This document shows, in pieces, positions 1 to 64,000 of a stretch of 64,000 nucleotides of DNA. This DNA comes from a virus. The notes under the pieces are model-generated. The model was not told the DNA's origin and did no database searches. It saw nothing but the letters and a program-made list of their open reading frames with translations. Within the stretch, counting starts at the first letter, position 1. Each line of letters begins with the position of its first letter. The stretch spans positions 1 through 64,000 of the IMG/VR virus record IMGVR_UViG_3300034418_011920; one strand, given 5' to 3'. A program made the translations under genes and the position numbers.

Positions 1-2555
1 AGGGTACAACGGGTACAACCGGAGCACAAGGAGCACAAGGTCGTCAGGGTACAACGGGGACAACGGGAGCACAGGGAGCACAAGGTCGTCAGGGTACAAC
101 GGGTACAACGGGAGCACAAGGTGCTCAAGGTCGTCAGGGTACAACGGGTACAACCGGAGCACAAGGTGCTCAAGGAGCACAAGGTCGCCAAGGCACAACG
201 GGTACAACGGGAGCGCAAGGTGCTCAAGGTCGTCAAGGTACAACGGGTACAACCGGAGCACAGGGAGCTCAAGGTCGTCAAGGCACCACGGGTACAACCG
301 GAGCTCAAGGCGCTCAAGGGGCTCAAGGTCGTCAAGGTATACAAGGTATTGCTGGTCCAGTAGCAGGATCTGCAAATCAAGTAGTATATAAAAACTCTTC
401 TAATGTTGCAGCTGGAAGTGCTAACCTAACTTTTGATGGTGATACATTATATGCAGCAACAGAAGTTGGAATAAATACCGCTTCTCCTAATGCCACTCTC
501 CATGTGTATTCTGCAACATCTGGGGATACCATCTTTAATGCTGAAGGAACTAATGGTTCACTATTTAGCATTGTAGATAATCTCAGTGGCACATTAATGA
601 GCGTTAATAATAATGCTGGTCTTCCAGTATTCGAAGTATTCGATGATGATACAGTAATTGCTGGTAGATATGCTCAAAATGATTTTGTTGTTAATACTAG
701 TGGTAATGTTGGTATTGGTACAGCTTCTCCTACAGAAAAATTACATGTTGTTGGGGATGCTAGAATTACCGGAGCACTATATGATAGCAGTAATAGTGCT
801 GGTTCTTCAACAAAAGTTTTATTATCTACTGGAACAGGCACTTCATGGACTGAAATAGCAACCGCTGCTTTACAGGGGGTTCAGGGAACTCAAGGTGCTC
901 AAGGTCGTCAGGGTACAACGGGGACAACGGGAGCACAGGGAGCTCAAGGCCGTCAGGGTACAACGGGTACAACCGGGGCACAGGGAGCTCAAGGTCGTCA
1001 GGGTACAACGGGTACAACCGGAGCGCAGGGAGCTCAAGGTCGTCAAGGCACAACGGGTACAACCGGGGCACAAGGAGCACAAGGTCGTCAAGGCACAACG
1101 GGTACAACCGGGGCACAAGGAGCACAAGGTCGTCAAGGCACAACGGGTACAACCGGAGCACAGGGTGCTCAAGGAGCACAAGGTCGTCAGGGTACAACGG
1201 GGACAACGGGAGCGCAGGGAGCTCAAGGTCGTCAGGGTACAACGGGTACAACGGGAGCACAGGGAGCTCAAGGTCGTCAGGGTACAACGGGTACAACCGG
1301 AGCACAGGGGGCTCAAGGTCGTCAAGGCACAACGGGTACAACCGGAGCACAGGGAGCTCAAGGTCGTCAGGGCACAACGGGTACAACCGGAGCACAAGGG
1401 GCTCAAGGCACTCAAGGTATTACAGGTCCAGTAGCTGGTTCAGCAAATCAAGTAGTATACAAGAATGCTAGCAATGTTGCTGCTGGAAGCTCTAACTTTA
1501 CATTTAATGGAACTACTGAATTAAATGTACCAGCAACTATTAATATTGTAAGTGGTGGAACATTAATTGGTGCAGATGATGAATCTATTGTATTTGATGG
1601 AGATATTACTATTGATACTACTGGAGGAGGAACTAATATTGATCTTCAGGCCAGCAATCAAGTTAATATAGCTCCAGCATTAACGGTTGATAACCTAAAA
1701 TTAGACGGAAACACATTAAGTACTACAAATACTAATGGTAGCTTGATTTTAGAACCTAACGGTAACGGACCAATACAGTTAACAAGCTATGGAAATTCAA
1801 GAGGAACTTATGCAGTAGATTTACAGCGATTTAAAACCAATGTTTCACAAGTCGCTACTGGTTTTTATGCTGCAATCTTAGGCGGGATGGGAGGTACAGC
1901 GACACACCTTGGCTCCGCTATAATAGGTGGAGCACTTAATCAAGCCACTGCTAATTATGCTACAGTTATAAACGGCGCTAGTAATCAAGCAGTTGCGGTA
2001 AATTCTACAATATTGGCTGGCAGCAACTGTTATGCTGGAGAACAAAGCAGTGTTGCAATGGGGTATGCTAAAACAATAAGATGGGGTGAAATTGCCAGTG
2101 CTATTAGTGGTGGTAACAATACTGCTGGTGCGTCACAGCAAGGTACTGTAGTTTTAGGAGACTTAGTTTCAGCTAACAGTACATTTGAGTTAACAGCAAA
2201 TGGTGTCAATGCTCTAAATACTTCTAGCACTTTCACAAACTATTTTAAGATTCCAGATGCTACTCTAGTAAATTTTGATGTACAAGTTAGTTTAATTAGT
2301 TCAACAAACAACGATTTGGGAGGATGGTATAATGCTAGGGGTGGTATTATTGTAAAAGGAAGTCCAGCAGCAGCAGCACTAGTTGGCCCTCTTATCGAAG
2401 AGTATCATTACGACATTTCGGGAACTGAGGTAATTGTTGACGCAAATTCAAGTACTGATTATAGATTAAGGGTACGAGTCACTGCTCCAACTTCCCATAG
2501 TATGTATGCATGTGCTACAATTAGATATACCCAAATGAGTGCCGGTACACCATAA
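1..2555 (+). CDS. Collagen-like fibre protein (5' end outside window)
   Basis: The reading frame is open from position 3, so the start lies upstream of the window and about 850 residues are visible. Two collagen-like Gly-X-Y blocks (3-347 and 876-1424) are each followed by a short module beginning [14 protein letters not shown], so part of the protein is internally duplicated. Between the blocks is a [14 protein letters not shown] element, a signature common in phage tail-fibre and head-fibre proteins. The C-terminal third has repeats such as [11 protein letters not shown] and [10 protein letters not shown] that resemble the left-handed beta-roll head of trimeric adhesins. A trimeric fibre on the virion surface is likely. 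It lies just upstream of the connector genes, so it could be a head fibre rather than a tail fibre. No catalytic motif is seen. Confidence 0.85.
3..347 (+). repeat. Collagen-like repeat block 1 (45-nt units, continues left)
   Basis: Tandem 45-nt units encode the 15-residue period [15 protein letters not shown]. About seven units are visible and the array runs off the left edge. Some units carry one extra GAQ triplet. Copies differ mainly at synonymous third positions (acc/acg, gga/ggc), so the protein repeat is conserved more strongly than the DNA. Confidence 0.9.
876..1424 (+). repeat. Collagen-like repeat block 2 (45-nt units)
   Basis: This second array of the same 15-residue Gly-X-Y period holds eleven GRQ-containing units plus edge triplets. 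It is in frame with block 1 and separated from it by about 530 nt of non-repetitive coding sequence. One unit has an additional GAQ triplet. Copy number could vary by recombination between or within the blocks. Confidence 0.9.
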
Positions 2556-2569
2556 TAAAAGGAGCGATA

Positions 2570-2923
2570 ATGAGTATTATTAGTAATATACAAAATGAAT
2601 TACAGGGAAATCAAGTTGAAATTATCAGAGCTAAAACCAAAGCAGATACAATTAGAAACACAACAGTTGCAATTTATGAATCCATGAAAGAAGCCTTTAA
2701 TCAAGGTTCTACAATGTTTTGGGCTAGTCAAGATGCTACTCCTGAAGATATTGCTGCCTATCTTGGCACTAACGCGAGCGGCATATTTTATTTACATGCA
2801 AGACTAGGAGAAGTTTTAGCGTTGGTTGATCCATCTGGGATTGCAGAAGGATTAAGTGTTGTTGGTGAATATACACAAAACGGAGACGGTTCAATAACGA
2901 TCATTCAGCCTTCTGGAGAATAA
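2570..2923 (+). CDS. Small virion-region protein, function unknown
   Basis: This 117-residue protein follows the fibre gene by 14 nt with a strong ribosome binding site (aaaggag). The N-terminal ~50 residues are polar and predicted helical. The C-terminal part is rich in small residues and ends in a beta-like GDGSITIIQP stretch. There is no signal peptide or membrane segment. Its tight placement between a collagen fibre and a beta-rich fibre-tip-like protein suggests an accessory fibre, chaperone or decoration role, but I do not recognise the family. Confidence 0.6.
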   Translation: MSIISNIQNELQGNQVEIIRAKTKADTIRNTTVAIYESMKEAFNQGSTMFWASQDATPEDIAAYLGTNASGIFYLHARLGEVLALVDPSGIAEGLSVVGEYTQNGDGSITIIQPSGE

Positions 2924-2925
2924 TC

Positions 2926-3291
2926 ATGCCTATAGATTATAATAATAATCCTATACAAAGGTTTACAGAGGTAACAGAAACTGTTGCTATTAGTTCAGGC
3001 TCTTTGACATTAAATCTTAATAATGCTACAACTTTTTTAGTTAATAGAAATGCAAATATTACAAGTATAACTATAAGCAATCCTAACTCGTCTGGCACTT
3101 CTCATAGTTTCAGTATTATTTTTACTCCTAATGGATCTTCATATACCGTTAGCTGGCCTGCTAGTGTAAAATGGGCTGGCGGTTCAGCTCCTAGCTTAAC
3201 TACAACTTCGGGCAAAAAAGATATTTTACATTTTACAACCGTTGATGGAGGAACAAACTGGTATGGATTTGTTGGAGGTTTAAACTTCTAA
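2926..3291 (+). CDS. Beta-rich fibre tip/decoration-like protein
   Basis: The 121-residue protein is almost entirely beta-prone. It ends with WPASVKWAGG, then a Thr-rich turn, then DGGTNWYGFVGG. I know this combination from the C-terminal domains of many phage tail and head fibre proteins. It starts 2 nt after the previous stop, and its own stop overlaps the next start by one base. Here the domain stands as its own gene rather than at the end of a long fibre, so it may bind the collagen-like fibre or decorate the virion. There is no catalytic motif. Confidence 0.65.
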   Translation: MPIDYNNNPIQRFTEVTETVAISSGSLTLNLNNATTFLVNRNANITSITISNPNSSGTSHSFSIIFTPNGSSYTVSWPASVKWAGGSAPSLTTTSGKKDILHFTTVDGGTNWYGFVGGLNF

Positions 3292-4181
3292 TGACACCCT
3301 TTTTCTATAGATTAATAAATCTTGGTGGTTGTAGCGGTCTTCCAGGAACAGTTATTAGTGCTGGAATGTCGGAAAATCCACCCTCAACAGCTGGATGGGA
3401 TTGCGATACCGGTATGACCGACTGTACATATGCTTCTGGCACGATAATATGGGGGGCTCCGAGCGATTCTGGAGGATGTCCAATAATTGGATATAAAGTT
3501 GGTAGATATGATTATAGTTTAATAACTCCGGAAAATGCTGATCCACCCTATGATCATGGTGACCAGGCTAGATATACATATGGAGATTTGAATTCAGCTC
3601 CAGACAATTTTACTTTAAACGGTTCTGGAGGTACTGCATTTTGCTCAGGAGCTGATGCTACCGATGGAAGCAATATAGGTCCTGATACTTATAGTATAAC
3701 TTTTAGCGGGTTGACATGTGGAACATATTGGAATTATGCCGTAGCTGCTGTTAATACTTATGGAACCGGCCCTTGGAGAACAATATCTGTTAATGGTAAT
3801 ACTGGTGGTTTTGGTGGTCCTATTGATCCTATAAATATAACTACTTCAGGTAATTATGTAGACTTAACATACGATACAGATGAATGTAGCGAAAATTGTT
3901 CCACTATTATTAGCATAGTAGCTATAAGTGGATATCTTTTCGATGCTGGAACAAGTCCAACAACAACAGAACTTATTAATCAAACGGAAACGCCAGTTGC
4001 TACTACCTCTTCTTCAACAAGAGGAGAACTACAATTTCTTAATCCAATTGATCCAGGTGTAAGCGGATTATACGAAGCCTATGTTGTAGAAACATATTTA
4101 GTACAGGTTGGTTCTGGCAACGATATATGTAGAAATGTTATTCCCGATTGTGGTAAAATTTACTGGTACTTAGAGGGATAA
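3291..4181 (+). CDS. Fibronectin type III-like, cysteine-containing virion protein
   Basis: The 296-residue protein has two immunoglobulin-like beta segments. The stretch CGTYWNYAVAAVNTYGTGPW (about residues 143-162) matches the Y-x-V-x-A-x-N-x-x-G end of fibronectin type III domains, and the opposing strand IIGYKVGRYDY precedes it. Cysteines are unusually frequent for a phage of this type, including DCDTGMTDC near residue 37, and could pair if the protein matures outside the cell. Its ATG overlaps the previous stop by one base, which implies coupling. It is probably a surface-exposed fibre or decoration protein, and no enzyme signature is visible. Confidence 0.6.
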   Translation: MTPFFYRLINLGGCSGLPGTVISAGMSENPPSTAGWDCDTGMTDCTYASGTIIWGAPSDSGGCPIIGYKVGRYDYSLITPENADPPYDHGDQARYTYGDLNSAPDNFTLNGSGGTAFCSGADATDGSNIGPDTYSITFSGLTCGTYWNYAVAAVNTYGTGPWRTISVNGNTGGFGGPIDPINITTSGNYVDLTYDTDECSENCSTIISIVAISGYLFDAGTSPTTTELINQTETPVATTSSSTRGELQFLNPIDPGVSGLYEAYVVETYLVQVGSGNDICRNVIPDCGKIYWYLEG

Positions 4182-4199
4182 TTTCTCAGAATATCAATG

Positions 4200-4224
4200 G
4201 TGTATTAAAGTATATAAAATACAC
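4200..4224 (+). promoter_or_regulatory. Candidate late promoter/operator motif with dyad
   Basis: In the 62-nt gap before the connector genes, gtgtatt and aatacac form a 7-bp dyad around an AT-rich centre (agtatata). A similar GTGTAT-plus-AGTAT/TATA string recurs in the gaps at 6972 and 10403. No sigma-70 -35/-10 pair is seen. A phage-specific promoter or RNA hairpin is possible. Confidence 0.3.
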
Positions 4225-4243
4225 ACAAAAGAAAGGTCAATAT

Positions 4244-4777
4244 ATGTACTGGGAAATCGAAATTCCAATTATTATCAGATCTCTCATTAATGATTTGGGA
4301 GCAACGCCCACATATAGTGACGATAGAATTTTACAACTTTCTGTAGTCGCTGCTAATTATGTAACAAAAGAAGTTAATCTTTCAAAAGAATACAATGTCG
4401 ATATAATAAATGTCGATATTATTCCGGATCCAAGCGAAAATTCTACCAGAGATACAGACTTTATTAGTTTTATCGCTCTTAAATCAGCTTGTCTTTTAGA
4501 TCAAAGTACTTTCAGAACAAAAGCTGCCCTAGAAGGAATAAAGACTTCGCTCGGCTCTGCTAATATTAGTGTCGCTGGAAATTTAGCTGGATATAAAACT
4601 CTTCTCGAAATGGGGCCATGCAAACTATATGAACAATTAGTAATGGATCATAATATAGGAAACGCTACAGCTGTTAGGGCTATTCTTAGTCCGTTTGTTG
4701 GTAATGATTTTGATCCTAGAGCATTATCTAGAGGTTACTATGGAATAGGTCCATATGGCAATGATATTTACGGGTAA
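4244..4777 (+). CDS. Probable head-tail connector (adaptor-type) protein
   Basis: The 177-residue protein is mostly helical in its first 120 residues and has a flexible Gly/Tyr/Pro-rich tail (RGYYGIGPYGNDIYG). Length, helicity and position suit the adaptor family that joins portal and tail: it is the first of four small genes before the tail tube. No sequence motif proves this. The ATG follows an aaagg ribosome binding site and a possible regulatory dyad in the preceding gap. It is read as the start of the neck/tail operon. Confidence 0.5.
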   Translation: MYWEIEIPIIIRSLINDLGATPTYSDDRILQLSVVAANYVTKEVNLSKEYNVDIINVDIIPDPSENSTRDTDFISFIALKSACLLDQSTFRTKAALEGIKTSLGSANISVAGNLAGYKTLLEMGPCKLYEQLVMDHNIGNATAVRAILSPFVGNDFDPRALSRGYYGIGPYGNDIYG

Positions 4778-4779
4778 TC

Positions 4780-5343
4780 ATGAGCATAGACTTCACTTCA
4801 CTGCAAAACTTATACAAAAATCAGATAGATATGTTGTTAGCCAGTACGGGTTTAACAACCAAATGCTTATTGAATTATGGCATTAGTAAGAAGTCTCTTT
4901 GCCCAAACTGTATTTACGACAGTAATCTCAAAAAGTCTTCTAACAAATATAAGCCTGGTGGTCCTAGACAATTTACAAGTGGAAGGATTTGCCCATATTG
5001 TAATGGTACAGGGTATTATGGGGTTGTGACTGTAGAAGAGATTTATGTTGCAGTAATCTGGGACTATAAAGATTGGGTTATCAAACCGATTAATATAGAG
5101 AATCCATCTGGTATGATTCAAACAATTTCTGATAAGACTTTATTTGCGAAGTTCAAGAAATGCAAAGATCTAACTGTAGTGTATTCTTCTGTAAATAGTA
5201 ATCCTTTATTTCGTCTTTATGAAGAACCCACACCGGCTGGTCTAGGCGATAATAATTATCTTATTGTAAATTGGGAAAGAATAGGAACAAGCAGCATAAC
5301 AGAGCCTATGGTTAGTGGAAGCGCTAAACCTACTTGTGGATAA
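4780..5343 (+). CDS. Probable head closure/stopper protein with zinc-binding cysteines
   Basis: The 187-residue protein carries two Cys pairs, CPNC (about residue 45) and CPYCNGTGYYG (about residue 71). The second resembles a DnaJ-type zinc knuckle. The remainder is beta-rich. Position directly after the adaptor-like gene suggests a stopper or head-closure role. A zinc knuckle is an unusual addition for that group, so the assignment rests on synteny. It is separated from the neighbours by 2-3 nt. Confidence 0.5.
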   Translation: MSIDFTSLQNLYKNQIDMLLASTGLTTKCLLNYGISKKSLCPNCIYDSNLKKSSNKYKPGGPRQFTSGRICPYCNGTGYYGVVTVEEIYVAVIWDYKDWVIKPINIENPSGMIQTISDKTLFAKFKKCKDLTVVYSSVNSNPLFRLYEEPTPAGLGDNNYLIVNWERIGTSSITEPMVSGSAKPTCG

Positions 5344-5346
5344 GCC

Positions 5347-5973
5347 ATGAAATTTGAAATAGAAATAAAAGAAAACGAAAGACAAATCAGTAAGAAAATA
5401 CTGAAAGCTTTGATTCCAGAAGTAGACAAATTCATGAAAAAAGCTGTTTCTGAAGTAAAAAAAGATCTGCCAATTATTTTAAGAAATGCTATTATGAGTA
5501 GCGAAACATATTATGCGTTAGTTGGCGGAAAGCTTAGGTTTGAGCTCGGTATACCAGACTCAATATCAAAATTAGATGCTCTAATAAGTATTTGGACTAA
5601 TGATGTAAATGTCACATATGTAAAACCAACATTAATTGGGTCAGATAAAATATTTGCTTTTTTTAGCGTTGGTTTGGTACAATCTGATTATTCTGATGTA
5701 TTAGGAACAAATTATGCGCAGGTCTATGATAAGAAGGGGTATTATTTACCTTGGTTACAATGGCTTTTATTTGAAGGCACCAAACCTTTAATCTCTACAC
5801 ATAAAGTTGTTTTTACTCGTGGCGGTAGAACAGGTGGTGCAATCATGAGAAAGCCTGGCTCTTGGAGTATTCCGATCGCATATGCTGGCACAGCAACAGA
5901 CAATTGGATTACAAGAGCGATTGATGATTCAAGTCCGCAAATAGAAGACTTACTCAAAAGGATATTTAAATAA
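5347..5973 (+). CDS. Probable neck/tail completion protein (HK97 gp10-like position)
   Basis: The 208-residue protein has a charged helical N-terminus (about residues 1-50) and a mixed alpha/beta body. Near residue 136 is LPWLQWLLFEGTKPLI, followed by a Gly/Arg-rich loop (FTRGGRTGG). The pattern and gene position, third of the connector set, fit tail completion or neck proteins. The stop overlaps the next ATG (taatg), implying translational coupling. I am confident that it is structural, less so of the exact role. Confidence 0.5.
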   Translation: MKFEIEIKENERQISKKILKALIPEVDKFMKKAVSEVKKDLPIILRNAIMSSETYYALVGGKLRFELGIPDSISKLDALISIWTNDVNVTYVKPTLIGSDKIFAFFSVGLVQSDYSDVLGTNYAQVYDKKGYYLPWLQWLLFEGTKPLISTHKVVFTRGGRTGGAIMRKPGSWSIPIAYAGTATDNWITRAIDDSSPQIEDLLKRIFK

Positions 5974-6959
5974 TGGTATGTTCATCAAATAAACCAACTA
6001 GCACTTGTTCTTCTTCTTTGCTATTTAAAGGAGTAAATGCAATATCAGAAGATCTTCTTTTGAATGTCGTAGAAGCAAACTTCAAAACCTTTTTTGATTG
6101 GGCTTTTTTGAATCTCGGAGCATGGTTTGATGCTACAATAGACGAATATACAATATACAGCTCAGGATTTTCTCCCGCAACACTTCTTCCTGTTGTTGAT
6201 GAGGCTTATGAGGATGGTCAAGTTTGGCAGGGAATGAGGAAGGATTGGGTTTGGGAAACGGGATGCTTCATGGATGATTCGGCCCCCATAGAAATATCAG
6301 GATTATATATCAATAATACTTACTATCCACATAGCTCTTCGGGTGATTATTTTATTGACTACCCAAATGGAAGAGTAGTTTTTGATACAGCTATCGATAC
6401 ATCCTCTTCTGTAGAACTAAATCACAGTTATAGAAATATTCAGATTTATAGGGCTAGCGATAGCCCCTGGTTCAGCACTTTACAATTTAATAGTTATAAT
6501 CCTGGAGATTTAGACCTACAAAGATCAGAAGATGGGAATTGGAGTATTGATGGAATTCATAGAGTTCAACTTCCAGCGATAGTTATAGAACCCATATCCA
6601 GATCGCAATCTAGACCATTTGAAATAGGCTCAAGATCATTAATTGTCCAACAAGACATAGGATTTTATGTATTAGCAGAAACAAAGAACGAGAGGAATAA
6701 ACTCCTAGACATTCTTAGACTGCAACAAGATCTAACAATGAAACTCTATGATACTAATTCTTTAGCTCAAAGCGGAGAATATCCACTAGATTATCGTGGT
6801 GATATTAATTTAAGTGGAGTTATGTATCCAGATATGGTACAAAATTATTATTGGAGAAAATGCGAAATAAAATCAGTTAACTTATTTGAAATCGAATCAA
6901 TAAACCCCGAATTTCACCAAGGTTTAGCTAGGGCGACGATAGAAATAATTTCAAACTAA
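5973..6959 (+). CDS. Virion structural protein, tail terminator position
   Basis: The 328-residue protein has alternating helical and beta regions and no catalytic motif. It is the last gene before the tail tube and its ATG overlaps the preceding stop. By siphovirus gene order this is where the tail terminator sits, but 328 residues is longer than most terminators, so a fused or unrelated neck protein is possible. Arginine is mostly AGA/AGG, as in most of the virion module and in contrast to the next gene. Confidence 0.5.
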   Translation: MVCSSNKPTSTCSSSLLFKGVNAISEDLLLNVVEANFKTFFDWAFLNLGAWFDATIDEYTIYSSGFSPATLLPVVDEAYEDGQVWQGMRKDWVWETGCFMDDSAPIEISGLYINNTYYPHSSSGDYFIDYPNGRVVFDTAIDTSSSVELNHSYRNIQIYRASDSPWFSTLQFNSYNPGDLDLQRSEDGNWSIDGIHRVQLPAIVIEPISRSQSRPFEIGSRSLIVQQDIGFYVLAETKNERNKLLDILRLQQDLTMKLYDTNSLAQSGEYPLDYRGDINLSGVMYPDMVQNYYWRKCEIKSVNLFEIESINPEFHQGLARATIEIISN

Positions 6960-6971
6960 GGGTTGTTTTTT

Positions 6972-6990
6972 GTGTATATAGTATTTATAG
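6972..6990 (+). promoter_or_regulatory. Candidate late promoter motif before the tail tube gene
   Basis: In the 69-nt gap, gtgtatatagtatttatag resembles strings at 4200 and 10403 (GTGTAT followed by AGTATWTA). It lies about 40 nt before the tail tube start. No sigma-70 pair with normal spacing is visible. Confidence 0.3.
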
Positions 6991-7028
6991 CCCCTTAAAT
7001 TAATGTTCATCTTCAACGGAGATAAATT

Positions 7029-8147
7029 ATGGCCAACAAACGTATTTATTATGCAATCCAACAAGTTCGAATCGGAAGCGGCGATAGTGTAGACGCGCTT
7101 CATGGTTTACAGAGCGTTGGAATGACAACAAACTTCAATCTAGAGCAAGTTTTCGAGCTAGGTCAGCTAGAAATTTATCAGAATCTAGAAGAAATTCCAG
7201 ATATCGAAATTACTCTTAATAAGGTTCTTGATGGATATCCGCTCGTTTATGTAGCAGCTACAGAGAATGGGGCTGCTGGTATCGCTAATTCCGTAGCTAC
7301 TAGCCCAACACTTACTGGTCGTCAAAACGCTCGTTGTGATGTTGAGCTATCCATCTTTGATGACGATCAGGTAAGTTGCTCAGGCACTTCTTTAGTCTCA
7401 AATTACTCAATTGTTACATGCTCTGGAATGTATGTTTCTAGCGTTAGCTATACTTTCCCAGTTGATGGAAACTTTACAGAAGACGTAACTCTTGTTGGAA
7501 ACGATAAGATCTGGAGCTCCAGTTCAGATGTTGGTCAGTTTGACACCAATGATGACGAACCAATTGCTCCAACCAAGGTTAATCGTCGTCAGCACCTAGA
7601 TATGGCGAATTCACGTTTCCCATCAGAAATTCCAGGTGTCAATGGTAGCGGTTACGTTGCTGACAGTGGAGATGCTGGAGAAGGTTTCACAGCCCACTTC
7701 CAGAACATCACTGTAAGTTGCGATTTTGGTCGTGAAGCTATCAACGAACTTGGTCGTTTTGCTCCTTATCATCGTTATGTTACCTTCCCAGTTGAAGTAA
7801 CTTCAGAATTCGAAGTTCTTGCTGTACAGGGTGACGGTATCAATGCTACAGAAGATGGCTACTACAAGGGTAATGACGAGGTTGCTACAGCAAGCGATAC
7901 TGGATGTGATGTTTATCGTTACAATCTTAAAGATCAGAGTATCTATCTAGTTAGTTGTGAAGGCACTAAGATCGGTCTTGGTAATAAGAATAAGCTTTCT
8001 TCAGTGAACTATACCGGTGGTGATACTGGTGGTGGAAATGTCACAGTTACCTACAGCTATAGCAACTTTAACAGCTTTACAGTTGCTCACAGTGGTGGTA
8101 ATTCAACTTTCTATTCTAACCTCACCGGTCCTGTTTATACTGGTTAA
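7029..8147 (+). CDS. Probable major tail tube protein
   Basis: The 372-residue protein is beta-rich, lacks signal or membrane segments, and has a good ribosome binding site (cggag). All but one of its eleven arginine codons are CGT, the other CGA, with no AGA/AGG, whereas flanking genes use AGA/AGG. Such bias marks the most highly expressed genes. Together with its place between the neck genes and the tape-measure chaperones, this supports the tail tube subunit. The N-terminal ~170 residues look like a compact tube domain. The Thr/Ser/Gly-rich C-terminus may be a surface domain. It has its own upstream gap with a candidate promoter. Confidence 0.65.
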   Translation: MANKRIYYAIQQVRIGSGDSVDALHGLQSVGMTTNFNLEQVFELGQLEIYQNLEEIPDIEITLNKVLDGYPLVYVAATENGAAGIANSVATSPTLTGRQNARCDVELSIFDDDQVSCSGTSLVSNYSIVTCSGMYVSSVSYTFPVDGNFTEDVTLVGNDKIWSSSSDVGQFDTNDDEPIAPTKVNRRQHLDMANSRFPSEIPGVNGSGYVADSGDAGEGFTAHFQNITVSCDFGREAINELGRFAPYHRYVTFPVEVTSEFEVLAVQGDGINATEDGYYKGNDEVATASDTGCDVYRYNLKDQSIYLVSCEGTKIGLGNKNKLSSVNYTGGDTGGGNVTVTYSYSNFNSFTVAHSGGNSTFYSNLTGPVYTG

Positions 8148-8186
8148 TTAATTGTAGGCAAAAAGACATAGGAAATTTCGTGGACA

Positions 8187-9224
8187 ATGGATGACAGAAC
8201 AATTAGTTTATACCTATCTAGAATATTATCTGGGTTTTACATTTTTATCTATAACAACAAGAAATACAAACTTGTATACCCAGATATTAATCTAAAGTAT
8301 GAAGCAGATTTTTACGTTCAAGAAGAATATGATCGACTCAAGTATAATGATTGGATTAACGAAGATGAACTTGTAGTACACTTGGTCGATCTGGGGTTAT
8401 GGGACTTTAATGGTGACGTAATACTAAAAGCCTTAGAAACACAGATAGAAGACACAAAGATAGAACTATACAAAAGTTTTTTAGATCCGAAGAAGGTCAA
8501 AGCTCTAAAAAAACATCTGGCCGGATTAGATCGGAAATACAACCAATTGTATGCAGACAAACATGCTCTAGACCATATCACATTGAACGGATACTGCAAC
8601 AAGATTAAAAACTACTTTTTATTGTCAAGAAGTATTTTTGATATGGACAACAATAGGATTTTCAACGATAATAATACAAACATAAGGCTATTAGACGATA
8701 TCTCTGGTCATATATTAGTGAACAATATAGAAACTTCAACATTCAAAAAGATAGCAAGAAGCAATATTTGGAGAAACTATTGGGGGGCAAATCAAAATAA
8801 TTTATTTGGAAGACCAACAGTAGACTGGACAGACGAACAGAAAACATTGGTTGTTATCAGTAAGATGTACGATTCAGTATATGAACATCCAGAAAGTCCT
8901 TCAGAAGAAGTTATAGAAGATGACGATATGTTGGATGGATGGATGATATTAAAGAGAAGAGAAAACGAAAAACACAAAAACCAAAAGAGAACAGAAGAAA
9001 TGCTTCCGAAGAGCATGCAAAATGCCCAAGAAGTTTTTATTGTAGGAAAATCACAAAAGGAAGTACAAAACATTTATTCTTTGAACGATCACCAAGGAAG
9101 AGGAGTTATTAAGGAGAGAAAAGAAATCTTAAAGAAATCAGGAACAGTAAAAGAACAACATTTGCCAGATGTGCAAAGAGATATATTAACCATGTCTAAC
9201 GAGCAAAGAAAGCAAAGGAGATAA
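8187..9224 (+). CDS. Probable tail assembly protein
   Basis: The 345-residue protein is strongly helical and charged, with long Lys/Glu-rich stretches (for example residues 85-125 and 255-340). It is the first of three genes between the tail tube and the tape measure gene, where tail assembly chaperones are encoded. It has no recognised domain. A canonical -1 frameshift to the next gene is not supported, because the next frame is +1 relative to this one. The start has only a weak ribosome binding site (aggaaa, about 12 nt upstream). Confidence 0.5.
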   Translation: MDDRTISLYLSRILSGFYIFIYNNKKYKLVYPDINLKYEADFYVQEEYDRLKYNDWINEDELVVHLVDLGLWDFNGDVILKALETQIEDTKIELYKSFLDPKKVKALKKHLAGLDRKYNQLYADKHALDHITLNGYCNKIKNYFLLSRSIFDMDNNRIFNDNNTNIRLLDDISGHILVNNIETSTFKKIARSNIWRNYWGANQNNLFGRPTVDWTDEQKTLVVISKMYDSVYEHPESPSEEVIEDDDMLDGWMILKRRENEKHKNQKRTEEMLPKSMQNAQEVFIVGKSQKEVQNIYSLNDHQGRGVIKERKEILKKSGTVKEQHLPDVQRDILTMSNEQRKQRR

Positions 9225-9225
9225 G

Positions 9226-9513
9226 ATGGATGAAGACCAAGAGAATATTCTAAGAAAAAGAATACAAACAACCATGATTGGTGCATTACACGAATTCGAA
9301 AAAAACTTTGGATATTTATGGGGGCAAGATAAATCAGAAGACGAAGAACTTTCGGATAAAGAAGACAGGTTTTTAGACATTTGGGAAGAAACAAGAAATA
9401 GAATTCTGAATAATGGTAATAATCAATTGAGAAAAGCCATATCAGAAATAAATAAGATAAAAGGAAAAACTAAATATAGTTACAAGTTTTACAGAAAGGG
9501 CGACAATGAGTAG
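9226..9513 (+). CDS. Small acidic helical protein, tail assembly region
   Basis: The 95-residue protein starts just after the previous stop with an aaaggag ribosome binding site. It overlaps the next gene by 8 nt. It is helical and acidic in the middle (KSEDEELSDKED) with a basic C-terminus. Position next to the tape measure gene suggests a chaperone or scaffold role. No family is recognised. Confidence 0.55.
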   Translation: MDEDQENILRKRIQTTMIGALHEFEKNFGYLWGQDKSEDEELSDKEDRFLDIWEETRNRILNNGNNQLRKAISEINKIKGKTKYSYKFYRKGDNE

Positions 9514-10387
9514 AAAATTTAAAGTCAAAGATGTGGAATTACAAGTAGTTTCTCCGTCAGCAGCGGACAACAGAGAAGCGAATAAGGTTTACAATCAGGC
9601 CTTTAACGATGCTCTAAAGTCTAAAGCTATTGTCAGGGCAAGACTAGACGATATTCTAAAAGAACAAGGCTTATGGGACGACGCCAAGCAAGCGGAGTAC
9701 AATACTCTACAAGCCAAATTACTAGAATCCGAAAGACAACTCAAAAAAGGTGGCATCACCCTAGCCACAGCTAAGGAAATAGCTTTACAAATGAAGAGGG
9801 ACAGAGAAACTCTTCGTGAACTTATTAGTGATAGAACCAGTCTCGATAACCATACGGCAGAAGGACAGGCGGATAATGCTAAGTTTAATTATTTGGTATA
9901 TGCTTGTACTGCATATGGAGATAATCCATCTAAGAAATATTTTGCGTCTTATGATGATTATCAAAAGAGATCCTCAGAACTAGTAGCAATTATGGCCGCT
10001 CAACATGTTGCTAATTTTGTTTATGGTCTAGAAGATGATTATGAGTCTAAGCTTCCAGAGAATAAGTTTTTGAAGGACTATCGCTTTGTTGATGATTCGG
10101 GAAGACTTGTTAATAAAGAAGGAAAATATGTAGACACCGAAGGAAGACTTATTGATAAGAACGGAAGATATATCGATGAAGAAGGTAATTTTATTGATAA
10201 GCAAGGGAATAGAGTTGACGAAGAAGGAGAATATATTGTTGAATTTACTCCATTCTTAGACGACGATGGTAAGCCTGTTACTCTTGCGTCTGACGAACCA
10301 GAAGAAGAGTCAGAAGTGGTTGAAGAAAAACCGAAGAAGGCTAGAAAAACTGCTAAAAAAGCGGTTGAAAAAGCGTCTGCGGAATAA
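9506..10387 (+). CDS. Tail-region protein with seven tandem heptads and a basic tail
   Basis: The 293-residue protein has a helical N-terminal domain (about residues 1-195). Seven perfect-length 7-residue repeats follow (residues 198-246; for example EGKYVDT, EGRLIDK, NGRYIDE). Then comes an acidic linker and a Lys/Ala-rich end (KPKKARKTAKKAVEKA) resembling histone H1 tails. The repeats (G at position 2, aromatic/aliphatic at 4-5, D at 6) could form a small beta-solenoid. It is the last gene before the tape measure gene, so it may be a tape-measure chaperone. The basic tail could bind DNA or the acidic regions of neighbours. Function is inferred from position only. Confidence 0.55.
   Translation: MSRKFKVKDVELQVVSPSAADNREANKVYNQAFNDALKSKAIVRARLDDILKEQGLWDDAKQAEYNTLQAKLLESERQLKKGGITLATAKEIALQMKRDRETLRELISDRTSLDNHTAEGQADNAKFNYLVYACTAYGDNPSKKYFASYDDYQKRSSELVAIMAAQHVANFVYGLEDDYESKLPENKFLKDYRFVDDSGRLVNKEGKYVDTEGRLIDKNGRYIDEEGNFIDKQGNRVDEEGEYIVEFTPFLDDDGKPVTLASDEPEEESEVVEEKPKKARKTAKKAVEKASAE
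10097..10243 (+). repeat. Seven tandem 21-nt (heptapeptide) repeats
   Basis: Seven consecutive 21-nt units encode SGRLVNK, EGKYVDT, EGRLIDK, NGRYIDE, EGNFIDK, QGNRVDE and EGEYIVE. Glycine 2 is invariant, an acidic residue or Asn/Gln usually precedes it, and Asp dominates position 6. Confidence 0.85.
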
Positions 10388-10402
10388 AAACAGTCCTAAA
10401 TA

Positions 10403-10423
10403 GTGTATATTAATATTGTAATA
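10403..10423 (+). promoter_or_regulatory. Candidate late promoter motif before the tape measure gene
   Basis: gtgtatattaatattgtaat in the 94-nt gap before the tape measure gene resembles the strings at 4200 and 6972. It runs into an AT-rich palindrome (gtaatattac). It is the weakest match of the three. Confidence 0.25.
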
Positions 10424-10481
10424 TTACTATTAGCTCCACCTCTTTGGAAGGGTTAAGGAGATACTTTAGGAACAATAAGAT

Positions 10482-13400
10482 ATGGCAACACCTTTTAACT
10501 TAACCGCTCAAATTAATCTTCGTGGACCAAACAATATTAAACCTATTGTTGGTCAGATTAAGAAGCAGCTTGGTTCTATTAATGCAGATGTCAATGTTAA
10601 ATTGGCCAAGGGAGCTCCAAAATCTATAGCTAGTGTAACTAAAAATCTCAAGCTAATGAATGCGGAGTTCCAAAAGGCTAACGCTAATGCCAAGACTTTA
10701 TCAGCCACAATATCAACTCTTGGTGCTAACTTTAGTTCTTTAGCTAGGTCATCTGTTCAGGTAGCTAGTGTTAATACAAAAGTAGCAAGTACTTTATCTG
10801 GAATGACATCTGCTGGTTTAGATTCATCAGATGCTATGAATAAACTTGGTAGAGAGGTTTTTAACACTGGTAAAAGGATTGCTATTCTCAGTACTCTTGT
10901 TACTCCATTGGTTAATGTTTTTAGAAATGCCACCTCATCTGCTGTTGAGTTTAATGACCAAATGAGAAGGCTACAACAAGTTGTTGGTGGAACAGGCGGA
11001 ATTGTTACGAGTATTTCTAATGAGATCACAAGATTATCTACAACTTTAGGTGTCGCTAGCTCTGATTTGGCTCAGGTATCTGTTACTTTGGCTCAGGCAG
11101 GTTTTACCGCCTCCGAAACACAAAGGTCTCTTGAGGCTTTAGCAAAAACAAATCTTGCTCCTACATTTAAAAATATTCAACAAACCACAGAGGGTGCAAT
11201 TGCTGCCCTTAGACAGTTTGAACTTAGTGCTGGCGATCTAGAATCGGCTCTTGGTTCTATAAATGCCGTAGCGGCTAAATTCGCTGTTGAATCATCAGAT
11301 ATTATTGCTGCTATCCAAAGAACTGGTGGTGTGTTTGCGTCTGCGAGTAAAGGCGTAAGTCAGGGAACCGATGCTCTAAATGAATTCATCGCTGTATTTA
11401 CAAGCGTTCGTGCTACTACTCGTGAGAGCGCCGAGACCATTGCTACTGGTTTAAGAACGATATTTACCAGAATTCAACGTGGTAGCACGATTAACTATCT
11501 TAAAGAGTTTGGTGTTGAGCTACAAAATGCTCAGGGGCAGTTCGTTGGTGCGTATGAGGCTATCAGGAGACTCTCAGAAGGATTAAAAGACTTAGATCCT
11601 AGAGATGTTAGATTTAGTAAGATTGTAGAAGAGCTTGGTGGATTCCGTCAGATTGGTAAAGTTATTCCGTTACTACAACAATTCACAACAGCACAACAAG
11701 CACTCAATATCGCCCAGAGTGGACAAGGCTCATTAACCAAAGACGCTATTGCCGCACAAAAATCTTATGCTGTTCAGATTACAAGAGTAAGAGAAGAATT
11801 CAACGCTCTTATTCGTGATTTTAGTGAAAATACCGTATTTAAAAATATTGCCGGTGCTTTTCTTAGTATAACTAAAAATGTAATTACTATAGGTAGAGCA
11901 TTGGCCCCTATCGGCGCAGCTTTTGCTACAGCTTTCGCCATAACAAACTTCAAAGCTATCACTAACTTTTTTGATGGAATAGTTAAAAGTGTAACAGGAT
12001 TATTTAATACAAAAGATAAGGGTGGAGTTCTTTCACAATTAGGAAGTTTAACCGGCGGCGGGAATATAACCGTTACTGCCAAAAATGAAAAAGTAACTGC
12101 TGCTATTGCTGTAAATACTACAGCATTAAATGCAAATACAAAATCATTGGACAATCTAACTTCTGCTATTAATGGCCTTAAAGCTGGAGGAACTACATTT
12201 AATAAGGGTGGTAGAGTACAGGCTTTCGCTTCTGGTGGTGTTGTTCCGGGTCAAGGAAACCGAGATACTGTTCCGGCAATGCTGACTCCTGGCGAATTTG
12301 TGATTCGTAAGAAAGCTGTTGAAACTATTGGGGCTGGTAATTTACAGAAGATGAATAAATATAGTTGGGGTGGAAAAGTTAAAACATTGGCGAGTGAATA
12401 TACAAGCATACAAGATATTGATAACTATGAACAATTTGAAGATGATATTGTTAGGGATAGATCAAAATTTATTAGAGTAAAACCAACAGATGAAGATAAA
12501 GAAACATTTAAAAACATTAAAGCTTTCAGTAACGCTAGTAGATTTGAGAAATTTGTTGGGGAAAAATATAGTTTAGGGAATCCAGCAAAAGGACGGTTTG
12601 ATTATTTAGATTTTCCTGATAGTAGATCAGAAGCAAAATTTTTGCCTCTAGGCGAGACATATAGCAATTCCGAAAAAGGAAACACCCCTAAATCCATAGC
12701 TGCTAAAAATTTCCTATTTGAAAACAGCGCCTATAGACCCAATAGAAAAAATAAATCAGTTAAACAAATAGAGACTGTTAGCTTAACAGGGCCAGTAGAC
12801 ACATATTGGGCAAATCCTAAAGATTTTTATAATCTTGGTGGATATATTAAAAAATACGGCATTGGTGGAGGAATATTAGCAACCGATACTGTTGGTGCCG
12901 CTATTATGGAAGAAGCAGGAAATCTTACTCCTACCATAATCTCAGGCGGTGAAATTATTAGCAGTACTCTTAAAGATAGAAAGTTGAAAGAAGACGAACT
13001 TTCTAACATGGAAAAAAGATTGCAGGCTATTTTTGGTAATAGAAGCTATAATTTAGTTAGACAAGGATTAGATGGAGCTTTAGGAGCTAATGTCGGCGGC
13101 GCTATTAATAACAGAATAATAGAGATGATGAATAATCTTGGAGCAGATTTAGATTTCCCTGGCATAGCAGCAGGAGCCGGCGATAACTTCTTAAGCACAT
13201 TAAATGATAGTGTTAAGGGTGGTATTTTTGAATCCGTGCTAAATACTATTAAAAACAGCGGGATATATCAAGTCGCTCAAAGCTCTTCTGAGAAAAATGA
13301 CTATTTTGATTTTAGAGACGGATTAGGGGAAGCTTCTAAATGGTTTCCAAGTTTGAAGGATATAGCTTTTGTAGACGCTAAAAAATCCTTAGATGCTGCT

Positions 13401-16400
13401 CGTCCTGGTTCCATTGCTAGAAAAATAGGCAACGAAGCATTAAGAGAAGCTGGTTCGATGAGTTTGGAACAATTGTCTAAGATGGCAGAGGAGATACAAT
13501 CGACATCAGGTATTCAGGATGTATTACTTAATGCTATAACACAAGATTTTGGTTCTGGTGCTTATAGTAGAGGAATGATATTACCACTTATTGGCGAAGG
13601 AAAAGAATCAGAAAACCTTTCTGTTGCTGAAAAACTAAAAGCAATTTATGAAAGATTAGGACTATCCCCACAGAAAGGTAACAGTGTTCTTCGAAAACTT
13701 TTTGGCACAGCAACTGGGAAAAAATGGGAAGGAAAAGCCGTATCGCTAGCTAATAGATTAAACTTTGGAGGATTTGTTCAAAAATTCGCAGAAGGAGGAG
13801 AGCCGGATCCAAATGCTCCTAGTGCTAAACAATTAGGTTTTATCAAAAGCCTTGTTGGAAAATTCTATTCTGATGAAGCTCAAATAGAACAATTTATGTC
13901 TACCGTTTATGATAAACAAACTGCTAGCAAACAAATACAACAATTACAAAATGCTAAAAAATGGACTGGATTATTTAAAGCTTTATTAGCAGAAGGCAAA
14001 AGTGTAGGTTTCTTGGGAGGAAGACCTTTTGCTTATTATAGTAGAATATCTACTGCTAGTTCTTCTTTTGATGAGCTTAAAGATGAAGAAACAATTAGAG
14101 CATTCTTAGAAAGAGGAAAACTTGCTTTTGGTAGCTATACAAACAATACCAATACATTTGCACAAAGAAGATACAACAGATCAAAAGGCTATCGTCGTGC
14201 TCTTGGCGGGTTCATACAAAAATTCGCAGAAGGAGGAGAACCTAAGAAAGAAAAAGATTTTGGTCAAATACTTCTTAGCGGTTCGCCTGAGAGAATAGAA
14301 GCTAGATATAACCCAAATGATACGAGAACAGGATCTGTTAACGCTAAAAAATGGAAAGATGGCATATGGACTGTTGGTTTGTCAATGGCTAGTAAAGGAT
14401 ATGGACCTAGACTATATGATACTGTAATGGAAGCTGTTACGGAAAAGGGAGGCATGCTAACATCAGACAGAGCTACCGTTAGCGGTGCTGCTAGATCTGT
14501 TTGGGACTACTACTTTAGGAATAGATCAGATGTATCTAAGACTCCTCTACCTAGAGATGCTTGGACTGGCAACTACGAAATGATTGACGAAAAACTTAGA
14601 GGACCAGAAGATACTTGGCCTCCTAAAAACGATCCTGCCTGGGCATTACAAACAGGATATAGAAAATCTCCATCTTTAATTAATGACCCAAACTCTGTTA
14701 AGAGAATTAAGTCAAGTCAATCATCTGCTAAAACTGCTTTAGATTATTTTGCTGCTCGCAGCCTATTTGCAGATGGCGGGTTAATACAAAAATTTGCTGA
14801 AGGAGGATCAGCAGAAGACACTGTTCCTGCACTATTAACTCCAGGCGAATTTGTTATCAATAAGAAAGCTGCTTCCAGAATAGGTTCTGCAAATCTCAAT
14901 AAGATGAACAAAGCCGATAAAATTTCTGGATTTAACAAGGGCGGTCCAGTTGGCATGGTTCAGAGATTTGCTGCTGGCGGCGGTGTTCAGGATGTGCTGG
15001 CTCAACAATCGGGAATGTCTACTTCTAAGTTTATGAAAGAACTGGGCAAAGAGCTAGACTCAGTAGCATTAGACATTATAAAATCACTCCAACAAACAAA
15101 GAAATCTTTTGTAGTAAGTATTGGTAAAGCAACAAACGCTTTTGCTGCCGGATTAGACCCAGCAGAAGTAGAAGCCTCACTGCAAGAAGCTGTAGCAGGA
15201 TTAGCGGAAGCTGGCGGAATTTCTGACACTGGAGTAATTCAAAAAGCTGCTAGTGATCTTTTCGCTGGAATACAAGCTGGATTACCATTAGATCAAATTC
15301 AAGCAAAAAGTGCAGAGCTTACACAAATTACTGCTCGACAAATTACAACAACTGATGCTCTCGACAGAGCAATGCAAAGACTATCATTAGAGACAGGTAT
15401 AGCTGCTGACGAATTAAATAAAATTAAAGATACACAAAGACTCGAAGCTAAACAATTCTTCGAGGGCGATATTGGTAAACAATTTGATGGTGTTATCACC
15501 AGAACATTCCCCAAGACATTTAAGGGTCTTCTAGATAATAGTTTTGGTAAATTAACAGCCAACATAACCAAAGCTTTTCCTGCAACAGCTATTACTGGCA
15601 GTTTGGTTTCTCTTAAAGGAAGCTTAGATTATTTTGGTAGTGATATTCAAAAGCTTGGTGTAGATTTAGGCCTTTTACCAGAAGATGTTAAAAATTCATT
15701 ATCTACATTAGGTGGTGTGCTTGGTGGAGCTGGTCAAGGAGCAGCTATAGGCCAGGCTTTAGGAGGATTATTGGGTCCTGCTGGGGCTTTAGGAGGAGCT
15801 ATTGTAGGCGCAGTAGCTGGCGGCATTAAAGGATATTTTGATGCTCAATCTAGAATAGAACAAGAAAGAATAAGAAAAGAAAGTGTAAAATCACAAAAAC
15901 GATTTGAAGATAATTTAGCTAGAGCACAAAATGAACCCTTAGCAGAGGATAGGCAGGAAGCTCTAGAAAGAGCTATGAGTGAATTATCAGCTAGAAATAG
16001 AGAACTAGCAGAACAGATGGGTAAACTCGGAGGAGGTACAGTTTACGGTGGTGATCAAATAAGACTACCAAGAACTGAAGAGGCAGCCACTGGTTTATCT
16101 GATAGAATCAAAAAGTTTGGCGAGAATATGCAAAGGCTTGGAGAAATGAGACTTCAAACCGAATCAGCAGATTCTCTTAATGAAAGACAAGACAAAATAG
16201 ACGAAGTATTAGATTCTGCCACTACTAAAACTCAGCATTTATTTGAAGTGTTTGGACAGACAGCAGAAGCCCAAGCAGCATTGGCAACTCTAGGGGCAAA
16301 CGCAACAGAAGAGCAAAAAGCAGCACTCTTAGAAAATTTAGCACTATCGAGATATCTAGCAGAACAGGAGTCATTAGGAGTTAGTGCTAGAGATGCATTA

Positions 16401-19400
16401 GCAACATGGAACGCTAATATAGCAGACAACCTTAATGCTACTCTAAGATCTACACTAATAGAAAAACAAGCAGCAATTGCTACACAAAGAGCAGCTTTGG
16501 CCCAAGAAAATTATAACAAACAATTAGAGTCTTTCACATTCAAAATGGATGCTGTCAGCCAAGCTCTTAATATCTTCAATAATGAAATGGAGTTTTCATT
16601 AGCTAGGCTAGATAATCTAAACGCTGGTCTTGCGGGAGAAGGTCCACAAGGAATTACTCTGCGTAATAGAACAAGAGATATTATTGAAAATCCTTTAGCC
16701 TTTAGTGTTGAAGAATTCCAACAGGCGGCAGAGAGAGTTGCAGGACAAGGAGAAGCTGGACAAGAAATATCCAATCTAGCAACAGCTTCTAGAATAATTA
16801 ACCAAGTCCTAAGACCTGCATTATCTAATACTGAAGATAGAGATGTTAGTGGAGTCAGAGAAGCTGTTCAAGCTCAGATTGACGAACTTTTCCCCGGTCA
16901 AGGTCCTGGGGCTGGTGTTCCAGCAGATTTACAACAAGCGATAGACGAAGTATTAGATCAATCTATTAGGGGCATTACCGAACAAGCAACACAGAGACAA
17001 GGAGAAGGTCAAGATTTTGCGAATATAACCGATAGTGTTGATCAGTTTTCTCGAGGAGCAGCAATTGCAGAAGAAACGCTTAAACAATTATCGGAACAGA
17101 GAGAGAAAGAATTTCAACTATTTTTAGATCTAGAAGAAAGAAGAGCAGATGCTATTCTTAAACAAGTTAATATTACACAGCAATTAGTAAAGACACAAGC
17201 AGATTTCAATCAGCAGCTTAGAGATGCAATTGGAGAATTTTCTTCACTAGAAGAAATGAATGCTGGATTTAATGCTCAGATACAACAATTAACCGGAGGA
17301 GAAACAGATCCAACCGCAATATCTGACAATATTATTGATTTGGAAAGACAACAAAGAGAAGCTAGTGATAGAATCAATCAATTGATGAGAGACCCTACTA
17401 ATGGAGAGCCAGATAACAGACGAGCGCAAGAAGACCTAGCAAGAGAAATTATAAACCTACAAGTTGAACAAAAGAAATATATACAAGCTCTTGAATTAAT
17501 TGCAAATAGCAACGAGAAAGTTTCTAATGCTTTCAAGAAGCTTGCAGACGAACAAAAGAAGGCCGAAACAGGGAAAGATTTATTGTCTATCCTGTCTAGC
17601 GGTAGTTTAGAAGACATTCTCAAATTGAGGACAGACATAGTTGGTGTGCAGCAAGCTCTAGCTGGAAATACAGGTTTCTTTGCTGCTAATCCTTTGGCTT
17701 CACAATTAAATCCACAAATCCTCGATCTGCTACAGCTATCTCAGGAAGAAAGAAGGAGAGCGGAAGGAGTTGCAATTCAAGGCGGTATTGGGGGAAGGTT
17801 TGGAGGCGCTGCTGCTGGTATGGCTGGTCAGTTCTTTGCTATGATGGAAACTGGGATTAATAATGCCACTCAACAAGTACAAGCAGCTAGTGCAGAACAA
17901 TTAAGAGCCCTCATAGAGCTTAGAAGAATTGCAGAACTTCAAGAAAATAATGTTATTAAACAGCAAGAAAATATTGACATTCTTTTGAGAGGATTAAACG
18001 ATGAATTGGGTGGAGGAGACGCTAATGAAGCACAAGAGAAATTTATTAAAGCTTTAGAAGACTTGGGTATTAATCTTCCAAAAGATATCACAAATAGAGT
18101 TTTAGAAGGATTAAGCTTAGTAAAAATGGGAATTCAGGGAATTCTTCTTGGTGACGATCTCAGGAATGGTTATCTTGGAATCGTTGAAAATGCATATGCA
18201 AATATTACAGAAAAATTAAATGCCATAGCTGATAGAATGAACGAGGCTGCTCCACGAGCGAATCAACCACCCAATGCGGATAGTCCACCACTTGGAAATC
18301 CAGGAAACCAAGCAGGTGGTGGTCGTGGTGGTCGTGGTGATGATTGGTTGCCAGATTGGTTACCAGATTGGTGGCCTGTATTTGATTTTCGTTCTCGTGG
18401 TGGTCCGATCTATGCCAAGAATGGTATGGCTGTTGGGCCATTTAAACCAAGAGGAAAAGATACTGTTCCGGCTATGAGCACAAATGGTCAACCATATATG
18501 CTTCAGCCAGGAGAGTTTATTGTTAATAAAGAAGCATATCAGAAGAATAAGGGGCTTGTTGAAGCTATCAACGGAGGAATGAATGTAGGTGGGTTTGGCG
18601 GTACTATGTATGCTGCTGCTGGTGGAATAGTACAAATGGGCGGTATTCAAGTTCCACAATGGTACTTGGATGCTAATGCTGCAATGAGACAACAAGCACA
18701 AGCTGTTGCTGCATATAACCAAAACTATGCGATGAGTGGACAATACAGAAGGGATGCTATTGCTAATTTAGGACAAGGAACAAATGTAGATTATGCTCAA
18801 AGAAATAGCATGGCTATGGCGGATAATATGCAAAGAACAGCAGAAGGCGCAAATACCATCGCTGAAGCTGCTACTAGCGATGGGGCTCAGTCTGGAGCTC
18901 AAACAGGCGGAATGTTTGGCGATATCTTTGGTAGAATGCTTGGAGGAAAAAATCCTGCCGCACAAATAGGCGGTCAAATTGGTGGAGCTATGATTGGCGG
19001 CATAATGGGAGCTTTCGACAATCTTGCTGGTGGGGCTTTATCAAGTATTGGACAAAGAGTTGGGTCTGTGTTTGCTGGTCAAACAGCCGAACAACCTGCG
19101 ACACCAACACCACAACCAGCCCAAGCGACTCCGTTACCACAACCTACTCCGGATGTTCAAGCAGCTCCGATAGACTTGGGTGCTGTGCCTTCTGGTCCTG
19201 GTGGTGGTGCTATGTCTATTCCTCCAGAACCAACAAGAAGACCAAGAGTGATAGATGGAAGTAGGCCAACACCAGAAACTCAACCAATACCAGCGCCTCC
19301 TCCACCACAACCAGTACCAGAAGTAAGCGCAGATAGACCACGAGCTAATCAAGCTCCATTAGCGGAAGAACAACCCGTACCAGCACCAACAGCTCCGGGT

Positions 19401-22400
19401 CAAAATGGATTTTCTGGTTTGGGTAGCGACACAGCAAGAGACGCGGCTATAAGAGCAGCAAAAGCAGCAGGAAGACCTCTAACAGGAGAAGAAGCCGCTT
19501 ATTATGAGCAAAGAGAAGCCCAAAGAAACGAAGCTGATCCAGAAAGAGCACAAAGAGGAGCATACGCAAGAAGAAGAGCAGCAGATCGTGCAACTTATGA
19601 GGGCCAGCCTAAAGATAGAGTAAATCCAGACACACCACCTTCTGGTAGAGGTCAAGGCGTTTGGGATGCTTATACTCGTTATGTGACTTCTGCCGGTGAA
19701 ACCAATTTTGTTCAACCAAATGAAGAAGGTTCCCAAACTGCACCATTATTTGATAGACAGGGCTATGAGGCATACTTAGCTTCTCGCTATGGTACTCAAG
19801 GTACTCTTGGTGGGGCTTCTGCTCATCCTCGATACGAAGAGGACATGGCAACATTTGATTATTATAGACAACAAAGAGAAAATGAGATAGCGGCAGATAA
19901 AAAACCCGGAAAATTATTTTCGTCAGATATGACTGTTCCGGAAAAAATAAAAGCTACAGACGCAGCCGGAGCACGCGAAGCGTTAAAGATACAAGAAGCC
20001 AGAAGAGAAGCTTCTGAAAAATCACTGTTCGGAGATGCTATACAAACAGATCCTCAATTAACACGAGCAGAGAATATCGCTCAAGCTAATACTGCTATTC
20101 AAGATCTACAAAATAGAGCTCCAATATCCGACAATTTAGATGATAATGAAATTAATAAGAGAAAATATACTGCTGGACAAGCTAGGGGATATATTTTAGA
20201 CGCAAAGGATAATACTGGACAATTTGAACTTAAAGATGCAAAATTTAATGGTTTTGATGAAGATGGAAATATTTTATTAGAGAAACCTTCTGAATATAGA
20301 GATATTGATGGTAAGAATACTCCAGTATATACCGGAGATATTAAACCCGTTAATCCAGACAAATTAGACTCTTTGACTCTTGATAGAATAAACAGAGCAC
20401 AACAAAAGGCTAATGACGAATATGAAAAAAATGTTACTCTTCCAGCGCAAGAGGAAAAGGATAGAGCAATAGAGAGAGCTCGGCAGCGTGAGGATTTTAA
20501 CCGCAGAGCAGAAGCGAGACGCACCCAAAAACAAAAAGAAAAGGAAGAGGCTGCAACAGCACAAGCATCAATAGATACAGAATATGATCGCACAGAAAGA
20601 CAATTAACAGATTTGGCTAATACAGAAAGAGCTAATGCCCAAAGAAATGAAAAACAAAGAGACGATCAGCTTCTTTATAGATTGGGTACTGGGACTCTTG
20701 GTGGTTCTGAGGATACTTTAAGACAAGCATCGCAAGCATCCGAAGAAAAAGTAGCTAAAGCTGAAGCAGCACTAGCTAGTTTAAATCAATCAAGAAAAAC
20801 TAGAGAAAGATTAAAACAAAAAGGTTTGATTTTTACTGGTGCTTCTGATACTGAATTTGATTTAACAGGAACTGGTGTTGAACCTTATACCGATATTGGT
20901 ACGGGAGATAAGCCAGTTCAGGTATACAGATCAGCTGATGGTCAGATATATTCAAGTAAAAAAGAGGCTTTAGAAGGTTTAGGATATGTTAGTAAAAGAG
21001 GATACTTAACAGAGGAAGGTAAAAAGTTCTATACCAACAGATCTATTGATCAACAAGTTACTGCGAATAACACATACAAAGATCTTTTGGGCATAGATCC
21101 TAATACTGGATTCTTACAAGAAGGACAGATAGCAGAAATTCAAAGACAAAACGAAGGATTTATGTCTGGCGTAGAAGCTGGGGCTGGTGTTGTTGAAACT
21201 GGTGTTGAAACTCTTGCAGCCGTAGCTACACTTGGAGGAAGTGCTGCTGTTACCACAGTAGGAAGAAGTGCATTAAGTGCTGGTGTTAGAGGAGCAGCAA
21301 GAACCGGATTATTTGCTGCTGGAGAAACAGCTGCAATTTCTAGTGTTTTAGAAGGCGAAAAAGTTAATGCTGGAAGACAGACAGTAGGAGATGCAATAGG
21401 TAATGTTGGAACTAAAGCAGCTTTTGCGGGATTAACAGGTGGTGTTGGAGGTGGTATTGGAGGTGTCGCAGCTAGGGGGGCAGCTAGAAAAGCAAGACTA
21501 GACAAGTTACTTGATGAACGCAAAACTACTCAAGGTGTTATAGATAGAATTACAAGATCAGGAACTACTTTTGAAAATACAAAATTTGTTAACAAAGATT
21601 TTAATGTATTTAGCCCAAGACAAGCCAATAATATCAGTCAGAAAGCTACCAAAAGGGCCGCAGAAAAATCTGGAGATATAAATGAGATTATTGATTTGCG
21701 AAATAATCCAAGGGCTGCGTTTGAACTTTACGATGGTGCTACTGGAGAAATTCCAGATATTAAAATAAAAAAATTCAAAGAAGCATCCGATATTGCTTCG
21801 ACAAGACAATCCAGAAAATCCGCTTCTCAATTTGATGCTCAAGGAGGAAAAGCTTTTGCGACTCCAGATGAAACAGCATCGGCTGCTGCTTTAAAACCTA
21901 GCAAAGCCACCCAAACAAAAATCAAGCAACTTGAAGCGAACAGGACTCAGGCTGAAGATTTAAGACGAACATTTAAGGTCGATAGCAATCCTAAATCTGC
22001 TGCTGCGACTAAGCCTAAGCCAGCTACTGCGACTAAGCCTAAACCAGCTGTTGCGTCAGCTGATCAGAAAACTGCTACGCAGATATTATCAGAAGAGTAT
22101 ACAGCTCCGATTTCAAATAGACAGAGAAGAGCAGAAGCGTTTCCTGGAGTTGCTGCTCCTCCGCCTAAGCCAACTGTCGCTACGCCTACGCCTAAGCCAA
22201 CTGTCGCTACGCCTACGCCTAAGCCAACTGTTGCTGCGCCTAAACCTAAGCCAACTGTTGCTACGCCTAAACCTAAGCCAACTGTTGCTACGCCTGAACC
22301 TATAGATCCTAAAAAAGAATTTTCAACATTTATGGATGAATGGAATAAAGAACGTAAAATCGGCACACCATTTTTAAATGAAAAATTTGATAGTTGGAAA

Positions 22401-23540
22401 TACAAACCTTTAGCTCAAACATACGATGAACTTATCGAGAATATGGGTGGTGCGAAAGGATTAAGCTCAAGCAAAATAGAACAATTAAAAGAACTAGCAA
22501 ATGCTGATTCATCAGTTATAGAAACTGCAGATGTGGCATTTAGATCATGGAATCCTACTATTAGAGAAGCGAGAAATGCACCGAGTGGTTTCTGGGATTG
22601 GTCTAGAGGAAACGATCCTAAGAGTTTGTCAAGAATAATTCAAGATCCTGATTTGAAAGATTATGGAAATTTACGCAGCAAGTATAACTTTATTAAAGAA
22701 TATAACGAACGTATAGGAAGAAATCAAAACAAGAGTGGGTTAATCCAAGGGACAGCAACACCAACTCCGACTCCAAAGCCTCAAACAGCTGCTGTGTCAC
22801 AAACTCCAGCAATGCCTATCCGTCCACCGAAACCAAATATTCAAAACGATCCTATAGGATATCAAGACTATATGGTTGGGCCATACAAAGGCACTCCTTT
22901 GGAGGCTGAAGCTAGACAATTATTTAAGAAACAAACCGAAGCATACAATAGACTTAATGCTAGTACAACGAGAGACCAAGCAAGAAAACAAGTAAATGAA
23001 CAACTTAAAGCATTGCGTCAATTAGGACAAGAACAAGGTATTCCGGGGTTAAGTCAAGGAGGACCAATTTATGCAAGCAAAGGAATGTTTGTTCCAAAAG
23101 GACCAGATACTATCCCAGCGATGCTTGCTCCAAATGAATTTGTAGTAAACGGTCAGTCAGCAATAAATAATTTGGATCTCCTAAAGCAAATCAATGCTTC
23201 TAGAGGTCCACTCTATATGAATCAAGGTGGTATCGTAAGTGGTAGTAGTCCAGCACAAGCAGAAAATTATTACGGCACTCTTGGCGGAAATAACCAAACC
23301 AATCAAATGGGTAATAACTTTGCTGGTTATGTTGAGCAACTTCAAAACTTCCAATTCCCCACTATTCCAGAAAGAATCGAAATGGTTGGAAGTCATACTG
23401 TTGATGTTAATGTTAATGGTGCTGGTGCATTTGAATCACTACAAGGCGGTATCATGAATATGATTAATAGTGAAATTGGTAAGACAATGGATGGCTTGTG
23501 GAATCAATCAAATGGCGCCGTAGGAAGAGCAAGTAGATAG
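10482..23540 (+). CDS. Tape measure protein (4352 aa)
   Basis: This protein sets tail length and is threaded through the tail tube. Residues about 140-480 match the phage tape-measure core (RTGGVFASASKG, ATTRESAETIATGLRTIF) and end in a hydrophobic helix. Four copies of a D-T-(V/I)-P-A-M...P-(G/N)-E-F-V element lie near residues 595, 1446, 2660 and 4208, usually after GGxV or GGPIYA. Three QKFAEGG linkers lie near 1100, 1245 and 1435, flanking inserted domains; the one at about 1258-1403 resembles a GNAT-like phage domain. Glycine-zipper hydrophobic segments occur near 1740-1787, 2823-2867 and 3560-3675. Long coiled-coil stretches, Pro-rich linkers (2870-2975) and a KPTVATPTP repeat are also present. 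The C-terminus (IPERIEMVGSHTVDV) is typical of the family. At about 0.15 nm per residue the upper bound on tail length is about 650 nm. No muralytic motif is evident. Confidence 0.95.
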   Translation: MATPFNLTAQINLRGPNNIKPIVGQIKKQLGSINADVNVKLAKGAPKSIASVTKNLKLMNAEFQKANANAKTLSATISTLGANFSSLARSSVQVASVNTKVASTLSGMTSAGLDSSDAMNKLGREVFNTGKRIAILSTLVTPLVNVFRNATSSAVEFNDQMRRLQQVVGGTGGIVTSISNEITRLSTTLGVASSDLAQVSVTLAQAGFTASETQRSLEALAKTNLAPTFKNIQQTTEGAIAALRQFELSAGDLESALGSINAVAAKFAVESSDIIAAIQRTGGVFASASKGVSQGTDALNEFIAVFTSVRATTRESAETIATGLRTIFTRIQRGSTINYLKEFGVELQNAQGQFVGAYEAIRRLSEGLKDLDPRDVRFSKIVEELGGFRQIGKVIPLLQQFTTAQQALNIAQSGQGSLTKDAIAAQKSYAVQITRVREEFNALIRDFSENTVFKNIAGAFLSITKNVITIGRALAPIGAAFATAFAITNFKAITNFFDGIVKSVTGLFNTKDKGGVLSQLGSLTGGGNITVTAKNEKVTAAIAVNTTALNANTKSLDNLTSAINGLKAGGTTFNKGGRVQAFASGGVVPGQGNRDTVPAMLTPGEFVIRKKAVETIGAGNLQKMNKYSWGGKVKTLASEYTSIQDIDNYEQFEDDIVRDRSKFIRVKPTDEDKETFKNIKAFSNASRFEKFVGEKYSLGNPAKGRFDYLDFPDSRSEAKFLPLGETYSNSEKGNTPKSIAAKNFLFENSAYRPNRKNKSVKQIETVSLTGPVDTYWANPKDFYNLGGYIKKYGIGGGILATDTVGAAIMEEAGNLTPTIISGGEIISSTLKDRKLKEDELSNMEKRLQAIFGNRSYNLVRQGLDGALGANVGGAINNRIIEMMNNLGADLDFPGIAAGAGDNFLSTLNDSVKGGIFESVLNTIKNSGIYQVAQSSSEKNDYFDFRDGLGEASKWFPSLKDIAFVDAKKSLDAARPGSIARKIGNEALREAGSMSLEQLSKMAEEIQSTSGIQDVLLNAITQDFGSGAYSRGMILPLIGEGKESENLSVAEKLKAIYERLGLSPQKGNSVLRKLFGTATGKKWEGKAVSLANRLNFGGFVQKFAEGGEPDPNAPSAKQLGFIKSLVGKFYSDEAQIEQFMSTVYDKQTASKQIQQLQNAKKWTGLFKALLAEGKSVGFLGGRPFAYYSRISTASSSFDELKDEETIRAFLERGKLAFGSYTNNTNTFAQRRYNRSKGYRRALGGFIQKFAEGGEPKKEKDFGQILLSGSPERIEARYNPNDTRTGSVNAKKWKDGIWTVGLSMASKGYGPRLYDTVMEAVTEKGGMLTSDRATVSGAARSVWDYYFRNRSDVSKTPLPRDAWTGNYEMIDEKLRGPEDTWPPKNDPAWALQTGYRKSPSLINDPNSVKRIKSSQSSAKTALDYFAARSLFADGGLIQKFAEGGSAEDTVPALLTPGEFVINKKAASRIGSANLNKMNKADKISGFNKGGPVGMVQRFAAGGGVQDVLAQQSGMSTSKFMKELGKELDSVALDIIKSLQQTKKSFVVSIGKATNAFAAGLDPAEVEASLQEAVAGLAEAGGISDTGVIQKAASDLFAGIQAGLPLDQIQAKSAELTQITARQITTTDALDRAMQRLSLETGIAADELNKIKDTQRLEAKQFFEGDIGKQFDGVITRTFPKTFKGLLDNSFGKLTANITKAFPATAITGSLVSLKGSLDYFGSDIQKLGVDLGLLPEDVKNSLSTLGGVLGGAGQGAAIGQALGGLLGPAGALGGAIVGAVAGGIKGYFDAQSRIEQERIRKESVKSQKRFEDNLARAQNEPLAEDRQEALERAMSELSARNRELAEQMGKLGGGTVYGGDQIRLPRTEEAATGLSDRIKKFGENMQRLGEMRLQTESADSLNERQDKIDEVLDSATTKTQHLFEVFGQTAEAQAALATLGANATEEQKAALLENLALSRYLAEQESLGVSARDALATWNANIADNLNATLRSTLIEKQAAIATQRAALAQENYNKQLESFTFKMDAVSQALNIFNNEMEFSLARLDNLNAGLAGEGPQGITLRNRTRDIIENPLAFSVEEFQQAAERVAGQGEAGQEISNLATASRIINQVLRPALSNTEDRDVSGVREAVQAQIDELFPGQGPGAGVPADLQQAIDEVLDQSIRGITEQATQRQGEGQDFANITDSVDQFSRGAAIAEETLKQLSEQREKEFQLFLDLEERRADAILKQVNITQQLVKTQADFNQQLRDAIGEFSSLEEMNAGFNAQIQQLTGGETDPTAISDNIIDLERQQREASDRINQLMRDPTNGEPDNRRAQEDLAREIINLQVEQKKYIQALELIANSNEKVSNAFKKLADEQKKAETGKDLLSILSSGSLEDILKLRTDIVGVQQALAGNTGFFAANPLASQLNPQILDLLQLSQEERRRAEGVAIQGGIGGRFGGAAAGMAGQFFAMMETGINNATQQVQAASAEQLRALIELRRIAELQENNVIKQQENIDILLRGLNDELGGGDANEAQEKFIKALEDLGINLPKDITNRVLEGLSLVKMGIQGILLGDDLRNGYLGIVENAYANITEKLNAIADRMNEAAPRANQPPNADSPPLGNPGNQAGGGRGGRGDDWLPDWLPDWWPVFDFRSRGGPIYAKNGMAVGPFKPRGKDTVPAMSTNGQPYMLQPGEFIVNKEAYQKNKGLVEAINGGMNVGGFGGTMYAAAGGIVQMGGIQVPQWYLDANAAMRQQAQAVAAYNQNYAMSGQYRRDAIANLGQGTNVDYAQRNSMAMADNMQRTAEGANTIAEAATSDGAQSGAQTGGMFGDIFGRMLGGKNPAAQIGGQIGGAMIGGIMGAFDNLAGGALSSIGQRVGSVFAGQTAEQPATPTPQPAQATPLPQPTPDVQAAPIDLGAVPSGPGGGAMSIPPEPTRRPRVIDGSRPTPETQPIPAPPPPQPVPEVSADRPRANQAPLAEEQPVPAPTAPGQNGFSGLGSDTARDAAIRAAKAAGRPLTGEEAAYYEQREAQRNEADPERAQRGAYARRRAADRATYEGQPKDRVNPDTPPSGRGQGVWDAYTRYVTSAGETNFVQPNEEGSQTAPLFDRQGYEAYLASRYGTQGTLGGASAHPRYEEDMATFDYYRQQRENEIAADKKPGKLFSSDMTVPEKIKATDAAGAREALKIQEARREASEKSLFGDAIQTDPQLTRAENIAQANTAIQDLQNRAPISDNLDDNEINKRKYTAGQARGYILDAKDNTGQFELKDAKFNGFDEDGNILLEKPSEYRDIDGKNTPVYTGDIKPVNPDKLDSLTLDRINRAQQKANDEYEKNVTLPAQEEKDRAIERARQREDFNRRAEARRTQKQKEKEEAATAQASIDTEYDRTERQLTDLANTERANAQRNEKQRDDQLLYRLGTGTLGGSEDTLRQASQASEEKVAKAEAALASLNQSRKTRERLKQKGLIFTGASDTEFDLTGTGVEPYTDIGTGDKPVQVYRSADGQIYSSKKEALEGLGYVSKRGYLTEEGKKFYTNRSIDQQVTANNTYKDLLGIDPNTGFLQEGQIAEIQRQNEGFMSGVEAGAGVVETGVETLAAVATLGGSAAVTTVGRSALSAGVRGAARTGLFAAGETAAISSVLEGEKVNAGRQTVGDAIGNVGTKAAFAGLTGGVGGGIGGVAARGAARKARLDKLLDERKTTQGVIDRITRSGTTFENTKFVNKDFNVFSPRQANNISQKATKRAAEKSGDINEIIDLRNNPRAAFELYDGATGEIPDIKIKKFKEASDIASTRQSRKSASQFDAQGGKAFATPDETASAAALKPSKATQTKIKQLEANRTQAEDLRRTFKVDSNPKSAAATKPKPATATKPKPAVASADQKTATQILSEEYTAPISNRQRRAEAFPGVAAPPPKPTVATPTPKPTVATPTPKPTVAAPKPKPTVATPKPKPTVATPEPIDPKKEFSTFMDEWNKERKIGTPFLNEKFDSWKYKPLAQTYDELIENMGGAKGLSSSKIEQLKELANADSSVIETADVAFRSWNPTIREARNAPSGFWDWSRGNDPKSLSRIIQDPDLKDYGNLRSKYNFIKEYNERIGRNQNKSGLIQGTATPTPTPKPQTAAVSQTPAMPIRPPKPNIQNDPIGYQDYMVGPYKGTPLEAEARQLFKKQTEAYNRLNASTTRDQARKQVNEQLKALRQLGQEQGIPGLSQGGPIYASKGMFVPKGPDTIPAMLAPNEFVVNGQSAINNLDLLKQINASRGPLYMNQGGIVSGSSPAQAENYYGTLGGNNQTNQMGNNFAGYVEQLQNFQFPTIPERIEMVGSHTVDVNVNGAGAFESLQGGIMNMINSEIGKTMDGLWNQSNGAVGRASR
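22167..22301 (+). repeat. Five 27-nt repeats (KPTVATPTP) in the tape measure gene
   Basis: Five consecutive 27-nt units encode the nine-residue Pro/Lys-rich unit KPTVA(T/A)P(T/K/E)P. They are preceded by looser TKPKPA copies at about 22010-22050. They form an extended, disordered linker near residues 3896-3940. Confidence 0.85.
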
Positions 23541-23550
23541 AGGAGAAAAG

Positions 23551-25410
23551 ATGGAAAATAGTGCAGATTCAAAAATGAGAGTATATTATGGTCCAATCAC
23601 AAATGCCACATCTGTTGATGAGTTTGTTCTTTCACCTGCTCCACTTTTTACTATAAATACTGATCCAATTTATGTTGGTGAAAATATTATTGGTTCTGTT
23701 GAAAGAATTACTCTTACTGGATATTTAACTTCTATCAATCAAGCAAAAGAAGAAGCGGGAACAGATGGCTTGCCATATATAATGCAAAGAATAAGAGAAC
23801 TTAAATCTCTTTTTGGTCATAATGGATATACGCTTCTTGTAAAACAAGGTGGACAGGATCTAATTAAGGCTGTTGGGTCTAAAGTTGTAAGTTTTAACAT
23901 AGAGAGAACAGAGAATAATTGGGTTAATTATGCAACCTATACTGTGGAATTAGAGTTTGGGTCCATTTCTTATCTGGGTTGTGGTGGAGAAGAATTGGGT
24001 TGTGAGGATTTTGTTTTTGGTTTAGATGCTCTTGCTCCATATAACGATGGATTAGTAGATGTTAGCGATTATAGAATACGAAACTTTTCCGATTCTTGGT
24101 CTTTTGAACTTGGGGAAGAAATATATCAAAATATTGGAGATACAAACACTCCATATTCTTTATCTAATCAATACTTTACTTTAACATATACATTAGATGC
24201 AGAGGGTTATCATTATTACAATGCGAATGGACGATTAATTCCAGCGTGGGAACAAGCTAAGAATTTCTGTCAATATAGACTTTACCAACAACTCAATGAA
24301 GGTTTAATAGGAGCTAGTGTTGAGCCAGGAATTCTGGTTCTTAGAACAGAGGATCAAGATGGAACTTGCAACCCCGACGACGAAGCAAAGATAGACAAAT
24401 TATTTGAAGTAGACTCAACTAAATTTTCTCTTCTTGGAGATTTGGAAAGAGACAGAGAATATAAACCTTTTAATGAAACCATCGACACTACTGTATCAGA
24501 ATCTAATGGAACTTTTAGCTTATCATATACAGTATTAATAAAAAGAATTACGCCAAATGCTGTTTGGGAGAAAAATTCTAAAGTTTTACACACAATTACA
24601 AGATCAAAGAATATTTCTAATGATAATAAGGAAGAAACAGCGAGTATTTCTATTGATGGAAACATTCAGGGTTTAGTAGAGGGGGGATTAATCTTAAATC
24701 CGCAAGTTGTGCAACTTCAATCGCAAGGTCAACTTTTAATTGTTCCCGATAATGATGGGACAGGAAAATACCAAGCTGCTAAAGAAGCTTTGGATGAAAT
24801 TTATATAGTAGATCCAACCGATTCAAAGAACATAGATTTTGAACGCAATTTTAAAGAAAGAATTCTAGAAGCTACATATGAAGCATTGGGCGTTGATGAG
24901 GAAAGTGGGTTTACAGGCTTGCCTTCTGGGCCAAAAATTCAAACTATGAATATCAGTCATGATTTTTCTGGAGGATCAATTTCCTACCAGGCTAGTTTTG
25001 ATAGTAAAGATGTTACCTATGAACAAATATATTTTACAGAATTTACCATTACTCAACAAGATCCAGTAGAAGTAGTTGCTGAAATTGTTGTGCCAGGTAA
25101 AGCAGACGGAACTGTAGTTCAAAAGATGAACACAACAACACCAAGAACGATAAGTATCGCTATGAACGGTTTCATGCCACCAGATTATAGTGGTAATTTT
25201 GACTATTATTCAAATAAAGTTTGCAGTAGCGGTAATTTTATTCCTCATATGGATGAAATGTTTCCAGATAGAATTCTAGCAGATGACCCGAATAATATTA
25301 ATGACGATACACAAGTAGCCTTCTTAACTGCTGATTCTGAAAGTTTGAATCCGTTAGACGGCAGTTTTACTGCAACAAGGACATATACATACTATGATCA
25401 GAAAAGATAG
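23551..25410 (+). CDS. Distal tail protein, paralogue A
   Basis: The 619-residue protein follows the tape measure gene with a strong ribosome binding site (aggag). It is paralogous to the next gene. Both begin with a (V/M)xYGP strand. Both contain YT(L/I)DAEG...PAWEQAK(N/S)FCQ(Y/D)RL(Y/F) near residues 210-250. Both have an I(D/E)G(N/E)IQG(L/F)VEGGL(I/L) element and a 'NISHDFSGGSISY/NISKDYANGIISY' strand near the C-terminus. The place right after the tape measure fits distal tail or hub components. No enzyme motif is seen. Confidence 0.6.
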   Translation: MENSADSKMRVYYGPITNATSVDEFVLSPAPLFTINTDPIYVGENIIGSVERITLTGYLTSINQAKEEAGTDGLPYIMQRIRELKSLFGHNGYTLLVKQGGQDLIKAVGSKVVSFNIERTENNWVNYATYTVELEFGSISYLGCGGEELGCEDFVFGLDALAPYNDGLVDVSDYRIRNFSDSWSFELGEEIYQNIGDTNTPYSLSNQYFTLTYTLDAEGYHYYNANGRLIPAWEQAKNFCQYRLYQQLNEGLIGASVEPGILVLRTEDQDGTCNPDDEAKIDKLFEVDSTKFSLLGDLERDREYKPFNETIDTTVSESNGTFSLSYTVLIKRITPNAVWEKNSKVLHTITRSKNISNDNKEETASISIDGNIQGLVEGGLILNPQVVQLQSQGQLLIVPDNDGTGKYQAAKEALDEIYIVDPTDSKNIDFERNFKERILEATYEALGVDEESGFTGLPSGPKIQTMNISHDFSGGSISYQASFDSKDVTYEQIYFTEFTITQQDPVEVVAEIVVPGKADGTVVQKMNTTTPRTISIAMNGFMPPDYSGNFDYYSNKVCSSGNFIPHMDEMFPDRILADDPNNINDDTQVAFLTADSESLNPLDGSFTATRTYTYYDQKR

Positions 25411-25418
25411 GAGATTTT

Positions 25419-27350
25419 ATGGCAGAACTAGCTGAAATTATGGTATTCTATGGTCCCGTTAAAGAAATCGGGGATGATCTAAGAAACGGAGTTGATGCTT
25501 CTGGTATATATCGACAATACAAACTGTCCCCATCTCCATTTATTAATATTAGCACCAGTATTAATTATGCTAATGATAATATAGTTGGATATAAGTATTC
25601 AATCGATATAGAAGGAACAGTTGTTCCGTCTGGAAATGTTCCGATTAGTCTTGCTAAGACAGCAGGAAATATCAGTGAACACAGAAAGAAACTTACTAGA
25701 TATGGTTCATATCTATTTGTTTATGATAATACCAATAGGACTGTGCTTCTAGAGGGACAAAATGGTCTTTTACAATCTTTAGCATATAATGAATCAAATA
25801 ATAACTGGCTAAAGTCTGTTCCATACAGAGCAACAATCGAATTTCAAGAATTAATTTTTAATGCAGAAGATGTGGATAAATGCTCAAGCGGAGGAGATAT
25901 AGGTGCGGACTCTTTGTCTAGAAACTTGATAGATAGAGATAAGTATAAAATTAAATCTTTTAACGACCAATGGTCAATATCAGCCGATGCTGAAACCTTA
26001 TATTCGGATATTAAGTATCTAGATACAAGCCAAGAGGGGTTTAGGCCAGCCTTTCTTAAAACAGATAATCTTACATATAATGTTAGATATACTATTGATG
26101 CGGAGGGTATGAATTATTCTAAATGGAACGGAACAGAAAATCTTGTTGTCCCAGCATGGGAACAGGCCAAGTCTTTTTGTCAAGATCGTTTATTTACTGA
26201 AGTGAAAAAGTTAGCGGAAAATATTTGCTATATCAATGCCAACACAGCTTGCGAAGCTACTTCTACTTTGGCGAATTTATACGGCGAGAGCCAGAAGGGT
26301 CTACTTTTTGAAGCAAATAAGTTTAAAATTTATAACGAGTCTGTTAGATGCGAAACATCGGAAGGAGCAGGATCTTTTTCGGCAGAATATTCTGCCATAC
26401 TAAAAATAGAAAGGCCAACAGAAAATGGTTTTTCTAATGAAGCTGTTAGGCATACATTTACAAAAAGTGTTCAAACAGAAAAGAACGGTATACAAAAATC
26501 TGCAACCAATGAAATCCTAGAAAATAAAGTTATCACTATAGAGGGAGAAATTCAAGGGTTTGTAGAAGGAGGACTTCTTTTTGCTCAGAACTCTGATTAT
26601 GAATTGCCACAAACAGGTTATTTGATAGTGCAAAGAACATCACAAAATGAGAAATATAACAATGCACTTCTTTTCGCTCAGAAATTCTTTGATAATGCAA
26701 ATATAGAAAAAGCTAAAGATATACATGAGAATTATAAAGGTCAATATGAATTTGGTTTAAGGCCAGAAGATTTTATGCAGGAAACTGGGGGGTTGACAGA
26801 TATTGAACATGCTAAACCAGAAACATTCAATATCAGCAAAGACTATGCCAATGGAATCATATCCTACTCTGCTAAATACAGTACTGGCAAAACAGGGGGA
26901 AGGCATAAGTATTCTAATACTTCTATTGAGATACAAAGGGGAGTTCCTGTGATAGCCACATTCCAGTTGCCTAATGGTGGATATATTACGGAATCTAATC
27001 CTAGTGGAGTGGGTGTTATTATTCAAGATATGGGCACAAAAACTAGAGATGTAATGAATATTACGATAGAAGGTAATGATCCAGATTCGAAATTGGGGTA
27101 TATAAGTATAGAAGATCCAGATTCTTATCTGAAAGTTTATAATTTTTTGGGTTCTGGTAATGGAAATTTTTATCTTCCCACAGATATTTCTTACCCATCA
27201 GGAAGCGTATTGACAGAAAGAACTAAAACGACTAATATATTAACAGGATCTTATAGCATTAAACTTGCTTATATTTTATGCACACCGGGATGTCCTATAC
27301 CTCCACCAACAGGGGCTACGGGATATATAGATAATACAGGAGATTATTGA
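25419..27350 (+). CDS. Distal tail protein, paralogue B
   Basis: The 643-residue protein is the tandem paralogue of the preceding gene, sharing its domain order and the PAWEQAKSFCQDRLF and EGEIQGFVEGGLL blocks at moderate identity. The duplication is old, since the DNA no longer aligns by eye. Two paralogues in series suggest a hetero-oligomeric ring or an internal symmetry change at the tail tip. The C-terminus is Pro/Gly-rich (CTPGCPIPPPTGATGY). The stop TGA overlaps the next gene's ATG (tgatg). Confidence 0.6.
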   Translation: MAELAEIMVFYGPVKEIGDDLRNGVDASGIYRQYKLSPSPFINISTSINYANDNIVGYKYSIDIEGTVVPSGNVPISLAKTAGNISEHRKKLTRYGSYLFVYDNTNRTVLLEGQNGLLQSLAYNESNNNWLKSVPYRATIEFQELIFNAEDVDKCSSGGDIGADSLSRNLIDRDKYKIKSFNDQWSISADAETLYSDIKYLDTSQEGFRPAFLKTDNLTYNVRYTIDAEGMNYSKWNGTENLVVPAWEQAKSFCQDRLFTEVKKLAENICYINANTACEATSTLANLYGESQKGLLFEANKFKIYNESVRCETSEGAGSFSAEYSAILKIERPTENGFSNEAVRHTFTKSVQTEKNGIQKSATNEILENKVITIEGEIQGFVEGGLLFAQNSDYELPQTGYLIVQRTSQNEKYNNALLFAQKFFDNANIEKAKDIHENYKGQYEFGLRPEDFMQETGGLTDIEHAKPETFNISKDYANGIISYSAKYSTGKTGGRHKYSNTSIEIQRGVPVIATFQLPNGGYITESNPSGVGVIIQDMGTKTRDVMNITIEGNDPDSKLGYISIEDPDSYLKVYNFLGSGNGNFYLPTDISYPSGSVLTERTKTTNILTGSYSIKLAYILCTPGCPIPPPTGATGYIDNTGDY

Positions 27351-30300
27351 TGTCGCTAGTTTTACGATCAGACACCCTAAAAGAACCAATTAAATTTTTA
27401 GGATGCTCTACCATATCCTTTAATAGTCAAATTGGATGGGGTCTAGATAGTTCTACCCTAACGGTTGAACTTGTTGAAGATTGTGAAGCTGGTGATCGTT
27501 TTATTGGTAGGGATGAAGAAATCATAGGAACAGCCAGATATTTTGACACAAGAGATCAGGATTGGGTTAATGGAGATATTCAAGAACCCAGATGGAAAAG
27601 TAATTTTGTGTTTGGTGGCATCGTAACAAACTGGACACAAACTCAAGGTACGTCTGGACATATTTTTAGCATTCAAATGAGCGATGCTAAACAATTATTG
27701 AGCAATATATTTATAGAAACAGATACTTATAGCTGGTATCCTATTTGGGATAAGAATTACTTCAATGTACTGGCTAAATACGAATCGGATGTTTTTTACG
27801 GAGATTGTCGATGGTATGGAACGGCAAACTCTAATCAGAGAGGAATGAATTACAATAATATCATTCAAGGGCTTTTAAATATTGGCCAAGACAATCAATC
27901 ATGGAACAATATTGATGGAGAAGATTCTTATGAGAATACTAAATTTAATCAAAGACCAATAGTATATTCACCTCTTCATGGTTGGGTGATTAACGGAACT
28001 CAGGTACAACACACTGCTTTTGCTATAGATTTTGGCCTTGTTAACTACAGAAACTACAGCAATCCCAATTTCGAATATCTTGAAAAATGGAGAGCGGATT
28101 CTTTACCTATAGGACCAAACTTTTATCGAGTTGCTGGTAGCGTAACTCTTTTGGATTTGATTAATAATATTTGTGAGTTAACAGCTAGAAACTTTTTTGT
28201 TACTATGTATTACGACAAAACTTATGACGCTCATGTCATAGAAATTCGTTGTGTACATCTTATTGATGAATATGCTGGAAATTACACAGCAATTGTGGAA
28301 CAGTTCAATGGAAATGCTACAGATTTATCATACGGTAGAGAATTTAACAACGATAAGAATCGCAATATGATAATGGGTGAAAATATCCATTTCATGTCAC
28401 AGTCTACATTATTTAATCATTATTTTGGAGATAGTACTATTGGAGCGCCACAGGTTCCACTAGTCAATAGTAATTTTCAATATTTAGATCCTTTAGGGAA
28501 TGTAAGTCCAGGAGATAATTTTTGGGTGGCTATTGATGTTACTCAATTGAATGTTGGTCTTTATACTCCATTTCCAACTAATACGGTTTATATATCAGAA
28601 AAAGACTTGTTGGCGGCTACAGCCGGAAAACATATTTGGGAAATGAGAGCAACAGCAATTAGGGTTGATGGTAATGGAGATGAAATAGACGATCCTTTGA
28701 ATGCTCCAGAAGGTTCGTTGAATAAATACCTAAGAGGTATGCATCCTGGTCTCACTACACTGGCTATGGATATTATTACTAGACTTATTGATAGTGTTAA
28801 TAGGAGGAAATTTTTTGGAGTTGTTGATAATGATAGATTCCCAATCAACGATCTTCTACTTAATACCTTCAATGGATATAACTATCAAAATAATGATCAG
28901 CTTTTAGTTAAAGATTTAGAAGCCATATATAATTTTGTTTCTGAACTCGCAAATAAATATTATGGAAAGCAATTCCTTTACCAGCTTAATGAAACTATAT
29001 GTTATAATTATGTTGATCCAGATACAGAGTCAGGAGCATTAGAATTTAGTGCTACTCCAACAAATGAAGGAGCGTGGGTAGACCCAGGAGTTTCTGTATT
29101 AGGTTTAAGAGACGGATTTTTGGCACCATTTAAAACCGAAGACGGAAGAACAGGATCATTTGCAAGATTTGATGTCGGAGGAAATATGGGTGCTTGGGGT
29201 ACGAATATTGAGGCAACAAATCCAGGGGTTCCAGGATATAATAGCATTTTAGATGTAAGTCAAATCTCTCCAGATTCTTATGTTTCTGATGGTTCTACTA
29301 TATGGATTAGGGCAAGCGTTGCAGAAAAAACTTATACCGTATATAATGCTGCTTTGGGGGTTACTGTTCCCGCAGGAGTAGTTGAGTTAGATTCCCCCGC
29401 ATTTGCAAAACCACAAACAAATCTACAAGGATTAGCAGAGCAAATTATAACGGCTTTGATGCTAATGTATCAGCATCCAAATCAGGAGACTTACTATCCA
29501 GAAGGTGGGACTTATACCCAAATCATTATTGATAATCCTGGTAGCGGATATGTTACTGGGGATATTGCTAGGTTTGGGAATGGTATTGGAGTTATAAACG
29601 CTACTGATCCGGAAGGATATGTAAGCAGTATCAATATTACTTATGGTGGAGATCAAGCACGAAGAGGTTCACAAGCTTCTATTCAAATTAGCTCTCAAAA
29701 CGGGGAAGATTTTTCCGGTAGAGCTATTGCGAGTTTGTATAATCAAGATAAATATTGGGGTCTCCCAACACAGGTTAATCCAGACCCTAATTTAGGATAT
29801 CAAAACGTATACAATAACAACAACTTAGCTTCTCAAGACTTGTCATGGTTGGGTGCAGCTAGAAAAGCAATATTTCCTTCTGCTGCTGCAATTCCGATTA
29901 GAAGTAATATAGCTGTTTACGGTCCGTATTATAGTAATAACTTCTTTACACAAGCCGGCGGAGTTAACGTAGAACAAGACAAGGATCTTGCTCCTTGGAA
30001 TTTTGGCTCTATCTATACCATGTCACAAGCGGGATCAACAAGAGCCAACACTGCTTTTGCAGAAGACCAGGAACCTTTGATTGTATCGGAGCTTGGTGAC
30101 GCTAAAGTTCCCGGTATGCCTCTATATAGTTTAGGCGACCAAATGGATGTAAATGGTGTTGTTCGTGGTCCTTTGATCAACAATATTAATGTTAGTTTTG
30201 GTGGTCAGGGTATTATTAGTAGCTATGGCTTTAAAACTTTTAGTAGAAAATTTGGCAATCTTCCAGAAGTACTAACAGAACAAATTAAACTCATCGGCCA

Positions 30301-32086
30301 AAACAGAGAGAAACAATTACAGTATATTAGAGAAAATATTATTAGGCAATCTATTATAGGAAGAAAGTCTTTAGTCGGATATGTTGGTCCGGGTCCTGGT
30401 CCAACGGCGGCTATGAGCACCATTGGTCCTAATCAAATTCCTAGACATTATAATGGCAAAGGAGAAACTAGAGTTATTATGGGGGAGAGCTATGACTGGA
30501 CCCCTCTTCCGCAAAATTCTGGTGATGAATGGTGGCACGCTTTATATCCACGACAAGCTGCTTATGGACAAAGATCAGTAACTTCTTTTGGTACTTATGA
30601 TCAGTTTATGACAGAAACAGGAGCAAATTACAATAAAAAGGGCTTTATGAGTCTTGATGGTATTTTTAGCTCTGTTAGCGTGAAAGGCGATGGTGGTCTT
30701 CCTAGATACCCAACAACAACCGATATACCAAATGCCTCACGATCTCATCCAATAAATCCTAATCCACCATCAATACATAAATATACTGGCGGCACAGAGG
30801 GGCAGACTACAACTAGCGGTAGTTCTCTTGGTATTGGTGTTGGAATTAAAAATCTACAAATAGGAACCGGACTTAATTATTTGCCCGGCAAAGGAATATT
30901 AATCACCAGCGCAACAGACGATCAGAGTTACATGATAGCAACTATCATGAAATACAACCAACAGACTGGTTTATTAACAGTTAATGTAAGCAAAGCATAT
31001 GGTTCTGGTACTTATGCTGCCTGGACCGTAGAACCAAATGGAAGCCCTTGTTACGATCTGGATATTAATTCTACATATCAAAATCCACTAACAAACAGCA
31101 CTAGGCATTTAGACGATCCAGTTCAGGGCGATATGCACCATTATGGCCCTGGGGAAGGTCATTCTATTGATATAGTTGGAATGGGGAGTTCAGTTTCAGA
31201 ATCTGGTGCTATGTTAAGCATGAGGGAGAATGAAGCCGGAAAATATGCTGATGATTATAGATTTATTGGACTTAGAGGACCGATAGTATTACATCAGTGG
31301 GGATACGATCTAGAAGGAAAACCCGTACCGAACCGAGCAGACAATGAGCAATTAGCCAAAAATGGTATATTTAATGCTGGAGTTGCTGGTGGTGCTGGTC
31401 CACAAGACTTTTTCTTACAGGATTGGCTACAAAAACCAGGAACATGGCCAGCCGCTCCTATTGATTTGAGGTTTGATAGAAATAGGGGAGTTTGGGTCAG
31501 CCCTCCGGCTCACAAGATTGTTGTTGTTCAAGCCAGAGAAATGATTCCTGCATATGGAACTGGCAAAGGAATGATCATTAATCAGAACAGTAGCACTGGT
31601 GAATATTATGGTTCCCCAATGCATGATTCTGAAGGTTTGCCTGTTATGGCTACCGAATCAGAAGCTTCTAACTTTACTGAAATTATCATTGAGGATAGAG
31701 TCGGAAGAGGTATTGGGGTAGCAGAAAAAGCTTATGCCTATTTTGATTCTTATAGCTCTACATATCTTGTTATGGGGGGTGGTGGATCTATAGTAATAGG
31801 CAAATTCTGCAATCAATGGCCGTCTCTTATGAATGTTAAAGATCAGAAAAATTGTGTTAAAAAGGTTGTGCTCTATTCTCCAGCAGTAGGATGTTCAGGA
31901 AATGTAGAAGATTGCGGATGGAAACTTCAACCTCTAACAACTCCGGATTCAAACGGTGTAGAGCGACCCGTGGTTGTAGAAGCAGTAAATCTGTTTGCTA
32001 ATGTCGCTGCTCATGAATATCAGACTAAATGGTGTGCATTATCTACAGCAAATGGATTTTATTATCTAGTAGCAGCGGAGTCATAA
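27350..32086 (+). CDS. Large tail hub/tail-tip protein
   Basis: This is 1578 residues from the ATG at 27350. A TTG three bases earlier is also possible, but AGGAG sits 7 nt before the ATG and the ATG overlaps the previous TGA, so I prefer the ATG. The N-terminal ~400 residues look like a hub/baseplate-type domain (STLTVELVEDCEAGDRFIG, FGGIVTNWTQTQ, ISLIDLINNICELTARNFFV-like helix). The rest is a long series of beta-rich, Gly/Asn/Tyr-rich segments. Position third after the tape measure fits the tail-associated hub protein. No peptidase or lysozyme signature is recognised. Confidence 0.65.
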   Translation: MSLVLRSDTLKEPIKFLGCSTISFNSQIGWGLDSSTLTVELVEDCEAGDRFIGRDEEIIGTARYFDTRDQDWVNGDIQEPRWKSNFVFGGIVTNWTQTQGTSGHIFSIQMSDAKQLLSNIFIETDTYSWYPIWDKNYFNVLAKYESDVFYGDCRWYGTANSNQRGMNYNNIIQGLLNIGQDNQSWNNIDGEDSYENTKFNQRPIVYSPLHGWVINGTQVQHTAFAIDFGLVNYRNYSNPNFEYLEKWRADSLPIGPNFYRVAGSVTLLDLINNICELTARNFFVTMYYDKTYDAHVIEIRCVHLIDEYAGNYTAIVEQFNGNATDLSYGREFNNDKNRNMIMGENIHFMSQSTLFNHYFGDSTIGAPQVPLVNSNFQYLDPLGNVSPGDNFWVAIDVTQLNVGLYTPFPTNTVYISEKDLLAATAGKHIWEMRATAIRVDGNGDEIDDPLNAPEGSLNKYLRGMHPGLTTLAMDIITRLIDSVNRRKFFGVVDNDRFPINDLLLNTFNGYNYQNNDQLLVKDLEAIYNFVSELANKYYGKQFLYQLNETICYNYVDPDTESGALEFSATPTNEGAWVDPGVSVLGLRDGFLAPFKTEDGRTGSFARFDVGGNMGAWGTNIEATNPGVPGYNSILDVSQISPDSYVSDGSTIWIRASVAEKTYTVYNAALGVTVPAGVVELDSPAFAKPQTNLQGLAEQIITALMLMYQHPNQETYYPEGGTYTQIIIDNPGSGYVTGDIARFGNGIGVINATDPEGYVSSINITYGGDQARRGSQASIQISSQNGEDFSGRAIASLYNQDKYWGLPTQVNPDPNLGYQNVYNNNNLASQDLSWLGAARKAIFPSAAAIPIRSNIAVYGPYYSNNFFTQAGGVNVEQDKDLAPWNFGSIYTMSQAGSTRANTAFAEDQEPLIVSELGDAKVPGMPLYSLGDQMDVNGVVRGPLINNINVSFGGQGIISSYGFKTFSRKFGNLPEVLTEQIKLIGQNREKQLQYIRENIIRQSIIGRKSLVGYVGPGPGPTAAMSTIGPNQIPRHYNGKGETRVIMGESYDWTPLPQNSGDEWWHALYPRQAAYGQRSVTSFGTYDQFMTETGANYNKKGFMSLDGIFSSVSVKGDGGLPRYPTTTDIPNASRSHPINPNPPSIHKYTGGTEGQTTTSGSSLGIGVGIKNLQIGTGLNYLPGKGILITSATDDQSYMIATIMKYNQQTGLLTVNVSKAYGSGTYAAWTVEPNGSPCYDLDINSTYQNPLTNSTRHLDDPVQGDMHHYGPGEGHSIDIVGMGSSVSESGAMLSMRENEAGKYADDYRFIGLRGPIVLHQWGYDLEGKPVPNRADNEQLAKNGIFNAGVAGGAGPQDFFLQDWLQKPGTWPAAPIDLRFDRNRGVWVSPPAHKIVVVQAREMIPAYGTGKGMIINQNSSTGEYYGSPMHDSEGLPVMATESEASNFTEIIIEDRVGRGIGVAEKAYAYFDSYSSTYLVMGGGGSIVIGKFCNQWPSLMNVKDQKNCVKKVVLYSPAVGCSGNVEDCGWKLQPLTTPDSNGVERPVVVEAVNLFANVAAHEYQTKWCALSTANGFYYLVAAES

Positions 32087-32087
32087 T

Positions 32088-35000
32088 ATGTTTTTAGGTG
32101 GGGATAAATTTCAAAATAATCCTGGTAATAACAGAATACTTAAATGTCACGAATGTGGAGATACCAATCTTAGATATGTTGGTGCTGATAGAATAGTACA
32201 AAGCACAGCAGAAGAACCAGATTTTAAATCTGCTGCAACATATATTTGCGGGAATGGACATAAAACTTTCGGCGGTGTTGATGATTGGGAAATTTGGGGA
32301 CAAACGGATGTTCTTCAAACCCCCGCCGTAGACTCTCATTGCGGCTCTTTAAACTGTGATCTTCCAGAAAGTATCTATGTAAATTTTGATGGTATTATTG
32401 GTGTGCAAGCAAGAGAGAGCTGCGGAGGACTAGTTCATGAGGATATGAAATCTAGAGTTAGGTCTCAATATGCAATATGTGGACCTTGTTGTGATATTAC
32501 TCAAACCTCAGATCCTCGTAATCATCCTCAAGGCATCTATTCCCCTAACAATGATCCTTGGAGTATTTCTTGTGGGGATTCTATATATGCAGGAGTATGC
32601 GCATTAAGCGACGACGTTTCAGACTTAAGTAGTTTTACTTGTGGTTCAACTGTCACTCCTATTTATACTACTTGTTTGGGGGTACAAACTCTTGCTGGAT
32701 ATGACATAACGTCCAGATGGCATCATTCCTCACCTAATACTGCTGGAAGTTGCACATCGACTCCTCCTGGTTATAATGTTGGCAATAATCCATATGCTCC
32801 TGGTTGTGATATAGATATTCAAGCAGATCTCAACACCTTGAACATAAATCCGTTTGATGCGGACTATCCAGAAAAATACAGAGAAACTGGGCCTGCTTTT
32901 ATAACGCCTGTTTCTAGTTCTAGTGGGAGTTCATGGGGTAATCTTGGCTGGTCAATTGTATTTTTTAGTGAAGAAAAAGCATGCATTAGATACACAAACC
33001 CTTGTATTGGTCCTAGTGCTGGTGTTGATGCAATAGCAAAAAGATGGATATATGTTGTTAAAAGGGTTCATCCAACAGCTACAGCTACTTCTAATTCTGG
33101 TTTTGTTTGGGTTTCTAGTTCGGAAGGAATAAATCCGGCATTACATCCCTATACGAAAACCTGCGGTAGCCCTAGTTGCGATGTTAGTCCAGACGGACCG
33201 CCTCCTGCTAGTTTTTGCACTAATGGAAATAGCACAGGAGCTTGTTCTAATTGCAATAATAGTGTTGGACCAATAGCGTATAGAGTTAAGGGCGGAAGAG
33301 ATCAAAGGCATTTTTGGCCAAATAGAGTTCCTTATTATCCGGAAACATTAAGTGGCGATTCATATCCAAATACAATTTTAAAACAAAAAATTAAGGGTGT
33401 CCCAGGTTCTTTTCCAGAATATGGGGAATGTGAATGTACAGATGGTTCGATTTCTTGTGGAGATTTCCCTGTTTGGCCTAGTTATTGTAATAAAGAAATA
33501 AACTATCCATCCTGTTTAGAAGCCGGTCCAAGAAAATGTAAAGATGAAGACGCAAGGTGGAGAGTTGATTGCAAAGATCCGCAAGATTTCTTTACAGTTA
33601 CTCTTTTAAATAACGGACTCAATGTTAGCCTACTTGATTACAGATATAGTTTGTATATTACGACTCCTCCGGCCGATCTCGATAACCCAGAAGGCGGAGT
33701 TGAGATTACTTTTAATCCTGTTTTTTCTTTTGATGCGTCTGAAGGATCCAGTTATGATAAATGGAATTTTATTGAGAGTCCTAATCCTATATGTTATGGA
33801 TTAGCTAGACCTGGTTATGTTAAATATTATGGAGATCCACAAGGAGCTTGGGAAAATAGTGCATCTTCAGAATTTTTGCCAAACGCTGGTGCAATTGGGG
33901 TTAGAGAAGCTAGACTAGAACAACTTTTTCCAACAAAAAAACAAAATATTGAACAACCACATTGTACTAGAAGAGTGAGAAATCCACAACTTGCTCCAGC
34001 TATTCCTTTTTATATGGTGAATACTTCTGACGTTTCCGAACAAACAATTATATTAGACAGATATTATAATACTGACTATTTATGGGACGAAAGGCCATAC
34101 AAAATAGGAAACAGCGACAATCAATCACTAATCAGGCCTTCAGGCGATGTTGGCTCTACAGATTTGGCATATTTTCCACATCCTTTTACTGCTAATAGTG
34201 GCTCTTTAACAGAACCTGAGATTGTTGCTATTATACATAGCGAAAGTGGAACTGGAGCACAAATTGCTTTTCAAACCATTCCTATGTCTTATGACGCTTA
34301 TGGCTCAGACATTAACAACAAGAATGTTTATATCGACCCCCCACAAGAACTACAAGCACCATACAGAATAGGCACAACAACCGGACAGTGCGAATTTAAA
34401 ACCAGAAAAGTTGTTCATGGATATAGTGTGATGTATCCTTTGAGAGACGATCCTATATGGACAGAAAGTTCGAATAATTACGGTGCGTACACATATATTG
34501 AAAACTCGGAAAATACCGATACGAATATTGATACTACAGCTGATGAAAGACCTGATCTTTCTGATCAACCATATTACGAATATCCTGTTTTAATTCCCGG
34601 TAGTGGATATCAGTTAGGTGATAAGATTGAATTCAGATGCTGGAAATCATTGAACGATCTTAAAGAGAAAGAAAAAGGATTTCTTGGTATTCCAAAAGAT
34701 AAATATAATGAATTTCCAAATGGAGAAGAATGCGTTGAAACCGTTATAGCAACAGCTACGGTGACAGAACTCAATAACGAAAGAATTGCCCCAACAAAAA
34801 TTGGTGAAATTTGGGCTACTGTTAATATAGAAGGAGATGACTATCAAAGACAAGCTACAGATATTTATATGGCTGTTGATATGGGAATTGTGGATAAAAC
34901 TAGGTATAATGAGACTTATGGTGTTACCAATGTGGTTTTAGCAACTACACAGAAAAGTAATCCCTGGAAAGTAGGAGATAGATTCTATGTTAGGTTTGTC

Positions 35001-38000
35001 GACACAAATACTATCAACAACGAACCGCCTGTAGAAATCACAAGAATGCAGATTGAAGTTACAGGATATGATTATGATACAGGAGCGATCACTAGTTGGG
35101 AAATAAGAGAGCCTGGCGAGTATTATAAGATTGTTGGCAACAACGGAATTCGATGGTATAACTTTGACGAAGAAACTATATTTGTTGGTAATTGTCCTTG
35201 TACTTTTGATATTTGCGATGATGAATGTAGCGGTTGCGCATCAAAAACAGCATATAACTACACTAAGAATGTGCGTGTTCAATGCGATCCTGAAGAACCA
35301 GATTGTTCACCAGATGGATATAAGAATATTCAAGTGGATGAAACAAGGAAATTGGAAGCATTAGCTCAAGGATTTAACCCGAATGATCCTAGCGACACGA
35401 TAGAATACCCATTTGGTTTTCCTGCGTTTCCACATGCTGGATGTGTTACTAACCCAGAAATACTTGATGATGAAATTCCACCAGAACCTATTCCTCTGTG
35501 GTGTCCTCCTTCTTATTCAACAACATCCTGTGAATCAAATTGCAGATATGTAGCAAGATGGTTTCAGAGTGGCCCATCTTTGGGTTGGGTTTTAAAAGAT
35601 CACTGTGAACATAATTGTGCGTGTGCTGGCGTTAGTAGCACACCTGCTTATTACGGAGATAATGAATCAGCAGATTGTAATTGTTCTATTCAAATTAATG
35701 GTGGGCCTTGGATTACTGGGCCTGTTGCTGGAAGGAATGATTCTTTTCACTGCTGGCCTATAACTCCGACATGGGAATTTCCTGGCAAAAGTGGTAACTA
35801 TGCATATTCTTGTTGTTATGGCAATCCTGTTGTAGAAGGATATAGAGCTGGTATTGCTGGAAATATTGTTTATCCTCCACTGAGACCGCAGTATGAAGCA
35901 GTATGGCAGCCAAATACTTCTGGCTTTTTAGCCGGCATAGGGACATACGCTCCAGAAGCTTATACCGATGACGATAAGAAAGCTGTACAAGATGCTTTTT
36001 TGAGTTTAGAGGGATGCAACCCATTACAATTAGATCGTTTTGGAAGATCAAGAAAATATCCTCCAAGAGCTTTCGGCAAAGCACCATGTAGAAAAATAGA
36101 CAACTCAACCGATCCAGTCCCATCAGCTGCTCAAAGACTACAAGAAAGACCTTTAGATAACTACTGTAGAGCATACGGTTTTTACCAACAAATACAGCCA
36201 GCATGTGATATTAGTTATCGTGGTGAGTATATCATGAGAACAGCCTATAAAGAAGCAATTGATTTAGAAACTGGAAATTTCACTGATGGAGATTGTGATC
36301 CAGCATTCGTTCCTGCTGGATTTACTGGTAGCAATGCTCACAAGTTTACAGGTTGTAATCCTATTATTTCTAATCTAACCATAGACCTAAAGCATGGAGA
36401 AGTCCAATTTGATATTACCGCAGGTGCTCCTATATCACAAAGGGAACTTTTCCCAGAACTTCTTCCTCCTCCGCAAGTTGGTCCAGATGGCTTTTTAGAG
36501 GTAAGAGCCAATTCTTGGAATCGTCCATCTGTAGATGAAGAATATAATAGTAACAGATATTTTGATTATGTTTTTGGTGAACCCAATAGATATGCTATGC
36601 AGATAGAAGCAGCATTGCCTGAAAATCAGGACGAGAGCGATGTAGATGCAGCAAAAATATATACGAATGTACTGAAAAATAGTCCGCTTCTTTATATACA
36701 AGATTTAGAAGGAAATGATTATGCTGCTTATGGAGACATATATAATCAAAAGGTTTTTGATTTACCAGACCCCAGAAATGCAACAAGATTAAATGTAGAA
36801 TTTGGAGATAGTTACGCACCACCCCAATACAGCCAAGGTTTTATTCCTTTACCTAGTTCAGTTATTGGAACAGACCTCAGAATTCAATGCCCATATCCTT
36901 GGGAGAATATAGCAAAAACAACCAATATTAGCAGCATCCCCACTGCATCAGGTTTAACCACAGAAGTAGATAAGAACTATTTTTATTATAGTGCTTTTAA
37001 GAATAATTCAGCTGAATTTGTTGTTGATAAAATTTCTCAAGCTAGAAGTGGATGTCTTGATCAACTACTTATTTATGACCCAAACAATAGCCCAATTCCA
37101 AATATTAATTATGTAGGATTGTCAGATTATGGAAGCGTTGTAAATAGCACAAGTACATGGCTCAACAGTGAATTTTTAGATGAGAATGGAACAGGAACAA
37201 GGCAATATATTGTATTTCGAGCTTTTGCCGATCCTTTTGTAGATGCTGAGATTTTTACACCAATAGATTTTACTAATGTGGTTTTTGATTTTTATGCTAC
37301 ATGGGTACAAAGAGAAGAGAGAGCAATGACTTTGTTGGAGGCTTTATTATCTGATACTCATAGACAAATCTTTTCCAATATGATATTTGAAGGAGCGTCT
37401 AATGAAAAACTTAAATACTGCACAAGAATGGAATGTTTATATGTTAATGTAGAAGTTGATCAGGGTACTGAGGTAGGACTTACAGAAGATGGCTCATCTC
37501 AAAGATTATTTGTTGAAGACCGATGTGAATATAGGGATAAAGGAGGTAGAGTAGAATCTATAAAAGTTCTAAATCCAGGCGATGGATATGCTTTTGAGAT
37601 AGAAGAAAGAGTTCCTATGTCTGGCGTTTTGGGCGGTATACCTGGATGCAATATACCATACATTCTTGGAGTATCAAGCAATATACGAAGAAGAGAAACA
37701 TATAAAATAGATGAAATAATTAATGGTGATATTGTAGACACAGTAGGCGGACATAATGTGGGTGAAGTTTATGAACTTCGTTTTGATGATACTGATTTTG
37801 CTGGAGCAAATGTGGTATATGAAAAAGTTCCAAAGGTTATGGTTACAAACATAAGTGGTGGTGGAGGTTTTATTATTGAGTTAGAACTAATTGAAAAGGG
37901 GGAATTCTATAAGTATGTAAAGACGGGAGAACACAGAGCATATCCTATTGCTATGATATTAAATAATTATTGGGATCATCCGAATGCTCCGCAAAATTTT

Positions 38001-39203
38001 GGAAGGCATGCCAAGTTTAGACCTGTAGTTGGAGTAGACCCAAGAGACCCCGATACATACGGCAAAGTTAAAAGAGTTGATATTGAATTCAAAGGCATTG
38101 AATATGTTCAGCCAGGTAAATATTGGTATATCGATACTAAAGCTGGAGAATATGATAATTATGGCAATAACTTAAACGGTTTAGACATACAACACCTAGT
38201 AGATCCATGTAAATATGTAATTTATGGCGACGGTATGAATGCCGATCAAATAGAAGATTATCTAGGATGGTTGGGGAATCCTAATCTTGACTACGATTTA
38301 AGATTTCCAGAAAGACAAGCGTATTATCAAGAAACCGAAACACCATCAGGAATGCAAAAAGTTGGTGATAAATTTCAAAGATCTATCAAATATTATTTCA
38401 GAACTAACCACTATCAAGAACCTACTATGTGGGAAAAGATGGCTAGACCCTGGGAAACAGTAATGATATCCGGAGACTGCCCGATTCATCACGATAGATC
38501 AAATCCATATGGTAATCCCGGTGGTCTTCTAAATAAAACTTACGACATGGCACTGGTTGAAGAAGTTAATACATGGAATGATAGGCCAGTTATAGGTAAT
38601 TGTCCCACCTCTTTATGTAATAATATTATTGATTATGACGATATAGCTTGTGCTGGCAGCGGAACAAATGTGTCACCGAATAATGAGTATATACAAAATT
38701 GTGGCAAACCATGTCCTATACACACAGCATATGATGCCCATAGATTTCCTGTTGGGCACACTTCAGTTCATACTCATAGCGTTTTTGCGCAACCAGCACC
38801 TTATCTTTGGGGATGTCATGAAAGAATAGCCATAGATACAACTTTTGATAAATATCTATGGTGTTATGGAATTAGTTATGGTGACGACGCTTATGGGGGA
38901 AATTTACAAACTGCTGGGTTTATGATATATCCTAATATAAATAATCCTAAAGATAGATGCAGTAATGCTGTTTATAGTTTATATGGAGAATTTGGAAAAT
39001 GGCGTTCTGACAACCAAACAAATCAAACTGCTTTTAGAAGTAAAGTTATCACATATAAGATGCAAGATCCTATTACAATGACTATTTCATATAGATCTAA
39101 AAGAAATGAGCATGGAAATGTTGTTATAGCTGGACCTCCAAATGAATACGAAAGCAATTGTGAGGAACCTGTTCCATCTAGTATTTGTCCAGAATGCGAA
39201 TAA
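32088..39203 (+). CDS. Giant cysteine-rich tail-tip protein (2371 aa)
   Basis: The protein starts 1 nt after the hub gene's stop with a cggag ribosome binding site. Cysteine is very abundant: I count about 29 in the first ~500 residues, and dense clusters recur (NCPCTFDICDDECSGC near residue 1040, SCESNC and HCEHNCAC near 1150, CPECE at the end). The N-terminus has a zinc-ribbon-like arrangement, LKCHECG...YICGNGHK. There is no signal peptide. Many short beta segments with GYxxGD/PGxGY turns suggest repeated carbohydrate-binding or spike domains. It is probably the receptor-binding or distal spike protein. Metal-binding or disulphide knots could stabilise it. No depolymerase motif is recognised. 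Confidence 0.6.
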   Translation: MFLGGDKFQNNPGNNRILKCHECGDTNLRYVGADRIVQSTAEEPDFKSAATYICGNGHKTFGGVDDWEIWGQTDVLQTPAVDSHCGSLNCDLPESIYVNFDGIIGVQARESCGGLVHEDMKSRVRSQYAICGPCCDITQTSDPRNHPQGIYSPNNDPWSISCGDSIYAGVCALSDDVSDLSSFTCGSTVTPIYTTCLGVQTLAGYDITSRWHHSSPNTAGSCTSTPPGYNVGNNPYAPGCDIDIQADLNTLNINPFDADYPEKYRETGPAFITPVSSSSGSSWGNLGWSIVFFSEEKACIRYTNPCIGPSAGVDAIAKRWIYVVKRVHPTATATSNSGFVWVSSSEGINPALHPYTKTCGSPSCDVSPDGPPPASFCTNGNSTGACSNCNNSVGPIAYRVKGGRDQRHFWPNRVPYYPETLSGDSYPNTILKQKIKGVPGSFPEYGECECTDGSISCGDFPVWPSYCNKEINYPSCLEAGPRKCKDEDARWRVDCKDPQDFFTVTLLNNGLNVSLLDYRYSLYITTPPADLDNPEGGVEITFNPVFSFDASEGSSYDKWNFIESPNPICYGLARPGYVKYYGDPQGAWENSASSEFLPNAGAIGVREARLEQLFPTKKQNIEQPHCTRRVRNPQLAPAIPFYMVNTSDVSEQTIILDRYYNTDYLWDERPYKIGNSDNQSLIRPSGDVGSTDLAYFPHPFTANSGSLTEPEIVAIIHSESGTGAQIAFQTIPMSYDAYGSDINNKNVYIDPPQELQAPYRIGTTTGQCEFKTRKVVHGYSVMYPLRDDPIWTESSNNYGAYTYIENSENTDTNIDTTADERPDLSDQPYYEYPVLIPGSGYQLGDKIEFRCWKSLNDLKEKEKGFLGIPKDKYNEFPNGEECVETVIATATVTELNNERIAPTKIGEIWATVNIEGDDYQRQATDIYMAVDMGIVDKTRYNETYGVTNVVLATTQKSNPWKVGDRFYVRFVDTNTINNEPPVEITRMQIEVTGYDYDTGAITSWEIREPGEYYKIVGNNGIRWYNFDEETIFVGNCPCTFDICDDECSGCASKTAYNYTKNVRVQCDPEEPDCSPDGYKNIQVDETRKLEALAQGFNPNDPSDTIEYPFGFPAFPHAGCVTNPEILDDEIPPEPIPLWCPPSYSTTSCESNCRYVARWFQSGPSLGWVLKDHCEHNCACAGVSSTPAYYGDNESADCNCSIQINGGPWITGPVAGRNDSFHCWPITPTWEFPGKSGNYAYSCCYGNPVVEGYRAGIAGNIVYPPLRPQYEAVWQPNTSGFLAGIGTYAPEAYTDDDKKAVQDAFLSLEGCNPLQLDRFGRSRKYPPRAFGKAPCRKIDNSTDPVPSAAQRLQERPLDNYCRAYGFYQQIQPACDISYRGEYIMRTAYKEAIDLETGNFTDGDCDPAFVPAGFTGSNAHKFTGCNPIISNLTIDLKHGEVQFDITAGAPISQRELFPELLPPPQVGPDGFLEVRANSWNRPSVDEEYNSNRYFDYVFGEPNRYAMQIEAALPENQDESDVDAAKIYTNVLKNSPLLYIQDLEGNDYAAYGDIYNQKVFDLPDPRNATRLNVEFGDSYAPPQYSQGFIPLPSSVIGTDLRIQCPYPWENIAKTTNISSIPTASGLTTEVDKNYFYYSAFKNNSAEFVVDKISQARSGCLDQLLIYDPNNSPIPNINYVGLSDYGSVVNSTSTWLNSEFLDENGTGTRQYIVFRAFADPFVDAEIFTPIDFTNVVFDFYATWVQREERAMTLLEALLSDTHRQIFSNMIFEGASNEKLKYCTRMECLYVNVEVDQGTEVGLTEDGSSQRLFVEDRCEYRDKGGRVESIKVLNPGDGYAFEIEERVPMSGVLGGIPGCNIPYILGVSSNIRRRETYKIDEIINGDIVDTVGGHNVGEVYELRFDDTDFAGANVVYEKVPKVMVTNISGGGGFIIELELIEKGEFYKYVKTGEHRAYPIAMILNNYWDHPNAPQNFGRHAKFRPVVGVDPRDPDTYGKVKRVDIEFKGIEYVQPGKYWYIDTKAGEYDNYGNNLNGLDIQHLVDPCKYVIYGDGMNADQIEDYLGWLGNPNLDYDLRFPERQAYYQETETPSGMQKVGDKFQRSIKYYFRTNHYQEPTMWEKMARPWETVMISGDCPIHHDRSNPYGNPGGLLNKTYDMALVEEVNTWNDRPVIGNCPTSLCNNIIDYDDIACAGSGTNVSPNNEYIQNCGKPCPIHTAYDAHRFPVGHTSVHTHSVFAQPAPYLWGCHERIAIDTTFDKYLWCYGISYGDDAYGGNLQTAGFMIYPNINNPKDRCSNAVYSLYGEFGKWRSDNQTNQTAFRSKVITYKMQDPITMTISYRSKRNEHGNVVIAGPPNEYESNCEEPVPSSICPECE

Positions 39204-39212
39204 GGAGATAAA

Positions 39213-39632
39213 ATGTTTTGTGAATATAAAAAGATGCACAAAGAATGGATATGCAAAAGATGCGGAAGAAGAACAGAGTTTGGTGGAGCTATAAAAGAAG
39301 ATAGTATGCCCATAGCCAAGTGTAGAATCCCTGATGATTATTTTATGACACAGAATTGTGGCTATATTGGAGCTTTTAAATTAAAAGGGGTTGGAGACAT
39401 ACTACTGGATTTATTTAAAAACTTAGGATACACAATAAACCCCATATCACCAGAAAGAACATTCGCTACATATCTAAATAAGCGTGGAATAGATTGGTGC
39501 AGTAGAAACAGGGATGGTGTTGTAGAATGGCTGAAGGCAGAAAGTAATCGCAGAGGATTAACAATTCTGCCCTCAACACTAAAAGCTATAGTAAGATTAT
39601 CTATCTTAAAAGCTAGACAACAAGAAGTTTAG
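39213..39632 (+). CDS. Small zinc-ribbon protein, end of virion operon
   Basis: The 139-residue protein begins with MFCEY...WICKRCGRRTE and later has NCGYIGAF and a Cys near residue 90, giving CxxC-type metal ligands. The second half (about 50-139) is helical. Similar C-E-Y...C-x-x-C-G proteins occur after tail genes in uncultured phages, as I recall, with no assigned role. The ribosome binding site is ggag. Its stop codon overlaps the stop codon of the convergent minus-strand gene. Confidence 0.6.
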   Translation: MFCEYKKMHKEWICKRCGRRTEFGGAIKEDSMPIAKCRIPDDYFMTQNCGYIGAFKLKGVGDILLDLFKNLGYTINPISPERTFATYLNKRGIDWCSRNRDGVVEWLKAESNRRGLTILPSTLKAIVRLSILKARQQEV

Positions 39633-39952
39633 GTCTTATTCCCCTGCCATTTGTACCATCCATAATTTGGCAGCCACTCATTATTTTCATCTCTTCTCTT
39701 TGGAAAGAGGGTTCCGCCCTTTTTGTGTTGACCAAACGATAGTGTGGCACCACAACTTCCACATCTGAGTTCATAGTAATCATTTCCTTCTACTGTTCTA
39801 CATATAAACTTCAGATCTTTACCCTTGCACATACCACAACTTTTCTCTCCAAAAATTTCTTGAACCATAGCAAGTTCTTTGAAAACTTCTTTTTGTCCAG
39901 AACCTTCTAGTTCAAAAGTTAGATTGTCGTTTGCTTTATAGTGAACTTTCAT
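39629..39952 (-). CDS. Zinc-ribbon protein of the recombination cluster
   Basis: The 107-residue protein has CGMCKGKDLKF and, 26 residues on, CGSCGATLSFGQHKKGG. It is a four-cysteine zinc ribbon with the GQHKKGGTLFPKR ending that I recall from many phage proteins encoded next to recombination genes. Here it directly follows the putative single-strand annealing gene. A nucleic-acid-binding helper role is inferred. It is the last gene of the minus-strand operon and its stop overlaps the convergent gene's stop. Confidence 0.6.
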   Translation of the reverse strand: MKVHYKANDNLTFELEGSGQKEVFKELAMVQEIFGEKSCGMCKGKDLKFICRTVEGNDYYELRCGSCGATLSFGQHKKGGTLFPKRRDENNEWLPNYGWYKWQGNKT

Positions 39953-39954
39953 TT

Positions 39955-40683
39955 TTACCTCCAGTTAGAATCATAACCAACAAGATCATCAGGTATCGCA
40001 CCTTGTTGTTGAAGTTTCGCCAAATTCGATGCTATTTGTACAGCATCATTATACTTAATATTATAGACATTTTCTTCCGTAATGTCCATACTTGATATTA
40101 AGTTTTTAACATTAATGTCGAGTCTTTTGGCTAAAATATCCATAAAGTTCACTTGATTAACAGTTATTTTGTCTATAGACGAACCATCAATATGATCTTC
40201 AATCTCCTCAGCAATCTCTTCTGCTGCAACAACTTTACGAAGTCGTAATGCTCTACGGAGGGCGCGACCTTCCGCTCTAGTTTCTGCTACAGCAACAGGG
40301 TGATTCCGGAAAACCTTGTCACAGTTGCCCCAATAAACGTCCGCAGCGCCCGTTACAAGCTTAGTATTATAAAGACCAAGTCTTGTTTCAGTTGCTGAGT
40401 TTGGTTTAAATGTGAGGCTAAAGGTAACTGTAGCCCTCATCTCGTTATCTCTGCTAGGAGTTTGATCAACCTTAGTTGTTGCCTCCATGATCTCACAGTC
40501 CATAACTTTCTCAAAGATTCGACGCAATCCATCTGTTGTAGGATTACCCATAATTTTTTCATCTTCTGTTAGAAAACTTAATACATAATCTGTCCATTCG
40601 ATATCATGAATAGTTGGAGTTAGTTTTTGTTCCAGTTGTTCATCCAGTGTTTCTTGCTCTTTTTTGGGTCTTCCTCTAGCCAT
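39955..40683 (-). CDS. Putative single-strand annealing/recombination protein
   Basis: The 242-residue protein contains VFRNHPVAVAETRAEGRALR near residue 125, followed by RLRKVVAAEEI. The AETRAxGRALR block is typical of Rad52/Erf-like single-strand annealing proteins in phages. A short C-terminal helical domain (about 180-235) and a basic GRPKK start are also visible. It would anneal ssDNA in recombination-dependent replication, alongside the RecA-like protein at 57773, SSB and the RecB-like nuclease. The ATG overlaps the upstream stop (taatg). The assignment is by pattern and context. Confidence 0.55.
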   Translation of the reverse strand: MARGRPKKEQETLDEQLEQKLTPTIHDIEWTDYVLSFLTEDEKIMGNPTTDGLRRIFEKVMDCEIMEATTKVDQTPSRDNEMRATVTFSLTFKPNSATETRLGLYNTKLVTGAADVYWGNCDKVFRNHPVAVAETRAEGRALRRALRLRKVVAAEEIAEEIEDHIDGSSIDKITVNQVNFMDILAKRLDINVKNLISSMDITEENVYNIKYNDAVQIASNLAKLQQQGAIPDDLVGYDSNWR

Positions 40684-41468
40684 TATTCATCTCCTATTTC
40701 TATATAGTTCTTTCCTTGGTTCTTAATATCCGCTATAGCTTCCATAAGTCTCCCAAAAATGACCTTTGCTCTAGATTTAGAAAAGTCCTTTTTCTGTTTG
40801 ACTCGTATTAAGTTGATTCCTTTGCCTATTAGCAGTCCTGTTTTTTTCTGATCGTAGTCTTGATTTCTTTTTAATGCCTCTTCTCCCCACACTGGTTCAA
40901 AGTGAGAAGGCCCGTCAACTTCTATAGCTATATTATCTTTTGGCAGGAACAAGTCAATATGGAGTTTTGTATTTGTTAGGATTTGCTCTTTATGGGGGAT
41001 TACCTTAAGCCCATTAGCCAATAAATTTTCTAGTAAATATCTTTCTAGTTTAGACCCTAGTTTACTACTTGTTCTGACTCCAGCATTTGCTTCTTGTAAT
41101 CTTGATTGTTTTTCTTCTTCTGATAGTTTATTCCAATTGTCTCTAGCTTTTTGTTTCCTCTTATTTAGAGTTGTTTCGTCCATATTGTCCCATGATTTCA
41201 TTACAGAGTTTCCAATTTTATTCTTTGTTTCTTCTTTTCTTTGTGTTCCTTTTGTGGGGTGCTTATGTTTACCAGTTTCTAATGCAAGTTTTTGGGCTTC
41301 GCTTTTTGATCTTACTTTCATACCAAACTTCTTTGCGTCTCTTCTGATCTTGTTAGGGTATGTACCATACACATCTGCAATTTCTTTGAAACTTTTGTTC
41401 TGTATGTTATACATCATGTCCAGAATAGAATATTTTTCAATGTCTGATAATTGACTGTAGTTCTGCAT
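40683..41468 (-). CDS. PD-(D/E)XK homing-type endonuclease with HTH and NUMOD-like region
   Basis: The 261-residue protein has three parts. Residues 1-60 are a helix-turn-helix (FKEIADVYGTYPNKIRRDAKK). Residues about 65-90 carry a NUMOD3-like GKHKHPTKG...EETKNKIG string. Residues about 140-245 form a Vsr-like nuclease fold, with HIDLFLP, IAIEVDGPSHF and a Q/K-rich RVKQKK strand. The D...E-x-D arrangement fits a PD-(D/E)XK site. This combination is seen in free-standing homing endonucleases. Its position inside an otherwise tight operon supports insertion as a selfish element. It overlaps the upstream gene by 32 nt. Confidence 0.7.
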   Translation of the reverse strand: MQNYSQLSDIEKYSILDMMYNIQNKSFKEIADVYGTYPNKIRRDAKKFGMKVRSKSEAQKLALETGKHKHPTKGTQRKEETKNKIGNSVMKSWDNMDETTLNKRKQKARDNWNKLSEEEKQSRLQEANAGVRTSSKLGSKLERYLLENLLANGLKVIPHKEQILTNTKLHIDLFLPKDNIAIEVDGPSHFEPVWGEEALKRNQDYDQKKTGLLIGKGINLIRVKQKKDFSKSRAKVIFGRLMEAIADIKNQGKNYIEIGDE

Positions 41469-41826
41469 TTCTAGCCTTTCTGATTTGATTGTTCTTTTGC
41501 CTTATTAAAATCTTACAGTTATCTACTAAGTCTTTGGTTAAATTTTTTAGTTCTTCTTTAGTAAGAAGGATTTGTTTCTCGCACATAGGATAATTGCGAA
41601 AGTTTTCAGTTGCATCTTGTACATTTAGAAATAACATAATTCCATCTTTGTGATTCCATTTTAGGTGATACCTATTTATAATAGCAGTGTCCTTAACTGT
41701 TGATTGTATTACATGAAGATTACTTAAAAATACTGAAGAGTATGGGTCTTGCTTTAAAAAGAAGGACTTAATCGAAGATAAAATTGTTTCGTCTACGATA
41801 TTATCTACAAAAACTGCTACTTTCAT
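41437..41826 (-). CDS. Unknown protein of the glycosyltransferase cluster
   Basis: The 129-residue protein starts with a hydrophobic beta strand (KVAVFVDNIVD) like a Rossmann-type fold. It continues with alternating strands and a basic helical end. No motif is diagnostic. It overlaps its upstream neighbour by 4 nt (atga), so it belongs to the nucleotide-sugar cluster. It may be a partner or regulator of those enzymes. Confidence 0.5.
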   Translation of the reverse strand: MKVAVFVDNIVDETILSSIKSFFLKQDPYSSVFLSNLHVIQSTVKDTAIINRYHLKWNHKDGIMLFLNVQDATENFRNYPMCEKQILLTKEELKNLTKDLVDNCKILIRQKNNQIRKARNAELQSIIRH

Positions 41827-42476
41827 TTTATGGTTTCCTTATCTTTTGATATTTTGATATTAATATTCTTATAGTTCTTGGTGGTCGGCTTTATGCATAC
41901 ACCCATATCAACCATCTTGTTTAGCAACTCAAAGATAAAATAATTTTTGTATCTAGGGGTAGTGCATAGTTCTTTCATCAATGGAGCGTCTGCCTTAGAT
42001 ATATAATAGATATCCATAATGTAATTGTTAATGTCGAAACATATATGATTTACATTTTCATTATCAACAATACAACCAATATGATTCTTTGTTTTATTAT
42101 TCAAAAAAATTTGACTATTGGATTTGTTGAAGTTTTCAAAAATTTGTTTCTTAAAAATACTATATCCGAACAAAATAAAAAAATCTTTCTCTATATATTT
42201 TTGGGCGAGGCTTAGTGAATAAGTATTGTTATACTTTTCGTAATTTTCATTATAGATAGGAATAACATTTGAATATTTTCTTTGATCAAAGAAATGAGAT
42301 ATTTTCTTGCCGTCGAAACCATATACATAAATAATCTTAGGGTTTTTAAAATTCTTCGTAATAATTTTATGTTGAGTTTCAAATAGATTAAATCTAGAAT
42401 TAACCTTTACTAAACCGGTTCCTCCTTTGCTTTTCATTCCTTTAATGTATTTATCAGCTAGGATAATGAAATTCAT
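41823..42476 (-). CDS. Divergent NTP-transferase-like (sugar nucleotidyltransferase) protein
   Basis: The 217-residue protein follows the nucleotidyltransferase pattern: NFIILADKYIKGMKS at the start, GLVKVNSRFNLFETQHKI, a strand IIYVYGFDGKKI, then VIPIYNENYEKYNNTYSL, which mirrors the V-x-N-P-x-Y-x-x-T-N-N-x-x-S-L of sugar-phosphate nucleotidylyltransferases. The G-x-G-x-R signature loop is replaced by DKYIKGMKSKGG, so activity is doubtful or altered. It sits with two glycosyltransferase-like genes. Possible roles are making a sugar donor or binding one. Confidence 0.6.
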   Translation of the reverse strand: MNFIILADKYIKGMKSKGGTGLVKVNSRFNLFETQHKIITKNFKNPKIIYVYGFDGKKISHFFDQRKYSNVIPIYNENYEKYNNTYSLSLAQKYIEKDFFILFGYSIFKKQIFENFNKSNSQIFLNNKTKNHIGCIVDNENVNHICFDINNYIMDIYYISKADAPLMKELCTTPRYKNYFIFELLNKMVDMGVCIKPTTKNYKNINIKISKDKETIK

Positions 42477-43207
42477 ACTATAATATTCGCACTTTCTAGA
42501 ATATCAACTCCATGTTGTATAGCGCTCCTATACATAACACTACTAAACAATAGAGTTTCTTTATTCTCATTTGAAATAAGATGGAATGTTTTGAATTGAT
42601 TGAAAACTAAATCATTAGCCATTTCTACCATATCGACCATTTTAGTATAATCGCCATCTACAGAAAGTATAACCATATTTTTATCAGCCATCATATTTGC
42701 TTGATAGTGAAGAGTATATATGAACGGTGTGTCGGCATCTAGAACCTTGGTGATCCTCCATTCGCATCCAACTTCTGATTCTCTGATAATTTTTAGATAA
42801 TCCTCGTTAGAATGTCCAGACAAAGATTCCGAATATATAATCAATAGGATTCCTCTAGGCTTTATGCTTGCCTTTTTGATTTCCAATAGGATATTCCGTA
42901 TCTCTTCAAGATCCATGTCTGGTTTTGCATTTACAAGCAATAGATAATTCAAATGTGTTTGATCTTTAACTTCTTTTGCTCTATCTTCTACTGTTTTTTC
43001 TTTCAGTTCTTTTCTAAAGTATGGACACTTTGTTTTATTAACAACATAAAACTCTTTATCCTCATCATATACTTCTAGAACTTCAAGATGTTCTGTAGCT
43101 TTGATTTTTTCCAAAACACCTAGATAACAAGAGGCTTGGGTATCCCCCTTATATACTGCAAAAATACATTCTTTACAAGGAGTATGTATCTTATCGATTT
43201 TAGACAT
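42473..43207 (-). CDS. Putative glycosyltransferase-like protein with N-terminal Cys cluster
   Basis: The 244-residue protein has C-K-E-C...C...C spacing in the first ~65 residues (PCKECIF, SCYLG, KCPYF), likely metal-binding. After residue 85 it has a GT-A-like alternating fold (NYLLLVNAKPD, RGILLIIYSE). The MVILSVDGDYT stretch could be the D-x-D-like donor site, but I cannot confirm it. Similar proteins accompany phage GT4 genes. It overlaps the GT4 gene by 8 nt. Confidence 0.5.
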   Translation of the reverse strand: MSKIDKIHTPCKECIFAVYKGDTQASCYLGVLEKIKATEHLEVLEVYDEDKEFYVVNKTKCPYFRKELKEKTVEDRAKEVKDQTHLNYLLLVNAKPDMDLEEIRNILLEIKKASIKPRGILLIIYSESLSGHSNEDYLKIIRESEVGCEWRITKVLDADTPFIYTLHYQANMMADKNMVILSVDGDYTKMVDMVEMANDLVFNQFKTFHLISNENKETLLFSSVMYRSAIQHGVDILESANIIV

Positions 43208-44849
43208 TTAACCACCCCAATTCTAATGTGGGAGCTTTCAATCTTAGGTCTTCTGATAGTTTTTTGTTATTAATTAACATCTCTAGTTCTTTAATAATAT
43301 CAGGTGCTTTAACTACACTAACTCCTTTAGGTCCTACTGTTACTCCAATAGAGAATTTCTTTTTCATATTTCTTATAAGTGCTGTATTAAGTAAATATGG
43401 CTCTCTGAGTATATTAATTATGATGTAATCAATAAGTTCTGCTGGCTGTAAATTATTTGGAACTTGCAAATTATCGCTAATAGGATTTGGATTTGGCTTG
43501 TCCCAGGACAGATTAGTTGACAAATCAACAGATCTAAAAGCATTTACCCAAACATTATATACGTTGTCCCATGTATATTTCTCCGTACATAATTCTCTGG
43601 TTTTTTGTGATCGGTTTTTTCTTTCTTCTTCAGAGGCAACCACAAAGAAATCCCATAAAATACCAACCAAAGCATCATTATCTGGATATGCTCTGTTTGC
43701 CGTTGTTTCCATCTCTCTGAACAACCTTTTAACAGGAATTGCGTATCCGTCCAGATTCTTAACAATTTCTGTCATTGCACTGTATTCTACACTAGCGATA
43801 GGAATACCACATGAAGCGGCTTCAACTTGAGGCATTCCAAAACCTTCACAAATTGCATACTGTACATAAAAATCAAAAAGATTATAAATAGAATTGAGTA
43901 TTTCTGTACTTACTGGATGACTAGCGTTTGGCATCATCATTGAGATTTTTCCGCAGTTCGGACATCTGCCTACTCCATGTGCAAACTTTTGTGGCTCTGC
44001 ATGTTTGCAATTATTACAATGATATGTAAAGTACACTTTGTCAACAATGTTATTTTCTAGCAATAGGTCTGCTAATTCCCACCCATTAGCTTCAGGATAA
44101 GACGTATGAAGGTAAAGGTAACTTTTTTCATAGAGATCTTTTTTGCCTTCTTTTATTAGACGGTCTAGGTACTTACGGTATGATTGTAATAAATCAGGAA
44201 ATAACTTTCTCTTTTGGTTGCGCATAATAGCGCCAGTAATACTAACCTCTTTACCAAAGGTATTCTTTTGGTGTCCTTTTTTGTTATTTATAGGAGCAAA
44301 TTCTTTTGGATTAACCCCTGCGTTGGCTATTTGATCAAATAAATTAATGCTTGATCCACATTGAGATTTCAGAACATTATAAGCCCATTCTGTGTATGGA
44401 ACAATTAGATCCATATTAGCGAATGTGTCCAGCCATTCCAACTTTTGTGGTGCAGAATCAACTGTTGGCATAACGATCCACTTAAAATACGGTTGATAAA
44501 AACTGTTTTCCTGATAGGAATACATCCAGTAATCTCTTATGTCAAAAACAATGTCTGGCTTGAAGTGAGCAATGGCAGTATTAAATCTCCATTGACCAAA
44601 CTGGTGAATCGGAGCTGAGTTGTATGCTTTTGTTTCTTGTTCATTTGATGGTAAAGGTGCGTTTGGATAAATTTTCCATTGTGTATTTTTTATTCTCTCG
44701 TCTTTTTCATGGGCATAACAAGCTAGTTCCGCTACCTCAAATTCGTCACTATTGCTCAATCTTGTTAATATTTCTTTACCATAAACACCATACCCTGTTC
44801 CAAGATGCGATGCGTCATTTGCTATAAAAATTCTAATTTTTTTTGACAT
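43200..44849 (-). CDS. GT4-type glycosyltransferase with zinc-knuckle insertion
   Basis: The 549-residue protein opens with a GT-B N-terminal strand and Gly-rich loop (IRIFIANDASHLGTGYGVYG). The C-terminal Rossmann domain carries YAICEGFGMPQVEAASCGIP, the E-x7-E donor-binding motif of retaining GT4 enzymes (about residues 336-355). Between the lobes is a four-cysteine knuckle (YHCNNCKH...GRCPNCGK, about residues 277-301). A ~100-residue extra domain follows after residue 445. Its likely job is glycosylating a virion protein, DNA base or host surface component. The gene begins 20 nt after a hairpin terminator, so it may depend on read-through from ssb. Confidence 0.85.
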   Translation of the reverse strand: MSKKIRIFIANDASHLGTGYGVYGKEILTRLSNSDEFEVAELACYAHEKDERIKNTQWKIYPNAPLPSNEQETKAYNSAPIHQFGQWRFNTAIAHFKPDIVFDIRDYWMYSYQENSFYQPYFKWIVMPTVDSAPQKLEWLDTFANMDLIVPYTEWAYNVLKSQCGSSINLFDQIANAGVNPKEFAPINNKKGHQKNTFGKEVSITGAIMRNQKRKLFPDLLQSYRKYLDRLIKEGKKDLYEKSYLYLHTSYPEANGWELADLLLENNIVDKVYFTYHCNNCKHAEPQKFAHGVGRCPNCGKISMMMPNASHPVSTEILNSIYNLFDFYVQYAICEGFGMPQVEAASCGIPIASVEYSAMTEIVKNLDGYAIPVKRLFREMETTANRAYPDNDALVGILWDFFVVASEEERKNRSQKTRELCTEKYTWDNVYNVWVNAFRSVDLSTNLSWDKPNPNPISDNLQVPNNLQPAELIDYIIINILREPYLLNTALIRNMKKKFSIGVTVGPKGVSVVKAPDIIKELEMLINNKKLSEDLRLKAPTLELGWLNV

Positions 44850-44869
44850 TTTTGAATCCTATAAAAGAA

Positions 44870-44901
44870 AACTGAGCACCAACAATCGCTGATGCTCAGT
44901 T
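44870..44901 (-). terminator. Rho-independent terminator after ssb
   Basis: On the minus strand a 9-bp stem (aactgagca / tgctcagtt) with a 14-nt loop is followed by ttctttt. It lies between the ssb stop and the GT4 start. It would trim the strong ssb transcript. No new promoter is visible between it and the next gene. Confidence 0.75.
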
Positions 44902-44916
44902 ATTGAATTTATTTAC

Positions 44917-45300
44917 TTAAAATGCAACAGTATCTTCAATACTCTCTTCAGACGATGAAGACTCGGAGGTCTTCTTGGTTCCTCTGATAATAGGAGCAAA
45001 ATTATTTACACGAACCTTCATGGTTGAGTGCTTTACTCCGTCCTTTTCCCATGAGTCATTACGAAGAGATCCCTCAATCATAACAAGATCACCCTTCTTT
45101 AAAGTATTAGCTACCGCCTCCGCTCCAGAATCCCATGCTTCACAACGAACAAATGTTGTTACTTCGTCCTTGCTTCCATTAGCCCTAGTAAATTCACGAG
45201 AAGTAGCAACTGTAAAATTAACAACCGCTGTTCGTTTTTCTCCCACCACTCGTAGTTCTGGGTCACGAGCAAGATTTCCACGCAAAACAACTAGATTCAT
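44917..45300 (-). CDS. ssb: Single-stranded DNA-binding protein
   Basis: The 127-residue protein is SSB. The ATG at 45300 has AGGAG 8 nt upstream, and MNLVVLRGNLARDPELR aligns with the start of bacterial SSB; an upstream in-frame start at 45336 is disfavoured. The OB-fold is recognised from NFTVATSREF, RCEAWDSGAEAVANTLKKGD and EGSLRNDSWEKDG. The tail is Ser/Glu-rich and ends EDTVAF, a variant of the DDDIPF tip that recruits partner proteins. Arginines are mostly CGT/CGA, unlike most neighbours, which suggests high expression. It is driven by its own near-perfect promoter and followed by a terminator. Confidence 0.93.
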   Translation of the reverse strand: MNLVVLRGNLARDPELRVVGEKRTAVVNFTVATSREFTRANGSKDEVTTFVRCEAWDSGAEAVANTLKKGDLVMIEGSLRNDSWEKDGVKHSTMKVRVNNFAPIIRGTKKTSESSSSEESIEDTVAF

Positions 45301-45334
45301 AATCCATCTCCTTATACACATCTCAAAAATAACC

Positions 45335-45355
45335 AAAAAACCAACGTAGTTTTTT
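45335..45355 (-). other. Inverted repeat in the ssb leader
   Basis: aaaaaac and gttttttt-type arms (7 bp) flank a 7-nt loop in the ~80-nt untranslated leader between the promoter and ssb. Possible roles are an RNA hairpin for autoregulation or a remnant terminator of the upstream gene. The stem is A/T only apart from one pair. Confidence 0.35.
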
Positions 45356-45378
45356 GTGCCTCGTAGGGACTGTACAGT

Positions 45379-45407
45379 ATTATAGTTTCTTTCAGCGTTG
45401 TTGTCAA
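45379..45407 (-). promoter_or_regulatory. Consensus sigma-70 promoter of ssb
   Basis: On the minus strand TTGACA (45402-45407) and TATAAT (45379-45384) are separated by exactly 17 nt, a perfect match to the housekeeping sigma-70 consensus. It lies directly after the stop of the polymerase C-terminal gene and about 78 nt before the ssb ATG. Confidence 0.88.
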
Positions 45408-45408
45408 G

Positions 45409-47010
45409 TCACGACTTCGCTAAAAACATTTTTTCAACTATAAGCCCATCTGTTCTAGATCTGTTACCTTTTACGATAACAATATTACCTTCAAATAAAG
45501 CATTCTTATATTCTCTATATTGATCTGGGAAGAAAATTACACTATCTATAGATCCCGTATTATCTTTCATAGTAACAAAAGCCATATGAGATCCTGGGTT
45601 TTTCCCCTGTTTGGTCTTAACTATTCCAATATAGTCAATTTCTCCACCAAGAATAATTCCGTCTTTTCTTTCGCTATGTTTAAAATCTTTACAATTAGTA
45701 TTACACATGCTTATATCATACATATCAATTTTCCCGCATGTAATAGCACAACCAAGCAAAGAATCTTCTGTGTCCGCAATCCATTCCGGTCCATCTTCCA
45801 GAGAAAATGGTGGTTTTTTAAGTGATTCTATCAGATTTTCTACAACAGATTTTCTATTCTTATTAATCTTAGAGTTCATATACAAATGATTTAAACATGA
45901 TAGAAGATCTTTTTGTGGACTCTCTAGAATAAACGCAAGTTCTTTCTTTGTCAGGTTTTGGATCAGACTATATTCAAACAACATAGCATTTCTTGTTTTC
46001 TTTAAATAAAACAAAGCACCAGATTGTATAAGTCCTTTTGCTGCTGTAGAATTGATATTAGGCAAAATCCTTAATAGTATATCAATCCATCCCGTTTCAT
46101 TAAGATCAAAATCTGATACAACCTTTGTGAGTTTATCAAAAACACTTTGACCAACACCTTTAATGTCTGTTAGTCCAAAATAGACTTTATTGTTTTTGAG
46201 AATGAAATACTTGTTCAGGTTTCTCAAATCCGGGGTTCTTACATCAATGTCCATCTCTATGGCATTTTGTACCAATTCTTTAATTTCTGCTTGGGGGTCT
46301 ATCTTGTCCTTGGCAAATCTTAAATATGATGCAAAAAATACCTTAGGGAAATGAGACTTAGCAAATGCAGATAAATAAGCATTAATAGCATAGCTAACAC
46401 TATGAGATTTATTAAAGCTGTATCTCTGGGACTTTTCAATCCACCCAAAGATTTGCTCCGCTTCGTCTGATGTTACAATGCCCAGTTTTTTGGAGCCCTT
46501 TATGAACTTCTTTTTAACCTTGGCCATCTCTTCAGGTTTCTTTTTACCAATCGCCTTACGAAGCCCGTCTGCTTCTTGTAGATTGAAACCAGCGATAACT
46601 TTGGCGATCTCCATTGCTTGTTCTTGATAGATCATTTCTCCGTATGTAGAGTTTAAAATCGGTTCTAATGAGGGATGGAAGTAATCAACAGATTCTTCTT
46701 TATTTTTTTTGTCGATATAGTGATTAGTAACGCTTTTCCCATCACGCATCGCTTCAAGACAACCCGGCCTAAGAATAGCAATAAGGGCAGAAAGTTGTTC
46801 AATATTTTCTGGTTTCAGCTTTTTTGCTGTTTGTTTTCCTAATCTAGACTCTAGCTGGAAAACACCCTTAGTATTTCCTTCCGAAATGAGATCCCATGTT
46901 CTTTGACATTCTAGATTTAGATTCTCAATTTCTGGTTCAAAAAATATTTTTGTAACACCGTTTTCTTGAATTGGGAATTTGCATCCACAACTGTATGTAA
47001 AATATTTCAT
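45409..47010 (-). CDS. dnaE: DNA polymerase III alpha, C-terminal half (split gene)
   Basis: The 533-residue protein matches the fingers-to-OB part of bacterial PolIII alpha. It starts just before the conserved TWDLISEGNTKGVFQLES (about residues 38-55). It continues through LRPGCLEAMRDGK, YQEQAM, the RYSFNKSHSVSYA block (196-208), a helix-hairpin-helix (YFGLTDIKGVG, about 277-287) and an OB-like domain (about 465-520). The N-terminus is a private CGC-containing extension (YSCGCKFPI). PHP and palm domains with the catalytic Asps are missing here and are encoded at 50496-52376. Its ATG overlaps the upstream stop (atga). It is transcribed with thyX from the promoter at 47900. Confidence 0.92.
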   Translation of the reverse strand: MKYFTYSCGCKFPIQENGVTKIFFEPEIENLNLECQRTWDLISEGNTKGVFQLESRLGKQTAKKLKPENIEQLSALIAILRPGCLEAMRDGKSVTNHYIDKKNKEESVDYFHPSLEPILNSTYGEMIYQEQAMEIAKVIAGFNLQEADGLRKAIGKKKPEEMAKVKKKFIKGSKKLGIVTSDEAEQIFGWIEKSQRYSFNKSHSVSYAINAYLSAFAKSHFPKVFFASYLRFAKDKIDPQAEIKELVQNAIEMDIDVRTPDLRNLNKYFILKNNKVYFGLTDIKGVGQSVFDKLTKVVSDFDLNETGWIDILLRILPNINSTAAKGLIQSGALFYLKKTRNAMLFEYSLIQNLTKKELAFILESPQKDLLSCLNHLYMNSKINKNRKSVVENLIESLKKPPFSLEDGPEWIADTEDSLLGCAITCGKIDMYDISMCNTNCKDFKHSERKDGIILGGEIDYIGIVKTKQGKNPGSHMAFVTMKDNTGSIDSVIFFPDQYREYKNALFEGNIVIVKGNRSRTDGLIVEKMFLAKS

Positions 47011-47183
47011 TCTTTGTATTCCAATTTGGGTATATGGTGATCTGTTCCGGGAAGTAAATCAACTATTTTGATAGATAAAATCTTATTATCTAATGATTCC
47101 CTTTTCTTATGCTTATCTATCATTTCTTGTATCTTCTTACAAAGATACGCGCAATCTGTTTGTGTGTCAAGCCTAACTATCAT
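47007..47183 (-). CDS. Small protein between thyX and dnaE C-half
   Basis: The 58-residue protein runs from the ATG at 47183 (a GTG at 47192 is also possible). It overlaps the end of thyX by 11 nt and the start of the polymerase C-half by 4 nt (atga), so all three are translationally linked. It has a helical, Lys-rich middle and a beta-like end. No family is recognised. The coupling suggests a replication accessory. Confidence 0.5.
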   Translation of the reverse strand: MIVRLDTQTDCAYLCKKIQEMIDKHKKRESLDNKILSIKIVDLLPGTDHHIPKLEYKE

Positions 47184-47835
47184 AAAGACCACAAAGCTCC
47201 CATGTTTTTAGAGTATATTCAAATGGATTTCCTTCTATATTATGAACTAAAGCAAGCATCTCTTGTGCAATTTCCCTAATCTCTTTTTGAGCATGTTCTG
47301 AGTTTCGTAGTTTCTGGAAGTTTGCAAAACTCCTCATGTTAAAACTAACGTCCGCTTGAATCTGACTGTTGTAAGTTTTAAAGAATCTTGCTGACTCTTT
47401 GGCTCTTTTTCTTCCAAGAGCATCTGTTAATTCTTCTACACATTGATGATATAAAGTATTACCTAGCTTGGTATATTCCTGTAGCTTATCTTGCCAATTA
47501 GAAGGCCAATCTGCTGGTAGATAATATTTGTCTTCTTTTAATTCTTTATAGCGGGCAGATTCTGCATTAAGGGAGCTAATACGATGTTTAAGTAAATGAA
47601 TATGACTAGCAATATCGCAATCAACAAGAAAGTGAACCATTCCTTTTTCAAACGGGGTTTCATGACCATTGCTCCATAGCATGTTTATAAGGTTTGGAAT
47701 TCTTTCCTTTTTTTCTGGCGTTAAATCACGACTAGTGCTCGTCCATGCAGAACAAGCAATAACTTCATCACTACCATAATATCCTAATAGTTCTACTTTA
47801 TTTTTCATTCCTTCTCCTGTAAAAGTAATGTGCAT
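47173..47835 (-). CDS. thyX: FAD-dependent thymidylate synthase
   Basis: The protein makes dTMP from dUMP using FAD, NAD(P)H and methylene-tetrahydrofolate. It has 220 residues from the first ATG, the usual family length. The ThyX signature is present as KHRISSLNAESARY (about residues 82-95), with Lys replacing the first Arg of the common RHR-x7-S. GHETPFEKGMVHF before it is also typical. Two starts are plausible: 47835 (aggag 7 nt upstream) and 47808 (aggag 5 nt upstream). The second matches the usual N-terminus better. It is the first gene after a strong promoter and feeds nucleotide supply with the ribonucleotide reductase and dNMP kinase. Confidence 0.93.
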   Translation of the reverse strand: MHITFTGEGMKNKVELLGYYGSDEVIACSAWTSTSRDLTPEKKERIPNLINMLWSNGHETPFEKGMVHFLVDCDIASHIHLLKHRISSLNAESARYKELKEDKYYLPADWPSNWQDKLQEYTKLGNTLYHQCVEELTDALGRKRAKESARFFKTYNSQIQADVSFNMRSFANFQKLRNSEHAQKEIREIAQEMLALVHNIEGNPFEYTLKTWELCGLYDS

Positions 47836-47899
47836 TTTGTAACTCCTATTGCATTACACAAGAATACACAAACTTGGTGTTTCACTACAATAGCACCAT

Positions 47900-47927
47900 A
47901 GTATAGCACAAAAACATCGTTTGTCAA
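47900..47927 (-). promoter_or_regulatory. Strong sigma-70 promoter of thyX-dnaE(C)
   Basis: On the minus strand TTGACA (47922-47927), a 16-nt spacer and TATACT (47900-47905) lie 65 nt before the first thyX ATG. It sits just downstream of the terminator at 47939-47966. Transcription is therefore stopped and restarted here. Confidence 0.82.
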
Positions 47928-47938
47928 CCCCAAAAATA

Positions 47939-47966
47939 AAAGACCCCAGATTTTTCCAGGGTCTTT
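47939..47966 (-). terminator. Rho-independent terminator of the pseudopilin cassette
   Basis: An 8-bp stem aaagaccc / gggtcttt encloses a 12-nt loop. On the minus strand it is followed by tttattttt, so it can end the transcript of the DUF1559 cassette. The 293-nt region 47836-48128 thus holds this terminator, the thyX promoter and the 31-codon gene at 48034-48129. Confidence 0.8.
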
Positions 47967-48033
47967 ATTTCTATTTTGGGCCTTGTACTACATCGCGAAA
48001 GAATAGTAACTTTGCTTTATTTGTAATACATTT

Positions 48034-48129
48034 TTAATCTTTATTCATCCTCTCCCCTAAAATAATCATATATACTGCAATTACTGATAAGGGGAGAAGA
48101 TAGAATATAAAAAACAGGAATAATCCCAT
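48034..48129 (-). CDS. 31-aa single-TM peptide coupled to the pseudopilin gene
   Basis: The ATG overlaps the TAA of the DUF1559 gene (taatg), a classic coupling arrangement. The product starts [20 protein letters not shown], is hydrophobic through about residue 25 and ends in a short charged tail (GERMNKD). It is a probable inner-membrane peptide. It has no independent ribosome binding site. It ends about 70 nt before the terminator. It is too short for family assignment. A partner of the pseudopilin is an inference. Confidence 0.5.
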   Translation of the reverse strand: MGLFLFFIFYLLPLSVIAVYMIILGERMNKD

Positions 48130-49112
48130 TACTGTTGTGCTACTTCCCCTCCCGCACGGGTAATTAGTGCAGCGAATACTCTTAGATCAATATCCTCACT
48201 AACATAGGCAGTTGAACCATCTGTTCTGGTTACATTCATACCGCCAGGATGCCATGAAAATGCTTCGCCATTATTTGTCTTGTTCATGGGGTGGCCCATG
48301 TTTCTAGCAGCACCCTTATCACCATTGGCATCAATAGGATGAAGCTTGAACGGCCCAAGGCTATCTGCCCAACCAAGACACTGATTAATAACGTCTGGAA
48401 CAACCTGTGCTGGAGTACCCTTAACCCAAGTTGGCCTTGATGCACATTCTGCTACAAGAAAAGTCTTGCTTGTTCCATCTCTAAATTGACCCATAGTAGT
48501 AACACGGTCCTTAATCAAAGCACCATCTGCTTCTGGTCCCTTGTTAGCATATGGATCTGGATCAAGAACCTTATTCTTTACACCAGTAAATACCTCATAA
48601 TCTGTGCGACCAAAAGGTACACCAGTGTTTAGTGCTGGTGCAGTAGAGTCGCTGTCTCTTGATGGACCGTCTGGAAAACTTGTCCATTCTTCTCCATTAT
48701 AAGTATTAGAAGGACACTGGAATACCTTGACTTGCTGCTGTGCTACATAAAGGTTTTGACCCTGCCACCAATGTAAATTCTTATCATAATTATCTGCTAG
48801 TGCTGCCTCTTCCATGTATGGCAGAAGATCAACTCTCCATGATCTTTCTGTTCGTGCCTTATTATCAGCAGGAGCAATTGGGGTTACGGAAGGATCAATA
48901 GTATCAATAGTCCAACATGCTGCTGGAAACTTCTGAGTACCATTTTCAATATTATGTGCAGCCAATCCAAACTGACGCATATTGCTCATACAATTTGCTC
49001 GTCGTGCTGCTTCTCTGGCAGATTGTACTGCTGGTAAAAGAAGACCAACGAGAACACCGATAATAGCAATAACAACTAATAGTTCAACGAGAGTAAAACC
49101 TTTTCTATTCAT
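48129..49112 (-). CDS. DUF1559 pseudopilin-like protein (planctomycete type)
   Basis: The protein has 327 residues from the ATG at 49112 (aagga ribosome binding site); an upstream in-frame start at 49202 would add an unlikely 30 residues. The N-terminus [18 protein letters not shown] is a type IV prepilin signal: cleavage after Gly, Glu at +5, then one hydrophobic helix. It continues [17 protein letters not shown], exactly as in the DUF1559 family. The C-terminus has FSWHPGGMN...DGS and [19 protein letters not shown], the family's H...DG signature. These proteins exist in tens to hundreds of copies in planctomycete genomes, with unknown function at the cell envelope. Here it is probably a captured host gene. 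It has its own weak promoter and a terminator. Arg codons are more mixed than in neighbours. Confidence 0.93.
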
Positions 49113-49163
49113 AATTAATCCTTTTTTTAATGTTAGGTGGGTAAAACATAGCCTGTTAACGAT

Positions 49164-49191
49164 ATAATACTCAATCGGCAAGAAGATACAA
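49164..49191 (-). promoter_or_regulatory. Possible promoter of the pseudopilin cassette
   Basis: On the minus strand TTGTAT (49186-49191), a 16-nt spacer and TATTAT (49164-49169) lie in the 102-nt gap upstream of the DUF1559 start. The -10 matches 5 of 6 consensus positions and the -35 only 3 of 6, so this is a moderate candidate. Confidence 0.4.
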
Positions 49192-49214
49192 TCATATATC
49201 ATGTTAGAATTGTG

Positions 49215-49637
49215 TTAGGATTCAGGAAATTGCGATTCCAATTCATCTAGGGTTGGGTAATCAAATTCCCACGGTTTCCAGTTGATTTTAGAGGTAAAAT
49301 CTTTGACTAAAATAGTTTCTCCATCTAACACATATTGATAAGTTGCTGCGTATTGCTCTTCACCAACCATATCGTCTTTAATAATCTTGAAATTATTAGC
49401 TCCTTCTGGCAAAGAGAAAAATACTCTAGATCTGCCAATGTTAATACAAAATTCTTTTACTCTTTCATCATATTTGATAGGATAAAAAATATTCCGTATA
49501 GATCTTTCAACCACCGGAGCACGATTACCCCAATATTCTGGATTAAGCATAAAACCAATAGAAAATCCAGTCCATAATAGCAAGATTTGATATACAAGTG
49601 TTCTTGCTATTGTTTTTGCTACAAGTTTTTTACTCAT
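49215..49637 (-). CDS. Single-pass membrane protein, function unknown
   Basis: The 140-residue protein has a basic N-terminus, then one hydrophobic segment (TLVYQILLLWTGFSIGFML, about residues 13-31), then a soluble, beta-containing domain ending in acidic residues. Topology is probably N-in with the domain outside. It overlaps the exonuclease gene by 4 nt (atga) and precedes the pseudopilin gene. It could be an envelope protein altering the infected cell (exclusion, receptor masking). No family is recognised. Confidence 0.55.
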   Translation of the reverse strand: MSKKLVAKTIARTLVYQILLLWTGFSIGFMLNPEYWGNRAPVVERSIRNIFYPIKYDERVKEFCINIGRSRVFFSLPEGANNFKIIKDDMVGEEQYAATYQYVLDGETILVKDFTSKINWKPWEFDYPTLDELESQFPES

Positions 49638-50320
49638 TTAAAAGATCCCTTAAACTTAATTTTCTCAGAAAGATTTCTATGTAGTTTCATAAACCTAATA
49701 AGAATTTCTGCCGTATCTTTAACATCTTTAATCGCATCATGAGCACCATCTTTAGTGATCCCCATATAATCCCTTAGAGAATCTAAAGTATAACTTTTAA
49801 GCTCATTACTGTGATTGAACCAATAGAAAACTAGATTTAAGACGTCTGCAACATCCCTAGGAAAGAAAATATTAGAATTTCCTTCTTTATTAACATTCTT
49901 GTATTTCTTACTAAGTCTCTGTATAATTGGAAGATCAAATCTATAGATATTGTATCCAGAAGCAATTGGGGCAGAAAACTGCGATTTCTTTTTATTGCTT
50001 CTAGTATGATACTTTTCAAGATAGTCTACAAACATCTTCCATGCAATTTCTTGTTTTGGGTAGTTTTGCCATTCAGCATATACTTTGTCTTTAGAACATC
50101 CCTTAACTTTAGCATGAAAATCTAGAATATCTGTTTTATATTCATAGTTTGGGTCTTTTTCCATTGCTTCTGGTTTAAAATTACAGTTGAACTCTGAGTT
50201 CGGAATAATTTCCAAATTCAATGGATCTATCATGACGGCAGCAATTTGTACTGGACTACATTGCTCCGGATTAACTCCGTCCGTCTCAAAATCAAATACG
50301 CAAATTTTATTATAGTTCAT
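49634..50320 (-). CDS. DEDDh 3'-5' exonuclease (DnaQ-like)
   Basis: The 228-residue protein has the exonuclease motifs in order: FDFETDG (residues 9-15, catalytic Asp and Glu), GYNIYRFDLP (about 127-136, third Asp) and GAHDAIKDVKDTAEI (about 197-211, His and last Asp). Together they define the DEDDh class. Size fits a stand-alone DnaQ/epsilon proofreading subunit. It is encoded two genes downstream of the polymerase III alpha N-half with 4-nt overlaps, so proofreading for the split polymerase is the likely role. RNase T-type activity is an alternative. Confidence 0.9.
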   Translation of the reverse strand: MNYNKICVFDFETDGVNPEQCSPVQIAAVMIDPLNLEIIPNSEFNCNFKPEAMEKDPNYEYKTDILDFHAKVKGCSKDKVYAEWQNYPKQEIAWKMFVDYLEKYHTRSNKKKSQFSAPIASGYNIYRFDLPIIQRLSKKYKNVNKEGNSNIFFPRDVADVLNLVFYWFNHSNELKSYTLDSLRDYMGITKDGAHDAIKDVKDTAEILIRFMKLHRNLSEKIKFKGSFK

Positions 50321-50499
50321 TCAGATACCTCTACAATTTCTTGTGGTTTAACTCCAACTTTCTTGTTTGAATCAGAAACGCTAACCGCATTATTAAACTT
50401 ACAACAGTTTATCTTCACCTTCTCTGTTTTGGTCCACTCTTCTCCGTTATAGAGAAATTGACTTCCAACTGCCACAACGTCGAATTTAACTTCTTTCAT
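50317..50499 (-). CDS. Small conserved-looking phage protein
   Basis: The 60-residue protein carries F-x-x-x-x-x-G-x-x-F...W-x-K...NA, a pattern I recall from many short phage proteins of unknown role. It overlaps both neighbours by 4 nt (atga at each side) and sits between the polymerase N-half and the exonuclease. Its ATG overlapping the polymerase stop shows that the polymerase truly ends there. Confidence 0.6.
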   Translation of the reverse strand: MKEVKFDVVAVGSQFLYNGEEWTKTEKVKINCCKFNNAVSVSDSNKKVGVKPQEIVEVSE

Positions 50500-52376
50500 A
50501 TCTCTACTCCTTCTAATAGAATTTTTTGAATATTCATTACTTTGTCTAACATAGCAATACCAAGAATATCAAACTTAATAATACCAATAGCTTCCAAATC
50601 TTGCATTTCCATACCAGCAATCATCTGCTTATTTTTGTTGTCATAAACCATTGGACAACTTTCGTTTAGTGGTTCTGAACTAATAGCAATTCCAGCAGCA
50701 TGTTTTGATTGATTTGATTTTGTGCCCTCTAGTCTAATTGCTTGTTCAAATCTCTTCGATAGGGGACCATCCAAATTTCCCTTATCATCAATATAGCACC
50801 ATTCTTTGAGTTTGTCAACATTGTTTTCCAAGGCCCACCTAATGATAGAAGCTTCTCCTGTGTCCTCTTTCATCTGCTGTAATTCATCGGCAATCTTAGC
50901 TTCGTCAGGGATATTTTTGGTAATATTATTCATTTCTTCAAATGATATATTACCGTATACTCTCAACACATCTTTAAGAGCCCCACGCCCTTTAATGGTA
51001 TTAAAAGTAATCATCTGACTTACCTTATCTTCACCATATCTGCCTTTGATGTACTCGATAATATTTTCTCTTTTGTCGATTGGAACATCCACATCAATAT
51101 CTGGCATAGAAATATGATCGGCAGTATTACGACCAGCGTTATAAAAACGATCGAACAAAAGATTGTACTTAATAGGGTCGATGCTTGTAATTCCAATAAG
51201 ATACGACACCAGACACCCAGCGGCAGATCCTCTTCCCGGTCCTGGCAACCATTTTTCTTCTCTAACATGATTCACAATATCCTGTACAATAAGGAAGTAA
51301 CTAGAAAGGTCTGCTCCTTGTAGAACGCTAAGTTCATATTTGATTCGATCAGTATATGTTGGATGTAGTGTTTTGTCAACTTTATTGTTGATTTTATCAC
51401 GCCAACCATTTCTACAAAGCTGTCTAAGATATTCATCTGGGTTGTATCCGTCTGGACATTTGAAAGGTGGGAGTTTGGGTTTGCTTAGAATATCATATTC
51501 TTCAATCATATCATTAACAAGATTTGTATTAGCGATATGCTCTTCTGGATGAAGTGCAGTTATTTCTTCTTGTGATAAAATATGATAGTTATCAGAAGAG
51601 AAGAAACATTCCATTGGTACTTTATCACTAGTTCCCAGCTTTCTATTGATTTCTGGAAATGTTGTTTTTAGATTGTTGCAGAGAAGAATTCTCTGATCTA
51701 CAGCGTCCGCTTTTCGTGCATAATGAGCGTCTGGAGTACAGATAGTTTTAACGCCAGTTTTTTGGGCAATATCTATAGTTGCTTCTGATAGTTCTTTTTG
51801 GATTGGCATATTTTCCATATCCATTAGTTGAGATTCAAGAAAAACATTTTCTTTGCCAAAAGCATCTTTTAGTCTATTCACATAGGCCACTCCAACATTT
51901 GAATAGTCACTAATAATTTTATCCTCTCTACAAATTGCATTAGAAAGGGTAGAGCCAAGATGACCAGTAATACAGATAAAATTGTTCTTAACGAAATTTG
52001 AAAGTGTTTCAAGATCGAGCCTCGGCTTATGGTAGTAATGTTCGGGTTTGTTAGATTCGCTCACAATTCTGATAAGATCGAGCCATCCTTGATGGTTCTT
52101 TGCGAGAATAAGCATATGGGAGAGTTTGCTGTTCTCTTTTTCCTTTAATGTTGGATTTTCTTCACAAATATAGAGTTCGCATCCAAGTATAGGTTTGATC
52201 CCATTCTTTTTCATCGTGGAATAAAATTTAACAGCACCAGCGATATTACCGTGATCTGTCAAGGCACATGCCGGAGATTCTATCTGATTGATTCTATTTG
52301 CAATTTGCTCTGGTCTACTGAGTCCATCCAATAGGCTGTAGTGACTGTGACAATGTAGTGGAATATATTTGTTCAT
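50496..52376 (-). CDS. dnaE: DNA polymerase III alpha, N-terminal half (split gene)
   Basis: The 626-residue protein comprises the PHP domain and palm of bacterial PolIII alpha. The PHP metal ligands look intact: HCHSHYS (residues 8-14), DHGN (41-44), GCE (65-67), GH (138-139) and DAH (216-218). The palm has GPGRGSAAG (379-387), PDIDVD (425-430, two catalytic Asps) and KFDILG (601-606, third Asp). It stops about 20 residues later, where normal DnaE continues into the fingers. The remainder is the gene at 45409-47010. Both ends overlap neighbours by 4 nt, so the truncation is not a recent frameshift. The two proteins probably assemble into one replicase. Confidence 0.93.
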   Translation of the reverse strand: MNKYIPLHCHSHYSLLDGLSRPEQIANRINQIESPACALTDHGNIAGAVKFYSTMKKNGIKPILGCELYICEENPTLKEKENSKLSHMLILAKNHQGWLDLIRIVSESNKPEHYYHKPRLDLETLSNFVKNNFICITGHLGSTLSNAICREDKIISDYSNVGVAYVNRLKDAFGKENVFLESQLMDMENMPIQKELSEATIDIAQKTGVKTICTPDAHYARKADAVDQRILLCNNLKTTFPEINRKLGTSDKVPMECFFSSDNYHILSQEEITALHPEEHIANTNLVNDMIEEYDILSKPKLPPFKCPDGYNPDEYLRQLCRNGWRDKINNKVDKTLHPTYTDRIKYELSVLQGADLSSYFLIVQDIVNHVREEKWLPGPGRGSAAGCLVSYLIGITSIDPIKYNLLFDRFYNAGRNTADHISMPDIDVDVPIDKRENIIEYIKGRYGEDKVSQMITFNTIKGRGALKDVLRVYGNISFEEMNNITKNIPDEAKIADELQQMKEDTGEASIIRWALENNVDKLKEWCYIDDKGNLDGPLSKRFEQAIRLEGTKSNQSKHAAGIAISSEPLNESCPMVYDNKNKQMIAGMEMQDLEAIGIIKFDILGIAMLDKVMNIQKILLEGVEI

Positions 52377-53395
52377 TCGGTGCTTCCTGGCGGTTTGTAC
52401 TTTCCAACATTATAGCCTGGGACAGTGTACTTGTCAATGGTTGTGTCTATTCCGGCAACCTCAATAGCGTGTCGGATTTGTTCACACATAGTCATTGGGG
52501 TTCCTTTATCACATATCTGATGATCTCTATATTCTGTTATTGGTTCATCAAAAAAGCTTTTACCAAAATGACATAATTTCGTACATTTCCAACTTCTGTT
52601 GAGTCTTGGTCTTTTGCAGTTTTTTATTGTTTCAAATTTTCTTCTGATCATATTTTCCGTTTCAATCAAATCTTCTTTATGATAGCACATACTAAAAATA
52701 CCACCATCATTAATAAAATATATGCTTACAATAATGTGATCTATTTCTGGATAAAGGACACTAGCAGCATAGTGATACATCCTAAGTTGTGGGTCTTTTT
52801 GCAATTTGCCGAAAGTTTTCTCTTCTCCTGTGGCCCAATCTAGCCTTCTGCCAGTTTTATAGTCAATGATTTCTAGAGTATTCTTATTTGGTTGGGCTAT
52901 GAGGTCTATAGTTCCTTTTATCGCCAAATAACCTTCTAAGTCTTCACTGTATTTATAGTAAGCCCAAGGTTTTTTAATTTCAATATCAAATCTTTGTTCT
53001 GGCTGAATGATCTTTTGATTTCTTGGATCAAAATTTCCATTTTGGATAGTAATGGCTTTATTTACCCATTGCTTGCAATGTTTTAGGTCGAGAGGTTTCC
53101 AGTTGTGATGTGTAAATCTACTAGTATAATATTCATATACTATTTCTGTAATTCTTTCAACATCATGATCTATGGTTGATATTTCCCCACATATATCATC
53201 ATTTATATGAATTTCACCCTTTGACATTGCTACAGAAATATCCGCAAGCGTTTCCATAACCTTGTGTACTATTGTGCCTTTATCCGCCTTTTGATTAGAA
53301 GGACTACGAATTCCGAGATTATACTCGATAAAGTATTGCTGCTCACACATAGAATGAGTACCATAACTAGAACTTCTCAAATATGTAATAATCAT
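52373..53395 (-). CDS. RecB/Cas4-family PD-(D/E)XK nuclease
   Basis: The 340-residue protein has KGTIVHKVME (about residues 39-48) with the conserved His. It then has GTIDLI...LEIIDYKTG with the catalytic D...E/D-x-K, and DPQLRMYHYA with the family Gln-x-x-x-Tyr motif. Cys17 and late cysteines near 271, 275, 295 and 304 could hold a 4Fe-4S cluster, as in Cas4/AddB. It is probably a 5'-3' exonuclease generating ssDNA for recombination with the RecA-like and annealing proteins. 4-nt overlaps on both sides place it in the replication operon. Confidence 0.85.
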   Translation of the reverse strand: MIITYLRSSSYGTHSMCEQQYFIEYNLGIRSPSNQKADKGTIVHKVMETLADISVAMSKGEIHINDDICGEISTIDHDVERITEIVYEYYTSRFTHHNWKPLDLKHCKQWVNKAITIQNGNFDPRNQKIIQPEQRFDIEIKKPWAYYKYSEDLEGYLAIKGTIDLIAQPNKNTLEIIDYKTGRRLDWATGEEKTFGKLQKDPQLRMYHYAASVLYPEIDHIIVSIYFINDGGIFSMCYHKEDLIETENMIRRKFETIKNCKRPRLNRSWKCTKLCHFGKSFFDEPITEYRDHQICDKGTPMTMCEQIRHAIEVAGIDTTIDKYTVPGYNVGKYKPPGSTE

Positions 53396-53973
53396 ACAAT
53401 GCCTGTTTTTCTAAGGAATTCACCTATGTAATAATTTTTCTCGTGTATGTCCATATCCTGATTTTCTATAACTAAATCAAAATTAGAATAATCATAATTT
53501 TCTTTGTCTAATGCGGTTTCGCTAAAATGATCAGAATCATATACGTTTCTATTTAGCTTGACAACAATGCCACCTGCATTTTTTACCGCCTCAACTTCAT
53601 TGGGGAATCTACAATCGGCAATTAGTGCTAGGTTAGGATTGTCTCGTTTGATTTTTCTGATTGTTGCAGAAGACCACACATGGCTTTGCATTTTACGAAA
53701 CATATCTGTTCCAACAATTTGCATAACTTCTCTAGAAGATAATTGCTTATCATTCCAATAACAATCAACAAGTTCGTTTTTTTCTTCGTCGCTGCCATAG
53801 CATTGGCGATAATCCAATCCCAAAATATCAATACATAGATTCTTTAATGGGTCTGCAAAGTTGTATATTTCAACTACACCTGTGGCATTTCTTGCTTTAA
53901 ACGCTTGAGCAACAGCCATTGCTGCACTTGTTTTACCTGATTGCTTTCTTCCGGCAAAAGCAATAATATTCAT
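53392..53973 (-). CDS. Deoxynucleoside monophosphate kinase
   Basis: The 193-residue protein has a Walker A loop GRKQSGKTS at residues 8-16. It has the FADPLK and IVGTDMFR motifs and the DCRFPNEVEAVK block typical of phage dNMP kinases such as T4 gp1. It phosphorylates dNMPs for DNA synthesis, acting after ThyX. It overlaps both neighbours by 4 nt. Confidence 0.85.
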   Translation of the reverse strand: MNIIAFAGRKQSGKTSAAMAVAQAFKARNATGVVEIYNFADPLKNLCIDILGLDYRQCYGSDEEKNELVDCYWNDKQLSSREVMQIVGTDMFRKMQSHVWSSATIRKIKRDNPNLALIADCRFPNEVEAVKNAGGIVVKLNRNVYDSDHFSETALDKENYDYSNFDLVIENQDMDIHEKNYYIGEFLRKTGIV

Positions 53974-55118
53974 ACTATTTTCTCCAGAAAAGGTTTGATT
54001 TCTTCGTTAATTTGTTCTACTGTCATTTCGCCAATATCGCTAGCATTAAATTTTGGAATATATACTCTATATGTATTTTGGCATTTAGTTTGAATTTGTT
54101 CAGCAGCCTTTCTTCCAGCTTCGTCGTTGTCTGTTAAGATTACTAAAGACATGGCTCCGCTGCTATCTAGTAATACTTTTTGTCTGTCAGTCATTGAAGA
54201 TCCAAAAATAGCAACACTATTATGAATACCACTTTCTTCTAGTCTCCATACGTTGCCAGGGCTTTCAACTATAATAGCGACACCAGTTTCTATAAGCAAG
54301 TTTTTAGCAAACCAAAAGTTGTACAAAGCATTTTGACTCTTGAAATTTGCACTATGCTTCCATTTGCTATATTTCCATGCTTCTTCCTTTGGGGGGCATG
54401 ATCTAGATGGATCGTGGTATGCTTTACATTGTTCGCATTTTTCAAATATGCTTCTTCCAGATGAGCCTATAAGACATTTGTACTCATTATCATAGATTGG
54501 AACCACAGCCCTTTGATACATAGGCTTTGAAGGATTTGTACATAAACCAACATCATATTTTTCTAATATTTCTTTTGAATATCCTCTTTCCAAGAAATAT
54601 GAACATGGAATTTCTAAAGATCGTAGAACATGCTCTCTAGTAATTTGATTGGATTCTTTCTCCTGTTTTTGCTTCACATAATTCATCATTGAAGTGAATG
54701 TTTTTTTATTCCTATCAGATGTTGATATTCGAATATCTTTTAGGTCTTTCTTGACAAAGTTGCTTAAAAATTCTACAGCATCATTAAATGGGATCATGAT
54801 GTCACCTTCTTGACACCAATTCAATTCATTATGGCTAATGATTCCTCTAAAAAATCCTATAACAGAACTTCTAAAATGCTCTTCACAACCATGCGTTCTG
54901 CATTTCCAATTTCCTCTGTATGTATCTCCATCTGGATAGATATTTATCGCAGAAGGATTATCTCCTCCATGAATCGGACAACACATGGTAATCATTTTAC
55001 CGCTATGTTTAAAGTCTACATTAAAATATTCCAATAGAGTTTCAATATTATCACAAACAATATCAGACAATATTTTTAATTTAGCTTGATCAATCGAACG
55101 GGATTTCTTCGTTATCAT
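53970..55118 (-). CDS. DNA primase (DnaG type)
   Basis: The 382-residue protein has an N-terminal zinc-binding domain (CCPIHGGDNPS ... WKCRTHGCE, about residues 46-80). A TOPRIM catalytic core follows, with AIIVESPGNVWRLEESG and VILTDNDEAGRKAA (about 290-350). A further Cys set (CEQCKAYHDPSRSCPP, about 233-248) may be a second metal site. It is shorter than bacterial DnaG, lacking a long helicase-binding C-terminus. I take the ATG at 55118; a TTG one codon earlier is also possible. It overlaps the helicase gene by 29 nt, which suits coordinated expression of a primosome. Confidence 0.92.
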   Translation of the reverse strand: MITKKSRSIDQAKLKILSDIVCDNIETLLEYFNVDFKHSGKMITMCCPIHGGDNPSAINIYPDGDTYRGNWKCRTHGCEEHFRSSVIGFFRGIISHNELNWCQEGDIMIPFNDAVEFLSNFVKKDLKDIRISTSDRNKKTFTSMMNYVKQKQEKESNQITREHVLRSLEIPCSYFLERGYSKEILEKYDVGLCTNPSKPMYQRAVVPIYDNEYKCLIGSSGRSIFEKCEQCKAYHDPSRSCPPKEEAWKYSKWKHSANFKSQNALYNFWFAKNLLIETGVAIIVESPGNVWRLEESGIHNSVAIFGSSMTDRQKVLLDSSGAMSLVILTDNDEAGRKAAEQIQTKCQNTYRVYIPKFNASDIGEMTVEQINEEIKPFLEKIV

Positions 55119-56529
55119 CAATTACAAACCCTTCATCACTACTGTTATTGTTTACCAATTCAAGTCTAGTTTTACCTTCAGTAATCTTAGCACACCAACC
55201 CTTCATGTTGCAGTTAATATAATCGTTATCGTCTAATCCACCCCCATGTCGAGCGATGAGTGGTACTAATTTTCTATTCCCATTTGCTGGCCCATCTTCT
55301 GCTATTTCTTCGTCTGTCTTTCTTTTAAAAATCGTAAAGTTAGAACAGAGCCAGATGATTCTGTCAGAACCACTTGCTGAATCCGTGCTTTCTTTTGTTA
55401 TGCCGTCTCGATTTAATTGTATGAATGCAACGATAGGAACCTTATATTTTACCGCGAAATTGTGCAACTGCGTCATCATAAAACCAAGAACTTGGTATTC
55501 TTTCAAGTCTTGAGTCATTCCACTGGTATCCATCAATTTCAGATAATCGTAAAAAATTACACATTCTTTTGCTGTTCCATCGTCATTAAGCCCGACCTCT
55601 TTGACGAGCCACCTTTTCATAATGCTGATTTGATCTTCAAAAGGTTTTCCAGCAATAGTCTTATAGTACAGGTTTGTGTTTTTTAGATTCTTCACAGCCT
55701 TTTGGATCTTTGTGTACTTATCTGGGTTCTCAGAAAATTGTCCAGTTTCGATCTGATTAATCTCTGTTTCTGTCATCATAGCAAGAACTCTATGAATATG
55801 GTCTTCTTTGGACATTTCAGTATCCATATTTAGCACAGGTATGCCTTTAGAAGCTATATGATAACCCATATTATCTGATAGCAAAGTTTTACCGGTCTTT
55901 GGTCTTGCTCCGATTACATTAACAGTTCCCTTTCTTAATCCTCCGCCAATTGCTTGGTCATAAATTGGAAAACCAGTAGGAATACCGATTTGGTCTATAG
56001 GATTCTCTTCGAGTTCTTTGATATATTCTTCAAGATTATTCGCTATATGATGAGGTGCGTCTTCAGAATCATTGAGCAGGTTGGTGAAGTTGAAGACCGT
56101 ATCTTCTGCAATACCAAGAATGCTTCCAATGGGTTCTGTCCCATTAATTTCTAGTAGTTTGTCTTGAGCTAACTCTAGTTGTTTTCTTAAAAGTCTCGTA
56201 ATCTCTAGTTTTCTGATTTTGGCAGCGAATTTTCTGATATTATTAAGACTTACAGGAAAATCCATGATTGCCCTAAGATGTTGTGCCTCTTCCTTTTTTT
56301 CTAGAATATGGGCAACGCTTAGGTCTTGAGCAACAGAGTATATGGAAGCAATATCAATTTGAGAACTATTCTCACATAATTGCTTTAAACACTTATAGAT
56401 TACAACATTACTATCTACAGTAAATGTATTTTCATTAATAATGTCCGATATTTCCATATAGGCAGTCTCGCCATATGTAAAAATACCAGCTAAAACAGCT
56501 CTCTCTGCCGATGTATCCGCTAAAATCAT
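55090..56529 (-). CDS. dnaB: Replicative DNA helicase (DnaB type)
   Basis: The 479-residue protein has an N-terminal DnaB helical domain (AERAVLAGIF ..., about residues 1-110). The RecA-like motor follows: GARPKTGKT Walker A near residue 208, MDTEMS, CVIFYDYLKLMD Walker B, and the IQLNRDG / SDRIIW motifs. It unwinds the fork for the split polymerase III. The last residues, DDNEEIPFD, resemble the acidic SSB C-terminal peptide, although here the Phe is not terminal. The 29-nt overlap with primase suggests coupling. Confidence 0.92.
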   Translation of the reverse strand: MILADTSAERAVLAGIFTYGETAYMEISDIINENTFTVDSNVVIYKCLKQLCENSSQIDIASIYSVAQDLSVAHILEKKEEAQHLRAIMDFPVSLNNIRKFAAKIRKLEITRLLRKQLELAQDKLLEINGTEPIGSILGIAEDTVFNFTNLLNDSEDAPHHIANNLEEYIKELEENPIDQIGIPTGFPIYDQAIGGGLRKGTVNVIGARPKTGKTLLSDNMGYHIASKGIPVLNMDTEMSKEDHIHRVLAMMTETEINQIETGQFSENPDKYTKIQKAVKNLKNTNLYYKTIAGKPFEDQISIMKRWLVKEVGLNDDGTAKECVIFYDYLKLMDTSGMTQDLKEYQVLGFMMTQLHNFAVKYKVPIVAFIQLNRDGITKESTDSASGSDRIIWLCSNFTIFKRKTDEEIAEDGPANGNRKLVPLIARHGGGLDDNDYINCNMKGWCAKITEGKTRLELVNNNSSDEGFVIDDNEEIPFD

Positions 56530-56539
56530 ATTTTCTTTC

Positions 56540-56908
56540 TTATCCTGCCGATGTAGAACACCTATTACATTTATATCTTTCTACAGAATCCACTAAAACC
56601 GGATTAACTGATTCTGTTTTCCCGCAAGACCTACATTTTACTTCAACAGTCTGGAATTGTCTAGTCCTGTCTGACACAGGTAGATTTTCCCATAATTTTT
56701 TATCTATGATAGTATCCTTTTTATGCATATTTCTTTCTGGCATACTATCAAACTTATTCTCTCTTACATCTTGTTGAGTCTTTTGGGTTTTTGTTTTTCT
56801 TGTAGATGCTTTTCTCTTTTTTGCCTTCGGTGCTGGTTCGTCACCATCTTCTAGACCTTTTTGTAATATAGCTATAAGAGCCATTATATCTTCTTTTTCA
56901 AGAGCCAT
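56540..56908 (-). CDS. Zinc-ribbon protein with basic linker
   Basis: The 122-residue protein has a short acidic N-terminal helix, a Lys/Arg/Thr-rich linker (about residues 28-47), an NKFDSMPE...HKKDTIIDKKLW segment, and a C-terminal CRSCGK ... YKCNRCSTSAG zinc ribbon. I recall this layout from replication clusters of several large phages. It is probably a DNA- or RNA-binding accessory protein. It overlaps the upstream gene by 11 nt. Confidence 0.6.
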   Translation of the reverse strand: MALEKEDIMALIAILQKGLEDGDEPAPKAKKRKASTRKTKTQKTQQDVRENKFDSMPERNMHKKDTIIDKKLWENLPVSDRTRQFQTVEVKCRSCGKTESVNPVLVDSVERYKCNRCSTSAG

Positions 56909-57386
56909 TTTTCACCTTGTTTCTTTGTATAGAAAGTAAAATATCTGACAAATTTTTAAGATTGTTGGATAGAAAACTTAGTCTATCCATTCTTTGTTTT
57001 GCGTGTTTTTTTATTGAATTTAAAGCTGTGGCGCGTTCATTGTTATTGATTGCCTGAATACTTTTCTCTAAATACCCATATCCTTTGTAGTTATTAATTT
57101 CGCCACAGATAACGTCCTTAATGCTTTCTTCCGCCCAATTATGTCTAGCTATTTCTCTATTTAATGTTCTCTGTATATGAAAAGAAAATTGACAAAGACG
57201 ATAGGATATTTGTGCGCAATCTTCTGGGTTTAGTTTTTCAAGAACATCCCTATTCATAGTAAGATATTGTTGCAGTTCATCCTCCGGCATAGCATCATTG
57301 GTATACGATGGAACTCCAATACTTTTTTCGTATTGATCCAGTACATCATCCCAATACGCAACTAGTTCTTTACTGGTCTTACTCAT
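56898..57386 (-). CDS. Helical replication-cluster protein, unknown
   Basis: The 162-residue protein is almost all helix, soluble, with a conserved-looking centre (LNPEDCAQISYRLCQFSFHIQ) and a basic C-terminal coiled-coil-like end. Its neighbours on both sides overlap it (8 and 11 nt), and it lies between the nuclease-like gene and the zinc-ribbon/helicase genes. A DNA-processing accessory role is inferred from context only. Confidence 0.55.
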   Translation of the reverse strand: MSKTSKELVAYWDDVLDQYEKSIGVPSYTNDAMPEDELQQYLTMNRDVLEKLNPEDCAQISYRLCQFSFHIQRTLNREIARHNWAEESIKDVICGEINNYKGYGYLEKSIQAINNNERATALNSIKKHAKQRMDRLSFLSNNLKNLSDILLSIQRNKVKNGS

Positions 57387-57783
57387 TGATGATTAAATCT
57401 TTCCATTGTAAATCTGTTTGGTCAAACGGAAGTGCTATATAGCGAATTCCATTAATTTCACACCATTCCTCTTTCTCCCTGTCTCTTTTTTGTGCTTTAA
57501 CAAAATTCACCATATTTTGATGATAAAATTGTACAAACTTATAATGTTGCTCACCATGAACTTCTACGCACATTTTCTTTAATGGTAAGTAAAAATCCAT
57601 ATACAGAGTAACACCCTTTTTCAAAGTCATAGGCACTTCTTCTAGAACTTGCAGAGTGGGATATGTCTCGTTTAATAACATCCTGGCTCTAAGATGCAAT
57701 TCTGACTTATTGAATTTAGCATAAGCCATTCTTCCTGTCAGATTCCATGTATGTAAATTGCCATCTAAATCTTTAACCTGCAT
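57379..57783 (-). CDS. Vsr/PD-(D/E)XK-like nuclease
   Basis: The 134-residue protein has LYMDFYLPLKKMCVEVHGEQHY (split here by convention into MDFYLP and CVEVHGEQHY), giving the D...E-x-x-G-x-x-H pattern of Vsr-type endonucleases near residues 62-82. RDREKEEWCEINGIRYIAL follows as the helix-strand after the active site. It lies directly downstream of the RecA-like gene (11-nt overlap), so a repair or recombination function is likely. A homing role is possible but it lacks the DNA-binding modules of the protein at 40683. Confidence 0.65.
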   Translation of the reverse strand: MQVKDLDGNLHTWNLTGRMAYAKFNKSELHLRARMLLNETYPTLQVLEEVPMTLKKGVTLYMDFYLPLKKMCVEVHGEQHYKFVQFYHQNMVNFVKAQKRDREKEEWCEINGIRYIALPFDQTDLQWKDLIINE

Positions 57784-58798
57784 TTCCTATCCCCATCATT
57801 TCTTTAACACTGTTAACCAGACCTTCATATACTTCAGGATTGTCCACAAGATATTGTCTGAGTTTCTCTACACCCTGAAACTTAGGCTTATCTTCTAGGT
57901 GAGTTAGAGTATACCATGCACCAGCCTTATTGACAAGTCCAATATCAGATGCCAACTGAACGATTTCCGTATGTTTATCAATTCCCTGTCCATATCTAAT
58001 ATAACTAGTCATACTAGCGCCAGGAGCGCCTAAAGCAGAACAGACCACTTGCCAATCAACTTCCTGTCCTATCGGAGCACTTTCTGTTCCAATTGTCCAA
58101 GGACTAAACTTCTTTGCTCTTAGTTTAATGTCTGTTTGATAAGCAATAGCTTGTCCAGATTTTTCTTTGAATTCTGCACCATACCCAGTAGGATTACCCA
58201 TCAAATGAGTAATACCAATAACAACATTTTTATTAACAGGAATAACATTAGCAACCTTTCTACAAAACTTAGCCAACAACTTAGCACCATCTGCTCGTTG
58301 CATTTTATTCATATCGGATGTAATTTCTGCCTCAGTGCATAGAGCAGAATAACTGTCTATAATTACAACAGAACCAGGAACTTCATTAATTAACTTTTCA
58401 GCAATTTGTAAGTATTCTTCTGCATGTAGGATTTTTCCTTGTTGAGAACCTATCACATGAAACTTCTCTGGTTTAAGATGTGGAATTCCTTGTAGGTCAC
58501 GCTTTTTTAGTCTACCTTCGATATTTAGGTAGTACACTTCTCTTCCGTCCTTGAATGGGCCATAAGCATATTTTGGGTCTTGTGCTGTGGCCGCAAAATC
58601 TAGCGAGGTCGTTGTTTTGCCGCATTTTGGCTGCCCAGTTAAAACAACAAAACTTCCCTCTGGTATTCCTCCATTTAAAAGAATATCTAGTACTGGACTT
58701 ACAGGAATAATAATACTCTTTGTGTCGATGATAGAATTTCCAGTGAGTATAATATTCTCACCAAATGTTTTTGTTATGTCTTTCGTAATACTACTCAT
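57773..58798 (-). CDS. RecA-like recombinase
   Basis: The 341-residue protein has the RecA/UvsX ATPase core: Walker A GQPKCGKTT near residue 54, VYYLNIEGR, Walker B VVIIDSYSAL near residue 145, and VNKNVVIGITHLMGNP with the family's sensor Thr/His region. Length matches RecA/UvsX. It promotes strand exchange in recombination-dependent replication with the SSAP, SSB and RecB-like nuclease. It overlaps neighbours by 8-11 nt. Confidence 0.87.
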   Translation of the reverse strand: MSSITKDITKTFGENIILTGNSIIDTKSIIIPVSPVLDILLNGGIPEGSFVVLTGQPKCGKTTTSLDFAATAQDPKYAYGPFKDGREVYYLNIEGRLKKRDLQGIPHLKPEKFHVIGSQQGKILHAEEYLQIAEKLINEVPGSVVIIDSYSALCTEAEITSDMNKMQRADGAKLLAKFCRKVANVIPVNKNVVIGITHLMGNPTGYGAEFKEKSGQAIAYQTDIKLRAKKFSPWTIGTESAPIGQEVDWQVVCSALGAPGASMTSYIRYGQGIDKHTEIVQLASDIGLVNKAGAWYTLTHLEDKPKFQGVEKLRQYLVDNPEVYEGLVNSVKEMMGIGNAG

Positions 58799-59207
58799 TG
58801 TCTAGATCCTTGAGTTTTGATATGATATTTTTCTTACCTTCCGACTTGCTATGTTTGATTTCTTCTTTCCTTTCAAAGGTTTTTGTTAGGTCTTTCTTTT
58901 GAGATTCTAGCATCTTCTGATGCTTCTCTATGATAGCAGGCAGAATAGGCGAACGCAATGAGTAGGTTTTTTGTGTTTGTGGATCATTTAATGCTTTGAT
59001 TATTGCCGCAGCCGTATACTTTTTCAGTAATTTATATGCCGACGGGATTTGTCCTTTATAATGTTTTTCCCATTCTTTGCTTGTAGCCCAAAATCTGTAA
59101 TGCAAATCCTTTTTATTTTGCTTGGCCCAATGTTCACAAATTAATTCTGTAATATATTGGGCCGCAGTTACCTCTTTGCCATTCGAATATTTAGATATGT
59201 ATTTCAT
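58791..59207 (-). CDS. Conserved-looking phage protein, unknown
   Basis: The 138-residue protein has a helical N-terminal domain (about residues 10-75; YITELICEHWAKQNKKDL, RFW, YKGQIPSAYKLLKKY) and a basic coiled C-terminus (about 95-138). The first part resembles small phage domains found beside recombination genes. It overlaps the RecA-like gene by 8 nt. Function unknown. Confidence 0.5.
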   Translation of the reverse strand: MKYISKYSNGKEVTAAQYITELICEHWAKQNKKDLHYRFWATSKEWEKHYKGQIPSAYKLLKKYTAAAIIKALNDPQTQKTYSLRSPILPAIIEKHQKMLESQKKDLTKTFERKEEIKHSKSEGKKNIISKLKDLDNE

Positions 59208-59539
59208 CGCATCCTAAAAATAGCTTTATTTTCCTTTTTTTGTGAGTTTAGTTTTTTCATTAGCTCTTGCTGATATTCGTTAGCTTCTTTTGTCATAATA
59301 CTAACACCATTATCTTTCTTTCCAGCTGTATGTCTTATCATCATATCATGAGCTTTTGTTACTTTTCCTTTTGATTTCTTTTTATCAACAACAGGTTCTT
59401 CTACAGCTCTATTAGATAAAACTTCATTAACTGTTGAGACAGAGATATTTAGCTCTTCTGCAATTGTTTGTTCAGATGTTTCCATTATATCGTTTAAATA
59501 TAGAATTGCATACTCTTTTGCTTTACTGAGTTTAGCCAT
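59204..59539 (-). CDS. Small helix-turn-helix protein
   Basis: The 111-residue protein runs from the ATG at 59539, which overlaps the previous stop (taatg); a longer in-frame start at 59572 is disfavoured. Residues about 5-40 form a helix-turn-helix (ILYLND, QTIAEELNISVSTVNEVL). The rest is Lys-rich and helical with an HTAGKKDNGVSIMTK string. It may regulate the replication operon or bind DNA. The family is not identified. Confidence 0.6.
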   Translation of the reverse strand: MAKLSKAKEYAILYLNDIMETSEQTIAEELNISVSTVNEVLSNRAVEEPVVDKKKSKGKVTKAHDMMIRHTAGKKDNGVSIMTKEANEYQQELMKKLNSQKKENKAIFRMR

Positions 59540-59946
59540 TAGTTCATTTCCCTTTCTGCTTGATTGATCCAAGCCATGTTACGACTTTTTAAAAAAGATG
59601 TATATAATTCAAAAGTTCTTAATGTTACTCTCTTAAAATTATATTCATTCCTTCCTATTCTTGAAAGAAATTTTTGAGATTTACCTTCAGAGAATATACC
59701 CATAGGATTGTAGAGCTTACCATAAGAATTTACTTTAGCGAAATATTTTGTTTCACCATTAATAGTTGTGGTCTTAGCTAATGCTTTGGTTTCTGAATAT
59801 GTTCTAGGTAATTTATTATCGTCAATAAATTCTTGTTCACCAAGAATAGTGTAAAACTGATCTATTTGTTCAAGATCATTGGTATTTTGATTATTCTCTT
59901 TTTCCTTGGACTTATGAATGCAGTCCTCTATATTTATTGATCTCAT
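59539..59946 (-). CDS. Hypothetical replication-region protein
   Basis: The 135-residue protein has a polar Asn/Glu-rich N-terminus. From about residue 60 it has a compact basic domain (YFAKVNSYGKLYNPMGIFSEG, FKRVTLRTFELYTSFLKSRN). No catalytic motif is seen. It starts 1 nt from its neighbour and ends overlapping the HTH gene, so co-translation is likely. Confidence 0.5.
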   Translation of the reverse strand: MRSINIEDCIHKSKEKENNQNTNDLEQIDQFYTILGEQEFIDDNKLPRTYSETKALAKTTTINGETKYFAKVNSYGKLYNPMGIFSEGKSQKFLSRIGRNEYNFKRVTLRTFELYTSFLKSRNMAWINQAEREMN

Positions 59947-60309
59947 TTATCTTAGCCTTTCTATAAAGTTCTTTGACGGCTTCTTGGGTTTCTTTAACCT
60001 AGACATACCCTTTGGTAATGGCTTATCCGAAGAGGTTTCCTTATATGCGTTATTCTTTTTCCATATTGCTTGTTTTTCGTCGTCACTCATTCTGTCGGTA
60101 TTTCTTTTAGCTAAGTCCCCAAGTGTTTTCAATTCACTGTCAGATTTCTTAACGCTTCCATTAATTGTTAGGCAGTCTTCGGCATACCTTCTTATGGTTT
60201 TTTTTGAAGAACACGATTCACACTTCGGATGCTCTGTATAGTCTGCAATACTAGATATTAAACTAAAAACTGATTCGCATTTTTCACATTCATATGTATA
60301 TTCTGGCAT
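59947..60309 (-). CDS. FmdB-like zinc-ribbon protein
   Basis: The 120-residue protein begins MPEYTYECEKCESVF, with a second pair CESCSSKK, the FmdB/CxxC zinc-ribbon pattern (first ~45 residues). The remaining ~75 residues are polar, with a basic end (KKPKKPSKNF). In bacteria FmdB-type ribbons are putative regulators; in phages they are common small proteins of unclear role. It starts 1 nt from the HNH gene. Confidence 0.7.
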   Translation of the reverse strand: MPEYTYECEKCESVFSLISSIADYTEHPKCESCSSKKTIRRYAEDCLTINGSVKKSDSELKTLGDLAKRNTDRMSDDEKQAIWKKNNAYKETSSDKPLPKGMSRLKKPKKPSKNFIERLR

Positions 60310-60310
60310 T

Positions 60311-60877
60311 TCAATACTCCGGTAGGTAGAGCTTCCATTCTTCTGGTATCATGTCTATAGTAGTGAGATACTCATACAAAGGCAAGTACCGTAATCGTTT
60401 TTCTGGTTTTATGGGGTTTTTTAGTAATGGCATTCCTGCTTGCTTGGGTGTCCTATTTCCTTTTTTATTGTTACAGCCAAAACATGCAGTTACTATATTT
60501 GTCCAACAAGTAGAGCTACTTTTATTTGTCCATACCGATTTTGGAACAACATGATCGTATGTCAATTCTTTATAGTCAAACTTTTTATTACAATATTGAC
60601 AAGTATAATCATCTCTAATAAAAATGTTTTTACGAGAAAATACCAATCTGTCATTATTAAAATGGAAATATCTTTTTGTTTTAGTAACCGCTGGTACTGG
60701 AAATTTTTTATTGACGCCCAAAATTGCATCATTTTTGTAAAAGTCAATTATGTCAATACCATACTCAGGGCTTTTTTCATATTTAAAATACCAGACCATA
60801 GCCCTTTTCCAAGAAATTAAAGAAATAGGGCTATAGTCTACATTAAGCAACAGACACTTTTTATGATTTTCCTTCAT
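60311..60877 (-). CDS. HNH endonuclease
   Basis: The protein has 188 residues from the ATG at 60877; a TTG at 60895 would extend it into phoH. The HNH core is CQYCNKKF ... LTYDHVVPKS ... NIVTACFGCNNKKGNRTP (about residues 93-150), with both zinc-binding Cys pairs and the catalytic His. The N-terminal LLLNVDYSPISLISWKRA segment is typical of the bacterial HNH5-like family often found beside phage replication genes. It could be a nicking enzyme for replication or packaging, or a free-standing homing enzyme. It overlaps phoH by 17 nt. Confidence 0.85.
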   Translation of the reverse strand: MKENHKKCLLLNVDYSPISLISWKRAMVWYFKYEKSPEYGIDIIDFYKNDAILGVNKKFPVPAVTKTKRYFHFNNDRLVFSRKNIFIRDDYTCQYCNKKFDYKELTYDHVVPKSVWTNKSSSTCWTNIVTACFGCNNKKGNRTPKQAGMPLLKNPIKPEKRLRYLPLYEYLTTIDMIPEEWKLYLPEY

Positions 60878-61610
60878 AGACTTCGAGTCTTTCAAGTATT
60901 TTAGCTATGATTGGATTTCTTATTATATCACTCGCTTCTAAAAAAGCAAGACCGACACCATCAATATCGCCCAATAAATCCATCATTCTCACAAAACCCC
61001 CCTTTTGATTCTTATAAAGATCGCTTTGTGCCGCATCACCAGTTAGAACCATTTTACTGTCAAAACCAATTCTAGTAATTAACATCTTTATTTGTTCGTA
61101 AGTAGCATTTTGACATTCATCCGCAACTATAAAACAATCATGAAAATTTCTTCCTCTCATCAATCCAAGAGGAACAATCTCAATCTTATTCTCGTTTTTT
61201 AGTCTAGCATAATCTGCCATACTAATAAAATTATTGATCTCATCCAAAACAGGAATAAGATATGGATGTAGCTTTTCTTCTGCCGTACCCGGTAAGTAGC
61301 CTAGTTTTTCGCCAGCTTCAACCACTGGTCTACTAATGACAATTTTGCCAACTTTATCTGTTAAAAGCCATTCTATAGCTATACCAATAGCAATATGTGT
61401 TTTACCAGAACCGGCTAGACCCTGACAAAATGTGATGTCATTATCTATAATGGTTTTGATAAAGTTTTTCTGATTATCGCTTTTTGCCGTTAATCTGTTT
61501 CTGAGTTGTATATCTGGAACTTCTGGAATAATATCTTTGGTTACATCAATAAACTTTGCTCTTTTTGAAGATCTACTGCTAGTTCTGGTTTTGTTAGGTT
61601 TTCTAGTCAA
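60861..61610 (-). CDS. phoH: PhoH-like ATPase
   Basis: The 249-residue protein starts at TTG, which is supported by AAGGAG six bases upstream; no nearby ATG exists. Walker A GLAGSGKT (about residues 64-71), SRPVVEAGEKLGYLPG, Walker B CFIVADECQN and VLTGDAAQSD define PhoH. It is a P-loop NTPase with RNA-related helicase-like fold, common in phages, with an unsettled role in infection. It is the second large gene of the operon after the ribonucleotide reductase. Confidence 0.92.
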   Translation of the reverse strand: MTRKPNKTRTSSRSSKRAKFIDVTKDIIPEVPDIQLRNRLTAKSDNQKNFIKTIIDNDITFCQGLAGSGKTHIAIGIAIEWLLTDKVGKIVISRPVVEAGEKLGYLPGTAEEKLHPYLIPVLDEINNFISMADYARLKNENKIEIVPLGLMRGRNFHDCFIVADECQNATYEQIKMLITRIGFDSKMVLTGDAAQSDLYKNQKGGFVRMMDLLGDIDGVGLAFLEASDIIRNPIIAKILERLEVYEGKS

Positions 61611-61629
61611 GATGTTCTCCTTCTTGGAG

Positions 61630-63825
61630 TTAAATTAAACAAGCGCCGCCAGCACAACTAACTTCTTCTATGCCTGTTGTATTATCCTCCGTTTCTGATA
61701 ATTGGGTATAATCAACCTTTTTAAAACTATTTTTAAGATCGCAATAAACTTTCCAATTGTAAACGTCTTTCATGCAATATGTTAATCTCTTAATGTCTCC
61801 ATCAAAATATTTTCCAGCAAAGTTTTTCATCTTGGTAATAAAATGTAGTTTGCCTTGTGTATCTTCTGGTTTAGCTTGCTCAAAAGTTACATAATCACAA
61901 GCGGCCCACAGATTCTTTTCAAAGTTTTGTAGAGCCAGCTCTATAAGACCTGAGCACCATAAAGAAGCATCCCCATACTCTTTTACAATTTCTCTGCTTG
62001 TATAAACAGTTGTAAAAGGAGCCTGTGGGTAATCTTTATCTCCACTTTGAGGTATTAGGCTAATTCCGGCATAATACTGACGATTCTTGTAAATAAACTT
62101 TGTAACATCTTCCCATTCGTCAGGCTTAACTGTTACAGTGTTACTGACATTGTGACTTAGATATTGTTGTGTGCAAAGACCTTTATTCTTTCCAGAATTA
62201 ACCCAGTAAATCTGTGTACTTTTTACAACATCAAGCATTTCAACTGCAGGAAGTTGATTTTTTAGTTTAGCTCCATCCGGTACTTCGATTGGAAACTTAA
62301 TTACTTCATCAGTATCATTTGCAGACCATGAACTTCTTTCACATGCTTGTGGATTGTAACTTCTGAAATGCTCGTATGGCGCTTCAATAATATTTGCTTG
62401 TACATGACGAATGTATCTTTTTGCATGGTGGGGATGAATACCAGAACTTGTGCCTAGCATAGAACTTGATGTTCCTTCTGGCTTTAAGCAAGTTACTCTT
62501 GCCGCCTGATTTATGTTTATCTTTTGTGCTAGTTCTTGATTTGTTTTTACTGCAATTTTAGCTCCATTTTTTAACGTTTTTTCTGAAAGCACAAGATCAG
62601 GCTTTTCCATAATTCCTGTAAGACTAACACCCAGTAAGGCTTCTCGTTGAAAGATTTTTTCACTTGTTTCTCCTAAATATTCTAAGGAAGTAAAACCAGC
62701 TTGTAATGTTCCAATAATAGCAGAAGCACGACATCTTTCATAAAAATCCTCTTCATCGGCTAAAGAAGAACAATTAACTGTAGAAAGATTACACCCTTGC
62801 CATCCAGACTCTCCTGTAAGCTCATCAACAGGCCACATGCCAATTTCTACACATGGATTAAAAATCATGTCCTTTGACTCACTCCAAATAAACCCAGGCT
62901 CTCCAAACTCTTTGACGCTCTCCATAAGAGATGAAAACTGTTCATAGGTGGTTTCATTTTTGAGAAGTAGAGCTGAGTTATTGCTTCTTGCTCTTTGTGG
63001 ATTGTCAACGAACCAATTACCTGTTTTAGCCTTTGCCATTTCTTCGTCGTCTGGGCTGAATAACGCTAATGAGGCGGAGCGACGAACGCCACCTGACAAT
63101 ACAGCATCACTACTATGCATAACAATATCATAAGCGTCAATTGGTCGTAGTTTCTCTTGTCCATTAGCAACGCATCTATCCAATAAAGTTCTAATTTTTT
63201 CGAGACCATTTGCTAGAGGCTCATAACCCGGAGCTTTTCCCACTCCAGAACTAAGAGGGGCTCCTTTCTCCCTAATTTCTGAATAATCAAATACTACATG
63301 CTGATTGGTAAATCTAGCAAAAGATGGGTCAGAAGGTCTATCAAAATAAGAAGACAGAAGAATACCCAGAGCATCTGCCCAACCTTCAATACTATCTTCA
63401 ATAACATGTTTCACACCATTACCTTTTTTTACGTCGTGTTGCAATTTCGGCAATTTTGCGACATGATGTTTTTGAACGCTGAAACCAGTACCACTTCCAC
63501 ATAATAAAAGCCAGAAACATTCTTGGAAAAATCTTAACCGATCACAGTAAGAACTTGTGCAATTATAAATCTTGGCATGTCTTTTTAGAATAGGTTCTCC
63601 TCCGAATTGTAGAGCTCTTTGAGAACCAAGAACTTTTTTCTTATACATCATATCGTATGCCCATTCAATATCGTCATTAATTTCAAAGTCCGCATACTTT
63701 ATTAGCATCATGCCTTTAACTCTTTCAACTGCTTCTTTCCATGTTTCTCTTCTTTGCTTACTCTCAATCCAACGAGCGTACTTACTGACAAATGTATAAT
63801 TCTGAAGTTCTTGAAGTGCAGACAT
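61630..63825 (-). CDS. Adenosylcobalamin-dependent ribonucleoside-triphosphate reductase (class II)
   Basis: The 731-residue protein converts ribonucleotides to deoxyribonucleotides with coenzyme B12. The length equals the monomeric RTPR type. Key residues are present: Cys325 in FNPCVEIG as the radical Cys with its Asn and Glu partners, Cys89/Cys345 as the redox pair (YNCTSS, QGCNLS), PEGTSSSMLG as the phosphate loop, and a C-terminal shuttle CAGGACLI (Cys724/Cys729). It has a strong aggag site. It depends on host cobalamin. It supplies dNTPs with ThyX and dNMP kinase. Confidence 0.94.
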   Translation of the reverse strand: MSALQELQNYTFVSKYARWIESKQRRETWKEAVERVKGMMLIKYADFEINDDIEWAYDMMYKKKVLGSQRALQFGGEPILKRHAKIYNCTSSYCDRLRFFQECFWLLLCGSGTGFSVQKHHVAKLPKLQHDVKKGNGVKHVIEDSIEGWADALGILLSSYFDRPSDPSFARFTNQHVVFDYSEIREKGAPLSSGVGKAPGYEPLANGLEKIRTLLDRCVANGQEKLRPIDAYDIVMHSSDAVLSGGVRRSASLALFSPDDEEMAKAKTGNWFVDNPQRARSNNSALLLKNETTYEQFSSLMESVKEFGEPGFIWSESKDMIFNPCVEIGMWPVDELTGESGWQGCNLSTVNCSSLADEEDFYERCRASAIIGTLQAGFTSLEYLGETSEKIFQREALLGVSLTGIMEKPDLVLSEKTLKNGAKIAVKTNQELAQKININQAARVTCLKPEGTSSSMLGTSSGIHPHHAKRYIRHVQANIIEAPYEHFRSYNPQACERSSWSANDTDEVIKFPIEVPDGAKLKNQLPAVEMLDVVKSTQIYWVNSGKNKGLCTQQYLSHNVSNTVTVKPDEWEDVTKFIYKNRQYYAGISLIPQSGDKDYPQAPFTTVYTSREIVKEYGDASLWCSGLIELALQNFEKNLWAACDYVTFEQAKPEDTQGKLHFITKMKNFAGKYFDGDIKRLTYCMKDVYNWKVYCDLKNSFKKVDYTQLSETEDNTTGIEEVSCAGGACLI

Positions 63826-63837
63826 ATTTTCTCCTAT

Positions 63838-63966
63838 TTATTTCTTTTCTATGAGTGTTGCAAGACCGAAGATAATAGCATAATAGAATGGATTTTGCAT
63901 ACTATGGTCCGCTGTAAAGATAGCTATTAGACACAAAACATAAAATATAATTCTCATGATATTCAT
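63838..63966 (-). CDS. 42-aa two-segment membrane peptide
   Basis: A short reading frame lies directly before the ribonucleotide reductase gene. It has an ATG at 63966, an aaagg ribosome binding site and a stop 12 nt before the reductase ATG. The product has two hydrophobic stretches (RIIFYVLCLIAIFTA and NPFYYAIIFGLATLI) joined by a polar ADHSMQ turn, and ends EKK. It is a probable small inner-membrane protein of unknown role. The residual sequence to the right edge shows nothing else. Confidence 0.5.
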   Translation of the reverse strand: MNIMRIIFYVLCLIAIFTADHSMQNPFYYAIIFGLATLIEKK

Positions 63967-64000
63967 TGAATACACCTTTGGGTTTAGATCAAAAAGTTAA

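Follow-up and report, generated by a model that had tools for sequence, protein, structure and literature searches.

We consider it probable that a widespread clade of uncultivated phages uses a giant modular ruler to build a long, probably non-contractile tail, a ruler along which one motif (motif M) is repeated, inserts are exchanged and cargo is carried. The protein analysed here has 4352 aa and is encoded in the window, that is, the whole stretch of DNA under study; the window takes up 64000 bases of an IMG/VR virus record that is classed as linear and 65668 bases long. As established for tape measure proteins elsewhere, oligomers occupy the tail tube and set its length; the protein exits before the DNA and helps to form a channel.

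Identity and length range of the tape measure protein

Firstly, we assessed the identity of the protein. Its gene, the longest ORF within the 64-kb window, is a single ORF that starts with ATG and runs without an internal stop. The N-terminus matches the Pfam family PhageMin_Tail (PF10145; E 1.4e-21, above the cut-off) as well as PHROG tape measure families 28, 4704, 167, 1533 and others. On the strength of these matches, the protein is a phage tail tape measure protein, and the original prediction of a tape measure of 4352 residues in one open frame is borne out. The coordinates of the features discussed below are collected in Table 1.

Table 1. Features of the tape measure gene and its upstream neighbours in the window
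Feature	Residues	Position	Strand	Basis or remark
Candidate tail tube protein, 372 aa		7029..8147	+	position only
Upstream neighbour, 293 aa, possible tail assembly chaperone		9506..10387	+	position only
Tape measure protein gene, 4352 aa		10482..23540	+	open frame; Pfam/PHROG tape measure matches
PhageMin_Tail domain	180-384	11019..11633	+	within N-terminal core, residues 1-640
Motif M copy 1, FASGGVVPGQGNRDTVPAMLTPGEFVIRKKAVETIGAGNLQKMNKY	576-633	12207..12380	+	iterated profile; full-length match
Unit A	640-790	12399..12851	+	identity 86% in L031, 36% in L008; few relatives
Unit B, PD-(D/E)XK-like residue pattern	795-1095	12864..13766	+	E917, D943, D965-x-K967
Unit C	1100-1250	13779..14231	+	~40% identical in L012, L046, L055
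Unit D, acetyltransferase (GNAT)-like	1253-1430	14238..14771	+	in 18/81 tape measures
Motif M copy 2	1432-1490	14775..14951	+	profile
Most hydrophobic, glycine-zipper-like stretch	1756-1782	15747..15827	+	Kyte-Doolittle scan; candidate membrane segment
Conserved block	2000-2390	16479..17651	+	covered by about half of relatives; likely tape
Motif M copy 3	2640-2705	18399..18596	+	profile
1453-residue segment without relatives, Pro/Thr/Lys-rich stretches	2722-4174	18645..23003	+	
Motif M copy 4	4193-4252	23058..23237	+	profile

Secondly, we placed the protein among its relatives. With the first 500 residues as the query, we retrieved 101 IMG/VR relatives, mostly at 50-55% identity; fetching their missing ends yielded 81 proteins, 51 of which are distinct and complete. 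These 51 tape measures span 1958 to 7574 aa with a median of 4355, and the window protein sits at the median of its own family. The earlier description of the protein as much longer than typical tape measures (about 700-2000 residues) therefore holds against well-known phages but not against its own family: by this comparison an exceptional length is not supported, and 4352 aa is ordinary for the virus group. Nineteen of the 50 relatives exceed the 5002-aa tape measure of the cultured Thermus phage P23-45, itself longer than the window protein (PMC10770324); in the literature searched, no tape measure beyond 5002 residues was found, that of P23-45 being the longest published one. At the upper end, L053 (with L103; 7574 aa), L076 (with L114; 6899 aa) and L017 (with L087; 6196 aa) are real outliers.

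Motif M, exchangeable segments and the first bay

Conservation along the protein is blockwise. Residues 1-640 are found in nearly all 50 relatives at ~50% identity, and further short conserved blocks lie at about residues 1400-1510, 2000-2390, 2630-2710 and 4150-4250, the remainder being common to few relatives or none. Of the variation in total length across the family, ~78% is contributed by the variable segments between the conserved blocks (slope 0.78). For residues 3001-4099, no IMG/VR relative was found. Within the tape measure gene, positions 22149-22295 form a 27-bp tandem repeat that encodes a PKPTVATPT unit.

Motif M, of 58 positions (consensus GGLIYAFAKGGLVPGSGGTDTVPAMLTPGEFVINKKATKKIGLGLLKKINKYDKGGKV), was recovered from three different window seeds. 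An iterated profile gave 328 matches in 80 of the 81 tape measures; complete proteins carry 2-9 copies, whose number rises with protein length (Spearman 0.75). The fourth copy in the window protein ends 100 residues before the C-terminus, a position like that of the one partial copy in lambda gpH (residues 751-784 of 853). Other PHROG tape measure families match the motif mostly towards their C-terminal ends, and it is also present in tape measures of cultured Gordonia, Mycobacterium, Paracoccus and other phages; in the P23-45 tape measure it was not found. Since the motif is common in tape measures and elsewhere occurs once near the C-terminus, it appears to have been multiplied in this family. 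Among the loci examined, motif M and unit B are confined to tape measure frames. Judged from the sequences compared, the repeated motif together with the modular build is what sets this tape measure family apart; neither the motif nor the insert modules figured in the original prediction.

We propose that the motif, usually found once near the C-terminus, would have been copied along the tape measure, and that the stretches between its copies would be swapped among phages. Where a long local alignment ends, motif M is nearby in 34% of cases; random placement would give 12%. This statistic is indicative only, because the relatives are not independent. If the segments between M copies are exchanged, tail length and cargo would therefore change together: with cargo and ruler in one protein, a change of cargo would be a change of tail length.

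The segment between the first two M copies, here called the first bay, measures 108-2184 residues (median 839) in the family and covers residues 634-1431 in the window protein. Its units follow an almost constant order, in which M1 is succeeded by unit B and, in some proteins, unit D stands right before M2; further units are added variably. In the window protein the bay holds four units (A to D), each of which has different relatives, with edges at motif M or at GG-x-x-QKFAEGG linkers.

With an iterated profile, unit B was detected in 68 of the 81 tape measures, after one or two M copies; the core used as a single-sequence query gave no relatives, and the profile alone found them. Asp943 is present in 55 of 55 aligned rows, Glu917 in 50, an acidic residue at 965 (D/E) in 52 and Lys967 in 41. 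These conserved E, D and (D/E)xK residues form the pattern of the PD-(D/E)XK nuclease superfamily. The AlphaFold model of the unit (mean pLDDT 70, mostly helical) had no meaningful Foldseek match, and a restriction-endonuclease-like fold drew no support from AlphaFold, Foldseek, a PDB profile search or Pfam. Because AlphaFold and Foldseek did not confirm the fold, we call unit B nuclease-like in residue pattern only. The literature searched held no paper on nuclease domains in tape measures.

The core of the unit D model reached a pLDDT of 70-95, and its best Foldseek matches were mostly GNAT proteins at a probability of 0.94-0.99 and weak E-values of 0.02-0.3, with the strand and helix order of GNAT; the unit had no Pfam match and was not found in cultured phages. 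Its conserved KGYGPRLYD stretch resembles the CoA loop, and acetyl-CoA binding and transfer would be putative activities of the unit. In the relative L029, the first bay holds an ADP-ribosyltransferase (PF03496; 2e-10, above the Pfam cut-off) at about residues 1139-1283 of the tape measure. Stretches similar to it occur in L036, L034 and L021, and weak EF-hand-like matches were seen in variable inserts of several relatives' tape measures.

We infer that the inserts would count as part of the tape and that the host would be the site of action of the enzyme-like units: the first bay, with its nuclease-like and acetyltransferase-like units, would pass into the cell together with the DNA. In lambda, the C-terminus of gpH lies at the tip (PMC10721106); were the orientation the same here, the first bay would point towards the head and leave late, as the N-terminal polymerase of P23-45 would. 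The 5002-aa gp96 of that phage, whose tail exceeds 800 nm, is likewise a tape measure of giant size and carries an enzyme domain in its N-terminal third; in contrast to the window protein, the enzyme is an RNA polymerase, with residues 327-1124 as the shortest active fragment, and bays set by a repeated motif are absent. Lambda gpH shares the tape measure function and the position of motif M near the C-terminus, but has a single copy, is five times shorter and lacks enzyme inserts. In gp17 of mycobacteriophage TM4 and other tape measures with hydrolase motifs, enzymatic domains likewise lie in the tape and count for length (PMC1796659), whereas TM4 gp17 holds a single wall-degrading (peptidoglycan hydrolase) motif and the window protein holds several units, none recognised as a wall hydrolase. 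Polyvalent proteins (PMC5512222) also join several host-directed enzyme domains in one polypeptide, ADP-ribosyltransferase domains among them, and are thought to be delivered with DNA; the paper on them does not mention tape measure proteins, and in the present family the tail ruler would be its own carrier.

The inserts might instead be evolutionary filler: whatever soluble sequence made the tape longer would be tolerated, and the enzyme-like domains would have no role in infection. We think this unlikely, though it deserves weight: motif 3 of TM4 is dispensable for viability, the (D/E)xK lysine is lost in 14 of the 55 rows of unit B, and the long segment after the third M copy of the window protein has no relatives. 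Against filler speak the invariance of Asp943 and the near-constancy of Glu917 in proteins otherwise little alike there, the intact ADP-ribosyltransferase match of L029 and the almost constant placement of units B and D.

Tail type and predicted tail length

We searched for the tail-sheath family PF04984, which was absent from this record and from 24 related records and was detected in control genomes, a result to be read with the provisos that the records may be fragments and that a diverged sheath could escape the search. Since no sheath family occurs in the 25 records, the tail is likely long and non-contractile (siphovirus), as is that of P23-45; a contractile tail was rejected on the same ground.

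Four systems give the scaling between protein and tail. Lambda has 853 aa for a 150 nm tail (0.176 nm per residue); TM4 lost ~20 nm of tail when an enzymatic motif of 114 aa was deleted (0.175 nm per residue; PMC1796659); in the Bacillus siphovirus Tsamsa, likened here by description for its long tape measure and long flexible tail, 3123 aa correspond to 440 nm (0.141 nm per residue; PMC3903500); and P23-45 reaches at least 0.16 nm per residue. With 0.14-0.18 nm per residue (PMC1796659, PMC3903500, PMC9022992), the predicted tail would measure ~610-765 nm if the whole protein acts as tape, and the originally predicted ~650 nm, likewise a value from the gene alone, falls within the range given by these systems. 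The Pro-rich stretches of residues 2722-4174 are unlikely to be helical, hence the rise per residue there is uncertain. We know of no imaged member of this tape measure family.

The original prediction had also advised subtracting globular inserts from the length, which is doubtful and not justified by default, because in TM4 it was the loss of an enzymatic motif that shortened the tail, by the predicted amount, and P23-45 scales at full length. If, on the contrary, only the conserved core were tape, with the inserts folded at the head end or outside, the tail would measure ~200-450 nm. Such a division would be consistent with the 1197 of 4352 residues common to at least 25 of the 50 relatives, with a family core of ~1450 residues, and with a folded domain larger than ~4 nm being too big for the tube lumen. 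We nevertheless judge it improbable: the TM4 tail shrank with its motif, the 5002-aa protein of P23-45, despite its fused RNA polymerase, still goes with a tail of more than 800 nm, and in TP901-1 tail length tracks the size of the tape measure across many deletions (PMC5099701). Together, these data suggest that enzymatic inserts count towards tail length.

Proteolytic processing could remove part of the 4352-aa protein; if cleavage took place during assembly and the finished virion no longer held the inserts, whether released or lost, the gene length would overstate the ruler. Lambda gpH is processed, according to a passage of PMC1796659 that cites Tsui and Hendrix 1983; the Tsamsa tape measure runs as two bands of 280 and 100 kDa, and processing is suspected (PMC3903500); and the lambda copy of motif M lies in the C-terminal region. 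On the other hand, the model of the lambda virion tail tip includes residues 818-842 of gpH (PMC10721106), so that at least some of the C-terminus stays. We give processing on this scale only a small chance.

Beyond the modular ruler itself, we put forward a bolder reading, tentatively and at rather less than even odds: the tape measure would be a modular delivery vehicle, in which motif M joins exchangeable cargo enzymes (nuclease-like, acetyltransferase-like and ADP-ribosyltransferase) that each lengthen the tail, the members of 6000-7600 residues exceeding 1 micrometre. The present tail record is ~1 micrometre, and, if the reading is true, the tails of these members would be the longest known. 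For L053, the scaling predicts a tail of ~1.1-1.3 micrometres. If cargo and ruler are one protein, the family offers a clean natural experiment for the ruler rule, with half-identical N-termini and a fourfold range of 1958-7574 residues, a range that would extend above the record; tape measures may be an overlooked source of the proteins that are first into the host cell.

The source record and neighbouring genes

An assembly or frame artefact joining several genes into one, suggested by the unusual ORF length and the single metagenome record, was ruled out and has a negligible chance, given dozens of independent contigs whose single frames are about as long or longer and share the motif order, an even GC3 and, at both ORF ends, the same conserved blocks as in relatives. 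The GC3 is flat over the whole ORF (0.20-0.24), so that the tape measure gene bears no sign of a chimeric join. No end-to-end repeat was found in the record when the window ends were compared, and the record is therefore probably incomplete, that is, a fragment; contigs of relatives reach 238 kb.

The genes upstream of the tape measure gene are shared throughout the family. The 293-aa gene at 9506 is present in all 80 related loci, at a median identity of 59%, the gene at 8187 in 79 and the 372-aa gene at 7029 in 76; none of the three matched any known family. Tail fibre genes stand at the window start, where the one at positions 1-1408 is collagen-like and contains 45-bp tandem repeats. Directly downstream of the tape measure gene, the products of 23551-25410 and 25419-27350 (619 and 643 aa) look related to one another by eye and belong to no family; they match the same place in some relatives at ~31% identity. 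The two giants beyond them, 27347-32086 and 32088-39203 (1579 and 2371 aa), have no PHROG match and are probably tail tip or fibre proteins.

Farther along the window, the DNA polymerase appears as two ORFs, 45409-47010 and 50496-52376, which correspond to the N- and C-terminal halves of phrog_405; several genes lie between them, and the split is possibly an intron or intein remnant. An HNH-type endonuclease gene (40683-41468) lies in the same block, and a pilin-like match (phrog_3433) was found at 48129-49202 in the minus-strand replication block.

Follow-up and report, generated by a model that had tools for sequence, protein, structure and literature searches.

Phage use of host nutrient sensing has been described in cyanophages: in P-SSM2, S-SM1, and S-PM2d, pstS and other genes are PhoBR-controlled, and in some cyanophages pstS also adjoins the DNA polymerase gene; not every Pho box predicted in a phage is functional (PMC10976474). 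A second relevant arrangement is the moron of temperate phages such as DLP4 (PMC6469090), which brings its own promoter, gene, and terminator, sits among operon genes, is absent from relatives, and is horizontally acquired. The third is the DUF1559 family (PF07596, SBP_bac_10) of Planctomycetota; in Planctopirus it is the biggest paralogue group, with 68 copies, two of them essential, and Rhodopirellula has 74 DUF1559 genes, with responses to salt, cold, and heat reported. We found no literature link of DUF1559 to phosphate, and none of the open-access DUF1559 papers, as judged from titles and passages, concerned phages.

In the 64,000-nt viral sequence analyzed here (the window; the IMG/VR record behind it spans 65,668 bp, or 65.7 kb), a DUF1559 gene lies in a compact unit comparable with each of these systems. 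Like cyanophage pstS, it is an accessory phage gene predicted to be under the host phosphate regulator, and it too lies by a DNA polymerase gene; the host phylum and the phages are different, however, the product is a DUF1559 pseudopilin rather than a phosphate-binding protein, and the gene belongs to a mobile unit with fixed promoter architecture, for which PhoB control is a prediction. The unit shares the moron features listed above, whereas its carriers, in which no lysogeny was noticed, are large phages encoding replication genes of their own, its place is the replication operon, and its promoter resembles a host stress-regulon site. With the Planctomycetota paralogues, the phage proteins share the prepilin signal, the domain, and an H-X9-DG motif, but members of the main phage group share 50-97% identity with the window protein and no more than 48% with cellular copies, and the phage copies are mostly driven from a conserved box while the best-matching host copies are not. 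Type II/IV pseudopilins (GspG, PilA) have the same N-terminal helix and cleavage motif and differ from the phage protein in the head, which here comprises ~265 residues. What is new is the promoter, a switch resembling that of the host phosphate regulon; this regulatory link had escaped an earlier reading of the window (the preliminary description).

On its plus strand the window carries genes of structural type; a collagen-like repeat protein resembling a tail fiber is encoded at 504-2555. The replication operon, including every feature described below, runs on the minus strand. The unit occupies a slot bordered on the left by an exonuclease gene (49634..50320; PF00929) and on the right by the C-terminal half of DnaE (45409..47010; PF17657), with the N-terminal half of DnaE (PHP + NTPase; PF02811, PF07733) at 50496..52376. 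Besides the unit, the slot holds a gene for a 140-aa TM protein (49215..49637), which lies 5' of the DUF1559 gene, has a stop codon overlapping the promoter box, and had no match among deposited phages; ThyX (47173..47835; PF02511); and a 61-aa ORF. GC content is 0.413 in 48001-49000, compared with 0.32-0.35 on both flanks. Elsewhere on the minus strand, perfect TTGACA-17-TATAAT matches stand 5' of the DnaE N-terminal half (52409-52437) and 5' of SSB (45379-45407).

The DUF1559 assignment is firm on sequence grounds. The gene (48129..49112) encodes 327 aa that match PF07596 over residues 30-310 and profile positions 1-267 of 268 (E = 8.6e-43; 147.7 bits against a cutoff of 23.3), and PF07963 (N_methyl; E = 3.6e-8) and TIGR02532 both exceed their cutoffs. 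The mechanical ORF begins further 5', at 49202; the prepilin start is the ATG at 49112, from which a short basic leader, the motif GFTLxE (with cleavage after the G), and a hydrophobic helix can be read. The H-X9-DG motif corresponds to H288...D298 G299, its H and D being invariant across 45 sequences; TIGR04294 is over its cutoff in the L010 and L012 proteins (L numbers are our handles for related records and loci), the window protein not being among its matches. An AlphaFold2 model built from the 45 sequences (pLDDT 90, pTM 0.85), which replaced a discarded model from 22 sequences (pLDDT 37), has a pilin-type helix of 52 residues (8-59) and a mixed head. When it was compared with the PDB by Foldseek, pilin helices ranked best, though no hit reached E ≤ 0.001, and the head matched no known fold and no solved pilin head in that search. 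The solute-binding (PstS-like) role implied by the Pfam name SBP_bac_10 was rejected, since Foldseek found no such fold in the PDB, and a leucine-binding protein match at E = 7 was set aside as chance. A phosphorus role of the DUF1559 protein itself, as far as the modeled head can speak to it, is thus unsupported. Deposited phages contained no relative of the protein, and the cassette matched them over just 54 bases.

Downstream, a 31-aa one-TM peptide (48034..48129) begins inside the DUF1559 stop codon (TAATG, at 48129) and appears translationally coupled to it; L002 and L003 encode it at 94% identity, and L006 has a similar coupled TM peptide. In L147, L156, L158, and L160, small TM proteins of 61-75 aa are coupled to or overlap the 3' end of the pilin gene; they have no obvious homology to the 31-aa peptide, so that it is the pairing with a pilin that recurs. 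The peptide gene is followed by an intrinsic terminator (47939..47966; 12-bp stem and T-run), and the hairpin recurs 3' of the peptide in L002 and L003. Immediately after it, pointing toward ThyX and the DnaE C-terminal half, lies a TG-extended sigma70-like promoter, TTGACA-16-TATACT (47900..47927), a consensus match only, at 11 of 12 positions; by eye, L002 and L003 have TTGACA-type promoters at the equivalent place. The prepilin signal, the coupled peptide, and the terminator had all been noted in the preliminary description and were borne out; the promoter, which it had called possible, proved stronger than that and extends to 49218, past the 49191 end that it had given.

Upstream of the pilin gene, phage sequences are mostly unalignable save for one element, CTAACA-N5-CTAACA (or TTAACA) followed after 21/22 or 32/33 nt by TATAAT/TATTAT. 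In the window, this element consists of the Pho-box-like activator site CTAACACAATTCTAACA (49202..49218), with two CTAACA half-sites at an 11-bp period, and, 32 nt after it, the -10 element TATTAT (49164..49169) in a conserved TGCCG...GTATWAT context; the promoter lies 52-106 nt 5' of the gene. The box was found in 23 of 26 nonredundant phage DUF1559 copies from at least three gene neighborhoods, and although these copies are related and the counts therefore nonindependent, their flanks have diverged and their neighborhoods differ. All 23 box-bearing phages keep the spacing of 21/22 or 32/33 nt, and these two classes are one helical turn apart, as expected for an activator that touches the polymerase. 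Shuffled sequences contained the box at a rate of 0.28% and the box with a -10 element in 0 of 7800 cases. The box is the sole strict match in the 65.7-kb window record; eight of 10 carrier records have it, one copy each, every match being 5' of the pilin, while 20 noncarrier records gave two stray matches, one of them within a reading frame. In the phage loci examined, all 19 repeat pairs accompanied by a -10 element and a gene start precede a pilin.

Direct repeats with an 11-bp period are typical of PhoB/OmpR-type regulators, including E. coli PhoB, B. subtilis PhoP, and cyanobacterial PhoB. We compared the phage box with planctomycete pstS upstream regions by spacing: in 70 of these, YT[AC]AC pairs occurred 14 times at 11 bp, five times at 22 bp, and five times at 33 bp, against 0-3 at other distances, while 30 recA upstream regions had none at 11 bp on the sense strand. 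Scored with the phage matrix, 13 pstS upstream regions exceeded 8 at a spacing of 11, compared with 0-4 at the other spacings from 6 to 18. The spacing test was used because the single-site matrix score, tried as proof of a Pho box, was too noisy against recA (p < 0.05 in 20 of 70 pstS regions, or nine on the other strand, versus four and seven of 30 recA regions). In an unbiased search of 30 host genomes, triple 11-bp arrays preceded genes for a phosphate porin (Porin_O_P), PiT (PHO4), and PhoU; backward control patterns also matched, roughly 20 versus 33, so that single arrays are uncertain and the identity of the downstream gene is the evidence. Together, the pstS spacing and the arrays at phosphate genes make the phage box most likely a Pho box, predicted to bind PhoB: its 11-bp direct repeats match planctomycete pst promoters.

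Four loci, forming two orthologous pairs, have triple arrays ahead of host DUF1559 genes, and in a further case the array precedes a lipoprotein gene followed by DUF1559. These array-linked loci (L332, L333, L336, L344, and L340) are candidate members of the Pho regulon, to which some host DUF1559 genes probably belong, judging by these motifs. Essentially no box stands upstream of the nearest host DUF1559 gene (L181) or of the 29 best host homologues, and a strict box pattern, which was too strict for the purpose, gave no match in 15 host genomes.

It is quite unlikely, in our judgment, that the box instead serves another OmpR-family regulator or a regulator of the phage, which would leave a regulated moron responding to some other signal. 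Such a reading would accommodate the general occurrence of 11-bp direct repeats at OmpR/PhoB-type sites and the lack of a box at pstS in the genome of L181, which need not be the phage's host; but the half-site letters and the 11/22/33 spacing fit planctomycete pstS and not recA, and the unbiased arrays precede phosphate-related genes.

The preliminary description placed the unit correctly between the DnaE halves. In most relatives (DnaE N-terminal halves about 50-74% identical), the exonuclease abuts the DnaE C-terminal half, which indicates that the split of DnaE is ancestral in this phage family and was not caused by the cassette. Only near relatives (L003, L004, L005, L006, L007, and L009) have a pilin in this slot, and its filling varies: L003 and L006 have a methyltransferase-like ORF ahead of the pilin, L004 has a DUF1501 protein there, and in L109 the slot contains the TM protein and a 191-aa ORF, the pilin being absent. 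A DUF1559 gene of any kind was found in one of 50 other family records, at another site far from DnaE; many of these records are fragments, so that absence is only partly informative.

Exchange between phages is indicated by L002 and by a contrast in dS. Although the DnaE N-terminal half of L002 is just about 50% identical to that of the window and the gene order differs, its pilin is 97%, its peptide 94%, and its ThyX 92% identical, and the conserved block stops at the terminator 3' of the peptide. Pilin dS is 0.33-0.43 overall and 0.35-0.43 when the window is compared with L003 or L007; the latter comparisons give 1.8 and 2.8 for the DnaE N-terminal half and 2.0 or saturation for the exonuclease. 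ThyX, 95% identical in L003 and with a dS of 0.6-0.7, accompanies the cassette in some phages, to go by these sequences. Pilin dN/dS is 0.06-0.14, pointing to purifying selection on the DUF1559 gene; this value, together with the absence of box and -10 element from the shuffles, excludes chance. The proposal in the preliminary description of a moron-like promoter-gene-terminator unit agrees with these data, and conservation at the same site, which it had named as counterevidence, was not seen in the wider phage family. It is very improbable that the pilin gene simply sits midway in the replication operon like any other, long resident in the phage lineage without separate control: all close relatives share the slot and the gene turns up repeatedly in that operon, but against this stand the box, the -10 element, the terminator, and the restart promoter, its absence from the wider family, and a dS far under that of its neighbors.

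The unit is found at other sites as well, where the copies are more distant (~50-55% identical). In five phages, and probably a sixth (L167, cut at its contig end), the pilin lies in the replication operon between a RecA-like and an endonuclease-like gene, the homologues of which overlap in the window; at about 13 loci it adjoins rIIA/rIIB-like genes. This last neighborhood, the predicted envelope location of the protein with its coupled TM peptide, and the exchange of the gene between phages would also suit a surface-exclusion moron, in which pseudopilin and TM partner modify or shield pilus-like structures of the host and so keep other phages from adsorbing or delivering their DNA, the starvation regulator just setting the timing. 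We consider this unlikely: no exclusion gene with a DUF1559 head domain turned up, phosphate genes have promoters of this kind, and classical exclusion morons would be expected with lysogeny, of which no sign was noticed in the window.

In the tree including host copies, which the preliminary description had called for, the main phage group includes the host gene L181, L179 is a separate acquisition, and a single phage-only clade was mildly rejected (AU p = 0.02), L181 nesting inside. L012 carries a second, unrelated DUF1559 gene between dNMP kinase and RecB-like genes, and in the 171-kb phage a second copy of another lineage, lacking the box, is located in the replication operon (L425:4227-5297, minus strand). 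Further viral contigs bear more divergent DUF1559 genes, and host contamination may account for some of these contigs.

Every cellular homologue found belongs to Planctomycetota, in keeping with the planctomycete origin put forward earlier, and the host is likely, on this and the following indirect evidence, a planctomycete. Planctomycete-type DUF1501 genes occur at L002:10512-11783 and at L004:8617-9888, the latter immediately preceding the pilin within the slot, and L012:2923-6688 has DUF1501 and PSCyt1/PSCyt2/PSD1 genes of planctomycete type. DUF1501 was present in 13 of 25 other pilin-carrying records tested and in three of 20 without a pilin; the window record has none.

We propose, as a reading that we hold to be rather probable, that this is a self-contained, mobile accessory unit, a moron in layout and an auxiliary gene in use, through which the phage produces a host-type DUF1559 pseudopilin while its planctomycete host is starved of phosphate. 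The sequences show its order, namely Pho-box-like site, -10 element, DUF1559 gene, coupled TM peptide, terminator, and a promoter-like site able to restart the replication operon, and they show that it moves between phages and occupies several slots, repeatedly in that operon. By motif identity, activated host PhoB would bind the direct repeats and recruit RNA polymerase, so that the gene would be on whenever the host Pho regulon is on, independent of the phage's own program. The product would enter the inner membrane, be cut by host prepilin peptidase after the KG of KGFTLVE, and join a pilus-like or type II-secretion-like surface machinery of the host, where it might replace or boost host DUF1559 proteins after host shut-off; no peptidase gene was noticed among the window ORFs. 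More speculatively, the phage may gain continued phosphorus scavenging during infection (e.g., by phosphatase secretion or display), as proposed for cyanophage PstS. The regulation of the unit is well supported as a sequence-based prediction; its benefit to the phage we infer by analogy. A use of the pilin-like helix in the virion or tail is hardly credible: pilin-like helices are known in filamentous structures, but the gene lies in the replication operon apart from the structural genes, the prepilin signal would target the host membrane, and the host family members are cellular. The earlier interpretation is partly supported: the data agree with its moron-like unit of planctomycete origin, whereas the promoter points to the host phosphate-starvation regulon instead of the altered host surface (exclusion, receptor masking) that it put forward as a possibility.

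The broader generalization, to which we give slightly less than even credence, is that planctomycete phages run a DUF1559 pseudopilin from a host phosphate-starvation promoter as a widespread exchangeable unit, often within the replication operon. DUF1559 proteins have no established function, and a phage copy under strong selection and behind a phosphate-type switch offers a testable hint; if true, DUF1559 would be tied to phosphorus acquisition in the hosts too, and phage use of host nutrient sensing would extend past cyanophages. A candidate Pho box for Planctomycetota also emerges from the comparison.

The DnaE genes of several relatives are interrupted by inserts of ~0.9-1.2 kb (L004:12743-13666, L065, L072, L077, L102, L125, and L139), as are the RecB-like genes of L125 and L139; these inserts are probably inteins or introns with homing-endonuclease-like ORFs.
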